The position numbers and the translations under genes were made by a program. The notes under the pieces were generated by a model. The model saw nothing but the letters and a program-made list of their open reading frames with translations, did not search any database and was not told the DNA's origin. From Fischerella sp. CENA71 (lineage in GTDB: Bacteria > Cyanobacteriota > Cyanobacteriia > Cyanobacteriales > Nostocaceae), in contig JANBVI010000038.1 in assembly GCA_024239075.1 (NCBI GenBank), positions 1 through 51,097 on the forward strand: a stretch of DNA of 51,097 nucleotides, given 5' to 3'. Positions 1-51,097 of the stretch are shown piece by piece. Position 1 is the first letter of the stretch. The number at the start of each line of letters is the position of its first letter.

Positions 1-8
1 GAGACACC

Positions 9-62
9 AGATATAACCAGTTCATCTGTTAATATTTATTAACAGATGAACTGGTTATATCT
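9..62. repeat. 54-bp perfect palindrome with 2-nt loop
   Basis: Two 26-nt arms (9-34 and 37-62) are exact reverse complements around a TT centre. Each arm carries ATAACCAGTT or its complement AACTGGTTAT, the site that recurs through the next 650 bases. It could extrude as a cruciform or serve as a double operator or centromere-like site. The palindrome is seen directly; its function is inferred. Confidence 0.85.
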
Positions 63-660
63 GCGCTGATCCCCGAACCTCAAATTTTATATAACTAGTT
101 GTTTTGAACATCTAACTGGTTATATCTTTTTTGTGTAACTCTTGCTGGGCAAGGTTTTTGGCGTTCTTGTATTTCATAATTCTGAGCTTTTCATTCTTCT
201 TAATCTAACTAGTTACATTATGGTGGTTCGTCCTTTAATTTATCTAACTAGTTGTTATTTTAGCTAATTAAATAACTGGATTAGGTTTAATCAATAGTTA
301 TAGCAATTTTAATAGACTTAACTTGATGTATAATTTAATACTTTTAATTAAACCTGTGATTTACCCGCGATCGCATAATTACGTCTGATCAACCAGTTCT
401 TATTTTAGAAACCAGTTAATAAACTATGTAACTACTTGCTGGATAACATCTCAAAATTTTCTCCTTTTTTTGTATACAGTTTGTCTACAGTTGTAAACCG
501 ATAAATGCAGAAGCACTCGCTGGCGCGAAATGCCGGACGGCACGCTACGCGTTCACGTAGTGGCGCGGATATTTCACAACTACAACTATATCATAACAGT
601 TGTTGATGCTTCTGGTTACTTTTTATAGTACTAGTTAGATATAACTTAACTCGTTACAAT
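9..660. repeat. Cluster of AACTAGTT / AACTGGTTAT sites
   Basis: Palindromic or near-palindromic sites occur at 13-22, 49-58, 91-100, 114-123, 206-216, 245-253, 391-398 and about 629-640, in very AT-rich DNA with no convincing gene. The core is AAC(T/C)(A/G)GTTA. Irregular spacing and both orientations fit an operator, partition (centromere) or replication-iteron region better than a simple tandem repeat. ACTAGTTCTATT repeats at 5351-5402 share the core. No cognate binding protein is visible in the window. Confidence 0.55.
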
Positions 661-754
661 TACATAACTACTTATTGTTGATTAACGCAATTGTATAGCA
701 TTATCGCAATTTTTTCCTCTTGTATACAAATCGTCTACAATTGTAGACTTATAA
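456..754. repeat. Two copies of a ~49-bp GTATACA...GTCTACA repeat
   Basis: Copies at 456-504 and 706-754 share a T-rich lead-in, TGTATACA, then GTCTACA(G/A)TTGTA and (C/T)(G/T)ATAA. The second copy contains a perfect 16-bp palindrome GTCTACAATTGTAGAC (732-747). A related GTCTACAACTAGTT stands at 5384-5397. The block between the copies (about 515-562) has a GC-rich fold around CTACGCG/CGTAG, a short palindromic type common in Nostocales. It looks like a pair of binding sites or promoter-operators; function is unknown. Confidence 0.5.
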
Positions 755-1438
755 TTAGAGTCTGCAAGGTGTCATCTAGCACGCTATGCACTTTAACTCT
801 ACCATGTCTGTGCATTCGGTTATACATTTGTAAAACCAAGCCTTTTATTCAACTATTTCTGCTTTTTATTCCTACAAACTGCATTCATGTTTATAGTAAT
901 TGTTTAAATATAAACAGAATTAAATATTAATTTAAATCGTCATATTCACGGCTATTATTTTTTTTATCTCATATTAATTTGTTGTTCATAAGTTATGATG
1001 TCACCATTATTTTACCTCTGCTAATTGATTAGATGCTGCCTCTTTATTTATTTCTCTTTTCGCAAACTTCGCGAGCAATTGCACTCAGGCGATCGCCTGC
1101 GGCAGGGTGCTTATACCAAGGCCAATCCTCGAAATAAAATGCCCAGCCTTAAGGCGCATCTGAAGAACGAACCTTCTCTCCCTTTCCACATCTCGTGAAA
1201 AGTCAGAAGTTCATGACCCACAAAAATAAAGCCTGATAGACTAACAAACCCCAGAGGTAACTGAAGTGGAAGGTCTTGTCTTCCCCTATTTCTAGGTTTT
1301 ATGTGAGTAAGTTTTATTGCAAACTTTGCTTGGAAATATCCGATCAATAGACAGCATTACTTAATATCACAATACTCCTGTTGTGCATTACTACTACCAG
1401 AAAAGGCTTTTAGTATTTCACCACAATCACAGAAAGCC
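755..1438. other. Intergenic, no recognisable gene
   Basis: There is one HIP1 site near 1090, and short open frames on both strands resemble no family I know. Nothing here could be supported as a gene. Confidence 0.4.
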
Positions 1439-1801
1439 ATGCCACAGGACATACACAACATCTTCAACGAAAACTACTCAACTGATTTACTTAACCCAAC
1501 TGAAATCATCAATACCATGATTGATTTGCGAATTCAGTTAGCTGAGTTAGAACAACAAATTCAGGATTTGCAACCTGCTTTTTTCGCCGCTTGCATGGCA
1601 CTCAAAACTGAGAAAATAGAACTTGAACGTGCGATTATTTCTCGAAGATTAACACCCGCACAATGGACGTATTCACCCCTAATCTTGCAGCAACAAGACC
1701 AAATCCGCCAACTTAAACGTCAGTTCCAACTTGATCACGAACCTACTGGAGGAAGAGACATTACTTGGATGATTAAACTGCTACTAGCAAAGTCGGTTTG
1801 A
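1439..1801 (+). CDS. Small hypothetical helical protein (transposon cargo?)
   Basis: A 120-aa soluble protein with no signal peptide or membrane segment. Residues 20-60 are strongly helical and probably coiled coil (LRIQLAELEQQIQDLQ). The C-terminal half has two conserved-looking stretches, ISRRLTPAQWTY (about 67-78) and HEPTGGRDITWMIKL (about 100-114), reminiscent of small cyanobacterial plasmid proteins. It is convergent with tniQ with an 18-base gap. Because it lies on the inner side of the transposition genes it is probably carried by the element. I do not recognise its function. Coding use and coherent composition support a real gene. Confidence 0.6.
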   Translation: MPQDIHNIFNENYSTDLLNPTEIINTMIDLRIQLAELEQQIQDLQPAFFAACMALKTEKIELERAIISRRLTPAQWTYSPLILQQQDQIRQLKRQFQLDHEPTGGRDITWMIKLLLAKSV

Positions 1802-1819
1802 TGCTTAAATTTAAAGTAT

Positions 1820-2323
1820 TTATAGTGCTGGTTTCATTTGGCTAAAAGGGAGCCAGCAATACTCACAACAGCCATGCTCCCATAAGGCAGGAAGACGAAA
1901 GTCGGTGCCACAAGCAGGACACGCAGTTAATAACGGTTGTTGATGAAGTTCGCACACATGAACTCCGGCTTGTTGCCATACCTTTTGGTGAATCGGGACT
2001 TGGGCATAACATGCTGGACAAAGCCGTGTTCTCAGATTGAGAACCAAAGGGTCACACGGCAACATTTGAGTGAGTTGCTCTGTGGTAATTCCAAACAGTT
2101 GCGACAAAGTTGCCAGTTGCTTTGCAGTAGGGGTTCGACGGCGCGACGGTGTTTCCCAATCGCCGATCATCACACCTGTTACCCCGACAAGTTCGGCTAA
2201 GGAGTGACGGCTGAGGCAGTTAGCGCGGCGAAATCGTCCCAAATAATGTCCAAAACTTTCACCATCATACGGCTCGACTCGAAACACCCACTCACCAAAA
2301 GCATCGGTTTGTTTCATCGACAC
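1820..2323 (-). CDS. tniQ: TniQ, target-site factor of a Tn7-like (V-K CAST-type) transposon
   Basis: A 167-aa short TniQ, the size typical of type V-K CRISPR-associated transposons. The N-terminal half has the TniQ start (FRVEPYDGESFGHYLGR) and a helix-turn-helix (about 37-58). The C-terminal half has two zinc-binding clusters: C102/C105 with C124/H127, and C135/C138 with C152 or C153 and C156. In the family TniQ links the target-recognition complex (Cas12k-guide RNA in V-K elements) to the TnsC filament. It starts 10 bases inside the end of tnsC, so it is translationally coupled as the last gene of tnsB-tnsC-tniQ. Met3 is an alternative start. Confidence 0.85.
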   Translation of the reverse strand: MSMKQTDAFGEWVFRVEPYDGESFGHYLGRFRRANCLSRHSLAELVGVTGVMIGDWETPSRRRTPTAKQLATLSQLFGITTEQLTQMLPCDPLVLNLRTRLCPACYAQVPIHQKVWQQAGVHVCELHQQPLLTACPACGTDFRLPALWEHGCCEYCWLPFSQMKPAL

Positions 2324-3117
2324 TCAGCAGCAACTTCACTAAGGATGTTTAGGGATATGCTATTCAAGCCTCGTTCGAGCGATCGCACTGCTGCTTCCCG
2401 CAAAATCCGGTCTAATAGTCCAATATATCCACCTGTAGCGGGTGCTAAAACTTTTTGCATTTTGGCACTGCTCAAGTTTGAAGCTTGGGGAAGTTTTAAA
2501 ACGTGAGCTTCCCAAATCGCACTCGTTTGAGCTAGTTGAACACTAGTAAGCCGCTCATAATGGTAACTGGCAATAAAGCGACGATGAACCTGCTCGTCTC
2601 GTCGTACTACTGCATCAAGGCGATCAGTTCCTACCAAAACAACCGCTATTTCCAGTTTGTCTGGGATGTCTTGTAAATCTGAAAAGGTTTTCGGACGCAA
2701 CCGATGTGCTTCATCAATAATTAGCATCTCTACATTACAGGCTCTGAGTGTACGATAGACTCGCTCTCGGATCTCTGACAATGTACCCCGGCTTAGTTGA
2801 TATTTGAGTGCCAACAGAATTCCTTCAAACATCTCACGGTTGCCACTGTCTGGAGGTGACTGCCAATAAACTACCGGAACCCTTGGTGGTTCTGGAGGTT
2901 GGAGCAGGGGTGGATTTTTCAGTCGGTAGGCATCACAGGCTATCGTCTTACCTGTACGCGAGTCTCCTAGTACTCGACACGGAAGTCTTGCCAATCGTTT
3001 GCCATCAAGCCACCTATGAAACTGCTGCATTTGCTCTAATTCCACAACGCAACGTCGTTGCAGACGTTGTATATCAGCTTCTGATGCTTTCACTACAACC
3101 AATACCCCTGTTGCCAC
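2314..3117 (-). CDS. tnsC: TnsC/TniB AAA+ transposition regulator
   Basis: A 267-aa AAA+ ATPase close to V-K CAST TnsC in length. Walker A is GDSRTGKT (51-58), Walker B is MLIIDEAH (131-138, D135/E136), and a sensor-like stretch VVLVGTDRL and an arginine-rich region (about 165-180) follow. TnsC forms ATP-dependent filaments on target DNA, recruits TnsB and is positioned by TniQ. The start overlaps the end of tnsB by 25 bases and the stop overlaps tniQ, so the three genes form one operon. Lack of a long N-terminal TnsA/TnsD-contact extension fits the TnsA-less V-K type. An internal start would shorten the overlap. Confidence 0.87.
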   Translation of the reverse strand: MATGVLVVVKASEADIQRLQRRCVVELEQMQQFHRWLDGKRLARLPCRVLGDSRTGKTIACDAYRLKNPPLLQPPEPPRVPVVYWQSPPDSGNREMFEGILLALKYQLSRGTLSEIRERVYRTLRACNVEMLIIDEAHRLRPKTFSDLQDIPDKLEIAVVLVGTDRLDAVVRRDEQVHRRFIASYHYERLTSVQLAQTSAIWEAHVLKLPQASNLSSAKMQKVLAPATGGYIGLLDRILREAAVRSLERGLNSISLNILSEVAAECR

Positions 3118-4808
3118 TCTTCATAATCATGCACCTCCACCTCTGGTACAACCGCCACTGCTTGGCAGTCACTATCTTCTGAGTTCTCAATCACTGTTTC
3201 TGGCACTGACATTACCACAGAGCTTTTCTGCTCTAGTTGTGTACTGCTTGTCTGAGTTTTAGATTTGCGCTTACGCTTGCCTTGTATGTGTTCACCAACT
3301 TCTTGGGAGCGCAATCGTACTTCTTTTAAGATCGATTGATTAGTCGCTAGCTGCCCTGACTGACGTAAGGAGCGGCTCATTGCTTGAGCTTCAACCAACG
3401 ACAATGCTTCGGTTTCTAAACCGACTGCGTGGGCACGAGTAAGAAATCGCTCTTTGCTACCCTCTATTTGATAAATCAGGATGGTGGTAATGTCTCGTGG
3501 GTTGTAGCGAAGCACTACCCATGTTCCTGTATACCCCTCTAGATGCTCTCCTTTATAGGTCAGGTTGGCAAACTGAATATATCCACCTCGATATACCACC
3601 CGCCTTGAGCGTCGCATCAAACAAATATCTAATTCGCGATCGCTTAACAATGGTAACTGAGCCAGCAGTCCCTCTTCCCACCGTCCGAGGCGAGTTTGTG
3701 AACCAGTTCGTGGATCGAGGCTCTGATTGTAATGTTCTACAATGTAGCGGACAATTAGTCGCTCTAACTGCTCTAACGTCAGGCTGGCTTCTTTTTGTGA
3801 GCCTTTGGGACGTTTCTGAACATTGCTACCAGTATATCCAGGTAGTGTCGATAATAATTCACTGTTGAATGTCCCAAATGGACGCTCAACAATACCCCCT
3901 TCGCTTGGATATCGCCGTTGGCATAAAACTATCTTTAATTCGTTGGCAACCTGCTCCAAATGATTGCTATTAAATTCTTTGCCGCCATCGGTGTACAAGT
4001 ACTGCGGTATTCCATATGTACCCCATGCTTGCGTCAGTTCGTAGGCACTACTGTATTGCTTAGGCAAGATGGCGTGGCGTAATGCCAAACAAACTACATC
4101 AGAACTACGTGCTTCCATGCCCAAATACATTCCGACGATGCAGCGTGAGTGCGTGTCCACGACTGTGGTTAGCCATGGCCGTCCTAAAAGTTCTCCTGAG
4201 TGTGAGACTACGAAGATATCTAATTTGGTATGGTCGCATTGCCAAACTTGATTGCTGTTGACTATCTCAATTTCTAGTCCCTCTCGTGTCTTCAACGTCA
4301 GTTTCTCACCTTGCCATCCCAATGATCGCACTCGTTGCTTTTGAGCTTGTTTGTCTATCTCTGATTGCAATATCCGGTACACTGTGGCTCGGCTTGGATA
4401 ATCACATATTCCTAATTCATCAGCTCTTGCTGCAACGAGCACTGCCACTTGCGCTCGGCTCATTCGCCTTGAGCCTCGGTTTCCCTGACGATAAGTCTTG
4501 AGGATATATTCTAGCCACTCTTGCGAGACTCGATGTGAGCCAAGGTCTTTTCGCGAGTGCCTGATGATACCACTCATTCCGCTCTTCCGCCACTGTTGCA
4601 TTAAGCGTTGCACATTCCTCACAGTCATTCCTAACTGCTTGGCTACTGCGAGCTGTCTTTGTAAATAGCTAGCTCGATCTGGTGCGCTGCTGAGATATTG
4701 CATTGCTCGGATACGTTCGATTGCCGCATCCGATATTTCCACTGACGAAATCAAGTGACCTGTTTCACCGCTTGCAGTTTGATTGCTAGTTTCCACTTTC
4801 CTTGGCAA
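3093..4808 (-). CDS. tnsB: TnsB DDE transposase
   Basis: A 571-aa rve-type transposase. The N-terminal DNA-binding helices (about 25-160) include HTHs with AKQLGMTVRNVQRLMQQW. The catalytic core has D192 (WQCDHTKLD), D274 (LYTDGGKEF) and E308 (GGIVERPFG); the spacing 82 and 34 residues matches the D,D-34-E arrangement I recall for V-K CAST TnsB. A beta-barrel (about 400-450) and a basic, low-complexity C-terminal tail (about 510-571), which in the family contacts TnsC, follow. It is the first gene of the operon and lies next to the array of end repeats at 4832-5244. No TnsA endonuclease is present, so replicative (cointegrate) transposition is expected. Confidence 0.9.
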   Translation of the reverse strand: MPRKVETSNQTASGETGHLISSVEISDAAIERIRAMQYLSSAPDRASYLQRQLAVAKQLGMTVRNVQRLMQQWRKSGMSGIIRHSRKDLGSHRVSQEWLEYILKTYRQGNRGSRRMSRAQVAVLVAARADELGICDYPSRATVYRILQSEIDKQAQKQRVRSLGWQGEKLTLKTREGLEIEIVNSNQVWQCDHTKLDIFVVSHSGELLGRPWLTTVVDTHSRCIVGMYLGMEARSSDVVCLALRHAILPKQYSSAYELTQAWGTYGIPQYLYTDGGKEFNSNHLEQVANELKIVLCQRRYPSEGGIVERPFGTFNSELLSTLPGYTGSNVQKRPKGSQKEASLTLEQLERLIVRYIVEHYNQSLDPRTGSQTRLGRWEEGLLAQLPLLSDRELDICLMRRSRRVVYRGGYIQFANLTYKGEHLEGYTGTWVVLRYNPRDITTILIYQIEGSKERFLTRAHAVGLETEALSLVEAQAMSRSLRQSGQLATNQSILKEVRLRSQEVGEHIQGKRKRKSKTQTSSTQLEQKSSVVMSVPETVIENSEDSDCQAVAVVPEVEVHDYEEWQQGYWL

Positions 4809-4831
4809 AGATTTGTATTACTCCAAATTTT

Positions 4832-5250
4832 ACGATATTTATTTTGATATTTTTTAAAGTTTTTCTTTCAGTTAATTCCTTATAAATAAAGGTTTTAGCT
4901 TTTAATTTGTCATTTCTATTCTCTTATATCAGATATTTTCTTTGAGATTTTCTTTTTATAAATTTACGACATTGAATTTGAGATAAACCACATTTGAGTT
5001 GAATACAGACGTGATAATCCTTAACAGACAACGATTCCAGCCTCTTTACACCCTAAAATTTCTTTCAACACACACGAAATTTATTTTGATACTTTATTAT
5101 CATAATTTACGTCATTTTATTTGAGACGACAACTGTGTATCATATCGGGTGTACTACTTTGACCTCTAACCCTTCCCACACAACACTTTCACTCTCTTTC
5201 AACCGCGTAATCTATTTTGAGACAAACGAAATCTATTTTGATACTCGACA
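4832..5250 (-). mobile_element. Transposon end with six TnsB-site-like repeats
   Basis: A 19-bp motif, consensus ACGAAATTTATTTTGATAC, recurs in one orientation at 4832-4850, 4966-4984, 5074-5092, 5109-5127, 5205-5223 and 5226-5244, with a weaker copy at 4930-4950. The two outermost sites are nearly adjacent (21 bp apart). Read from outside, the minus strand at 5250 begins TGTCGAGTATCAAAATAG, i.e. the 5'-TGT expected at a Tn7-like terminus. No gene lies between tnsB and this end, as at the left end of V-K elements. Repeats and TGT are seen; the assignment as TnsB sites is inferred. Confidence 0.75.
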
Positions 5251-5281
5251 GCACCGATATTTTATTTTTTGGAGATCCCTT
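5251..5281. mobile_element. Half MITE cut by the transposon (family 1)
   Basis: Starting exactly after the TGT terminus, GCACCGATATTTTATTTTTT and the following TGGAGATCCC match (reverse-complemented) one terminal repeat of the complete MITE at 39798-39924. In that intact copy GCACC is preceded by the interior of the MITE, so the inner half is missing here. The simplest reading is that the Tn7-like element inserted within the MITE. GCACC (5251-5255) is then the predicted 5-bp target duplication. Confidence 0.7.
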
Positions 5282-5293
5282 AGAGGGATCTCC
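5271..5293. repeat. 10-bp stem-loop GGAGATCCCT-TAG-AGGGATCTCC
   Basis: Perfect 10-bp arms around TAG. It overlaps the outer tip of the MITE half and is not followed by a T tract, so it is a poor intrinsic terminator. The second arm may be flanking sequence or part of the element. No gene is seen between 5251 and 5460. Confidence 0.6.
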
Positions 5294-5350
5294 CATAGAA
5301 GCCTGCCTGTTTTTTCTACGTGGAAGACCCTCATTCCCCTCACCTCCTTA

Positions 5351-5402
5351 ACTAGTTCTATTATATGACACTAGTTCTATTCTGTCTACAACTAGTTCTA
5401 TT
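5351..5402 (+). repeat. Three direct repeats of ACTAGTTCTATT
   Basis: Exact 12-mers start at 5351, 5370 and 5391, spaced 19 and 21 bases, about two helical turns. The second and third are separated by GTCTACA, an element also present in the repeats at 456-754. The helical phasing suggests cooperative protein binding on one face of the DNA. It lies between the transposon end and the leader of CRISPR array 1. Confidence 0.6.
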
Positions 5403-5420
5403 TATTTTTGAGATTTTAAT

Positions 5421-5445
5421 AGCCCAACATGGTGAGTGTTGGGCT
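5421..5445. terminator. Possible terminator hairpin upstream of array 1 leader
   Basis: AGCCCAAC (5421-5428) pairs with GTTGGGCT (5438-5445), an 8-bp stem with a 9-nt loop. T-rich sequence precedes it (5401-5420) on the plus strand, equivalent to an A-rich tract after the stem, so termination would be mainly of minus-strand transcripts. It may insulate the array from the transposon side. Confidence 0.4.
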
Positions 5446-5460
5446 GTGGGTGCAAAAAGA

Positions 5461-5785
5461 TGTCGTATATTTTGCACTCGATTTTCAATTTTGTTTGTGG
5501 TAATACCGCCAAATAGCTACAGAATAAAGTAACTAAATATGTCAAAAACTTGACAACCAAAATAAGTACATTCTATTTTCTGAATCAGAGTGTATCGAGC
5601 CAATCTACACACTCCGCCCGAACCTTGAAAACCGCATAACTTCGTTGAAGCGTGTCGATGCCTTATGCAGCAATGTTTCCAGGCTACAAAATAGGCAACT
5701 TTTCTGAAAAATTTTTCCTTTTTTCAGGAGTGTGTAGATTAGGGAGTCTAAAACCCGCTCTGTGTAAGCGTTCCAGATGTGAACT
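5461..5785 (+). promoter_or_regulatory. Leader of CRISPR array 1
   Basis: AT-rich non-coding sequence immediately before the first repeat. It contains CCGCCCGAACCTTGAAAA (5614-5631), a variant of the GCCAGAACCTTGACAA motif found in the other four leaders, about 155 bases before the first repeat. Position and the repeat's GGAAAC 3' end fix transcription on the plus strand. Confidence 0.6.
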
Positions 5786-6530
5786 CTTTACAAACACATC
5801 GCCCCGAAAGGGGATGGAAACTCAACCGCCAGAAGTTTAGGATTGTCACTAGTGCTTTACAAACACATCGCCCCGAAAGGGGATGGAAACTGGGCTATTT
5901 GAACATCGCTGTAAATTTTCCAAGGCTTTACAAACACATCGCCCCGAAAGGGGATGGAAACCTGATTATTCCCTATTGCAATTGCGTTAACTATCTTTAC
6001 AAACACATCGCCCCGAAAGGGGATGGAAACTGACGATTCCTTGCTGCAAGGATGACAATTCACCTACTTTACAAACACATCGCCCCGAAAGGGGATGGAA
6101 ACCTTATATAAAAAATCTCCGGCCGCTTGAGGATGGAGAACTTTACAAACACATCGCCCCGAAAGGGGATGGAAACTTGGCGAGCAGTCCGCAGTAAGGA
6201 CCCCAAACGGAACTTTACAAACACATCGCCCCGAAAGGGGATGGAAACTTACATGCATCATGGGGACGAAAACCCGTCCTCTTTACAAACACATCGCCCC
6301 GAAAGGGGATGGAAACACCTTCTGTTCCCTGGATACCGAAATATCCATCGGTTCTTTACAAACACATCGCCCCGAAAGGGGATGGAAACATGTTGGTGCA
6401 TTCAATAAGTTGTAAAACCTATTAACTTTACAAACACATCGCCCCGAAAGGGGATGGAAACCTTCCCATCTCGCCACGAACAATCTCTGCCGCAGTTCTT
6501 TACAAACACATCGCCCCGAAAGGGGATGGA
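5786..6530 (+). CRISPR. CRISPR array 1 (orphan): 11 repeats, 10 spacers
   Basis: The 36-nt repeat begins CTTTACAAACACATCG, has the hairpin CCCC-GAAA-GGGG and ends GATGGAAAC. Starts are 5786, 5855, 5926, 5995, 6067, 6141, 6213, 6281, 6354, 6426 and 6498. Spacers are 32-38 nt. The last repeat is truncated after 33 nt (GATGGA then TGG), marking the distal end. No cas operon with this repeat type is adjacent: it differs from arrays 2-5. The GGAAAC tail and palindromic core suggest Cas6 processing and a type III style, so it may use the III-D machinery or an effector elsewhere. Confidence 0.97.
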
Positions 6531-6533
6531 TGG

Positions 6534-6798
6534 GAGTACCAGTAAAAATATTGACAATATATCAAGCTAGTATTACCCTGAATAAATCAGGATTATTTTT
6601 GGCGTGTCTAAGCTAGGTCAAAAACCCTGGAGAGCCGCCAAAATCCCCAGAACCTTGAAAAATTAATACTTACAGCGTTTCCTATCTTTGGGAAGATGAG
6701 AATAACTTGCAGTAAGAGAGGCTGAAATAGACTCTTTTTTGAGGTTCGTCAAAATCCTTCCCAGAATCGTTACTCTGCAACAGTTTCAGTATGGCAGA
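6534..6798 (+). promoter_or_regulatory. Leader of CRISPR array 2
   Basis: Contains CCAGAACCTTGAAAA within 6635-6660 and, further upstream, TTGACAATATATCAAGCTAG (from about 6551), which recurs reverse-complemented in the leader of array 3. The likely promoter (TTGACA-like box) therefore lies at its 5' end. No gene. Confidence 0.65.
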
Positions 6799-7501
6799 GT
6801 TTCTACTAACCATTACCCCGCAAGGGGACTGAAACCAGAAATAACAATGAATGGATTATTGTTGATCCTGCTAGTTTCTACTAACCATTACCCCGCAAGG
6901 GGACTGAAACTCTTCTAAGTCATTTTCTTTGAAGTTTTTGTAAGCTTCAGGTTTCTACTAACCATTACCCCGCAAGGGGACTGAAACATAAAACCTTCTA
7001 TTGTTGTCTCAATGGTTGCGTCTAGTTTCTACTAACCATTACCCCGCAAGGGGACTGAAACAAAAGATTTAACCTGTCTCGCATAAACCGCCGCATCTGT
7101 TTCTACTAACCATTACCCCGCAAGGGGACTGAAACATAAAACCTTCTATTGTTGTCTCAATGGTTGCGTCTAGTTTCTACTAACCATTACCCCGCAAGGG
7201 GACTGAAACAAGACAGTTAATCCATAAGTGACGCTCAATGTTTTTGTTTCTACTAACCATTACCCCGCAAGGGGACTGAAACCTTTCCATCTTATTTTGG
7301 AACCCGATGAATTACAAGTTTCTACTAACCATTACCCCGCAAGGGGACTGAAACTGTACCCCGACATGTCTAAAAGTGCGATAGTGTCCCAGTTTCTACT
7401 AACCATTACCCCGCAAGGGGACTGAAACGTAAAAGTGCGATCGCACTCGTCAAAAGGAAGGTAGGTTTCTACTAACCATTACCCCGCAAGGGGACTGAAA
7501 C
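6799..7501 (+). CRISPR. CRISPR array 2 (type III-D associated): 10 repeats, 9 spacers
   Basis: The 37-nt repeat begins GTTTCTACTAACCATTA, has the hairpin CCCC-GCAA-GGGG and ends GACTGAAAC. Starts: 6799, 6874, 6951, 7025, 7099, 7173, 7246, 7318, 7392, 7465. Spacers are 35-40 nt. Spacers 3 (6988-7024) and 5 (7136-7172) are identical. Transcription is plus strand, toward the III-D genes. Its repeat differs from array 3 only in the 5' third, so both should be cut by the same Cas6. Confidence 0.97.
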
Positions 7502-7579
7502 GAATGTTAGGAACTACCATCGCTTTTTTGCCATGTTACACCCCATTTTTGGCTAGTTTACCAATTAGAGGTATTACTT

Positions 7580-7692
7580 AGGCCTTTCCAATTAATAAAA
7601 TGCCCTTAAGTCGAAGCGCGCCCTTCTGGCGAAAGCGCCTAAATTCTTGGGCGGATGCCAAAATATATTTAATACGGCGCTTGCTTTTATTA
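7580..7692. mobile_element. Decayed MITE (family 1)
   Basis: Begins AGGCCTTTCCAATTAATAAA (7580) like the terminal repeats at 37555 and 39924, has an inner GC-rich fold (GCGC...GGCGAAAGCGC) and an AATATATTTAATACGGC segment matching the AATATATTTGATAGGGC of the 37555 copy. The right tip is lost. The rest of the gap up to 7883 shows nothing further. Confidence 0.5.
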
Positions 7693-7883
7693 CGAGTAAG
7701 TGCCTTAGCTTGGCAGACTACTATATCAACACTTCTACAACACCTCCGGGATATGGGTTGATTTTGTTTCCCTTATGGGGATGTAAATAGCAACTTGATA
7801 TACAATGATGAGAACTTAATGATTTCAAAAACAACGCACTAAATGCGGGTATATTCTGATTTGTTTGGATTTATAAGCACAAA

Positions 7884-8996
7884 ATGCCACTACGCACCGC
7901 AAAAAAGCCAAATTCTCCTGAATCTAACCTCATCTGGTCACCAGATACAGAGTTGGTCGGCTTGGTGTTTGAATTAGTCTCACCAGCAGATGCTTGTGTT
8001 TATCCCCAATACACCATCGGACTCCACGCCTGGTTTCTTGACCAAGTACATTCGTTTGATCCTCAACTGTCTGCTTACCTCCACGATGGCGAGTCGGAAA
8101 AACCTTTTACTATTTCGGCATTCGATGGAGAAATCGTTAGTAGCGGTCGGCAAGTGCAACTAAAGGCGAATACCACCTATCGCTGGTATGTCACGGCTTT
8201 ATCTGGTCGAGTAGTGCAGTGGCTGTTGCAGTGGGTACAAAATTTACCAAAAGAACTTAACTTGCGCAATGCATCCTTACAAATATGCTCTTGTCAAATT
8301 GCTCACCCAACTATGACCTATGCCCAGTTACTTAATTGGGAATATGGGGAAACACTTACCCTGAAATTCCTGAGTCCTACAAGTTTCCGCCGCAGAGGTC
8401 ATCACTTCCCCTTGCCAGTACCAACGAATATCTTTCACAGCTACCTGCGTCGCTGGAATGACTTTTCTGGAATGCCAGTTGACCAGAACGCATTTCTCGA
8501 TTGGGTGGATAATTGCGTATTAATTACTCGTTGCCAACTTACAACCACAAAGGTGCTAGCTGGTAAAAAAGGTGCAGTTACAGGATTTACTGGGGCAATT
8601 GAGTTTAGTTTGACTAAACAAGCATCACAACAACCAGAGTTTCAGCAGTTGTTTTATGCTTTAGGAAAACTCGCACCCTACTGTGGTACTGGCCATAAAA
8701 CTACTTTTGGATTGGGTCAAACCCGGTTGGGTTGGTCAAATCAAGCAGCGCCAGAGGTGCTAGATGTACAAAGTTTGCTGGCTAAACGTATTGAGGAACT
8801 GACAGACATATTTCTGTCACAGCGCAAGCGCACAGGAGGAGAACGCGCACAGGAAATAGCCTCTAAATGGGCAACAATTTTAGCACGGCGAGAAATGGGA
8901 GAGTCATTGCTCTTTGTAGCCCAAGACTTGGAAATGCCCTATCAAACCGTTAAAACCTATGTTAAGTTGGCCCGTCGCGCTTTAAAGTCACAGTAG
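7884..8996 (+). CDS. cas6: Cas6 crRNA endoribonuclease with extra C-terminal HTH domain
   Basis: A 370-aa RAMP protein. Two ferredoxin-like halves occupy about 20-285; the family's glycine-rich loop is GTGHKTTFGLGQTR (268-281). FLSPTSFRRRG (162-172) is also typical of cyanobacterial Cas6. It cuts pre-crRNA within repeats to leave the 8-nt tag ending GAAAC. Residues about 300-370 form an added helical region ending in a sigma-region-4-like HTH (LFVAQDLEMPYQTVKTYVKLARRAL), not needed for the Cas6 fold. It lies between array 2 and cas10, so it probably processes arrays 2 and 3. Length exceeds the usual 220-290 aa because of the tail. Confidence 0.88.
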   Translation: MPLRTAKKPNSPESNLIWSPDTELVGLVFELVSPADACVYPQYTIGLHAWFLDQVHSFDPQLSAYLHDGESEKPFTISAFDGEIVSSGRQVQLKANTTYRWYVTALSGRVVQWLLQWVQNLPKELNLRNASLQICSCQIAHPTMTYAQLLNWEYGETLTLKFLSPTSFRRRGHHFPLPVPTNIFHSYLRRWNDFSGMPVDQNAFLDWVDNCVLITRCQLTTTKVLAGKKGAVTGFTGAIEFSLTKQASQQPEFQQLFYALGKLAPYCGTGHKTTFGLGQTRLGWSNQAAPEVLDVQSLLAKRIEELTDIFLSQRKRTGGERAQEIASKWATILARREMGESLLFVAQDLEMPYQTVKTYVKLARRALKSQ

Positions 8997-9075
8997 TTTT
9001 AAAAGTGTGATCGCGTAGCCGGGCATTAGTATTTAGCAACTAATCAAGTTAGTATCCAAAGCTTTGAAACTTGAC

Positions 9076-9180
9076 GTTTCCGTCCCCGTGAGGGGAAAAG
9101 GTAGTCTACGACCAGGATTATCGCTCCACATGCCAGGTGCCGCAAGGTACTGGAGTTTCCGTCCCCGTGAGGGGAAAAGG
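9076..9180 (-). CRISPR. Two-copy CRISPR-like repeat relic upstream of cas10
   Basis: Two identical 26-mers, 9076-9101 and 9155-9180, beginning GTTTCCGTCCCCGTGAGGGG, are separated by 53 nt. On the minus strand they end GGGGACGGAAAC, the usual crRNA-tag style, with hairpin CCCC-TCAC-GGGG. They resemble the 3' part of type III cyanobacterial repeats but match none of the five arrays. The interval is long for a single spacer. They lie in the 356-bp gap between cas6 and cas10; alternatively they are paired regulatory stem-loops of that operon. The rest of the gap is AT-rich and probably holds the cas10 promoter. Confidence 0.55.
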
Positions 9181-9352
9181 CGTAAGCCGTAAACAAAAAA
9201 ATACTGAAAAATTTCCTTTTTTTTTGGAAACTCAGTATGAAATAGTGTAAATACTTAAAAGATAAAAATATTACTGGTTACCAAAGCCTATCAGCAGACA
9301 GCAGATCTGCTAACTGGTGGTTGCTAACCGCTAATTGCCTTAATTCATAGTC

Positions 9353-11788
9353 ATGAACAACGACTCTCGCACGCGCACAATTACTGCACTAGCCTGGTGT
9401 CTTACCTGGGGCGAAAAGCACAATCTGAGTCAGGATGAACTCAGTAGATTGAAAAAAATGCAACAGGCATTGGCTGATAAAAGAAAAAATGAGAGCGATT
9501 ACTCTCATGTTGTACCAGATGAGATGCAACATTTTGTAAAGCTAGCAGAGCGGCTTTATGATGATATTGATGAAGACTACAAACCTAAGACGCTCTCAGA
9601 ACTAAAAGACAAGTATCCAGACCTTTGGAAGGAAGATACTACACCCATCGGTTTGGTTTATGGTGGAGCAACGAAAATAAAACAATATGTCTTTGAAGCT
9701 GCTAAACTAAACGATATTCGCGGTGCTTCAGCACTTCTTGACCGCATTAACCTAGATGATATTCCTGGGTTTTTCGGTGCAGGTAGACATCCACGACGGA
9801 TGAGGGAATGGCTTAATAACAATGGATTCGCAGAATTAGTACAAGCACTTATCCCCGAACTGATTATCTATTCTACAGGTGGTAGCCTTCTTGCTTTCTG
9901 CCCTGCCGCGCTTACCGACAAACTCGCCAATGCAATTGAAAAACGCTACACTCACGAAACTCTGACTGCTAATTCCTGTGCTGTTGGTGATACTTTCCGC
10001 CTTTTAGAATTCCGCTTTGGGTTGCTGCAAAATCCTATTGAAAATACTCTGTGGCTTGAAGAATACAAGAACAAACAAAATAATCCTATTATTAAAGCTT
10101 ATTTTGACCAATCAAGTGAATCTGACCCAGAAGAGAAATTTTGGCAACGCAAAAATTTCAACGAACTTGTGGGAAAACTTGCCAACCAATTTACCCATCG
10201 CCGTAACGGAAACGCATCACCGACAAAACGTCCCACTCGTTCTTACCCGCCAATGTTTGAAACTCATCCCTACTTGCAACGGGATGAAACTGACAATCGA
10301 GCAGCTGTAGCCGAAACGAATTTACCAGGAACGCCTAGTTTTTCCGATGCTTTAGCACGAAAAGTCATTGTCGGACAGCGCAGCAAACGCGATCGCCAGC
10401 AACGACGACGTTGGTACAAAAAGTTTAGATTTAGCCGACAGTCAGGACAAGAGGAACTATGGAGTCCTGGTTATTTTCCTAGTTGGGTGACAAGATTTCA
10501 CAAATTTTTAGAACAATCAGCAAGCGATCACCAATATTATCAAATAACGCAAGGTGACCCAGTAACGGAAGCCTTTTCTTTGCGTGAAATAGGTAACGTT
10601 AGCAAACTTCGCGGCTTTGTTGGCTATATCTATGCGGATGGTAACAATATGGGTGGCTACCTCCGCCAGCATATCCGCACACCAGAAAAGTACCGCGAGT
10701 TTAGCGAACAGGTCTTAAATGCAACGCAGAATTCTGTTTACATTGCGTTGGAAAAACATCTTAAACCTCGCAGACTCAATAATCTCAACGATCCAGATAA
10801 CGCCCACCGTAATGGTCAGTGGATTTATCCATTTGAAATTATTACGATTGGTGGCGATGATGTGTTATTAATTGTCCCTGCGGATAAAGCCTTAGATGTT
10901 GCCAAAACTATTGGTGAAGAATTTGAACGAGAAATATTAAAAGGTAGCATTATATTTTGGCAAATATATTTTTTACATTGGTTGGTAGAATCAGGGTTAC
11001 ACACTTTAATAAGATATTTCTTTTTTAGAGAAGGATACTCCCTACTAAAATTATCAACTTTTCGGCTTAACACACCCTACAATCCGGAAAAAGTCCACCG
11101 CTATCAAGGGAAAAACCCATCTGAGTATACATCTCAATGCGAATTAAGTATGTCGGCAGGTGTTTTGATAACTGCGGAAAATACACCCATTTACTACGCA
11201 CAAGAACTCACCAGCCAACTGCTGAAATCGTCAAAGAAACTCGCTAAAGAACTCAAACGCAACTATAACTATTACGGAGGAACGGTTGACTTTTTAGTAT
11301 TAAAAGCCGTAACCATGATTGCGTCAGATATCAAAGAGTTCCGTGAACAAGGATTAACAAAAGGTAATCTCAAACTATACTCTTCACCTTATACCCTTCA
11401 TGAATTAGGAGGGTTATTACAGACTGTGGAAGCACTTAAAAAAGCCAAATTTCCGAAATCGCAACTATATCAAATTCGCAGCTTGTTAGAGCGAGGCAAA
11501 CATACTGCCATACTCAACTATCGCTACTTCCGAGTCAGACTGCAACAAGGACAACCTGAACTAGAAAGGAACTTTGAGAAGGCATGGTGTCAACCAAAAG
11601 ATGAAAATAATCACGGTAATCTTGCTCCTTGGATGTCTATAAAGCCAAAAGAAACTGATGCAGAAGCAGAAAAAACCATCTATGAAACTATTTGGCGCGA
11701 CTTGGTAGATTTATACCCATTTCTAGTGGAAGATGAGCCAACACTAGCTAACCAAGGAGAACAACAAGAACAAGGAGTCAAGCAATGA
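9353..11788 (+). CDS. cas10: Cas10, large subunit of the type III-D effector
   Basis: An 811-aa Cas10/Cmr2-type protein. The first palm-like domain includes LNDIRGASALLDRIN and a GGS stretch (YSTGGSLLAF). The second has YADGNNMGG (D429) and the cyclase motif GGDD (500-503), so it should make cyclic oligoadenylates on target RNA binding. I see no clear N-terminal HD nuclease motif. The C-terminal helical part includes the family's CELSMSAGVLI. Odd: residues about 533-573 form a hydrophobic, aromatic-rich insert (IFWQIYFLHWLVE...) just after the GGDD domain helix; its DNA (10949-11071) is AT-rich but the frame stays open. The stop overlaps the next gene by 4 bases. Confidence 0.9.
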   Translation: MNNDSRTRTITALAWCLTWGEKHNLSQDELSRLKKMQQALADKRKNESDYSHVVPDEMQHFVKLAERLYDDIDEDYKPKTLSELKDKYPDLWKEDTTPIGLVYGGATKIKQYVFEAAKLNDIRGASALLDRINLDDIPGFFGAGRHPRRMREWLNNNGFAELVQALIPELIIYSTGGSLLAFCPAALTDKLANAIEKRYTHETLTANSCAVGDTFRLLEFRFGLLQNPIENTLWLEEYKNKQNNPIIKAYFDQSSESDPEEKFWQRKNFNELVGKLANQFTHRRNGNASPTKRPTRSYPPMFETHPYLQRDETDNRAAVAETNLPGTPSFSDALARKVIVGQRSKRDRQQRRRWYKKFRFSRQSGQEELWSPGYFPSWVTRFHKFLEQSASDHQYYQITQGDPVTEAFSLREIGNVSKLRGFVGYIYADGNNMGGYLRQHIRTPEKYREFSEQVLNATQNSVYIALEKHLKPRRLNNLNDPDNAHRNGQWIYPFEIITIGGDDVLLIVPADKALDVAKTIGEEFEREILKGSIIFWQIYFLHWLVESGLHTLIRYFFFREGYSLLKLSTFRLNTPYNPEKVHRYQGKNPSEYTSQCELSMSAGVLITAENTPIYYAQELTSQLLKSSKKLAKELKRNYNYYGGTVDFLVLKAVTMIASDIKEFREQGLTKGNLKLYSSPYTLHELGGLLQTVEALKKAKFPKSQLYQIRSLLERGKHTAILNYRYFRVRLQQGQPELERNFEKAWCQPKDENNHGNLAPWMSIKPKETDAEAEKTIYETIWRDLVDLYPFLVEDEPTLANQGEQQEQGVKQ

Positions 11789-12543
11789 TTGACCTGAATA
11801 CACCTCCTCAAAGAGCATCTGAAAACTGGGAAATAAATGCAATTATTGATACAGCTTTATGTGTTGGTGCTGGTGGTTCATCTGGCTCACTTGCAGATAA
11901 ACCCATTGTCCACAACGCCCAAGGACGATTGTTGATTCCTGGTTCCCAGATTAAAGGTAGGCTTCGCCACGAATGTGAAAAACTCGCACGGGCGTTAGGT
12001 TGGCAAATTTTTTATGCACCCGTAGCAACAGAACTTTGTCCAAATCAAGGCCAAGTGTGGAGTCAATTTCAAGAAATATATAAAGTTAGTGGCTACAAAG
12101 GCTACCACTGCGTTGTGTCGCAAATTTTTGGCGACCCAATCTTACCATCTCGCATCATAGTGGATGATTTTATCTGTACAACACCAGTTGATGAACTAGC
12201 AGAAGTTTTTCGTCCTGGTGTCACTATCAACCGTCGTCGCCGCACTGCTGAAGAAAACAAACTCTATTTATTAGAAACATCTCCTACAAATGCCCAGTTA
12301 GAATTTAAGGGTGATATTTACCTACAGCCTCCCTTTGAGTCTCAGAGTCCAGACTTAGCAAAGCCTTTGATTTTTGCTGCTTTACGCCGCATCTATGCTT
12401 TAGGAGGCAGTAAATCAACAGGTTTGGGATGGTTGCATTGGCAGAATTTACCGACATTATCTAATGATGACGCAATATGGTCAAATTTGGATGCTAAGGA
12501 GTATCTAACAAATCGTCAAGTTTCAGTCGGTGGTGCTGCATGA
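11785..12543 (+). CDS. csm3: Cas7-like RAMP (Csm3 family), type III-D
   Basis: A 252-aa backbone RAMP. It has the N-terminal strand, a glycine-rich turn (VGAGGSSGSLADKP) and the Cas7 signature LLIPGSQIKGRLRHE (about 49-63), then VTINRRRRTA and the C-terminal GGSKSTGLGWLHW. Csm3-type subunits bind the crRNA spacer and cut target RNA at 6-nt steps with an aspartate in the loop before the PGS motif; D38 sits there, an inference by position. ATGA overlaps on both sides couple it to cas10 and csx10. Confidence 0.85.
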   Translation: MIDLNTPPQRASENWEINAIIDTALCVGAGGSSGSLADKPIVHNAQGRLLIPGSQIKGRLRHECEKLARALGWQIFYAPVATELCPNQGQVWSQFQEIYKVSGYKGYHCVVSQIFGDPILPSRIIVDDFICTTPVDELAEVFRPGVTINRRRRTAEENKLYLLETSPTNAQLEFKGDIYLQPPFESQSPDLAKPLIFAALRRIYALGGSKSTGLGWLHWQNLPTLSNDDAIWSNLDAKEYLTNRQVSVGGAA

Positions 12544-13844
12544 AACGAATTGAACTGACTATCAAAGCATTGTCACCCTTGGCAATTGGTAAACAAAAAC
12601 CAGGCGGTTCTATCAATGAGGTGGAACAATACATTCCAGGTTCAGTATTGCGTGGTGCGATCGCTAAACATATCCTACACCGTGCTGGAATGGAACTCGA
12701 AAATCTAGCAGCTAACGGCGGTGACTTCGCACACTTATTTTTAGAAGAGAATGCAGCTATCTTTCAAAATGCCTACCCCGCAGTTGCTAAAGTTGGCACT
12801 AAGCATCAGATAGTAAATAATACGATCAAAGTTTTACCCGCAACAGCTGTTAGTTCCAAAGCCAATCCAGGCTTTTTACCCAAGGGACATGGTGTATTCG
12901 ATACATTAATCGACTGGTTTTGTGCCGAACAATTTAACCATCCTTATGACCCTAGTAGTTTGAAAGCATTAGAACAAGGGGTAGACCCGCGAGTTGAAAC
13001 CTACAATTCTTTATATAGCAAACATAACGGGCAACACTGCACTCATGCTGCTACAAGTCGTTTGTTAACGCGGGTTGGCATTAATCGTTATCGTGCTACA
13101 TCTAGTGATGATATTTTATACAGTATCGAAGTTCTCAATGAAGCGTTTATCACTGCTAATGGGAACAAAAATAAGCAATGGGATAACTACGTTTATCGCG
13201 GTTATGTTAATGTTCCTAATGACTCGTTAGCCAAAAAACTCACTGATTTTATCAACGATAATTCTAAAGTTTTTCGGCTTGGTGGTTCAGTATCGCGCGG
13301 CTTGGGTAAGGTTAAAATTAGTGCCGATGAAGTTCCTTTTACTGATGATATTTCTAGTCGAATTAATAAATTTAATCAAGAATTGTACAAACGCTGGCAA
13401 GAATGGTCTGATGCCTTTGGCGATCGCACACCCAACCCAATTAGCGAGACTCTTACAGAGTCACTTCGTGAACGCACTTTCTTCACACTGAACTTACACT
13501 CTGACGCAATTTTGACTGATAATTGGCAGCATACTACTGTAATTTCACCAGAAATGCTCAAGCAGTTTGCGGTTGTGGAAGACTCTAGCTTACAACTCCA
13601 CACTGCTTACAGTAGCTACAGTTACCGTTCGGGTTGGAATAGCGCCTGGGGTTTGATGAAAGATGTTGAACTTGTAACCAATAAAGGGTCGGTTTATTTA
13701 TTTAGCACTCCAAATCGGCAACTGTGGGAGAAAGCACTCTCTAAATTAGAGTGGCGAGGTGTAGGCGATCGCACCTGTGAGGGGTTTGGACAAGTGGAAA
13801 TTTGCAACGAGTTTCATCAAATATTTCGGGAGAATGCAGTATGA
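12540..13844 (+). CDS. csx10: Csx10 (Cas5-like RAMP), type III-D marker
   Basis: A 434-aa RAMP beginning IELTIKALSPLAIGKQKPGG with YIPGSVLRGAIAKHIL (about 31-46), a second RAMP-like half, GGSVSRGLGKVKI (about 247-259) and the C-terminal glycine loop GVGDRTCEGFGQVEI. This architecture and length match Csx10, the fused Cas5-like subunit that caps the crRNA 5' tag and defines subtype III-D. It starts within the previous stop and ends in an ATGA overlap with the small-subunit gene. Confidence 0.82.
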   Translation: MKRIELTIKALSPLAIGKQKPGGSINEVEQYIPGSVLRGAIAKHILHRAGMELENLAANGGDFAHLFLEENAAIFQNAYPAVAKVGTKHQIVNNTIKVLPATAVSSKANPGFLPKGHGVFDTLIDWFCAEQFNHPYDPSSLKALEQGVDPRVETYNSLYSKHNGQHCTHAATSRLLTRVGINRYRATSSDDILYSIEVLNEAFITANGNKNKQWDNYVYRGYVNVPNDSLAKKLTDFINDNSKVFRLGGSVSRGLGKVKISADEVPFTDDISSRINKFNQELYKRWQEWSDAFGDRTPNPISETLTESLRERTFFTLNLHSDAILTDNWQHTTVISPEMLKQFAVVEDSSLQLHTAYSSYSYRSGWNSAWGLMKDVELVTNKGSVYLFSTPNRQLWEKALSKLEWRGVGDRTCEGFGQVEICNEFHQIFRENAV

Positions 13845-14308
13845 CGGATTTGACTGAACAGCAACAAAAATTTGAGCAGCAAAGAGAAATACAACAAAAA
13901 GAGCTCAAAATTCAAAAAGAAATTCGTCAAATTGAAGATGATTTAGTCATCGCTATTGAAGAAATATTAAAAGATAAAGAATCATGTAAAAATTTAGAAG
14001 AATCTCAATATCGAAATTTAATGCATGTTGCAGATACAACAGAAAGTATTGAAGTCATCAAGAATTTTTTACGCTATCAGTTAGGTCGTAATAAAAAGTG
14101 GGGTGTAGGAGAAAATTCAATTGCCCAAAGAATTATTAATGATATTGATAGTTTACTTCAGCAGAAAGCAAAAAAAATTGTCGAAGAAGTTAAGTATATA
14201 GAAAAATTTAAACTTGTTTGGTTAGAATTAACCCGTCGTTATCTTGGCTACGGTTCTCGTCGTCTCAAGTACATTAATACCAATGACAGTAATAACTCTG
14301 AAAGTTAA
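13841..14308 (+). CDS. Small subunit (Cas11/Csm2-like) of the III-D complex
   Basis: About 155 aa, all-helical and charged. The first 40 residues are Glu/Gln/Lys-rich coiled coil, followed by helices with YRNLMHVADTTESIEVIKNFLRYQLGR and a basic C-terminus. Position after csx10 in a III-D operon and helical character fit the small subunit that lines the target-RNA channel. The start at 13841 (MTDLTE) is chosen because it forms a 4-base ATGA overlap with csx10; an upstream start at 13802 would add 13 residues inside csx10. Confidence 0.7.
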   Translation: MTDLTEQQQKFEQQREIQQKELKIQKEIRQIEDDLVIAIEEILKDKESCKNLEESQYRNLMHVADTTESIEVIKNFLRYQLGRNKKWGVGENSIAQRIINDIDSLLQQKAKKIVEEVKYIEKFKLVWLELTRRYLGYGSRRLKYINTNDSNNSES

Positions 14309-14323
14309 TCTTAGGTAAAAAAT

Positions 14324-15262
14324 ATGTTTGAAATCTTTAAAAATCGTCTAGAAATTATTGGTATTCTTGAAACTGTTACAGCTTTGAGAATCAGTGCTGG
14401 ACGTTCCACAGAACCAATTGGCTCTGATTTGCCAGTTATTAAAGATGCTTTAGGTAGACCATTAATTCCCGGTTCGAGTTTAAAAGGAGCATTACGTTCA
14501 CGGCTAGAAAGTTTTTTGCGCGGCATTCATCATGATTTTGCTGCTAACCCAGCCCATGAAACAGAATGGTCAATTCCTCCAGATGAAATGGCTAATGTTA
14601 AAGAGCGTATTAAAAATTTAATTCCACAAGAAAAGGAAGCTCAATTACACGAATATATTATCAACAAAACTGATTTAGTCTCTTCGCTATTTGGTTCGCC
14701 GTGGCTGGCAAGTAAATTTCAAATTCGTGATTTAACAGTTAGCAAACCTGAAGAAAATTGGTTTGGGCAGTATCAAGAACGTGATGGCGTTGCTATTGAT
14801 AGAGATACTGAAACTGCTGGTGATGGCAAACTTTATGACTTTCAAGTTGTACCAGCCGGAACTCCTTTTATATTTCATGCAGTAATTGAAAATGCCGAAG
14901 AATGGGAGTTAGGAATGTTAATGATTGGCTTGCACCAATTTCAAACTGAACAAATTCTGCTGGGTGGCGGGCGTTCTCGTGGATTAGGAGTTGTCAAGTT
15001 GATAATTGAGGAGATGAAATGGGTTGATGTTCGAGATGAAAATTACAAACGAGATAAAAATTACAAACCACAAACAGATCCACAGAAAGTACAAAATTAT
15101 CTCAAAGCTTTAATTGATAGTAACTCTAATCCCACTTCTCCTTATATTAACGCTCAACCTTTAAAACAAGCTTGGGCTGACGCTTTTATTAATCATCTTT
15201 CTAGCGAACTTCAAAAACGCATCAACACAACAGCAACTTCTTCTCATCAAAATCATGCATAA
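14324..15262 (+). CDS. csm3: Cas7-like RAMP (Csm3 family), type III-D
   Basis: A 312-aa Csm3-like subunit. SAGRSTEPIGSDLPVIKD precedes LGRPLIPGSSLKGALRSRLE (the Cas7 signature, about 43-62). D35 occupies the position of the Csm3 catalytic aspartate (inferred). Then RDGVAIDRDTETA (about 149-161) and the C-terminal GGGRSRGLGVVKL. It starts 15 bases after the small-subunit gene and overlaps the next RAMP by 8 bases. One of several Cas7 backbone subunits; separate genes show a III-D layout without the Cas7 fusions of III-Dv. Confidence 0.85.
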   Translation: MFEIFKNRLEIIGILETVTALRISAGRSTEPIGSDLPVIKDALGRPLIPGSSLKGALRSRLESFLRGIHHDFAANPAHETEWSIPPDEMANVKERIKNLIPQEKEAQLHEYIINKTDLVSSLFGSPWLASKFQIRDLTVSKPEENWFGQYQERDGVAIDRDTETAGDGKLYDFQVVPAGTPFIFHAVIENAEEWELGMLMIGLHQFQTEQILLGGGRSRGLGVVKLIIEEMKWVDVRDENYKRDKNYKPQTDPQKVQNYLKALIDSNSNPTSPYINAQPLKQAWADAFINHLSSELQKRINTTATSSHQNHA

Positions 15263-16253
15263 GCGATTTGTTAACCACTGCACACTTGACCTAACAATTG
15301 TTCCAGATGGTCCTATTCTGATTAAATCTGGTCGGGAAGGTGCAGATCCCACTAAACCCCAGATGGAATTTGTCGAAACTTACCATGCTAGCGGACGAAC
15401 AATTTATCTTCCTGGCAGTTCCCTCAAAGGTGCAATTCGCGCCCATGCTGAACGCATTGTGCGTACTGTAGGAAGCGATAAACCTTCTGATTCTGATACC
15501 GAAATTATTTGGGCAAGTAATCCATTAAATGAAAAAACTATTAAAGCTCAAGAAGAATTAAAAAAGAAATTACCTGCCGATGAAATTTACAAAATCTACA
15601 AAGAATCATCCTTTACTGACCAGATATTTGGCAATACGATAATAGCCAGCCGTCTCCGCATTGAAGATGCCTATCCTGATACTTCAGTACCCATCAAAAT
15701 TGAAGAACGTAACGGTGTCGCCATAGATAGGGTATTTAGTTCGGTAGCACACGGCCCTTTTGACTATCAAGTCTGCACTGGTGGCGCGTTTAAGACCAAA
15801 ATCCACCTCAAAAACTTTTCTTTAGCACAGTTGGGATTAATTGCATTGGTGTTGCGTGACTTAGATGCAGGCTGGTTTGGCATTGGGTTTGCTAAATCAC
15901 GAGGCTTAGGTATAGTTCGCCTAGAGTACAACAGTGCTGTTGTGCAATATCCAGGCTGCATATTGGACGACGAAGGACAAATTTATCCATTTGGCAGTTC
16001 AATGCCTTGGGATAAAGTTTATCTTGCGGGTGCTGAAGAATTTTTACAAGAAAATGGTGCTAATCCTTACGGGTTTCCAGCAAATGACAAATATGAAGTT
16101 ACTAAAGTCTCACCAAAATCGATGGCTTATGGCTTTGGCGTGGAACTGCGCTGGGAAGAGAAAACCGATATTACAGAGTTATTTATGCAAAGCGTTGCGG
16201 CCTGGAGCAAGTTGTTAGAAGAAGGAGGTGCTTTATGTGCAAAGTTTGGCTAA
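15255..16253 (+). CDS. Cas7-like RAMP (Csm3/Csm5 family), type III-D
   Basis: A 332-aa RAMP with IYLPGSSLKGAIRAHAE (about 51-67), RNGVAIDRVFSSVAHG (about 153-168) and FAKSRGLGIVRLEY (about 214-227). The loop before the PGS motif reads GADPTKPQMEF: it has D31 but lacks the D-x-PVIKD context of its neighbour, so it could be a non-cleaving or terminal (Csm5-like) subunit. It overlaps its neighbours by 8 and 19 bases, in a tightly coupled operon. Confidence 0.8.
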   Translation: MHKRFVNHCTLDLTIVPDGPILIKSGREGADPTKPQMEFVETYHASGRTIYLPGSSLKGAIRAHAERIVRTVGSDKPSDSDTEIIWASNPLNEKTIKAQEELKKKLPADEIYKIYKESSFTDQIFGNTIIASRLRIEDAYPDTSVPIKIEERNGVAIDRVFSSVAHGPFDYQVCTGGAFKTKIHLKNFSLAQLGLIALVLRDLDAGWFGIGFAKSRGLGIVRLEYNSAVVQYPGCILDDEGQIYPFGSSMPWDKVYLAGAEEFLQENGANPYGFPANDKYEVTKVSPKSMAYGFGVELRWEEKTDITELFMQSVAAWSKLLEEGGALCAKFG

Positions 16254-16759
16254 GTGAAAAACCTCTTTCAACAGATAAACTAATCGAGCGATTGGAAGAA
16301 CTGACAATTGCACCCAGTTACTATTTTTTACGTTGGACGCATCGAGTAGGGGGGTTTTGGAAACGAAGAAAAGATAAATTTGCCAACTTGGAAGATGATA
16401 TCCGTGATCGCTTAAAAAACTCTCCTATCAATGGTGTGATTCCAAAACACCCCGAACCCTTTCCTAGTCCACAAGGACAACTGTTTAACTCTGTGCTGGA
16501 AGTGCGTTGGCAGATTAAGCAAGGTAAGTATCAGGTATTGCTACTGGGTTCACAAGAGGCAGTATCGGGTTTTAGGGCGATCGAACGCAATTGGGAAATA
16601 ATTGAGCAAAATGTACTCATACATCCCCAAGATGAGACTCGCTTTCCCAAAGGACTGGAATCGGATGCAGTCAATAATATTGCCCAACGCTATTTTCGAG
16701 ACAAGAACACAGCTACGGTTCACTTTGTCGCCTTAACGTTAAAAAATTCCCATGAATAA
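16235..16759 (+). CDS. Csx19-like type III-D accessory protein
   Basis: A 174-aa soluble protein with no RAMP glycine loop. Visible features are WLSEKPLSTDKLIERLEEL, a basic stretch GGFWKRRKDKF, and a central beta-rich block QGQLFNSVLEVRWQIKQGK then YQVLLLGS. Type III-D operons usually encode the small structural protein Csx19 at this place, between Csm3-type genes, so Csx19 is the best candidate; the identification is by context and size, not by a motif I can verify. The start overlaps the preceding RAMP by 19 bases and the end overlaps the next gene by 8. Confidence 0.55.
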   Translation: MCKVWLSEKPLSTDKLIERLEELTIAPSYYFLRWTHRVGGFWKRRKDKFANLEDDIRDRLKNSPINGVIPKHPEPFPSPQGQLFNSVLEVRWQIKQGKYQVLLLGSQEAVSGFRAIERNWEIIEQNVLIHPQDETRFPKGLESDAVNNIAQRYFRDKNTATVHFVALTLKNSHE

Positions 16760-17795
16760 CAGTTCTTATCGCTCTAATAACAATGGTGGTTCAGATGAAC
16801 GCGCACCTGCACCATACGAACTCGTTCGGTTTCCAGATAAACCACCCAGCGCTTGCACTCCTCCTGGACATGATAAATACCTAAGCAATTGCTTGCACGG
16901 TACTTTGTTTCTGACTCTCCAAGTACAGACAGCGCTGCACGTTTCCACTGGAGTAGCTGTGATGGGTAGTGATATTGATAAAAATGGTATACCCCTAATC
17001 AAGACAATGGAGCAGGGGGTAGATAAAACACTGTTGATTCCAGGTAGTTCTTTAAAAGGTTGTATTCGTGCTATCTATGAAGCAATTACTAATAGTCGCT
17101 TAGGCGTAAAGCCAACAACCAATAAACCACCTGATCGCTTACCTGCTCGCAGACAAAATGAAATTTGTCCGGCGGGAGTTGTTTTTGGTGCATCGGGAGA
17201 TAATTGGGGTTGGCAAGGATTAATTAACATCCGAGATGCACGCTGTAACACAAATGGTTTTGGTGTTGGTTATATGCCTGCTTTATGGTCGCCAAAACCT
17301 CATGGAGGCAACTATTATCATAAAGGTCAAATTGCTGGACGTAAGTTTTATTATCACATGGTTCGTGCTTTAGATAAAGGTGAAAAGGATGGAATTCGCG
17401 TCCAACAAGCAAGTAGAAACTATACTTTTTCAACACAGATACACTTTAGAAATCTTCAATCTAAAGAACTAGGAGCGCTATTAATTGCTTTGGGGCAAGA
17501 CTCGAATTATCCCTTTGCACTCAAACTAGGAGCAGGAAAACCCATTGGTATGGGAACAATGATAGTGAAAATCCCGGCAGTGCAGGTGATGCAAAATCAA
17601 GATGATTTATGTAAGCACTATAAGTCTTTCTCCAATCCAGATGATGCAAAATTAGAGGGCAAACTATTGCAGCAATTTATTCTTCAACACATACAAGCAG
17701 CCCACAATCAAAATTTAATTGAAAAGCCACAGTTAGAACAATTAAGTCAAATTTTAACTTATCCCAGTACCCGTCAACCTTACGATAATTACTAA
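16752..17795 (+). CDS. Cas7-like RAMP (Csm3 family), type III-D
   Basis: A 347-aa RAMP with a disordered Asn/Ser/Pro-rich N-terminal extension (about 1-45), then LFLTLQVQTALHVSTGVAV, an acidic loop with D74 and D76, and LLIPGSSLKGCIRAIYE (about 94-110). A cysteine pair (C37 and C47) and C137 are noted without evident zinc motif. The C-terminal glycine loop is KLGAGKPIGMGTMIV. It is the fourth RAMP in the operon apart from Csx10 and shares a 1-base TAATG junction with the next gene. The role may be an additional backbone or 3'-end subunit. Confidence 0.75.
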   Translation: MNNSSYRSNNNGGSDERAPAPYELVRFPDKPPSACTPPGHDKYLSNCLHGTLFLTLQVQTALHVSTGVAVMGSDIDKNGIPLIKTMEQGVDKTLLIPGSSLKGCIRAIYEAITNSRLGVKPTTNKPPDRLPARRQNEICPAGVVFGASGDNWGWQGLINIRDARCNTNGFGVGYMPALWSPKPHGGNYYHKGQIAGRKFYYHMVRALDKGEKDGIRVQQASRNYTFSTQIHFRNLQSKELGALLIALGQDSNYPFALKLGAGKPIGMGTMIVKIPAVQVMQNQDDLCKHYKSFSNPDDAKLEGKLLQQFILQHIQAAHNQNLIEKPQLEQLSQILTYPSTRQPYDNY

Positions 17796-18502
17796 TGGCT
17801 GTTTATCTCGACGAACGCGCTTATTCGTTAACAGAATATGAGTCACAAATCGCGCACAACATTGCACGGATTTTGGCTGAAGAACAAATATCACTCAATC
17901 GTGAATCTCGCTCTAATTCCGATGGGATTAAGACTGAACTAGAAAAAGTCATTGCTTATTTTTATGCAAAAATTCGTCAAGCTGAGGGTCAGAGCAAAAA
18001 CAATGTATTATCTATTTTATTTAACTATTTAGACCATTTAGTCAAATACGGTAAACAAATTGGGCATACAGGTAATATCCCTAAATATTATGACAGTATT
18101 CTCTATGCCTGCGAACAATACTTTGACATCAAACAGGACAATGCTGCTAGAGTATTAACAATACTCGGCTGGTCGGCACGCTTAATTCGTTTTTATAAGC
18201 AGAAAATTGAAAGTGGCGAAGTCTTACCTGCAATTGCACCTGTAGTGAAATCAGCTCCAGAACCCAAAAGCCAGACCACTGCAAATCAATTCCAGAAATT
18301 TGAAATTAACCAGATACTCGATGCTACAGTAGTCAAAATTACTGGTAATAAAGTTTCCTATCAAGTAGGGGATATTTTAATTCCCAATGAAAGAGAACCC
18401 AAACATGCCAAAAATTTACAAGAAAAACAAACAGTCAAAGTCAAAGTGACGGGAATTAAAGAAGACAGCAGTATCAAACACGTTAAATACTATAGTAGTT
18501 AA
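17795..18502 (+). CDS. Unfamiliar III-D operon protein: helical domain plus OB/S1-like tail
   Basis: A 235-aa soluble protein. Residues about 1-145 are helical (YESQIAHNIARILAEEQ, LFNYLDHLVKYGKQ, VLTILGWSARLIRFYKQK). A Pro/Ser linker (about 152-167) leads to a beta-rich end, FEINQILDATVVKITGNKVS...GDILIPNEREP...VKVKVTGI, which looks like an S1/OB-type nucleic-acid-binding fold. It is the last gene of the operon, starting at the stop of the RAMP (TAATG). I do not recognise a named family. The tail suggests RNA binding, perhaps in crRNA trimming, complex assembly or signalling; that is inference. Confidence 0.6.
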   Translation: MAVYLDERAYSLTEYESQIAHNIARILAEEQISLNRESRSNSDGIKTELEKVIAYFYAKIRQAEGQSKNNVLSILFNYLDHLVKYGKQIGHTGNIPKYYDSILYACEQYFDIKQDNAARVLTILGWSARLIRFYKQKIESGEVLPAIAPVVKSAPEPKSQTTANQFQKFEINQILDATVVKITGNKVSYQVGDILIPNEREPKHAKNLQEKQTVKVKVTGIKEDSSIKHVKYYSS

Positions 18503-18521
18503 CCTTTCTCATCATCAACAC

Positions 18522-19340
18522 TTACAGATTACCCTGCCCATATGCTACATAAGCAGAATCTGCAACAATTCCGAGCAAACTTATCGGTGCATTTACAGGA
18601 ATATAATAGTAATCAACTCGCCTTGCTAAATTATCTATTTCTCTAAATCTTCCTTTAACATAAATCACCAAAACAGTATTTTTGTCCAACCAATCTAATG
18701 CTAAATCAATCTGTTCTTTTACCTTTTCTTCCCGCTTATTTTCCGCTTCTTCTTTCGATAATCCAGCAAATTCCTGTCCTTCCAGGAGCTTAGAATTTAT
18801 CAAATCTAAGACAAAAATATCTCCAACTGGCTTTTTCGGTTTTCTCTTTTGATTTCTATATCTAACTTCTGCAAAACCTCTGGTTCGCAACAGCTTACAA
18901 TCATAAGGTTCTGTTGTGTCATTACTAGGTAAATAATAATCTACAATTGTTGAACCGATGACTCTTTCGCGCTGCAAAGAACGCTTGACATTCTCTACTT
19001 CAGACTGCACTAAATCTGTAATTTTATTCTCTACTTCTCGGTTAATCAATTGACTGGCTATTTTTTTTGCATCATCTAAATTCTTACCCACAGCATAAGC
19101 TAAAAATCCACCCAAAAATGCAAATACTACTAAGGTAAATTGCATTGCAGCAACAAATCTGTTAAAGCTTTCACCTAGTTGAGCATTTGTAGCCTTGAGA
19201 AATTCTAACTGGCTTTTTAGTAATTCAATATCATTAATGCTTTTCGCAGGAGTTAATACTGGTGAAGGTGTGGGAGTTGGAGTTTGAGCAATAACCCAAT
19301 CCCGAAGGTGAAATAAATCAATTGAGGGTAGCCAATCCAT
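18522..19340 (-). CDS. Membrane-anchored protein next to type III-D (candidate accessory effector)
   Basis: About 272 aa. There is a Pro/Thr-rich linker (PTPTPSPVLTP), a helix, one transmembrane segment (MQFTLVVFAFLGGFLAYAVG, about 87-106), a coiled coil (about 110-150), then an alpha/beta domain whose end, LVIYVKGRF...VDYYYIPVNAPISLLGI, alternates strands and helices. It is convergent with the III-D operon, ending 19 bases from it. A membrane anchor plus soluble sensor-like domain beside a Cas10 with GGDD would fit a cyclic-oligonucleotide-responsive effector, but no CARF or SAVED motif is recognised. Start Met at 19340 follows GGAG about 13 bases upstream; a longer frame from 19403 would overlap the xisI relic. 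Confidence 0.6.
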   Translation of the reverse strand: MDWLPSIDLFHLRDWVIAQTPTPTPSPVLTPAKSINDIELLKSQLEFLKATNAQLGESFNRFVAAMQFTLVVFAFLGGFLAYAVGKNLDDAKKIASQLINREVENKITDLVQSEVENVKRSLQRERVIGSTIVDYYLPSNDTTEPYDCKLLRTRGFAEVRYRNQKRKPKKPVGDIFVLDLINSKLLEGQEFAGLSKEEAENKREEKVKEQIDLALDWLDKNTVLVIYVKGRFREIDNLARRVDYYYIPVNAPISLLGIVADSAYVAYGQGNL

Positions 19341-19344
19341 TTTG

Positions 19345-19560
19345 TTACGCCACTCCATATCCCGTGTATGAACGTTTATAAGGTGGTTGTAAACCCAACA
19401 CAATATCTTCTTTAGGTATTCCCATCTCTAAAATTTCCTGTGCTAAATCTACATCTGTCATATTCTGCTGTATCCAGATTTTGCCATTTTTAATATCAAA
19501 ATGCATCACGCTATGATACACGCGATTTAAACCATAACTGACTTCGATCATGTAGATTTA
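19345..19560 (-). pseudogene. xisI: xisI fragment (C-terminal part)
   Basis: The translation MHFDIKNGKIWIQQNMTDVD...PKEDIVLGLQPPYKRSYTGYGVA is the conserved C-terminal part of XisI, the factor linked to fdxN-element excision in heterocystous cyanobacteria (full length about 110 aa). The N-terminal third is missing: the coding similarity stops where the distal end of CRISPR array 3 begins. A short in-frame ORF of 68 aa remains. Non-functional relic. Confidence 0.75.
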
Positions 19561-19570
19561 AGTAAAATTC

Positions 19571-20277
19571 TTTTCAGTCCCCTTGCGGGGTAATAGGTTT
19601 TAGAAACAAAGAGGACGCGATCGCGTTATGCAATGCTTTAAATAGTTTCAGTCCCCTTGCGGGGTAATAGGTTTTAGAAACCAGAAGAGGAACGGACACC
19701 GATTACAATCACACCTCGGGTTTCAGTCCCCTTGCGGGGTAATAGGTTTTAGAAACGGAGATCCAATCCCAATTGCCTTAGCATCGCGTAGTTTCAGTCC
19801 CCTTGCGGGGTAATAGGTTTTAGAAACTGAAGCCTCAGATACTCCAGGGCATTTAAGATTATTTTATGTTTCAGTCCCCTTGCGGGGTAATAGGTTTTAG
19901 AAACTCATTATGAATTTAAACAGGCGATCGCACTGACTGAGTTTCAGTCCCCTTGCGGGGTAATAGGTTTTAGAAACCTGACGCCCTGCTCCCAATTGTG
20001 AACTGTTCCCTGGCTGTTTCAGTCCCCTTGCGGGGTAATAGGTTTTAGAAACATCTTTATTTAATGAATATTTTAAATGCGAAGATTCTCTGTTTCAGTC
20101 CCCTTGCGGGGTAATAGGTTTTAGAAACTTAAGTTAAGAGTTTCCATGATGCTACAACTACTCATGTTTCAGTCCCCTTGCGGGGTAATAGGTTTTAGAA
20201 ACCGGTATACCCTATCACAGAGGATACACAATGGCTATTGGTTTCAGTCCCCTTGCGGGGTAATAGGTTTTAGAAAC
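19571..20277 (-). CRISPR. CRISPR array 3 (type III-D associated): 10 repeats, 9 spacers
   Basis: The 37-nt repeat, written on the minus strand, begins GTTTCTAAAACCTATTA, has the hairpin CCCC-GCAA-GGGG and ends GACTGAAAC. Plus-strand starts: 19571, 19645, 19720, 19791, 19868, 19941, 20015, 20092, 20165, 20241. The copy at 19571 has T in place of G at its first base and is the distal one. Spacers are 34-40 nt. The repeat differs from array 2 only near the 5' end. Transcription is minus strand, toward the III-D operon, from a leader at 20278. Confidence 0.97.
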
Positions 20278-20540
20278 TGCTCGATGCTGAAACTTAATCA
20301 GAGCAAGCTTCCTGGGAAGGCTTTTGACGAACCCCAAAAATAGGTCTATTTCAGCCACCCTTATTGCAATTTATTTGCAACTTTTCCAATACTTGAAACG
20401 CTATAAGTATTATCTTGTCAAGGTTCTGGCGATTTTGGCGAATACAGGGGGTTTTTGACCCCGCTTTGACTTGCCAAAATTTAACTTAGTTAACTCAAGA
20501 TAATACTAGCTTGATATATTGTCAAGATTTTTCGTTAGGG
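20278..20540 (-). promoter_or_regulatory. Leader of CRISPR array 3
   Basis: Reverse-complement homologue of the array 2 leader. On the minus strand it carries GCCAGAACCTTGACAAG (within 20416-20440), a TTTTGACGAACCTC-like segment near the array, and at its far end (about 20494-20525) the TTGACAATATATCAAGCTAG box seen at 6551. These conserved positions define promoter and integration-side signals. Confidence 0.65.
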
Positions 20541-20619
20541 AAACATTTTTCTGACGACACAAACCCCACTCAGATTTTACTGAGTGGTTTGTTTGGTGGT
20601 GCGATCGCTAGCCCATAAC

Positions 20620-20890
20620 TTGATTCAGCAAAGATTATGTAAGGGGAACCAGACGCTTCGTTCTGGTTTAATGCAGTCAGCTCATGTAGCATCTCGTTCC
20701 CGTACTTATCTTGCTGCTCAATTTCGTCGCATTGCCACACGTCGGGGTAAAAAGCGTGCAACAATGGCTGTTACTCACTCAATATTGGTAATTGCTTACC
20801 ATATTATTCAGCGTCATGAACCATATAGAGAATTAAGAGTTAACTATTTTGATCAACAACGTGCAGAAACTTTTCATCCACAGCAACACA
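20620..20890 (+). pseudogene. IS110-family transposase fragment (C-terminal)
   Basis: The frame reads TLRSGLMQSAHVASRSRTYLAAQFRRIATRRGKKRATMAVTHSILVIAYHII, then PYREL.VNYFDQ, the characteristic C-terminal Transposase_20 region of IS110/IS1111 elements. The catalytic N-terminal DEDD domain is missing and the last 25 residues diverge. The fragment lies between the array 3 leader and the decayed distal end of array 4. Dead relic. Confidence 0.75.
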
Positions 20891-20934
20891 CTTTGCTGCC
20901 TACTTTCGCCTACAGCGCTCTTTCAAGCTAGTGT

Positions 20935-21774
20935 CTTACTTTCCCCCGAACGGGTTTCATTTATTTGAAAGTCGTACTGTGGTTTTGCCTGATGGCTCTC
21001 CTACTTCTTGTTTCAATCCCGCGAACGGGTTTCATTTATTTGAAAGTCGGACTTGGGAAGGTCGAGACCCGATGTGGTTTGTTTCAATCCCGCGAACGGG
21101 TTTCATTTATTTGAAAGTTTGCTGATACCTAGCACTAGTTGGGTATGGAACTTGTTTCAATCCCGCGAACGGGTTTCATTTATTTGAAAGGTGATTGGGT
21201 TGGCTCGATTGTAGTAGTTGTAAGCAGAGTTTCAATCCCGCGAACGGGTTTCATTTATTTGAAAGGTTCCAAGGCTTTAACAACCTTGCTATCATTGAAT
21301 AGTTTCAATCCCGCGAACGGGTTTCATTTATTTGAAAGTTAAAGGTAGACAAGTAGTAATAAAAACTGAAAGTTTCAATCCCGCGAACGGGTTTCATTTA
21401 TTTGAAAGACCAAGAAATCAGAGGAAACTCAAGATGCAGTTGCCTGTTTCAATCCCGCGAACGGGTTTCATTTATTTGAAAGTCTGTTTTTTAATTTCTT
21501 CTTTAGGATAATATTGTTGTTTCAATCCCGCGAACGGGTTTCATTTATTTGAAAGCCCTCTACAACTTCCTGTCAATGCCTGCATAAATCTCTGTTTCAA
21601 TCCCGCGAACGGGTTTCATTTATTTGAAAGCTCGTAGCTCTGTCGCTAACGACCACTTGAGTGTCGTTTCAATCCCGCGAACGGGTTTCATTTATTTGAA
21701 AGTAGAACTTGATGATATAAGTCAATTACGGCTGTTTGTTTCAATCCCGCGAACGGGTTTCATTTATTTGAAAG
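20935..21774 (-). CRISPR. CRISPR array 4 (type I-D associated): 12 repeats, 11 spacers
   Basis: The 37-nt repeat, read on the minus strand, begins CTTTCAAATAAATGAAACC, has the short stem CCCG-TTCG-CGGG and ends GATTGAAAC. Plus-strand starts: 20935, 21010, 21081, 21154, 21229, 21302, 21372, 21446, 21519, 21594, 21666, 21738. The copy at 20935 is degenerate in the half away from the leader, marking the oldest end. Spacers are 33-38 nt. The newest, 21703-21737, is a synonymous variant of a spacer in array 5. Leader at 21775. Confidence 0.97.
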
Positions 21775-21985
21775 TCGGCCAGCCAGAAGTTAATCACAGA
21801 GCCATTCCCAACCCCACTTTTGGCAGGTCTACTTTAAAAGTCCGTTTCCGGCATTTATAACTAGGCTCCATGTTCCTACTGAAACTGCTGAAACTATTGA
21901 ATTGTCAAGGTTCTGTCGATTTGGCGGGAGGTAGGGGGTTTTTGCCTATGCTTCGCCCTGCCAAAATTTCACTTGTATTATAGCA
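21775..21985 (-). promoter_or_regulatory. Leader of CRISPR array 4
   Basis: On the minus strand it carries CAAAAACCCCCTACCTCCCG and GACAGAACCTTGACAATTC (21902-21927 region), homologous to the array 5 leader at 31938-31998. It lies between array 4 and cas2, with transcription toward the array. Confidence 0.65.
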
Positions 21986-22279
21986 TCATAGTATTATCGT
22001 CTCTTGCTGTCGTGGTTGCTCCGAACCATAGGTAATAGTCTTACGTACTGCTCCAGCATCCAAAACATAAATACGTACTGAATCTTCAGATGGTTTGATC
22101 AAACTCTCAACTTGCACTTTTAATTTAGCAAACTGTACAGCATTTAAAAAACATTCAAACACACTGTACTGCGTCCAAGTTCCGTAGCCAGAAAGCATTT
22201 TATGTAATTTAGTTCGCCGCTTATTCGCCTTTTTATTATCTGGCAAATCATAAATTATGAGGTAGAACAAAGTAGTCAT
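21986..22279 (-). CDS. cas2: Cas2 adaptation endonuclease-fold protein
   Basis: A 97-aa Cas2 with the N-terminal ferredoxin strand LFYLIIYDLPDNKKANKR carrying D11, KLHKMLSGYGTWTQYSVFEC and the C-terminal VRIYVLDAGA. Cas2 dimers bridge two Cas1 dimers in the spacer-integration complex. ATGA overlap with cas1. Last gene of the I-D operon, next to the array 4 leader where new spacers would be inserted. Confidence 0.95.
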   Translation of the reverse strand: MTTLFYLIIYDLPDNKKANKRRTKLHKMLSGYGTWTQYSVFECFLNAVQFAKLKVQVESLIKPSEDSVRIYVLDAGAVRKTITYGSEQPRQQETIIL

Positions 22280-23256
22280 CGCGGTGTCAGGGCTTTATAC
22301 GGAACCCCCTCCTGTAGATGTCGGCTCAATAAACGTGCCTGCAATTCGATCGCACGACGATAGCTACAACGATAGCCAAAGGTGGGATGCTTAAACTCAT
22401 CATTCATTTTTCGCTCCCATGCTTGTAAAAACTGTTTACGTCCAGATTCCGAAAGTCGATATGCACCCAGATGATCAGTAAAATCGTTGGGCTTAATTTC
22501 TTTATGGCTGATGACCGAAAGTATTAAGTTATCAGCAACGAGAGGACGAAATTCTTCTATGGCATCCAATATCATTGCTGGTTGTCCTCTGGTAGCTTCG
22601 TGTAGATAACCAACGTAAGGGTCTAAACCAGCCATGTGTACAGCAGCAGTTACTTGTACTTGCAAAAGACCATAAGCAAATCCCAGTAACGCATTTATTG
22701 CATCTGTTGGAGGACGACGATTTCTCCCGTTAAATGACCATTGTTCCTCAAGCATTGCCGACCAAGCAGCAAAATATTCTCGTGCAGCTAATCCTTCAAC
22801 ACCTCGTACTTCGTCAAGAGTTGTCTGTTCTTTAACTAGCTGTTTGCGAGATTTGAGAGGATTATCTTTCTGGTCATGGCGGTATAAAACACTATGTTGA
22901 TTTTGAATCTTACCAATAACAATTGTTTTGGCAATCTCCAAACGATGAGCTTCGTCATAATAAGCAGCATACTGCGCCAACCGTAATTGACCGTTACGAG
23001 AGTACCCCGGAAGAGCCGACCCCAAATATTTACCAAAGCCAGAAAGATAATGCACAGGCATCCCCAGTTCTAAAGCATAGACCAGAGCATCACCAGTGAT
23101 CTGCGGATTTCCCATCAATACAACTTGTTCGACAGTTTGAGCGGGAACTGATTTTTTCTCCCAACCACCATCTTCTTGTTTTAAAGCAACTTTAAAAGCT
23201 TCGGCCGCTTTACTTAGTACTGCATCAGGTTGAGTTACATAAAGAATAGACATCAT
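22276..23256 (-). CDS. cas1: Cas1 spacer integrase
   Basis: A 326-aa Cas1. The beta-sandwich N-terminus includes VVLMGNPQITGDALVYALELGMPVHYL. The metal ligands are E154 (RGVEGLAAREYF), H219 (GYLHE) and E234 in ILDAIEEFRP. It integrates prespacers at leader-proximal repeats with Cas2, with Cas4 trimming PAM ends. Coupled to cas2 by ATGA; cas4 ends one base before its start. Met2 is an alternative start. It is the only cas1 in the window, so it may serve the III-D arrays as well. Confidence 0.95.
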   Translation of the reverse strand: MMSILYVTQPDAVLSKAAEAFKVALKQEDGGWEKKSVPAQTVEQVVLMGNPQITGDALVYALELGMPVHYLSGFGKYLGSALPGYSRNGQLRLAQYAAYYDEAHRLEIAKTIVIGKIQNQHSVLYRHDQKDNPLKSRKQLVKEQTTLDEVRGVEGLAAREYFAAWSAMLEEQWSFNGRNRRPPTDAINALLGFAYGLLQVQVTAAVHMAGLDPYVGYLHEATRGQPAMILDAIEEFRPLVADNLILSVISHKEIKPNDFTDHLGAYRLSESGRKQFLQAWERKMNDEFKHPTFGYRCSYRRAIELQARLLSRHLQEGVPYKALTPR

Positions 23257-23841
23257 TTAAACCTCAAGACGTAATTTTTTGATTTCTTTTGGCAAGCAAA
23301 TTTTCTGTAAGCTGCAATCTTGGCACTTTTTCGGGTGGTCTATTGGTGAAGGCATGATGCCACCTATGACAGCCCGCGCTGCTGAAATTGCTTGTTCTGT
23401 AGCTTGTCGCAATGCAGATGTAAAATCTACACGTTCACGGCGGCGGTTGGCGTAGTAAAATATTTCGCCGTAAGCAATAGAGCCTCCTATACGCTCTTCC
23501 AAGCATAAAGCTGCACCACACAATTGAAAATGATCGCTCTTATGGTTTGCCATACGTCCCTTTTTAAATTCCACAGGAACGAGCTGGCTATCTTTTTCTT
23601 CTACTGCATCGATAATGCCGTTAACCAGAAGGCGATCGCTCCATAGCCATTGATGTCGGTAAACTACTTTGTCACCTTCAACATTCTTGCCTTCGTCATC
23701 AACATTGCGGTGCAGATGACGACCAATAATCATGTGTTCGTTATCTGCATTTTCCCCAAGCTCGTATTCCAGAAAGAAACGACGAGGGCAATATTCCCAA
23801 GCATTTAGATAAGCTAGGGGGAGATAGTATTGTTCGTTCAT
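23257..23841 (-). CDS. cas4: Cas4 RecB-like nuclease
   Basis: A 194-aa Cas4. The iron-sulfur ligands are C18 (YCPRRFFLEYELGE) and the C-terminal C173, C176, C182 (CQDCSLQKICLP). RecB-type motifs are H41 region (IIGRHLHRNVD) and VPVEFKKGRM; QLCGAALCLEE is motif III. In I-D it selects PAM-containing prespacers. ATGA overlap with the preceding cas6. Confidence 0.93.
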   Translation of the reverse strand: MNEQYYLPLAYLNAWEYCPRRFFLEYELGENADNEHMIIGRHLHRNVDDEGKNVEGDKVVYRHQWLWSDRLLVNGIIDAVEEKDSQLVPVEFKKGRMANHKSDHFQLCGAALCLEERIGGSIAYGEIFYYANRRRERVDFTSALRQATEQAISAARAVIGGIMPSPIDHPKKCQDCSLQKICLPKEIKKLRLEV

Positions 23842-24701
23842 TTGATGTTAGTCTCAAAACTCTTTCGACAAGGTTTTTTCCAATTCTGAGTTTTTGAATT
23901 GCTTAGTTGTGTCTGTCCCATCCCCATTGCAGTTTTACGCCCTACCCCAGCAAAGAAAGCAAAATTTGCCAAAATAGTGGCAATCCGAGCCGTTTGGGGG
24001 TTACTAAATCGGTAGCGAACCCAACCCTGCGCCCCAACTTCTGTACCTCCTTCCATTTTGAGTGCGTAGGTTTTAAGATCGTAGGCTGTAACTAAAGCAT
24101 CCCACTCATAAGCCGGAAGATGAAATTGCTCTGGTGCAAAAATATTCCACCGTCGATGCAGCGAGTTAAACACTAATTCGGGTAATGGAAAAGTTTGTAC
24201 TCCTTGACTTTGCTTGAAGCTAGTAGGAGAGAGGAAATACATTTCAATATCTGTCAACACTTGCGTCGGGTGTGACAGTAACCCATACTCAGCTGCACCT
24301 GCTAATTGATGTGTTCCTGGCAATGCATAGATATTTCGTAATACAAACGGAAAATCACCTAGTACTATAGATTGAGTTTCTGATTGTTCAAACCCGCGCA
24401 TTAAAGGTTCAACTAAACTACCATCTAATAAGCTAATCCGAAAATAAAAATAATCTCCGACACGCACTCCGCTTGGACGACGGTTTCCTAATAACCCCGA
24501 AATTGTTAATGGTGAATTTTGACTAGCATGAATAGTTTCGGCAACAGATGGGCTGGCTGCTGCAAACCATTTAAGTACTAGTGCGTGCAATGCACGAGAT
24601 AAAGTAGGTGGTATGTCTCCCACATCTGCAGCTGCAAGTTCAACAACAATTGAATGCAATGTGGAAGATTTATGCTGTTGCTGCAACATTTCCTGCTCCA
24701 T
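23838..24701 (-). CDS. cas6: Cas6 of the type I-D system
   Basis: A 287-aa Cas6. Markers are FLSPTSFKQSQGVQTFPLPELVFNSLHRRWN (about 161-190, given in part) and the glycine-rich loop GVGRKTAMGMGQTQ (about 254-267). Unlike the III-D Cas6 it lacks the HTH tail. It should process the ATTGAAAC-type repeats of arrays 4 and 5 and stay bound to the crRNA 3' hairpin. The start is uncertain: Met1 overlaps csc1 by 32 bases and Met5 (24689) by 20. Confidence 0.9.
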   Translation of the reverse strand: MEQEMLQQQHKSSTLHSIVVELAAADVGDIPPTLSRALHALVLKWFAAASPSVAETIHASQNSPLTISGLLGNRRPSGVRVGDYFYFRISLLDGSLVEPLMRGFEQSETQSIVLGDFPFVLRNIYALPGTHQLAGAAEYGLLSHPTQVLTDIEMYFLSPTSFKQSQGVQTFPLPELVFNSLHRRWNIFAPEQFHLPAYEWDALVTAYDLKTYALKMEGGTEVGAQGWVRYRFSNPQTARIATILANFAFFAGVGRKTAMGMGQTQLSNSKTQNWKKPCRKSFETNIK

Positions 24702-25461
24702 AAAATACTCCTGTAGGTAAATAAATTTCTTCTGGTAGCTGTTGATATTGAAGTTCCGTTAAAGTTGACTTAAAATTTTGCCAATCATCTTTTTTTGTTG
24801 CTATATATTCACCGCGTAACTGTGCCTGACTGACTAAACTAACAGGAGGCATAACAACCCGGTTATAAAGTAATATTCGAGTATTACTTGGCAAATCTAA
24901 CGGATTTAAAGGATGCAAACAGGTGTAATCACCAGTTTTAGTATGCATAACTTTATCTGGAATTTTTACAACTTCAACCCTGATTTTTGCAGCCCATTTA
25001 CCCAAGCGTATCCAACGCGGTATTTTGGTAGTTTCAGGAGCAATAATATAGGTACGATATACACTCCCAACAGCTATTTCTTTAGCTCGTCCATAATTAA
25101 TTGGGTAATTCTTATCTGCACCTTTATCTCCAAACTGTTTTGATTTGCCATAATAGCCAACTTGAGCAGCTTTAAAGGTATTAATTTGATATGACCAATT
25201 GATAGGTTGAGCAGGAAATACATAAATTCCAGCTTGATTTAGATGAAGAAGATTTTGTTCAGCACTTGCATCTAAATATGTTGGTTTTTGTGCCAGTTCT
25301 CCTTGGAGTCGATATAGTTGGGGAATGTAATGAATTGCAAAAAGTGCAAAGCTTAATCCCCAGTTATGTAAATATTTTTCTGTTTCATAAAGAATCCCCA
25401 TCTCCCGCGTAGCAAAGAAAATATTATCATGTAGCGTCAACGTGCAATGATATACTGCCAT
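24670..25461 (-). CDS. csc1: Csc1 (Cas5), type I-D Cascade
   Basis: About 263 aa. MAVYHCTLTLHDNIFFATREMG is a typical Cas5-like (Csc1) start, given here with its first residues; the middle has INYGRAKEIAVGSVYRTYIIAPE and the end LPEEIYLPTGVFYGAGNVAA. It caps the crRNA 5' handle. The start at 25461 is preferred over one seven codons upstream because AAGGA stands about 9 bases ahead of it and the family starts here. Downstream of csc2 with a ~70-base gap. Confidence 0.9.
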   Translation of the reverse strand: MAVYHCTLTLHDNIFFATREMGILYETEKYLHNWGLSFALFAIHYIPQLYRLQGELAQKPTYLDASAEQNLLHLNQAGIYVFPAQPINWSYQINTFKAAQVGYYGKSKQFGDKGADKNYPINYGRAKEIAVGSVYRTYIIAPETTKIPRWIRLGKWAAKIRVEVVKIPDKVMHTKTGDYTCLHPLNPLDLPSNTRILLYNRVVMPPVSLVSQAQLRGEYIATKKDDWQNFKSTLTELQYQQLPEEIYLPTGVFYGAGNVAATA

Positions 25462-25532
25462 AGCAAAATCCTTTAATTGCATTGAAATTTGGGTTAAGGT
25501 GGAGTGTTCACCTTAACACCAACAAATAATAG

Positions 25533-26528
25533 TTAATCCTTCTTACCTTTCTTCTTCAATGCTCCAAAGGATTCTGCATAGGCTTTAGTTTGTCCATAGA
25601 GTGCATTTATTGTTTCTACTAAACGAGCTTCATCTTGATACAGTGTGCTGACTTCATCTAGCAGTTCTTCTAATTGCGAACCAAAAAGTAGTTTTGTTTT
25701 GCGTACAGGTTCATCGTTAAGTAAATTATTTGCCACTTCTTCTACCTGCTGTAAAATATCAGCAATCGGGGCATCACCCTTCAAAGCATCATAAAGTGCT
25801 TGAGTGTAATGCAAGTTGCTAAAGATTTCGCCATCGCAGAATGCAATCCCGGCGATATAGTTTTTCATCGTTCCTGTCCGCGATTCCTGTGCGCCATAAC
25901 GTTTAGTACGCAGCAAGTTACCCAGAACATAGATAAAACCTTCGTAAGTAGGGTCACGCAGAGTTTCAACTGTGGGGAATGTTACTTCTGGAATCACATG
26001 GTCTAATTCATTGATACTGCTACGCATTTCTCCTGCTTCACTCATTGTTCCACCTTCAAAAGGAGCGTTAAAGGTAAAGCTGCGGTGTGATTCCTCGTAA
26101 GCACTTAGAGAAAAAGCCGAGTCTGAATATACTTTGGAACGTTCAGACCCGCTATCGCCGATCGCAAATCCATAAATAATACAATCAGGACACTTTTTAC
26201 ATGATTTCTCGCCGTTGTATTCACAGTATTTATCTTTGTTGCTTTCATCGGCGCTAGTCAGATTCAAACTGCGAAGTAATTCGCGTCCAGCAAGTCGTTC
26301 GGGAGTCGTCTGTTTACGCTTGAACATTACCAAACGGCTGATTTGTTTTTTGCTTTCATCTGTAATACCTAGACCAGCTTGTGTGCGTGCAGTATTAAGG
26401 ATTCCATCAGTTTGAAATACTGGAAATGATTGACTGTGACGCAATAGGATGAAATGGACGTACTTACCAGATGCTAAACGGGGAAATGCAGATTGGAATT
26501 CGGGTTTTAAAGTTGCTAGAACGCTCAT
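25533..26528 (-). CDS. csc2: Csc2 (Cas7), type I-D Cascade backbone
   Basis: About 331 aa from MSVLATLKPEFQSAFPRL. RAMP features: KYVHFILLRHSQSFPVFQTDG, the cysteine cluster CEYNGEKSCKKCPDCIIYGFA (C-x7-C-x2-C-x2-C, probably zinc), FNAPFEGGTMSEAGEMRSS, and RYGAQESRTGTMKNYIAG. Csc2 copies coat the crRNA; in I-D they also confer ssDNA cleavage. The frame runs 17 codons further upstream to 26579, but the internal Met is the normal family start and has AAGAG ahead of it. Confidence 0.92.
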   Translation of the reverse strand: MSVLATLKPEFQSAFPRLASGKYVHFILLRHSQSFPVFQTDGILNTARTQAGLGITDESKKQISRLVMFKRKQTTPERLAGRELLRSLNLTSADESNKDKYCEYNGEKSCKKCPDCIIYGFAIGDSGSERSKVYSDSAFSLSAYEESHRSFTFNAPFEGGTMSEAGEMRSSINELDHVIPEVTFPTVETLRDPTYEGFIYVLGNLLRTKRYGAQESRTGTMKNYIAGIAFCDGEIFSNLHYTQALYDALKGDAPIADILQQVEEVANNLLNDEPVRKTKLLFGSQLEELLDEVSTLYQDEARLVETINALYGQTKAYAESFGALKKKGKKD

Positions 26529-26579
26529 GATTTTACTCTTGATAATTTTGATTGAAAGGTGGCTACAAAAATGAAACAA

Positions 26580-29501
26580 TTAGGATGATTTTGCAGATTT
26601 CTCTTGCAAAGCTAACCAATGGTAGGCAAATTTTGCCCCAGATTTAATGCGATTGCGGTTTTCTTGTAATAAAGCGCGATCGCCTTTATAAAGTTCGAGA
26701 AATAATTCCTGTACACAGGTTGTCATAAATGTATGAATTGCTGTTAATTCGCGTTCTATCCTTGTGGCTTTATCAACTGATTTATCCATCATTAAAGGGC
26801 GTTTATAGACTTCTTGGCGTTCTAACGCATCTTGAATTTGTCCAGAAGCTTGCAATATTAAATCATCGACATCAACTTGTTGGGGAACTGATAAAATCAT
26901 TTCCAATGCTTTTGATAGTGGCAGTAAAATGGTGTGGCTCGATTCATTGAGATTTGCTTGATAAAATACTCGATATTGTTGCACAATTTTTTCCGTAATT
27001 TGCATAATATATGCTCCTTGATTTGTGGCTGAATTATCTTGTTTTACCCAGGCTTGGGCATATTGCCAATAACGTTTAACTTCTTCTTGGCTGGGTATAT
27101 CTCGTTGCTCACGTCGCAATCCTTCGGTTGCTAAAGCAAAAATATTGAGTACATTTGTTGTTACCTCGCGCACTGTTTTAATTAAATCTCGCCATTTAGC
27201 ATCGGGGGGAGAACTACGAGTATCTAAATGAAGACTATAGGCAAATAAAAGCCGTTGCATAGCATTTTGAAAATCTTGAATTCGCAGAGAATTAGACAAT
27301 CCCAGCAAATTCCAAAATGATGCAGGAGCATCGAGAATTACAGATTCTCTAAAATCGCGATCACTGTTATATAGGGGAACTGAACTACTAGTGGCTATGA
27401 CTTTTACTCCGAGTAAAATTGGTAGCGATAAAGCTAGGAAAGCAGGTTGTACCCACGCATCGGTAAGGGTTTTACCTCTGGTAGTTGTATAATTGATTGC
27501 CATAAAAGGCAAGTATTCTTTATTGTATTTATCGTTGTGAAAGCGTCCTGATGTGGCTTCTTCTGTTAACCAAGCAACTGATTGCAAAGCATTGATATTC
27601 ATCTCCTGTTCTAACCATTGCTTGCGAACATCCCAGAGATTAATCTGTTTCATATTGTTCACTAACAATTTGATAGCTACTGCTGTTTGGGGAGAATAAA
27701 CATAAGCGGGGAAGATATATAAAAATACTGGTTGTTGTTCTTCTAACTTGCCAGCAGGGACAGCCCAAAAAGCTTGACGCATTAACATTTCTAAAGCATA
27801 TATTTTAGAAATTCCGCGTTTAATTTGTCTACCACCCAAAGCATTTTTATTACTATATTGTTGTGGTTTAAATAACACTACAGAGTCCATTTGGTCTTCT
27901 GAGGCAAATTCACCAGAGCTTAAGGAACAAATTGGTTGTTTTGCAGCTTTGGTTTTCGCATCAGTATAAGCTGTAAATTCAGCCCTGAATGAGGGATAAT
28001 TGCTTGACCAGCCTTTAACTTCTAAATATTGCGTTAAATATTGAGAGAAAATTTCACGGATGGGGCTAGAATGTGGAGGGAGTAAGTTGTTCTCACTTGC
28101 CCAATTAGCTAAATCTTCTGCCCAAATTTCCATTCGTTCTGAGATTTCTTCTGATTTTAAAGTTGCATGGGTAGCAACATAATAAGCAGCTCCATGATAC
28201 CAACCATAATTTACACCTCCTGATTGAACTTGGGTTTGTTCGGGTGAGATTTTATCTTGTATTCCTAATTTATTGAGCATCCAAGTGATATATTCTGGTG
28301 AATCACCAAAAAACTCTTTCTGTGTTAAGAAAATAAATTCAGCGATTTTATCAGCGCGAATATCTGCACCTTGGTTGAGAAATTCTCGTTCAGTTGCAGT
28401 TAAATCTAATTTTTCTAACCGTTTCGGTGTTGCTGGGTCTTTGCTATTTGCTACTTTGACCTCAATTACCCTTGGTAGTTTGGGAATTAGTTCTTCTGGC
28501 GCAAATAATTCTATGGTTTGAGGTGCAACTTTTAAGCCTTTACCATCTCGCTTAAAGCCAATATCGCCACCCATCATTTTATTTGCTAAAACTCCGCTGA
28601 TTTGCTCCCAAATAAATTCTTGAAGTTGGTGAATATCTGGAGTTTCGCTATCTGGTGGTGCTAGGTAAATTACACCTTGAGCAAAAAATAAAATTGGTTC
28701 CCAATCGAGTTGTTTAGCAAAAATCATTATGGCGTTATGAATACCATTACTTAAAATTCCGATGGTATCTCGCAAGCGATGATAAACCAAAGTTTTGTTA
28801 ATATTCAAACGTCGCAATTGTTCCCGCAACCTATCTCCTCCGGTTTGAGTATCAATATCGCCGGGGTCAGTGAAATGGACTGCAATATCGCCAAAAGCTA
28901 GCAGCCGACGCAGGGGATTTTCTAAACGACGACGGTCGGGAATTTTTGGTACAGCCCAGTTAGAAGGATAAATATTTGTACCAGCTTTATTTTGCGTATT
29001 TTGTGCTAAGTAAGTAATTTCTATTAAATATTCTTGCCATTCTGACCAAAATAATTGAAAGTTAAGTTTTTCGCCTAAATCACGACAGAGATTTATAATT
29101 TCTGTGACTTCGGAATTTTTGGGTGTTTCTTCTCCTTGTCCGTTGCAATATTTGTTGTAATCGTGCAGAGTTAAACCTAAACAAAGGAGATATTTTTCAA
29201 TTTCCGATAAAGGTTGCTGTAAATGTTTGCTGATGTTCCAAGCTGTGAGTAAGCCATTAAGAACATGAACCAATAAGTTTTGGTCAGCACGGCTTGACCA
29301 TCTTTGTGCATTTTCTTGAGCAAAGCGGTCTCCTAACTGAGACAATAGTTGATAATGCGCTTCATAACTTCCACCTAAAGCGGAAATTGCGGTAAATTCT
29401 TGTTCGAGATGTGGCAGTAATTTCTCAATATAGGAACGTAAAATTGGGTCTGTATCTTCTGGAAGGGTTTCGATGAGGAGAGTTTGCAGGAGGGTAGACA
29501 T
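26580..29501 (-). CDS. cas10d: Cas10d (Csc3), large subunit with HD nuclease
   Basis: A 973-aa Cas10d, the type I-D hallmark. The N-terminal HD nuclease is visible: H79 (NLLVHVLNGLL) and H113-D114 (LGLTLHDYNKY). No GGDD cyclase motif is present, as expected for Cas10d. It replaces the HD part that Cas3 lacks in this subtype and helps recognise the PAM. It ends directly before the csc2 region in one operon; 122 bases containing a repeat hairpin separate it from cas3'. Intact length. Confidence 0.94.
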   Translation of the reverse strand: MSTLLQTLLIETLPEDTDPILRSYIEKLLPHLEQEFTAISALGGSYEAHYQLLSQLGDRFAQENAQRWSSRADQNLLVHVLNGLLTAWNISKHLQQPLSEIEKYLLCLGLTLHDYNKYCNGQGEETPKNSEVTEIINLCRDLGEKLNFQLFWSEWQEYLIEITYLAQNTQNKAGTNIYPSNWAVPKIPDRRRLENPLRRLLAFGDIAVHFTDPGDIDTQTGGDRLREQLRRLNINKTLVYHRLRDTIGILSNGIHNAIMIFAKQLDWEPILFFAQGVIYLAPPDSETPDIHQLQEFIWEQISGVLANKMMGGDIGFKRDGKGLKVAPQTIELFAPEELIPKLPRVIEVKVANSKDPATPKRLEKLDLTATEREFLNQGADIRADKIAEFIFLTQKEFFGDSPEYITWMLNKLGIQDKISPEQTQVQSGGVNYGWYHGAAYYVATHATLKSEEISERMEIWAEDLANWASENNLLPPHSSPIREIFSQYLTQYLEVKGWSSNYPSFRAEFTAYTDAKTKAAKQPICSLSSGEFASEDQMDSVVLFKPQQYSNKNALGGRQIKRGISKIYALEMLMRQAFWAVPAGKLEEQQPVFLYIFPAYVYSPQTAVAIKLLVNNMKQINLWDVRKQWLEQEMNINALQSVAWLTEEATSGRFHNDKYNKEYLPFMAINYTTTRGKTLTDAWVQPAFLALSLPILLGVKVIATSSSVPLYNSDRDFRESVILDAPASFWNLLGLSNSLRIQDFQNAMQRLLFAYSLHLDTRSSPPDAKWRDLIKTVREVTTNVLNIFALATEGLRREQRDIPSQEEVKRYWQYAQAWVKQDNSATNQGAYIMQITEKIVQQYRVFYQANLNESSHTILLPLSKALEMILSVPQQVDVDDLILQASGQIQDALERQEVYKRPLMMDKSVDKATRIERELTAIHTFMTTCVQELFLELYKGDRALLQENRNRIKSGAKFAYHWLALQEKSAKSS

Positions 29502-29547
29502 AAAAATTCAAAATTTTAAGTAGAAAGGTGGCAATAATTAAAGGTTG

Positions 29548-29615
29548 GTAGTAAGGACTACCCTTCGGGAACGCTCCGCTAACAGTCCTTATTTGAGGAC
29601 TAAAGTCCTTACTAC
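29548..29615. repeat. Interspersed hairpin GTAGTAAGGACT...AGTCCTTACTAC
   Basis: Perfect 12-nt arms at 29548-29559 and 29604-29615, with a further copy of TCCTTATTTGAGGA between, lie in the cas3'-cas10d gap. A TAGTAAGGACC variant occurs near 35791. This is a dispersed short repeat type of Nostocales. It could attenuate or stabilise the operon mRNA; no T tract is present. Confidence 0.6.
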
Positions 29616-29623
29616 GAAACGAA

Positions 29624-31759
29624 TTAAAATATTGAAGATTCAAAGCGGGTGGTGGTGAATTTTTTTAAGCGCCACTTTAAAGCTTCGAGAAGTAATGCAT
29701 CCTGATTGAATGCACAGGCGTAAGTTTGTTCACTAGCGTCAACTAAGCGGTATAAACCAAATAAAGGACTGAGGTTAAGGGTACGGCTAACTTCCCAATG
29801 GCTATTTTGTTTGTTTTTGTTGACTGGAACTAAGAAAGTAAGGAGTTTCTTTTGTCGCAAACAGTTAATTACATCAGCTTGTGGATGTCCGATGAGGGTT
29901 AATTTATCTAGCAAGTAAAGTTCGCCAATTGGTAATTCGCTACTTAGATGATTGGTATGTAAACTCAGATGCTCAATTCGCTGTTCAACCCATGATTGAA
30001 TGCGAAGATAAACATTGATAAAATCATCGGAAAATTCTTCTTCACCTCGTCCGGAGTTATTAGCTGCATTTAAAAATGTCTCGCGGTCGATAATTTCTAC
30101 TCGCGCATAAGGTAAAAGTCGTAGCAAGTCGTAAGTGTAAAAATTATTGTGATCCCAAACCCCAGCTTGGAGGGTAGAACCTCCCCGAAACCGTAAAAGT
30201 TCTTGTTGGGTGGCTTTACCAATAAGGGTATTTTGCATTCCGAACCACTGTTTACGTGCTGAATTAAAATCTTGGGAATATACGCGAACTAAATCTGCTG
30301 TCATGTTAGTACGCACTAATTCACTGACTTGTTTATTCTCTTGCATCATCCGCGAGAACATTCCCTGTGCTTGCAATGCACCCCAACGCTGACGATATTG
30401 TTCAAATTCTTTGGGTGGGTCAAAGGCGTAGGCGATCGCATCTGCTAAAAGCTCTCTGGTGACTGTCTGATGGGAACTGAGTTTTTCTTGCAGTCTCGCC
30501 ATTACCCAAGGAGTATGACCAGGAATCAAAATAAATGCTTTGTAAGTATTAAAACCTGGATGTCTCCCTAATCTTCCCAAACGCTGCGTTACTGTTGCAC
30601 AGTCGCTACTTTCAAAAATCAACAGATGAATTTTGAAGTCCACACCAACATCAACCGCGGATGTACCCACCACTAACACTGGCTGTTGTGCATTTTGCAA
30701 GTCGCTTTGGACTTGCAATCTTTGTTGTCTGTCGATACGTCCGCTAATTTCACGAACAATTACCCCTGTTAATAATGCATCTAGCAACCGAGTTACTTGA
30801 CCAGCTTTCGCCACAGAATTAACTATAATTAATCCCCTGGCACAAGACTCTGCATTTAAAATTTGCCCAATGGTGGGAATCATTTCCTGTAACCATGTTT
30901 GCGTATCTGCATCCTTGGCTAATACCACCAACTCTAATTCCGCAGCTTGCAGAATTTGGCGAAATCCTGGCTTGGCTTCACTTGCATAAACTCCCTTTAC
31001 CTCAGCTACTTTAAACCCAGCTGTGCGTAACTGTTGCATAAAATCGGGTTTCGGCGTGGCGGAAGTAAATAAAAACCGTCGGGGACGGAGTTGATTTTCT
31101 TGGCTGCGACGAATAAAAGCCAAACTATTTAACGCCGCTGTTTCTTGATGACTCCCAAAAATATGAAATTCATCAAATACCCACAAATCAGGCCATTCTG
31201 CCAATACTAATGGTAGTTGATCGCTACCATAAGCCGGGTCACGGTATTGAAAGTGAGTGATATAATGGAAGATATCGGGGTTAGTTAGCAAAATTGGCTT
31301 TTGTTCAATCGCCAGCAGTAACTCTTGAAATTTATTACTTTTAATTGCTTGCTTTACCCTTGTGCTTAATTCCGCACCAAATAAACGGTCTACTCGTTGA
31401 GCAGCATCTAACCCAAACAGTGCATGATATTTGTATTGCTGTTGCGCTTGGTCTTCCACAAGTTCAATTGTGGGATATAACCCCATGATGCGAAAATCAG
31501 GATTGATGAGGGTTGGTAAATTTGCACCCAGGCTTTTACCATCTCCTGTTGCCGCCTGATTAGAGATAATATCTGCATCACCATGTATAATTTCACGATA
31601 AGTGTTCGCTTGGTGTGATGAAAGTGGACAGACGCATCCGCCGGGTGGTTGAAGGTCGCTAGCTCTTTGTGTGACAAGGCATTTAGACTTACAGCCAAGG
31701 GGACAGTTCTCAAATCCTGGGTTGAGTTGAGAGTAAAGAGGTTGTAAAGAAAGTTTCAC
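29624..31759 (-). CDS. cas3: Cas3' helicase (HD-less), type I-D
   Basis: A 711-aa superfamily 2 helicase. Walker A is AATGDGKSLG (69-78), motif II is DEFH (VFDEFHIFGS) rather than the usual DExH DEAH, motif III is FTSATP, and motifs V/VI are VVGTSAVDVGVDF and TQRLGRLGRH. No HD domain, as in I-D, where Cas10d carries it. The N-terminus has a cysteine cluster, C19, C23, C27, C42, C44, that could bind zinc or iron-sulfur. First gene of the I-D operon; unwinds target DNA after Cascade binding. Confidence 0.93.
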   Translation of the reverse strand: MKLSLQPLYSQLNPGFENCPLGCKSKCLVTQRASDLQPPGGCVCPLSSHQANTYREIIHGDADIISNQAATGDGKSLGANLPTLINPDFRIMGLYPTIELVEDQAQQQYKYHALFGLDAAQRVDRLFGAELSTRVKQAIKSNKFQELLLAIEQKPILLTNPDIFHYITHFQYRDPAYGSDQLPLVLAEWPDLWVFDEFHIFGSHQETAALNSLAFIRRSQENQLRPRRFLFTSATPKPDFMQQLRTAGFKVAEVKGVYASEAKPGFRQILQAAELELVVLAKDADTQTWLQEMIPTIGQILNAESCARGLIIVNSVAKAGQVTRLLDALLTGVIVREISGRIDRQQRLQVQSDLQNAQQPVLVVGTSAVDVGVDFKIHLLIFESSDCATVTQRLGRLGRHPGFNTYKAFILIPGHTPWVMARLQEKLSSHQTVTRELLADAIAYAFDPPKEFEQYRQRWGALQAQGMFSRMMQENKQVSELVRTNMTADLVRVYSQDFNSARKQWFGMQNTLIGKATQQELLRFRGGSTLQAGVWDHNNFYTYDLLRLLPYARVEIIDRETFLNAANNSGRGEEEFSDDFINVYLRIQSWVEQRIEHLSLHTNHLSSELPIGELYLLDKLTLIGHPQADVINCLRQKKLLTFLVPVNKNKQNSHWEVSRTLNLSPLFGLYRLVDASEQTYACAFNQDALLLEALKWRLKKFTTTRFESSIF

Positions 31760-32122
31760 CTTACTTACCCTGTGTGATTTGCACTCAGTTTACTACTGGT
31801 TTCGGGAATGTTGTCATCAAAATTTGATATCAATGCTTTTTTCCCGACATAAATAACACTGTTTAATTTTTGTAAAGTTATCCTTTGTGTTAGTAAAAAA
31901 ATTAGCTTATAATCTGCAAATCCAGCTTAGTTTTTGGCAGGGGAAAGCATGGGCAAAAACCCCCCACCTCCCGCCAAATCGCCAGAACCTTGACAATTCA
32001 ATAATTTCAGAGTTTTGAGTAATCTTTGACTCACTGTTTCTCACAGATGAAATGGACTTTTAAAACAGTCCCGCCAAAATTACTTATAGAACTCGCTCTG
32101 TAACTCGGTTGTGGCTGGCGGC
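31760..32122 (+). promoter_or_regulatory. cas3' upstream region and leader of CRISPR array 5
   Basis: A 363-base divergent intergenic region: the I-D operon fires leftwards and array 5 rightwards. The leader part (about 31930-32122) has CAAAAACCCCCCACCTCCCG and GCCAGAACCTTGACAATTC (31981-31999), matching the array 4 leader base for base over long stretches, and CGGACTTTTAAA-like sequence nearer the array. Confidence 0.65.
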
Positions 32123-33979
32123 CTTTCAAATTAATGAAACCCGGCAACGGGATTGAAACTTTTTCAGCCAGCATCTCAATCTGTGCCGACGTTTTCTTTC
32201 AAATTAATGAAACCCGGCAACGGGATTGAAACTATATAGTGTCAGAGACTTTGTACGTACCGATAGGGACTTTCAAATTAATGAAACCCGGCAACGGGAT
32301 TGAAACGAAGCAAAAGCCATGGCGACCAAGTACTTTATCTGTCTTTCAAATTAATGAAACCCGGCAACGGGATTGAAACATTAATAGGTTTTTCTTCAAC
32401 GCTCTTTTCATCTTCATCTTTCAAATTAATGAAACCCGGCAACGGGATTGAAACATTGATGAATTATTGCCTGCGATCGCAGGTAGCGCGCTTTCAAATT
32501 AATGAAACCCGGCAACGGGATTGAAACCACCAGATCATCCCTTCACTGGGAATCTGCCAAAGACTTTCAAATTAATGAAACCCGGCAACGGGATTGAAAC
32601 ATCATCGTATCTTGCCAACAAAGCAGCGCTAATGTACTTTCAAATTAATGAAACCCGGCAACGGGATTGAAACATTCCTTCAAAATCAGAAAGAGTGTAA
32701 GCAAAATATCTTTCAAATTAATGAAACCCGGCAACGGGATTGAAACAATGAATTGGCGTGTCTCCTCGTATTCCTGCTCACTTTCAAATTAATGAAACCC
32801 GGCAACGGGATTGAAACGATTGGTCGCAAGTAAAAGCGTTAGCCTTAAGACTTTCAAATTAATGAAACCCGGCAACGGGATTGAAACAAAACAATGGCTA
32901 ATAGCAGAAAACAAAAAAAAGCTTTCAAATTAATGAAACCCGGCAACGGGATTGAAACTGCTTAGTGAAAATATGCGTTATGGCAAAGAATTACTTTCAA
33001 ATTAATGAAACCCGGCAACGGGATTGAAACAGTTTTTGGCGAGTTTTCGGCTTGATATTGTCAAACTTTCAAATTAATGAAACCCGGCAACGGGATTGAA
33101 ACAAACAGCCGTAATTGATTTGTACCATCAAGTTCTAGCCTTTCAAATTAATGAAACCCGGCAACGGGATTGAAACACTCTCCACTACCTTTGTTAATTC
33201 GAGGGTTTGAATCTTACTTTCAAATTAATGAAACCCGGCAACGGGATTGAAACACTTTTTAATCCTTTCTGCTCAAGTTCAATTAAAGCTTTCAAATTAA
33301 TGAAACCCGGCAACGGGATTGAAACAGATACAAGTTCTATATAGTTTTCAAACATTCGTTCTTTCAAATTAATGAAACCCGGCAACGGGATTGAAACTAA
33401 GCTTTCGCTCCTTGAAAAAAAGCTGTGGCCAGCTTTCAAATTAATGAAACCCGGCAACGGGATTGAAACCTAAGTCATTGGCTGCTATCGAAAGCATTAA
33501 CAATCTTTCAAATTAATGAAACCCGGCAACGGGATTGAAACTATTTAATATTGTCGATAAGCAAGCCGCTCAAACTTTCAAATTAATGAAACCCGGCAAC
33601 GGGATTGAAACATTGCGATCGCGATAACGCCGCGATGCTTCATTAGAACTTTCAAATTAATGAAACCCGGCAACGGGATTGAAACTAGGCATGTCTTTTA
33701 TAGTGTTTAATTTACTAGTACACTTTCAAATTAATGAAACCCGGCAACGGGATTGAAACTAAAAATCAAATTTTACATTGGATGAAACTGCAAGCTTTCA
33801 AATTAATGAAACCCGGCAACGGGATTGAAACAGGTAAACAATGAAATTTATTTAGTTTTGAAAAATAACCTTTCAAATTAATGAAACCCGGCAACGGGAT
33901 TGAAACTTGAAGCGGGAGTTATTAAAGCAGGCTACAAACCTGCTTTCAAATTAATGAAACCCGGCAACGTGATTAAAAC
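32123..33979 (+). CRISPR. CRISPR array 5 (type I-D associated): 26 repeats, 25 spacers
   Basis: The 37-nt repeat begins CTTTCAAATTAATGAAACC, has the stem CCCG-GCAA-CGGG and ends GATTGAAAC, two or three changes from array 4. First repeat 32123-32159, last 33943-33979; the last is degenerate (GTGATTAAAAC), the distal end. Spacers are 33-40 nt and all differ. Spacer 14 (33103-33139) is the synonymous partner of the newest spacer of array 4. Longest array in the window, plus-strand, leader next to cas3'. Confidence 0.98.
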
Positions 33980-34072
33980 AAATCTGAATTTGGGTATGAA
34001 ACTAGACTTCCAAGTATCAGCTTATATAATAATTGTTTGATAGAAAAATTTATTGAGAAGTCTTCTTATACC

Positions 34073-35062
34073 ATGCCCAGCAAAAGTGATGGCAATTACA
34101 ATCAAATCGCCTTTGCTCTAGAAATCCTCAGACTTCTAACCGAAAAACCACGAAGACGCGAAGAATTAGCAGACCTACTCTCTATCTTTCTCGAACAGCA
34201 TGGCAAATCTACAGATAATGCTGATGTGAAACAAAAACTCACCCGCACGATTCGCAAACTCAGAGATTGTGGTATTGAAATTGCTAGCGGAACTCACAGC
34301 CCCTATGAACTAGTAGAGTCAAATTTTCCGGTTCTTTTATCAACTCAACAGCGAGAAGCCCTTGCAATAGCGGCATATTTCCTAGCTGATATGGGTTTTT
34401 CAGCACAAGCAAGCCAAATTCAACGCATTGGCAACCTGAATGAATTAGACATTCCATCATTTGTTAAAGTCGATTTTAGTCCTCCCGTTGACTATAGCGA
34501 TCGCAATTTAGATCTAATCGTTCGCCAACTCCAAGAACGTTTTGTGCAACAATGCCGCTATACTATTCGCTACCAAAGTAAACCAGCAACAGAAGGACGA
34601 ATCTGGGATATTGACCGTTCCGAATTGCGGCTGCATGACGGTCTTCTCTACCTCTTTGCCTTTATTCCCGATTGGCGTTCTTGGCGGTTTGACTATTGGC
34701 ACAACATTGACCAAAATCATATCTTTCGCCTCGATAAAATCTTAAGTGTGGGTGCTGCATCCAATACTCATTGGGTATCTTGTGATTTTCCAACATTGAA
34801 AATACGTTATCGCACTAGCGGACAATTGGCTAACTACAGGCCTCGACGCAAAGATGAAATTGTTGTTTACAGCGACCCGGAAGGAAAATTTCGTGACATC
34901 GAAGCAACTATAGATTATTGGTTTTGGTTTCGCCAGCGTATTTTAAAATATGGAGAAAATGTTAAAATTTTAAATCCCCAATTGCTGGCTAATGAAATCA
35001 AAAAAGAGTATAAAAATATATGGGAAAAGTTCTCCGCAGATGAAAACGGTAATATCGGTTAA
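34073..35062 (+). CDS. WYL-domain transcriptional regulator beside the I-D locus
   Basis: About 329 aa. An N-terminal winged HTH (LEILRLLTEKPRRREELADLL, then LTRTIRKLRDCGIEI), then a WYL-type ligand-binding half (CRYTIRYQSKPATEGRIWDIDRSELRLHDGLLYL in outline, and DWRSWRFD) and a WCX-like end (ATIDYWFWFRQRILKYGENVKIL). WYL proteins commonly regulate cas genes in cyanobacteria, so control of the I-D operon or arrays is likely. A TTG start 12 codons upstream (34037) is possible. Its final Gly codon and TAA stop lie inside the terminal repeat of the element at 35056, so the C-terminus may have been trimmed. Confidence 0.8.
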   Translation: MPSKSDGNYNQIAFALEILRLLTEKPRRREELADLLSIFLEQHGKSTDNADVKQKLTRTIRKLRDCGIEIASGTHSPYELVESNFPVLLSTQQREALAIAAYFLADMGFSAQASQIQRIGNLNELDIPSFVKVDFSPPVDYSDRNLDLIVRQLQERFVQQCRYTIRYQSKPATEGRIWDIDRSELRLHDGLLYLFAFIPDWRSWRFDYWHNIDQNHIFRLDKILSVGAASNTHWVSCDFPTLKIRYRTSGQLANYRPRRKDEIVVYSDPEGKFRDIEATIDYWFWFRQRILKYGENVKILNPQLLANEIKKEYKNIWEKFSADENGNIG

Positions 35063-35464
35063 CAGATTCTTTGTTGCTTTAACACACTGATGTCATCGCA
35101 AGAGAAAACCATACGATGTAAGATTTTCAGTTGTTGATGCGCTCGCGCGCTCTATGCCTTGTGAGTAATGCTCAAAAAATTACAACTCCTTGAGTCGACT
35201 TGACTTTAGCAGTTTATGATAGGACGACATTAACCCTCTTTTGTTACCTTCGGCAGAGAATAACCTCAAACCCCTATTTTTACGTCTTTTTTCAACAAAG
35301 GGATTTAAATGAGAAAGTTGGGGTGCGTTAGCGAAGCTCCTCCCTTTGGGAGACTCGCACAATTCATTGTTTTGTTTAGCGTTCAGAGTTGAGGCAATAT
35401 TTTTCTCTCCTCGTAGTAACAAAAGAGGGTTAATCTGTTAAAACGACAAACAATCTGTTAACCG
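35056..35464. mobile_element. ~409-bp MITE-like element with 29-bp inverted ends
   Basis: The left end (35056-35084) and the right end (35436-35464, reverse-complemented) begin CGGTTAACAGATT and agree at 26 of 29 positions. No transposase is inside. A second element (35230-35433) is nested within it. The left end supplies the stop codon of the WYL gene. Confidence 0.7.
35230..35433. mobile_element. Nested 204-bp MITE, ends TTAACCCTCTTTTGTTAC
   Basis: Perfect 18-bp inverted repeats: 35230-35247 and 35416-35433. TTAA at both tips hints at a TTAA or TA target. An 80-codon frame across it is a by-product. Nested inside the larger element, so it is the younger insertion. Confidence 0.7.
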
Positions 35465-35594
35465 AGATGAGCGATCGCTTCCTTTACAAAGTGGTGATTG
35501 TATTTAAACCTAGGGCAGTACTTTATACTGCTTACAATTTTACCTCCACTTAGGCAGTAACATCCCTCTCCAACAATGATCTATTCTCGCTGCA

Positions 35595-35806
35595 TTATGC
35601 TTGAATGCCTGAACGACCATTCTCAACAACAAAAGAAGCCAGAGTATAGACGGGTGCATCTGGGCGGCTCACGGTTTCGACGATACGCACATCGGTCTGC
35701 CAACGCTCATGGTTGAGGTTAACTCGGAAGTAGCCACGACAATCACCGTCGAAGAATTTAATGTGTGGGTTTTCTGGGATCATAGGTCCGTAGTAAGGAC
35801 CGTAGA
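35595..35806 (-). pseudogene. phoD-like alkaline phosphatase C-terminal remnant
   Basis: The translation YGPMIPENPHIKFFDGDCRGYFRVNLNHERWQTDVRIV...APVYTLASFVVENG (shortened here) is the C-terminal part of PhoD-family alkaline phosphatase/phosphodiesterase (full length about 500 aa or more). The upstream part is cut off exactly where the MITE at 35807 begins. The catalytic metal site is missing, so non-functional. Confidence 0.7.
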
Positions 35807-36059
35807 GGCTCAATGGTAGCGAAGCTGCAACCAGCCGCCATGTAAAGCTGGAAAACCTCTGTGAGAAAGAGTTTCAGAAAAATTTGTGGCATTCTCCGTC
35901 AGCAGCAACCCTTCAATCCTTGAAACCATTGCTGCATAAGCTTTGTAGAGAATTCAATCCTCCAAAATAGAGGCAATCTCAATTTTTCGCGAAACCTTTA
36001 CTGGACAAAGCTTTCAAGCGATGCGTGGCGGCTGGTTTCAGCTTCGCTACCATTGAGCC
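35807..36059. mobile_element. 253-bp MITE with 34-bp inverted repeats, TSD TAGA
   Basis: Ends start GGCTCAATGGTAGCGAAGCT (35807-35840; complement 36026-36059), 33 of 34 bases identical. TAGA flanks both sides (35803-35806 and 36060-36063), a probable 4-bp target duplication. No coding content. It interrupts or borders the phoD relic. Confidence 0.8.
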
Positions 36060-36060
36060 T

Positions 36061-36142
36061 AGAAAGTATGTGACCTAAACTTGCAATAAAAGCATCAGAC
36101 CATTGCTTGAATTTCGGCAAATCTGCTTGCCGCACACCTAAT
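36061..36142 (-). pseudogene. Short cytochrome P450-like remnant
   Basis: One minus-strand frame reads LGVRQADLPKFKQWSDAFIA, the DLP-F-W pattern of the I-helix-preceding region in cyanobacterial P450s. Only about 27 residues are left, cut by the MITE at one side. Weak but specific-looking; the assignment rests on this one peptide. Confidence 0.35.
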
Positions 36143-36192
36143 TGTTTTAGAGCTAATTATTCAAGTGCTCATAAAAGGTAGACCAAATCATT

Positions 36193-36990
36193 TTAATTGC
36201 CAATGCTAGCAGCAGTTATACGATCAACCAATCCCGGCACAATCAGCTTTGCCCAAGGCAGTACTTTACCTTTCAACGTCATGATGTGTTCTCGTTTACG
36301 CCGCTCCATTGCCCAGATAATTTGACGTACACACTCGTCTACTGACATATTGCCTTGAGTTTCATCACGCGGACTTTTGCCTAATGGTTTTCCATCTGCG
36401 CCCAACGCTCGTTGTCGAATCTCGGTTGCTACAAACCCCGGTGATATAACCACTACATCCACTCCTGTTGAATGCAATTCAATCCGCAGTGTATCAAACA
36501 ATCCTTGCATGGCATGTTTACTGGCAACGTAACCTGTGCGAGTGGGTACACCTGTTTTGCCACAAATTGAAGAAATAGCCACTAATAGTCCTCGACTGGC
36601 TTTCAGGTAGGGTAGGGCATAATGACTACAGTAGACAGCACCTAGATAGTTCACTCGCATTACCTGCTCAAAAATGGAGATATCTCTCACTTCATCAAAG
36701 CGTGTTAGCATTCCAATTCCGGCATTATTGATTAAGACATCAATCTGCCCAAATGCTGCGATCGCTTGAGTGATTAACTGCTGGCAAGCTTCTGCTTGAG
36801 TTACATCTGTAGCTACTGCAATCACCTTGCCTGGATAGTTTGTGCAAGCAGTAAGTGTCTGTTCTAATGCTTGTTGATTGCGAGCTGCCAAGACTAAATT
36901 CGCATCCTGTTGGGCTAACGAGATTGCAAGCCTTCGGCCAATTCCAGCTGATGCACCTGTCAGAACAATGGTTTTATTAGCAAAGCTCAT
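36193..36990 (-). CDS. Short-chain dehydrogenase/reductase (classical SDR)
   Basis: A 265-aa complete SDR. NAD(P)-binding TGASAGIG (11-18), NNAG (88-91), the catalytic S140 or S141 with Y154 and K158 (GYVASKHA), and the P-G motif SPGFVATEI. The C-terminal KVLPWAKLIVPGLVDRIT is a hydrophobic tail possibly membrane-associated. Substrate unknown. Monocistronic; the only intact metabolic gene between 35 and 40 kb. The P450 relic upstream in transcription terms is separate. Confidence 0.85.
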   Translation of the reverse strand: MSFANKTIVLTGASAGIGRRLAISLAQQDANLVLAARNQQALEQTLTACTNYPGKVIAVATDVTQAEACQQLITQAIAAFGQIDVLINNAGIGMLTRFDEVRDISIFEQVMRVNYLGAVYCSHYALPYLKASRGLLVAISSICGKTGVPTRTGYVASKHAMQGLFDTLRIELHSTGVDVVVISPGFVATEIRQRALGADGKPLGKSPRDETQGNMSVDECVRQIIWAMERRKREHIMTLKGKVLPWAKLIVPGLVDRITAASIGN

Positions 36991-37554
36991 AATAGATGTT
37001 TCAAGTCAGAACATCGCCTATTGTAAATCTTCTGTTCGCCGAAGATGCTCCCTGTACGCCTGATGATGCGCAATTGCCAGCATTTTGCTGCTATGCAAAA
37101 GACGATCATTACACTGTTACACTGCCGTTGATACACTTGATCAATCTTGATTTGGGATATGAATATTTTCCTTACAGACCTCAACGCTTGACAGTTGAGC
37201 AATGGGGATATACTCCGTTAGGCACAAGCCCACGAATAAATCTGCCCCGCCGTCGAGGCGCGCCATAAGGCGAAAGCGGATTTCTCACAGAGCGCGATCC
37301 CGCTCTGTTTGGCATCTGCCTGTTTACTGTTCGGTGATTGGGTTTTAGTGTTGGTTCGCAATTGAGCTGGTATTCAGCATTATTACAACATCTCTACTAG
37401 GAAGAAAGCAAGACCACCTGACGGGGTTGAGCAATTCCGAAGTTGGTCAGGCTTATATTTATTCGACTCATTCAAGCTGGAGAGTGTGGAGTTCTTGCTG
37501 CGCCCTACCCGGCGAAGACACGCCTGACCAACGCCCTTCAAGGCAAGGATGCTT
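36991..37554. other. Intergenic, no recognisable gene
   Basis: Several short frames on both strands (for example 36996-37268) have no family resemblance I can support. A GC-rich fold lies near 37285-37310 (AGAGCGCGATCCCGCTCT). Confidence 0.4.
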
Positions 37555-37682
37555 AGGCCTTTCCAAAAAATCAAATCAGAGCGCCCTCGCGTTCCCACAT
37601 TCGTGGGAACGCTTACCAGTCCTTGGACGCTCGCCACAATATATTTGATAGGGCACGCTCCTTTTTATTTTTTGGAAAGGCT
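37555..37682. mobile_element. 128-bp MITE (family 1)
   Basis: Ends AGGCCTTTCCAAAAAATCAA (left) and, reversed, AGCCTTTCCAAAAAATAAAA (right). An inner hairpin GCGTTCCCAC-ATTC-GTGGGAACGC (37589-37612) and AATATATTTGATAGGGCAC match the copy at 39798 in layout. Confidence 0.75.
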
Positions 37683-37741
37683 TACTGCCTGCTGCTAAAC
37701 GTTCGTACAGCGCAGCCGACTACAGTTGCTCGGCGTTGGAA

Positions 37742-37764
37742 TTTGCCGACCAATGGTCGGCAAA
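37742..37764. repeat. Stem-loop TTTGCCGACC-AAT-GGTCGGCAAA
   Basis: Perfect 10-bp arms around AAT, followed by CATTTTT. It could be a weak rightward terminator or a small operator. Between it and 38132 I see only possible decayed IS material (no coherent frame) and nothing supportable. Confidence 0.5.
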
Positions 37765-38132
37765 CATTTTTCCATATTCCCAATAGGTGAGCGATCGCGC
37801 TCCGACAAAATGGGTATTTTGAGTGTTAATGAATTAAAAAAATAGAGGTGTTACTTTTGATCTAGGAGTGCGTCCGTCGCCTGAAAGGCTTGCCCTGCCA
37901 CGAGTTGACTGCACTTGTCCCCACAGAAGCTCCCGTTATTTGTCTTGAGAAATCTTCGCCGAGTAGATATGCCATCTACGCTGCTTTTGAGTTGAGCCAG
38001 GAACGTCATTGACTCTTCGCAGCACATAACTACCGCGAAATCGTTGTGGAGTTCCATTGCTGCTGACAGCAGTAACAGTAATAGACTTGTCCGAAATATT
38101 AACTTAGGGAAAAAAAATGGTAAAACATTGAA

Positions 38133-39056
38133 TTGAGTGTTTACCATTTTTCAAACTTAGGTATGGTTTTTGATTATATCCAGAAATATCCACTACGAAC
38201 AAAGCAGATTTTAGGGATTAGTTATGAACAATTACAATCACTGATAAATTGCGCCAGACAACGCCATCAAGAAATTAAAACTAAACAAGAGATCCGAAAA
38301 ATAAGAGTTAATGCGGCTGGTGGTGGTCGTCCAGAAAAATTACTAATAAGTGAGCAAGTATGTTTATGCTTGTTTTATTTAAGACAGATGACAACATTTC
38401 AAGTGTTAGGAATGTTATTTGGGATATCTAAGACAGAGGCTAACGATACTTTTGATTACTGGATATCAATCCTGAGAGACATTTTGCCCGCTAGTTTATT
38501 AGAACAAGTTTCAAATAATGAGAGTGATTTACTATTTGTCCAAGAAATATTAACCAATTTTCGGCTATGAGTCGATAGTCTAGAACAACCAATATATAGG
38601 CATTGTGACCAACAAGAGCAACAAAAATATTTTGACGGCAAGAAAAGACAACATACATTAAAAAGTCTAATGAACGGGATGCCAGAAGGTAAGGATATAG
38701 TGGAGGTAGAAGTAGGCGTTCCTAAACCAACAGCCGATATAAAATTGCTTCGTAAATCTCAGAAACAATTTGATAAGTCTCAACCTTTTTCTGGAGATAA
38801 AGGGTTTCAAGGAGGTGAAAACATTACTACCTCTCATAAAAGAAAACCAAAGAAAGAATTAAGTCAACAGCAAAAAGATGAAAATAAGGCTTTGGCTAGT
38901 AATCGGATATTTATTGAGCATTTAATTTGACTAGTTAAAATATTTCGAGTTGCTTCACAAATATTTAGATTACAACTTGACACTTACGAGCAGATTATTT
39001 TAACAGTTTGTGGATTAGTTAGATTAAGAATTGGTAGCTTAGTTCTCCCAACTTAG
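38133..39056 (+). pseudogene. IS5-type transposase gene with two in-frame stops
   Basis: One frame runs through 307 codons with TGA at 38568-38570 and 38928-38930. The N-terminal part has YPLRTKQILGISYEQLQSL and GGRPEKLLISEQVCLCLFYLR; then VDSLEQPIYRHCDQQEQQKYFDGKK (first DDE Asp), KDIVEVEVGVPKPTADIKLL, FSGDKGFQGG and IFIEHLI-stop-LVKIFRVA (E of the catalytic triad). It is a complete-length IS5-group (DDE_4-type) transposase inactivated by two point changes, the second compatible with CGA to TGA. The likely start is the Met at 38163. Confidence 0.8.
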
Positions 39057-39199
39057 CTATTAAGAATAGTCAAGAAAATCTAAAAGCAAGGAGTTAATTT
39101 TTATGCCTCTAAACTAACAGTAAACAACTAAAAGCCTTATTACTGCGTTTTTATGCAAATATCGAAGTTTTGCCTTAAAGCTTTGAACAGTCTGGCTTT

Positions 39200-39521
39200 G
39201 GAGTTTTCGGACAAGTTTAATGATGGTCGAATTATCTATAGCTTAGTTTTCTTTTTTGAAGATAACGATTATTACAAATGGGGCAAAAACGACGGCTGTT
39301 TTTCTGGCGTTTCAATTGTTTTTCTAAAGAGCGATCGCCTTTCGATACTTCAGCAACTTGAAACGTAATACCTCGTTCCATAGCAACTTGGGTGAGCCTT
39401 GCTCCTTTACCTTGTCGATGCTGGTGATGCGCTCATCTAATTCTTTTGCAAAACCTAAATAATGCTGTGCTGGTCGATTGGGATTGATTAGTTTGTGAAA
39501 GTGCAATAAATAAACATACAT
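39200..39521 (-). pseudogene. GIY-YIG nuclease-like gene with two frameshifts
   Basis: The start MYVYLLHFHKLINPNRPAQHYLGFAKELDERI is typical of small cyanobacterial GIY-YIG-domain proteins. After ERITS a 1-base loss shifts frame; the second frame continues QGKGARLTQVAMERGITFQVAEVSKGDRSLEKQLKRQKNSRRF (in part), and a third gives CPICNNRYLQKR after another 1-base loss. The full-length family sequence is thus readable across three frames, so it is inactive unless the shifts are sequencing errors. Confidence 0.7.
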
Positions 39522-39797
39522 GGCAGATCAATGCTCATCATCTGCCGTGTCTGCGTAAGCAGACTTGAGTTTGTAATTGCTTAAACACTCAACCTTAACT
39601 ATCTGCAAAGTTGATTTCTAGGTCTTTATGTTTTCCTGGTTGGCTTGGAGATGTAAAAAAATAATGGTTACTAGTATAAAAAATAAAAAATTAATAGTGA
39701 TAATACTGTTTTTTCCTGTAAGACTGAAATAAATGCATAATTTGATTTTGTTTGCACCAATAAGAATATAGAAGAGTTAGCTCAATATTGCCGATTT
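39522..39797. other. AT-rich intergenic region
   Basis: No gene. It may include the promoter-side DNA of the caspase gene before MITE insertion. Confidence 0.4.
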
Positions 39798-39924
39798 GGG
39801 ATCTCCAAAAAATAAAATATCGGTGCCCTATCAAATATATTTTGGCTCAACCCAAGAATTGGTGAGCGTTCCGCCCTTCAGGCGGAACGCGAGGGCACCG
39901 ATATTTTATTAATTGGAAAGGCCT
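39798..39924. mobile_element. 127-bp MITE, intact reference copy of family 1
   Basis: The left end GGGATCTCCAAAAAATAAAA continues ATATCGGTGCCCT (39798-39829); the right end, reversed, AGGCCTTTCCAATTAATAAA continues ATATCGGTGCCCT (39892-39924). The inner hairpin is GCGTTCCGCC-CTTCA-GGCGGAACGC (39866-39890). Four copies of this family lie in the window (5251 half, 7580, 37555, 39798). It sits 43 bases upstream of the caspase start and may affect its expression. Confidence 0.8.
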
Positions 39925-39967
39925 TTCGCTTACGCCTATCAAGAAAACGTCTACAGGTTATTAAGTA

Positions 39968-42073
39968 ATGAATTACTTGTATGCTTTGCTAATAGGTATT
40001 GATTGTTATCTCCCTAATGAATTACCCGATGGTGCTTCTTATAGGAGTCTTAAAGGATGCGTGCGTGATATTAACCATGTGGAAGCTTTCCTAAAGCGGC
40101 AGTTTAATCTGCCGTCGGAGCAAATTTACAAACTAACAGCTTCTAATGTTGATGGTTCTCCTGTGCCATCCGAGTCACCTTCAAACTGGCCTACCTACGA
40201 GAACATTGTCAGGATGTTTCAGGAACTCACTTTAAAGGCTCAATCAGGTGACCAGGTTTACATTCACTACTCTGGTCACGGCGGACGTGCAGCAACAATT
40301 TATCAAGAAATCAAGCGAGAAAAAGGATCTGATGAAACGCTTGTTCCCCTTGATATTGGTAAACCGACATCTCGTTATCTTCGCGACTTGGAGTTAGCCG
40401 CACTCCTGCAAAGAATGGTGAGTAAAGGGTTAGTTATTACAGTTGTGTTAGATAGCTGCCATTCAGGAGGAGCAACGCGAGCCGGAGATTCTGATATTCG
40501 TGGCGCTGACACAAACACTGTTGACACAACACGAAGACCTACAGAAAGTTTAGTGGCATCGGCATCCGAATTGGTGAAGACTTGGCAAAACTTAACAGGA
40601 AGAACTCGTAATGCTACTGCTGTAGGTGGGATGCTTCCGGATGTTAAAGATTATGTTTTACTGGCGGCTTGTCGTCCGTCAGAATATGCCTATGAATATG
40701 CCTTTAACGGTAAAGAACGTAATGGAGCTTTAACGTATTGGTTGTTGGATTCTCTACAAAACCGCAGTCTGAATTTGACTTATAACGAACTCTACTCACG
40801 CATCAACGCCAAAATCCACAGTCAGTTTCAGCAACAAACACCCATGCTGCTAGGTGAGGGTAACCGTTTGGTTTTCGGCAACAATTACGAATCCCTCCAG
40901 TATGCTGTCACCGTGATGCAAGTAAATGTAGCAAATAATCCAGTGCGACTTAAATTAAATGCTGGCATAGTCCAAGGTGTAGAGGAAGGATCTCAGTTTG
41001 CTATTTACCCACGCGGAATAAAGGATATTACCCAAGAAGACAATTACTTAGCTGTAGCTAAAATCACAGAAATCGATGTCACTGATGTTTGGGCAGAAGT
41101 GATTAAGACGCTGTGTACAGGAGAAATAGAGCCAGGGGCTAGTGCGGTCATGCTATCCGCACCTGTGGATCTTATTCGAGGAATCCGTTTGGTTGAATGC
41201 ACTCCAGAAAATACAAAATTGGAGGACTTACCACCAAAAGAAATAAATCAACAAGTAGCTTTGCAAGCGGTTGCAGACGCTTTAGCAGGAAATGGCTGGG
41301 TGAAATTAGTTGCTGGTGAAGAAGTTGCTGATTACCAAGTTTCTATCAACAAGCATAGTGAATACGAGATTTGTGAACCAACAGGTCAGCCTTTTCCTAA
41401 TTTACGACCTCCATTGAAAGTAGGCGAAACTGATGCACCTGCCAAGTTAGTGAAACGCCTGGTGCATCTGACTAAGTACAAAGCTACAGAGGAATTGGAT
41501 AATTTTGGGACGACTCTAACGAAAAAGCTCGTGGTTGAGTTAGTTGGCAAGCAAGCTAATTATAGACGAACAAGGCAACCATCCCCTCAACCATTTAATG
41601 ATCCTAGTAATCCCAGTGTGCAAGCAGGGGGAACTATCTTTTTGCGTATCCGCAATGAGTTCTCCCAAGTTCTCAACGTGGTTGTACTGGCTTTAAGTTC
41701 CGATTGGTCGATTTCTCTACTCGACATATTAGGAGATAATGCAAATTTTGTTCCTTTCGACCCCGGACAAGAAGAATGTATTCCACTCAAAATGAGTCTT
41801 CCAAAAGGTTATCAAGAAGGAACAGACATATTTAAAGTGTTTGTCACAGTTGGGCAAGCTAATTTCCGGTGGTTAGAGTTACCGTCCCTTGACCAACCAA
41901 TTCCTCCTAGTGCCACTAGAGGACTCAATTCCCCCAGAAATCAACTAGAAGAACTCCTAGCGGCTGTGGGAGCTGATGACCAACCTTCTACAAGTAGAAA
42001 CGTACAAGTTGTTGCTGATCCTAGCCGTGGATGGACGACAAAACAGGTTACCGTAAAGGTAATAGCGACTTAA
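39968..42073 (+). CDS. Caspase-family (metacaspase-like, peptidase C14) protease with DUF4384-like tail
   Basis: A 701-aa protein. The p20-like domain occupies about 1-290 with catalytic H104 (YIHYSGHGG) and C164 (VLDSCHSGG). The middle (about 310-480) is beta-rich (VNNPVRLKLNAGIVQGVEEGS, shortened). The C-terminal region (about 525-640), GTIFLRIRNEFSQVLNVVVLAL...SISLLDI, resembles the DUF4384-like module that cyanobacterial caspases often carry. No signal peptide. Such orthocaspases/metacaspases cut after Arg/Lys and are linked to regulated death or defence. Followed by a second caspase gene 125 bases on, same strand. Confidence 0.87.
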   Translation: MNYLYALLIGIDCYLPNELPDGASYRSLKGCVRDINHVEAFLKRQFNLPSEQIYKLTASNVDGSPVPSESPSNWPTYENIVRMFQELTLKAQSGDQVYIHYSGHGGRAATIYQEIKREKGSDETLVPLDIGKPTSRYLRDLELAALLQRMVSKGLVITVVLDSCHSGGATRAGDSDIRGADTNTVDTTRRPTESLVASASELVKTWQNLTGRTRNATAVGGMLPDVKDYVLLAACRPSEYAYEYAFNGKERNGALTYWLLDSLQNRSLNLTYNELYSRINAKIHSQFQQQTPMLLGEGNRLVFGNNYESLQYAVTVMQVNVANNPVRLKLNAGIVQGVEEGSQFAIYPRGIKDITQEDNYLAVAKITEIDVTDVWAEVIKTLCTGEIEPGASAVMLSAPVDLIRGIRLVECTPENTKLEDLPPKEINQQVALQAVADALAGNGWVKLVAGEEVADYQVSINKHSEYEICEPTGQPFPNLRPPLKVGETDAPAKLVKRLVHLTKYKATEELDNFGTTLTKKLVVELVGKQANYRRTRQPSPQPFNDPSNPSVQAGGTIFLRIRNEFSQVLNVVVLALSSDWSISLLDILGDNANFVPFDPGQEECIPLKMSLPKGYQEGTDIFKVFVTVGQANFRWLELPSLDQPIPPSATRGLNSPRNQLEELLAAVGADDQPSTSRNVQVVADPSRGWTTKQVTVKVIAT

Positions 42074-42197
42074 ATAGAGCAAAGCTTTGCACGAGTGAAT
42101 CTGTAGTCAAAACCAAAATTCCTGATTCTGTAATGCTTGCTTCTTTTTGCCTGGTAAAAGCCACACAAAAGTATTCTCACAAACTAGGTACGCAACT

Positions 42198-44393
42198 ATG
42201 AGCCAAACAAATACACTAGTCAAAGCACAGAAAATAACAAGTTTCAAGCGCAGTTTGGCAGTAGTTATTGGCATAAACGAATACCAGAACAAGATTCCCA
42301 AGCTACAGACGGCTAGACGTGATGCTGAGGTGCTAGCGCAGATATTAGCAGAAGAACATCAGTATGATAAAGTGATTTTAATCACCGATAAGACTGAGTG
42401 TAAACCAACGCTAAAGAATCTATTAACCCTACTTGAGGAAAGACTGTCTAAAGAAATTCAGCCAACAAAAGACGACCGTTTACTCTTCTATTTTGCAGGA
42501 CATGGAATAGCACGCGATAGCGATAAAGGACCTGCGGGCTATCTCGTGCCACAGGATGCAGATCTAGAAAAAAATGAAAATCTGCTCCCCATGCAGAAGT
42601 TGCACGAATGTTTGACTGCACTTTCGTGTCGCCACTTGCTAGTCATTGTGGATTGTTGCTTTGCTGGAACTTTCCGGTGGTCAACTGCTAGATTAGCAAC
42701 AGTGATTCCGACAGTCATCCGTAAAGAACATTACGACCGCTTTATCAAATCCTCGGCATGGCAAGCAATTACTTCTGCTGCCCATAACCAAGAAGCATTA
42801 GACATTCTCCGTGATAACCGAGGAGGAATAAATCATTCACCTTTTGCAGAAGCTTTATTCAAGGCTTTGCGGGGTGAAGGGGATGTGATTCCCGCTGCTA
42901 AAAATGGCAAATCCGCAGGAGATGGAGTGATTACAGCAACAGAACTTTATCTCTACTTGCGCGACCATGTAGAAACTGCTTCTAATGAAAGTCAAACACC
43001 GGGGATATGGACTTTATCAAAACATGATAGAGGCGAATACATATTTCTAGTTCCTGGTGCCGATCCGAAATTAAAACCTGCACCAAAATTAACTGAAAAA
43101 AATAATCCTTATCGAGGATTACAGTCTTTTGAAGAAGAGCATTCACAATTATTTTTTGGCAGAAAGGAACTGGTAGATGAATTGTATAAGAAGGTTTCCC
43201 ATGCTAAGAGTTCGCTAACTGTTGTTTCAGGAATTTCCGGTTCTGGGAAATCCAGCTTAGTCAAAGCAGGACTCATTCCCTATCTGCGCCAGAATCATTC
43301 CCAAGAGTGGTATATTCTCAAACCTATGCGTCCTAGTGAATCTCCTTTTACAGCTTTGGCTAGGACGATTTTATTTGTTACTAATAATAACGATATTGTT
43401 GTCAGCAAGCAGCTAGACAATTTACATTTTATTGATGAAATTGTAAAACAAGAAATTATAGCTTTAGACCAAAGAATTGATGATGGCGATATAAATAGCG
43501 AAGAAGACGAAATTATCCAATTAGAAAAAAAAGTTAATAAATACGAGAGAATTATTGACATTTGGAAGCGAGGAACGAAAGAAGCAAAGCAGTTTCTAAT
43601 TGTCGATCATTTTGATGCTCTCAATAATTTATGTCGCGTTCCGAACGAACAGAAGCTTTTAAAAGAGGTAGTTTTAGATTGTCTCAATCCACTCAGCCAA
43701 CGCCTACAAAACCCAAATGAATTTATCAAAATTGTCAAAACATGGAGTCAACAAAGACCTGGGTTCAGGCTGTTACTAGTTATAGACCAATTTGAGGAGT
43801 TAATTACCCTAAGTTCTCAAAGTAAAGAAGATAAGCAAAATCAGCAACCAAATCTTACGGAGTCGCAACAATTCTTAAAACTGCTAAAAGCAACTCTAGC
43901 AGCTAATCTGCCGCAATTGACCATAGTGGTGACATTGCGCTCTGACTTTGAACCGTGCTTCCTCAATTCTGAGGCGCTCAAGTCATATTGGACACAAGCT
44001 CGCTTTCCAGTCCGTGCAATGCGCTCAGATGAGTTGCGACAAGCGATTGAGCGTCCCGCAGCAGAAATGGCACTTTACTTTGAACAGCTTTCAGGACAGC
44101 GAAATCCGGTAGACAAGTTAGTTGATGAAGTGGGGCAGATGCCCGGTGCCTTACCCTTGCTATCTTTTACACTCAGCGAACTTTACATTAAACTTGCTAA
44201 AAAGTGGGAAGCTGGGGAAAGTAGCGATCGCGCCCTCATACTTGATGCTGAATTCGACAAAGAGGGAGGCGTTGCTGGTTCCCTGACACGCAGAGCTAAT
44301 AAGGAATATGACGACTTACCCGACGATAAGCACAGAGATACCATGCGGCGGGTGATGCTGCGGATGGTGACCGAATGTACTACATATTTGTAA
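42198..44393 (+). CDS. Caspase-nSTAND ATPase fusion, truncated at the C-terminus
   Basis: 731 aa from MSQTNTLVKAQK (the start at 42147 adds 17 unlikely residues). The caspase domain has H102 (YFAGHGI) and C154 (IVDCCFAG). NPYRGLQSFEEEHSQLFFGR (303-322) opens an nSTAND-type NTPase with Walker A GISGSGKS (345-352) and Walker B LLLVIDQFEEL. Relatives continue into long WD40 or TPR sensor repeats after MRRVMLRMV; here that phrase is followed by ECTTYL and a stop, where IS-derived DNA starts (about 44375). The sensor region is missing, so the product may be inactive or unregulated. Confidence 0.8.
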   Translation: MSQTNTLVKAQKITSFKRSLAVVIGINEYQNKIPKLQTARRDAEVLAQILAEEHQYDKVILITDKTECKPTLKNLLTLLEERLSKEIQPTKDDRLLFYFAGHGIARDSDKGPAGYLVPQDADLEKNENLLPMQKLHECLTALSCRHLLVIVDCCFAGTFRWSTARLATVIPTVIRKEHYDRFIKSSAWQAITSAAHNQEALDILRDNRGGINHSPFAEALFKALRGEGDVIPAAKNGKSAGDGVITATELYLYLRDHVETASNESQTPGIWTLSKHDRGEYIFLVPGADPKLKPAPKLTEKNNPYRGLQSFEEEHSQLFFGRKELVDELYKKVSHAKSSLTVVSGISGSGKSSLVKAGLIPYLRQNHSQEWYILKPMRPSESPFTALARTILFVTNNNDIVVSKQLDNLHFIDEIVKQEIIALDQRIDDGDINSEEDEIIQLEKKVNKYERIIDIWKRGTKEAKQFLIVDHFDALNNLCRVPNEQKLLKEVVLDCLNPLSQRLQNPNEFIKIVKTWSQQRPGFRLLLVIDQFEELITLSSQSKEDKQNQQPNLTESQQFLKLLKATLAANLPQLTIVVTLRSDFEPCFLNSEALKSYWTQARFPVRAMRSDELRQAIERPAAEMALYFEQLSGQRNPVDKLVDEVGQMPGALPLLSFTLSELYIKLAKKWEAGESSDRALILDAEFDKEGGVAGSLTRRANKEYDDLPDDKHRDTMRRVMLRMVTECTTYL

Positions 44394-45059
44394 ATATAAG
44401 TATTACGTGAGAGCAAACCTTCAATTTATCGTTGCAACTTTTAATTGTAATACCTTTGTTTATGCATTTGTAACACTTTCGCCAACAGTATCCGTTGTTA
44501 CTCACGCCCCATTTACCCCCTTGAGACTAAAATCAAAAAAAACAGGGGTGTAGCATTTAAAAAAAAAGAAAGGATGCCAGCACTAAAAGCGGACACCCTG
44601 TAACAGAAGATGAGAGAAGCACAACCAACTCTCATAGACTGTTATGGATGTTTTTGCACAATTGCGGGAATTTCGTCAAGCCACATACGAATATTTATGT
44701 CGGGCAAAGGATGCAACATTTGAGCTGATGGATGCAATATTGCTCACACGTAACGCTTATAGCTTGGCAGATTTATCAATGTGTCCAATTTTTCGTCGTC
44801 AATGGCCAAGTATCTACGAGGCGATACAGGATACTAGACCGCAACGCAACAAGTTGATGCGACTGTACAGCAAAAAAATACCAAAACAAGGACGTATCAT
44901 CTTAGCAGGAGACCATACCGCATGGTCGAGGCCAGATGCTTGCACTCTCAAAGAAAGAACATACGAACATTATACTCAAGGTGGGCGGGGTGGTCGTCCC
45001 ATCACTCCAGGATACGGATATAGTACAATTGCTTGGATACCAGAGACTGAGTAGATGTT
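44374..45059 (+). pseudogene. IS remnant with N-terminal fragment of a DDE transposase
   Basis: The frame 44644-45054 (136 aa: MDVFAQLREFRQATYEYLCRA..., GDHTAWSRPDA, GYGYSTIAWIPE) is the N-terminal third of a cyanobacterial DDE transposase family (IS4/IS701-like, usually over 400 aa); AGDHTAW holds the first catalytic Asp. It ends ETE-stop instead of continuing. The upstream 270 bases are non-coding and probably the left end of the IS. It interrupts the caspase-STAND gene and is itself cut off next to the pentapeptide gene. Confidence 0.7.
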
Positions 45060-45062
45060 GTG

Positions 45063-47207
45063 TTAGCCAAACCCTAGAAACTTAGAAATTAGCGGCAACA
45101 ATTTACTACACGCTTCAACCAATGTTGCCGCAGTTGGGAAATTAGAAATAGTCCCTTTTAAAATCTTCATGGCCGTTTTTGCAGACTTTTGCATCGCGCC
45201 TTCTTGAGGATTTTTTCCCGCTTCTGCTAAAGCTTTCACTTGTTCTAACGCTTCAGCTTTATCTTCGTCGCTTAAATTATTATCAGCTTCAATTGCTGTT
45301 TGCAATTGCGTCAATAATTCTTTAATTCCTGGTTTCTCAGGTTCAGAAGATTTTGGTAACTCGTTGATGGTGTTTGTCACTGTACCGCTGATTTCACCTA
45401 AATTTAAAGCTTGTCCGCTAGCATTAAAATCTCTCCCGACACTGCCAATGTTAATATTGCGGCTGGCATCATTGCTGTTAGTCATAGATATATACCCTTC
45501 ATTATCTCCAAATTGGAAGTTTTGAACATTACGAGTTTGAGCGGCTAAAAGGCTAACAATAGTTGTCATCTCTGCGCTTTTACGGATTATCTCATCGTAT
45601 CGAGCTTGTGATAGTGCTTTATATTTTTCAACTTCTTTTAACGTCAGTTGATACGTTTGCATCAAATCACTATGAATCTTTTCTTTATCAGCATCAACAG
45701 GTACTTTGATTCTAATAATAAATACACCATCTTTGTTTTCAATACTCTGGATAGCTAGTTCCGTGTCTTCATTTTCGACTTGCACTTTTTTGAAAGCAGT
45801 AACAAAAGCTTTCCAGTCGATACCGTTGCGGAAAATTAAATCAACAGTATTTAAAACTTCTTCAAATAGCTTGGTAAATTCTCCTGCTTGAAAATCGCCA
45901 CTACTTGGACGGCGTTCTCTGTCGTCTGTTTCCGGCTTGGGATGTTCTAGAAGATAGATAAAGCGACAATCGACATTATTTAACTTAGTTGTACTTTCAA
46001 TATTCCATGCTTCTACACAAGCGCTGGTCATTTGACTGCTGGAAAAATCAGTGCTAACAGCCTGAGTTAGAGTTAGGTTTGCTCCTTCTAAACAGGCTCT
46101 TTGAAAAGTAGCTTCATTAATATTTGCGTTTTTTAGATTTGTCTCTTTCAAATCAGCACCTATGAGATTAGCGCCTTTCAAGTTTGCACCAACATAGGAT
46201 TTTCCTCGACCGTTACCAGTAACGAGTAATTTTAGAACAGACAATTTAGTTAATATCGTGTTGCCTACTCTAGCAAAGTCAAGTTTTTTCGCTTCATAAA
46301 AACGAGTGTGTGTCAGGTTTGCCTTTCGGAAATCTGTGTTTTTGAGGGTTGCACTCGTAAAATCAGCATCAGTTAAATCAGCATTACGAAAGCTAGTTCC
46401 ACCTGTAGCTGTAAAGGCTAGAGCGACTGAGCGAAGCCAAGCATCTTTTTCATCTCCCGCTAAACTACGCCTCCCAATGTAAACACTAAATAGTATCAAG
46501 GCGACGGCTCCAACGATGGTGACGACGAAGGCTCCAGCGATGTTGACGGCGAAGGCTCCGGCGGCAAAGGCGAAGGCTCCGGCGACGGCTCCGGCGAAGG
46601 CTCCGGCGATGGGTCCGGCGACGGCGACGACGAAAGCTCCTGCTCCGCCGATAGCTCCGGCGACGGCGAAGGCGAAGGCTCCGGAGACTGCGAAGGCGAT
46701 AGCGACAGTGAAGGCAAAGCCGACGCCTAGGACAACCCCCAACGCGATGGCTCCGGCCACGCCGACAAATCCGGCATCGGCTAAGACGAAGGCGTAGAGG
46801 ATGGCGATCGGGATCGCGACCGCGACCGCTAAGGCGCCGGCGAGAAATCCGAAACCAGCTGTTAAACCCTTACGAATAGTGATAATACAAAATACTACCA
46901 CTATAACTAAGGCGATTATCCCTCCTAAGAATTCTAGAGTGTTTGTGAACTTGAAAATATATGCTAATGATGAACTAATGATAATTGACAAATACCCAGA
47001 TACTGCCAACACGAAGCATGAGATTATAAGCAACCCAATTACCCAACGCCGCTGTAGTCCAGCCTTAGCACTTGTGAAGTCAACATCTTTGAGAATAGCG
47101 TTGCTAAAATTAGCCCCTCTAATATCTGCCTTGCTAAAATTTGCTCCAGTCAGATTTTGACCTTTAAAAGAGCGACCTCGGAGATTTTGACCAGAGTAGT
47201 CTAGCAT
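45063..47207 (-). CDS. Pentapeptide-repeat membrane protein with GA-rich segment
   Basis: 714 aa. Pentapeptide repeats at about 4-45 (LRGRSFKGQNLTGANFSKAD), then about 190 residues of hydrophobic helices (about 52-240), the second half almost only Gly/Ala/Val/Phe, coded by a GCC/GGC-rich tract (46500-46800). Second pentapeptide block about 258-390 (ANLKGANLIGADLKETNLKN). The soluble C-terminus has a cystein-poor helical region, RNINIGSVGRDFNASGQALN...ISGTVTNTINELP (a module shared by many cyanobacterial STAND/CHAT-type proteins) and a final helical bundle. Probably a membrane adaptor or effector of a conflict system; function not known. Confidence 0.7.
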   Translation of the reverse strand: MLDYSGQNLRGRSFKGQNLTGANFSKADIRGANFSNAILKDVDFTSAKAGLQRRWVIGLLIISCFVLAVSGYLSIIISSSLAYIFKFTNTLEFLGGIIALVIVVVFCIITIRKGLTAGFGFLAGALAVAVAIPIAILYAFVLADAGFVGVAGAIALGVVLGVGFAFTVAIAFAVSGAFAFAVAGAIGGAGAFVVAVAGPIAGAFAGAVAGAFAFAAGAFAVNIAGAFVVTIVGAVALILFSVYIGRRSLAGDEKDAWLRSVALAFTATGGTSFRNADLTDADFTSATLKNTDFRKANLTHTRFYEAKKLDFARVGNTILTKLSVLKLLVTGNGRGKSYVGANLKGANLIGADLKETNLKNANINEATFQRACLEGANLTLTQAVSTDFSSSQMTSACVEAWNIESTTKLNNVDCRFIYLLEHPKPETDDRERRPSSGDFQAGEFTKLFEEVLNTVDLIFRNGIDWKAFVTAFKKVQVENEDTELAIQSIENKDGVFIIRIKVPVDADKEKIHSDLMQTYQLTLKEVEKYKALSQARYDEIIRKSAEMTTIVSLLAAQTRNVQNFQFGDNEGYISMTNSNDASRNINIGSVGRDFNASGQALNLGEISGTVTNTINELPKSSEPEKPGIKELLTQLQTAIEADNNLSDEDKAEALEQVKALAEAGKNPQEGAMQKSAKTAMKILKGTISNFPTAATLVEACSKLLPLISKFLGFG

Positions 47208-47447
47208 AATTACAAGGTCATGATTAGGTTATTGCTGAGATTGTATACAACTCTGCGGGGTAATATTCCAGATTTTGGCTAAATAAAGAAATACAAAAAT
47301 TTTAGATGCTACACACGATATCTATGCATTAGTCGCATCTTTCTTAACAAAAGGGTGAAGAGTTATGATAGATGCGTAGTAAGGGTTTGAGAGAAAAAGG
47401 TATTGGATGAGTAGAATGGAGATGAGGTAAAAAGCAATAAAACTTTA
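47208..47447. other. Intergenic, nothing recognised
   Basis: No gene. GTATACAACTCTG at 47241 resembles the GTATACA boxes near 471 and 721. Confidence 0.3.
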
Positions 47448-47573
47448 CTGAAAGGGCTAATTTTTAGGGTTGCTGCCATGAAGTTGTAGAAATTGTTTGA
47501 ACAGACGATACAGAAGGATTTTGATTGGTGACAAATAATCTTTCGCTCTGGTCAAATAATTCGCCGCTCTACA
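47448..47573 (-). mobile_element. Solo end of a Tn7-like element
   Basis: Read on the minus strand from 47573: TGTAGAGCGGCGAATTATTT, then GACCAGAGCG and AAAGATTATTTGTCACC. Repeated (G/C)AATTATTTG(A/T)C boxes and 5'-TGT are the style of V-K CAST ends. About 125 bases are nearly identical to 50551-50675, after which the two copies diverge. No matching second end was found to the left. Confidence 0.65.
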
Positions 47574-48008
47574 CTTACCGTCAGTGCAGATTGGGTAAGT
47601 TTGGTTTGAATCTGGAGTAAGTATTGCTTCTACTCTGATTTGATGCCGCCACCAATAACGCCATGCACCCATTAATGGGCAGATACTGAAGTCATATTCG
47701 TATAAAAACTTTTCTTTCTCTCTCAACCCAAGGGACGAGAGTTTTACTTCACAGGCGCGTTCGCGTAGCGGCTGCTGTGCAGCATCGCTAAATACTGTTC
47801 CCCCTGGTTGGATAATCCCGTACTGCTTACCGTGGATGATGAAATGGTGCTCTTGGATATCTTCCCACCCCATTGCCAGTTGGATCGTGTAATGCAAGTC
47901 TTCTATTGTGCTGTCGCTACTAACTTTTACCCGTCGCCAAATCATTGGGCTAATGCCCAACAGCACTACCTTTAATTGATATATGACTCTTTCAGCCGGA
48001 TCAATCAT
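47457..48008 (-). CDS. pRiA4b ORF-3-like protein with transposon-derived C-terminus
   Basis: 183 aa. Residues 1-145 are a typical plasmid pRiA4b ORF-3-like domain (VYQLKVVLLGISPMIWRRV-type start, LHYTIQLAMGWEDIQEHHF, FLYEYDF). After K145 the frame enters the Tn7-like end at its TGT (Cys146), and the last 38 residues (CRAANYLTRAKDYLSPIKI...) are transposon sequence. The native C-terminus, with its usual cysteine-rich ending, is lost. Residues about 76-87 (AQQPLRERAC) are coded by a short GC-rich palindromic insertion (47752-47785). The product is probably impaired. Family function is unknown. Confidence 0.75.
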   Translation of the reverse strand: MIDPAERVIYQLKVVLLGISPMIWRRVKVSSDSTIEDLHYTIQLAMGWEDIQEHHFIIHGKQYGIIQPGGTVFSDAAQQPLRERACEVKLSSLGLREKEKFLYEYDFSICPLMGAWRYWWRHQIRVEAILTPDSNQTYPICTDGKCRAANYLTRAKDYLSPIKILLYRLFKQFLQLHGSNPKN

Positions 48009-48112
48009 TGAGTCATCTTACCGTGTCTTGTCTCTCATCTCCCCCGAAATTTTTCGCTCTCCTTTTTACGCCAAGGTTTCCGTATATATGCTCATCTTAC
48101 AATATAGTGAAA

Positions 48113-50248
48113 TTATGAAATCTCAATCGCAGAGTTCAAAAGGCTATTAATAACACATAATAATTGGCTGATAGTGTAAGGTTTGTGCAAAAAAACATTG
48201 ACATCGACCTTAGCAGATGCGGCAACCTGGCTGCCCATTGAGATGCCGCTGATAGCAATAATCTTAACTTGTGGATTCATTTGCTGCATGATGCCGATAG
48301 CGGTTAACCCATCCATATCGGGCATCATTATATCCATTAATACCATGCTGATTTGATTCTTGTGTTGGGCATATAATGAGATCGCCTCAATGCCCTTACT
48401 AGCAGTCAAAATTCTATAGTTGAAGTCTTCTAAGGAAGTTTTAGTAATCTCCAGAATGGCAGCTTCATCATCTACAACTAAAATCAATTCTCCATTGCCG
48501 TGGGGTAAAGGAGAAGTTTCTACTTGTTGGTTTATGCTTTCCTTGAGAGCGGGCAAGTACACCTGAAATTGAGTGCCTTCGCTTACAACGCTCTCCACGC
48601 TAATAAACCCACCGTATTTTTTGACAATGCCAATCACAGTAGAAAGACCTAATCCTGTACCTTTGCCCAATTCTTTAGTTGTAAAAAAGGGTTCAAAAAT
48701 GCGCTCTAAAATGAGTGGAGGAATACCAAATCCTGTATCTTTGATAGTAATTACCAGATAAGGTCCTACCCTAGCATCCAACTTCATCCTGGCAAAGTTT
48801 TCATCAGCGAAGAAGTTGTTTGCAGAAATCTCCAGCGTGCCACCTTTGGGCATGGCATCACGAGCATTGACGCATAGGTTCATTAATACTTGATGAATTT
48901 GAGTATAATCTGCTTTGATAGTCCAAAGGTTTTGCTTGGGTAGATTCCTCCTAATTTGGATAGATTTCGGAAATGTGCTGTGGACGATTTGCTCAATTTC
49001 CAACAGTAAAGGTTCTATTTCTAAAGAAACGCCCTGTCTTTGAGAACCATGTGAAAATGTCAGAATTTGCTTGACCAAATCAGCCGCACGTTTAGAGTTA
49101 TCTTGTATAATTGAGAGCATTTGCTTATGCCGCGCATCGAGATGAGTCAGTTTAGGCGTTAACATTTGAGCCGAAAGCATAATTGGTGTTAAGATATTGT
49201 TCAGATCGTGGGCAATGCCACTAGCCAGCGTGCCGAGACTTTCCAAACGCTGGGTACGCAGAAATTGGGCTTGAAGTTGTTTTTTTTCAGTAATGTCAGT
49301 GTCAACACTAAGGATGGATTTGGGTTGGGACGCTTCATCATACATTAGTGTCCAGCGGCTTTCGACAATAATGGACTGACCAGATTTCGTTACCTTATCT
49401 AACTCACCTTGCCATGAGCCACAGTTAAGGACATCTTGAAGAGCCGCTTTTAGTTGCGGTGAAATTTCTTTGTACAAAAGCTCCTCGGCGTTGTGTCCCA
49501 AAATCTCATCAGCTTGCCAACCATAGAGACGCTCGGCACCTTGATTCCAGAATAAAATTTTGCTTTTTAAATCTCGGACTAAAATTGCGTCAGTAGTGAT
49601 ATCAAGTAGAGCAGCTTGTTCTTTAATTTTTTGTTCCGCTTGCTTGCGCTCAGCAAGTTCGGATTGTACCTGCTCATGCAGTTGAGATTGTTGGATGGCA
49701 ATGCCTACTTGTGTTGCCAATTGCTCAAGCAAATCAATTTCCCACCTCTGCCACTGTCGAGGTGCCGTACACTGGTTGGCAACTAATAATCCCCACAACT
49801 TTTCTCCTTGCAAGATAGGGACTGCCAAGTTTGCCCTGACCTGAAATTGAGCAAGTAAATTGCAGTGGCATTCAGTAAGACCTGCTATATAAATATCTTC
49901 TACAGCTTGAATGCGTCCTTGTCTGTACTCCTCACCTTTGGTTTCCATAAAGTAAGTGTCTTGGACTTTAGCATTCAGAACGGATTTACAATTTTCATCA
50001 ACAGATTCCACCACCACAACGCCACTGTAGTCTGGGTCAAAGCGATACATAAATACTCGGTCTGCTCGGAGAAACTGCCGTACTTCAGTTACAGTAATGT
50101 TCAAAACCTCATCCAGACTCAAACTCTGGCGGATGCGTGTTGCTATTGCCATCAACAGTCGTAGCCACTCAACCTTCTGTTGCAGTGCTGACTCTGCCTG
50201 CTGACAAACGCTGCTAAGGCACATTTCATTAGACTTATCACTGTTCAT
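48113..50248 (-). CDS. Hybrid histidine kinase: GAF-PAS-HisKA-HATPase-REC
   Basis: 711 aa, cytoplasmic. GAF about 30-190 with AGLTECHCNLLAQFQVRANL: C127-H128 match the Cys-His of bilin-binding cyanobacteriochrome GAFs, but no DXCF second cysteine (KVQDTYF). PAS about 212-325; HisKA with H347 (SGIAHDLNN); HATPase N-box MNLCVNARDAM, G1 DTGFGIP, G2 GKGTGLGLS; receiver with D639 (VLMDIMMPDMDG). It autophosphorylates and passes phosphate to its own receiver; output partner unknown. Ends 104 bases from the divergently read... same-strand pRiA4b-like gene; no obvious operon. Confidence 0.88.
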   Translation of the reverse strand: MNSDKSNEMCLSSVCQQAESALQQKVEWLRLLMAIATRIRQSLSLDEVLNITVTEVRQFLRADRVFMYRFDPDYSGVVVVESVDENCKSVLNAKVQDTYFMETKGEEYRQGRIQAVEDIYIAGLTECHCNLLAQFQVRANLAVPILQGEKLWGLLVANQCTAPRQWQRWEIDLLEQLATQVGIAIQQSQLHEQVQSELAERKQAEQKIKEQAALLDITTDAILVRDLKSKILFWNQGAERLYGWQADEILGHNAEELLYKEISPQLKAALQDVLNCGSWQGELDKVTKSGQSIIVESRWTLMYDEASQPKSILSVDTDITEKKQLQAQFLRTQRLESLGTLASGIAHDLNNILTPIMLSAQMLTPKLTHLDARHKQMLSIIQDNSKRAADLVKQILTFSHGSQRQGVSLEIEPLLLEIEQIVHSTFPKSIQIRRNLPKQNLWTIKADYTQIHQVLMNLCVNARDAMPKGGTLEISANNFFADENFARMKLDARVGPYLVITIKDTGFGIPPLILERIFEPFFTTKELGKGTGLGLSTVIGIVKKYGGFISVESVVSEGTQFQVYLPALKESINQQVETSPLPHGNGELILVVDDEAAILEITKTSLEDFNYRILTASKGIEAISLYAQHKNQISMVLMDIMMPDMDGLTAIGIMQQMNPQVKIIAISGISMGSQVAASAKVDVNVFLHKPYTISQLLCVINSLLNSAIEIS

Positions 50249-50550
50249 TTCTAATATGCCTGACTATTATAATTAAGCTGTTAATATCTCGCGTTTGCTG
50301 GTTATTGCTAAAGATTATTGCCCTGAGCTATTAAAAACATATATACTTCAAAGCTCTCTGTTAAGAGATTGTTTCCCTAAAACCAGAATTTTTCTAAAAA
50401 GGTTTTGAACTAAATCACAACCAAAACAATTGCAACATAAATGTTAATTAGTTACAAATCCAGAAAACTACATATATGCCAAAGACGAAGTGCAACAAGG
50501 AGATAGATCTACATAAGGTACAGTTATTTACTTTATTTCGACCATTAGGG
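50249..50550. other. AT-rich upstream region of the kinase gene
   Basis: No gene. Likely holds the leftward kinase promoter. Confidence 0.4.
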
Positions 50551-50744
50551 TGTAGAGCGGCGAATTATTTGACCAGAGCGAAAGATTATTTGTCACCAAT
50601 CAAAATCCTTCTGTATCGTCTGTTCAAACAATTTCTACAACTTCATGGCAGCAACCCTAAAATTAGCCCTTTCAGTAAAGCTTTCAGGTGTGAAGAACTG
50701 GACTTTTAATTTGTCGCTACGGTCAAATAATTCGTCGCTCTACA
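50551..50744. mobile_element. 194-bp MITE with Tn7-like ends
   Basis: The left tip is TGTAGAGCGGCGAATTATTT (50551) and the right tip, reversed, TGTAGAGCGACGAATTATTT (to 50744), each followed by GACC and a second TTATTTGTC- or AAATT-type box. Only about 100 bp of unrelated sequence lies between. This is a non-autonomous element whose inverted ends look like TnsB-binding ends. No 5-bp target duplication is evident (TAGGG against CTAAC). A short frame (50476-50709) is a by-product. Confidence 0.7.
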
Positions 50745-50808
50745 CTAACTCTCACAAATACTCAGAGGTTAGGACTAGGGAACATTTGTTACCTTCGATG
50801 TAATCAAT

Positions 50809-50911
50809 TTAAAAATGGCGGAGCCTTTTTATATATTCAACAAGCTCCATGATTTATCGTGGTGGTGGCACAGCACCTTAAGGGTGCTGTGCTAGGCTCC
50901 GCCATTTTTAA
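50809..50911. repeat. 103-bp inverted-repeat element with inner hairpin
   Basis: TTTAAAAATGGCGGAGCCT (50809-50827) pairs with AGGCTCCGCCATTTTTAAA (50893-50911). Inside, GCACAGCACC-TTAA-GGGTGCTGTGC forms a second strong stem. It may be a tiny MITE or a structured RNA. Confidence 0.65.
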
Positions 50912-50991
50912 AGATACAGCTGGCGAATAGGGGGTAAGACCCCTCAAGAGAAAACAGATTGAGAAAAACTTCACGGGGGATAGGCTAGCTC

Positions 50992-51020
50992 AAAAAGTGC
51001 AGTACTCTACTGCACTTTTT
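50992..51020. terminator. Strong bidirectional terminator-like hairpin
   Basis: AAAAAGTGCAGTA (50992-51004) pairs perfectly with TACTGCACTTTTT (51008-51020) around CTC: A-tract before, T-tract after, so it can end transcripts from both sides. Upstream is a small stem AGGGG-TAAGA-CCCCT-like (about 50927-50943) and no ORF, so 50912-51020 could be a short non-coding RNA ending here. Confidence 0.65.
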
Positions 51021-51097
51021 AAGCATAAAAATTGACGACCAAAGCACAAGCAAGTGTGCCAGGACGGTGCAAGGGTGAGAAAAAATAAATTGTTAAT

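Follow-up and report, generated by a model that had tools for sequence, protein, structure and literature searches.

Type I CRISPR-Cas systems other than type I-D are known to sample a single protospacer repeatedly and to show primed adaptation. For type I-D itself, adaptation and a GTN PAM have been described in Synechocystis, where Cas4 trims the PAM end of the incoming fragment while the other end is trimmed by another nuclease, which is not known; in its available part, the same 2023 review lists type I-D priming as an open matter (PMC10212523). A DNA polymerase B group has been reported for the cyanophages A-1 and N-1 and for cyanobacterial plasmids (Chenard et al. 2016, PMC4916379). Here we analyse a stretch of 51,097 nt from Fischerella sp. 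CENA71 (contig JANBVI010000038.1; the window), in which two arrays of a type I-D locus carry nearly identical spacers. Judging from their sequences, these spacers probably record one protospacer, taken twice by the type I-D system from diverged A-1(L)/N-1-like phages, within a polymerase exonuclease stretch reading TAVIDLYHQVL.

The type I-D cas set at 21986-31759 is complete and has adaptation genes of its own, i.e. cas1, cas2 and cas4 (Table 1). All four of the genes cas10d/csc3, csc1, csc2 and the type I-D cas3' score above the curated cut-offs; a sequence scan of viral contigs for relatives of Cas10d found none. Arrays 4 and 5 stand at opposite ends of this single locus, 11 kb apart. Their repeats are identical at 32 of 37 positions, and their leaders align with a local score of 138, the best of 500 shuffles reaching 26. 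By these homologous leaders and like repeats, both arrays belong to the type I-D locus, and since leaders and repeats are alike, one adaptation module could serve both. The window also holds a type III-D gene set (7884-18502, with Csx10 and Csx19) and three further arrays within 5.8-20.3 kb.

Table 1. Features of the type I-D locus and its two flanking arrays (positions in the window).
Feature	Position	Strand	Details
CRISPR array 4	20935..21774	minus	12 repeats of 37 nt, the farthest degenerate (5 mismatches); 11 spacers
Degenerate repeat, far end of array 4	20935..20971		
Array 4 spacer 1	21703..21737	minus	35 nt, AAACAGCCGTAATTGACTTATATCATCAAGTTCTA; leader-proximal of 11
Array 4 leader	21775..21985	minus	homologous to array 5 leader; aligned stretch 21775-21990
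cas2	21986..22279	minus	TIGR01573
cas1 of type I-D	22276..23256	minus	TIGR04093, 399.5 bits, cutoff 385
cas4	23257..23841	minus	TIGR00372; PAM-end trimming in type I-D (role from PMC10212523)
cas6	23838..24701	minus	TIGR01877
csc1 (cas5)	24670..25482	minus	TIGR03159
csc2 (cas7)	25533..26579	minus	TIGR03157
cas10d/csc3	26580..29501	minus	TIGR03174
cas3' helicase of type I-D	29624..31759	minus	TIGR03158
Array 5 leader	31900..32122	plus	from leader alignment
CRISPR array 5	32123..33979	plus	26 repeats of 37 nt, the last degenerate (2 mismatches); 25 spacers
Array 5 spacer 14 of 25	33103..33139	plus	37 nt, AAACAGCCGTAATTGATTTGTACCATCAAGTTCTAGC
Degenerate repeat, far end of array 5	33943..33979		

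An all-against-all comparison of the 64 spacers of the five arrays (2,016 pairs, both orientations, score cut 13) left two pairs above the cut. One is an exact, letter-perfect duplicate within array 2. The other, and the sole pair that crosses arrays, joins array 4 spacer 1 to array 5 spacer 14 (score 26). Both begin with AAACAGCCGTAATTGA and they agree at 32 of 35 bases, the differences being C/T, A/G and T/C at spacer positions 17, 20 and 23, all three of them transitions; the array 5 spacer runs 2 nt further at its 3' end. Each change falls at a codon third position of the frame that reads TAVIDLYHQVL. Both spacers are open in two of the six frames only: plus-3, which is this frame and in which all three changes are silent, and minus-3, in which all three replace a residue. 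In simulations, 318 of 20,000 random substitution triples and 1,529 of 20,000 random transition triples were wholly silent in an open frame. Taken alone, an all-silent pattern with a chance rate of 1.6 to 7.6% is suggestive, being moderately improbable, and is not proof.

The sequence-only reading had already given the positions of this pair, its 32/35 identity and the three silent differences, all of which were borne out by re-reading, spacer comparison and frame analysis. It had also called the array 4 spacer the newest of its array, and the leader-proximal place is confirmed because the leader above 21774 aligns with that of array 5 and both arrays have their degenerate repeat at the far end. 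The identical PAM-side boundary that it described holds too: the 5' edge is common to both spacers, and in type I arrays this edge lies on the side of the PAM.

Such a pair might also go back to one uptake only, if the spacer had been copied between the arrays by recombination and had then mutated. The arrays have similar repeats and lie 11 kb apart, and the array 2 duplicate indicates that duplication happens here; that duplicate is letter-perfect, whereas the pair carries three silent transitions and a 2-nt difference in length. Furthermore, each spacer is flanked by the repeat type of its own array, the two types differing at 5 of 37 positions, so that a copied fragment would need ends exactly at the spacer edges, and random mutation would be all-silent at only the 1.6 to 7.6% rate given above. 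We regard this origin as highly improbable.

In the mechanism that we prefer instead, the Cas1, Cas2 and Cas4 module would have taken the same protospacer once into each of the arrays flanking the cas operon, in separate events, the sources being two diverged phages of a single group, which would be of the A-1(L)/N-1 kind. An identical 5' edge with 3' ends 2 nt apart is expected from PAM-anchored Cas4 trimming, the other end being cut by another nuclease: the PAM cut would set the common edge, and loose trimming at the far end would give 35 nt in one array and 37 nt in the other.

The sequence-only reading had proposed that both spacers and TAVIDLYHQVL be searched in phage and plasmid collections. 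This yielded no exact protospacer, and a relaxed search gave a polymerase candidate. No exact or near-exact protospacer was accepted from the host's own genome, IMG/VR, GTDB contigs, phages, plasmids, or the genomes of the phylum, family and genus. The own genome returned the two spacers themselves and nothing else; two codon patterns had no match in IMG/VR. The single match among GTDB contigs, in a 160-aa stop-to-stop frame of a Cloacimonadales contig, was set aside, about one chance match being expected on a rough estimate. With the array 5 spacer as blastn query, no place in the phages and plasmids covered 80% of the query; the lowest E-value came from Providencia phage PSTCR6, where the hit is antisense to the phage's own polymerase gene and was rejected as chance. 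Searches of 386 phylum genomes without mismatch and of five genus genomes with two mismatches gave no accepted protospacer. Among 218 family genomes searched with two mismatches, ten matched besides the own one, against 18 for a reversed-pattern control. Seven of these ten matches were read in frame (L004-L008, L012 and L013), the letters of L009-L012 being those of L008. None was retained: L004, L007 and L013 lie in long frames whose proteins, compared by eye, are unlike each other and unlike the polymerase, and the frames of L005, L006, L008 and L012 have 18 to 29 aa.

The relaxed IMG/VR search returned 12 loci, all of which were read (eight found by a codon pattern allowing conservative replacements and four by a pattern with free third bases). 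One of them, L037, lies on a 15.8-kb virus contig in a family-B DNA polymerase that reads ETAIIDLYHQVLQWDF in frame; its long open frame (KETAIIDLYHQVLQWDF) has 10 of the 11 residues of TAVIDLYHQVL, and the codon before the motif is GAA, which fits the leading AA of the spacers. The protein matches Pfam models of family-B DNA polymerases, and the motif (residues 197-207) falls inside the match to an RNase H-like exonuclease domain (residues 83-271). A similar DLYH stretch occurs in archaeal family-B polymerases. At the DNA level the best identity between spacer and site is 26/35, too low for the protospacer itself. Shuffling the array 4 spacer gave 1,444 usable controls, none of which reached its score against this contig. 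As the contig had been picked by a search for TAVIDLYHQVL itself, the score is not an unbiased test. In a comparison with 320 shuffled spacers, one, a cysteine-rich fluke, scored 53 against the contig, compared with 54 for the real pair. As for the remaining loci, L027/L028 and L029/L030 are in frame but in other phage proteins, and L031, L032, L033, L034, L036 and L038 have frames of 19 to 42 aa; these were rejected. L035 is an in-frame competitor: its 461-aa frame, which has no Pfam match, shares 8 of the 11 residues.

The gene content of the L037 contig points to a definite group of phages. It has 16 open frames of 100 aa or more. Eleven find a counterpart in A-1(L) and Dfl-JY23, with both of which the contig is collinear; nine of the eleven keep the A-1(L) gene order, and the remaining two run antisense to the genes that they match. 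The genes in this order are a hypothetical gene, a helicase, the polymerase, two tail fibres, genes for the baseplate and the sheath initiator, and the central spike. Nineteen phage records are related to the L037 polymerase. Seven, with identities of 58-60%, belong to the A-1/N-1-like phages of Nostoc, Anabaena and Dolichospermum, and the remaining 12 (ten Salinibacter phage records, two uncultured) reach at most 31%. Six of the seven A-1/N-1-like records were aligned at the motif, a second A-1 record being left out. A-1(L), YongM, YongM2 and Elbi read TAVIDLYPAVLQWDF there (TAVIDLYPAVL; 9 of 11 residues), Dfl-JY23 reads TAVVDLYYAVLQWDF (8 of 11) and N1 reads TAVVDMYPAVLQWDY (7 of 11). Together with L037, the phage-type sites therefore match 7 to 10 of the 11 residues. 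The aligned PAM position holds GT in none of the seven phage-type sites (AAG in L037, AAC in the other six), none of which is the true target.

The resemblance to the polymerase would, in principle, be a coincidence if the spacers were directed against an unrelated gene. The relaxed patterns do match other genes in frame (L027/L028, L029/L030, and L035 with its 8 of 11 residues), and the collections searched held no exact target; against this, the in-frame motif is conserved in a phage group whose cultured representatives have Nostoc, Anabaena and Dolichospermum as hosts, i.e. the likely family of the host, and TAVIDLY..VL is largely retained in these representatives. When IMG/VR was scanned by alignment with two peptide patterns, which may miss some members, the L037 contig and three loci at 22% identity came back, and a chance match to such a rare group is unlikely. 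We consider coincidence very improbable.

The target could also be a plasmid-borne polymerase of the same family. Relatives at 32-41% identity are present on cyanobacterial plasmids, 52 of 210 family genomes have a relative at E up to 1e-20, and the polymerase of a Gloeothece plasmid reads VGVIDLYHQTLSWDF, matching 8 of the 11 residues. In the site alignment (62 loci searched, 60 aligned, with the phage rows L044 and L046 taken from a separate alignment owing to an insertion), the other plasmid and genome relatives nevertheless match at most 5 of 11 residues among the matches listed, 6 of 28 plasmid records being compared, as against the 7 to 10 of the phage type; among the aligned sites, only the phage type has TA at the motif start. 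A plasmid target is therefore unlikely. As no relative of the polymerase was detected at E up to 1e-20 in the host's own genome or in those of four genus mates, there is no sign of a resident invader; the A-1 terminase was not found in the genus genomes either, in a search run without a positive control.

Taken together, the sequences point to an unsampled A-1/N-1-like cyanophage, with the exonuclease region of its polymerase as the likely candidate target. The earlier proposal that one coding site was acquired twice, from diverged relatives of one invader group, is supported, and the gene that we propose for it is the family-B DNA polymerase of A-1/N-1-like phages.

The choice of one site twice deserves consideration. 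A-1(L) has 8,087 GT sites on both strands and, even if all 36 type I-D spacers derived from this phage, naive uptake spread uniformly over the sites should yield only 0.03 coincident cross-array pairs; non-uniform choice of sites is therefore likely. Hot spots or priming may be the cause, or spacers against a conserved site may be retained. A marine survey (PMC6401485, as far as its available text goes) recorded matches to DNA polymerase genes at 1.6 times the expected frequency.

Priming is a special case of the two uptakes favoured here and does not exclude them: the array 5 spacer would have bound a diverged phage with three PAM-distal mismatches, failed to clear it, and guided the uptake of the same site into array 4. 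Besides the small number of pairs expected from naive sampling, it is consistent with the position of the mismatches. The pair is identical over 16 PAM-side bases, a length that covers the type I seed (PMC10212523, available part), and positions 17, 20 and 23 lie outside it. Since these bases include the seed, the two crRNAs should cross-recognise both variants, which we consider likely on the letters of the spacers. Priming is not needed to explain the common edge, which processing anchored at the PAM would produce in naive adaptation too, so that it is equally expected either way. Lying in separate arrays, the two spacers give no order of uptake. The 2023 review states that data on type I-D priming are lacking (PMC10212523), and none of the papers found later, judged by title and opening of the abstract, claims it.

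Priming might also have left other spacers against the same group, and no other spacer could be tied to A-1/N-1-like phages, although the test is weak, since even the A-1(L) site would have a score of 39, within the shuffled controls (top 44). None of the other spacers among the 64 exceeded shuffles against the L037 contig, and none of their peptides beat shuffles against A-1(L), Dfl-JY23 and the polymerase region. At the DNA level, against the same three, A4-6 (23/33, 0.697) and A4-4 (25/36, 0.694) came marginally higher than the best of 64 shuffles (0.692); both are AT-rich and were taken as background. On this evidence priming is a possible, though not a probable, route to the second spacer. 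Somewhat more doubtful still is the full reading of the pair as a natural footprint of primed, interference-driven adaptation, in which the older record of the polymerase site, by then an imperfect match, steered an updated uptake of the same site into the second array; if it is true, the host refreshed its memory rather than adding a new site.

Whichever route was taken, the pair provides two natural type I-D guides to what is probably one viral gene, distinct from each other at silent sites only, and thus a test of type I-D priming. Through the polymerase gene it links Fischerella sp. CENA71 to the A-1/N-1-like phages, and it makes a prediction for the unsampled phage: GTN followed by AAACAGCCGTAATTGA, in a polymerase gene reading K, Q or E and then TAVIDLYHQVL.

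Compared with the DNA polymerase B of A-1 and N-1, as described in the available text of PMC4916379, the spacer frame matches the exonuclease-domain motif at 7 to 9 of 11 residues in six cultured phages, whereas DNA identity is at most 26/35 and the true target is absent from the collections searched. Like the type I-D system of Synechocystis, the Fischerella locus has cas10d, csc1, csc2, cas3', cas1, cas2 and cas4, and its spacer pair fits Cas4 trimming on the PAM side with a loose other end (PMC10212523, available part). It differs from Synechocystis in that two arrays flank one operon and both hold one protospacer. As in other type I systems, the same site appears to have been taken with the same 5' edge from diverged targets; in contrast to them, the event is read here from a genome, in records that have diverged silently. 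The double record is a known kind of event and offers a handle on priming in type I-D.

The apparent double sampling of one coding site by arrays 4 and 5 has a counterpart in a genus mate, whose CRISPR array at locus L024 contains a pair of neighbouring spacers derived from overlapping protospacers on opposite strands, with 23 identical bases. This pair is a further case in the genus of one site being sampled repeatedly. In array 2, spacer 5 repeats spacer 3 letter for letter and the repeats preceding them are also identical, which marks a segmental duplication within the array.

Coordinates of the features described in the text
Feature	Location	Remarks
Array 2, spacers 3 and 5	6988-7024, 7136-7172	
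Array 3	19571-20500	
Short open frame	20620-20931	between arrays 3 and 4
Tandem repeats	46490-46829	densely packed; CGAAGGCTCCGG-like unit; spacing mostly 12 nt
Second csc2, window's own genome	G000:C55:155024-156058	48% identical, the match counting one TAA
Array with different repeat, same genome	L022 (G000:C55:159001-178000), ~1.4-2.1 kb	repeat GTTGCAACTAACATTAATCCCTATTAGGGATTGAAAC; ~5 kb from second csc2
CRISPR array, genus mate	L024 (G388:C8:2024000-2043000), ~15.7-16.8 kb	csc2 gene nearby
csc2 fragment, genus mate	L026 (G389:C1:6154000-6173000)	83 residues, 87% identical

The repeat of array 3 differs from that of arrays 4 and 5, yet its leader resembles theirs, which suggests that the same adaptation module may serve all three. 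By eye, the short open frame that separates array 3 from array 4 resembles a transposase remnant. The window also carries tandem repeats, and its own genome encodes a second csc2 with an array nearby.

At locus L026 of a genus mate, a csc2 fragment is found together with an array of five repeats, none of whose four spacers is similar to any of the window's 64 spacers. This array shares its first repeat with array 4, and the fragment and array are apparently the remnant of the same I-D locus as that of the window.
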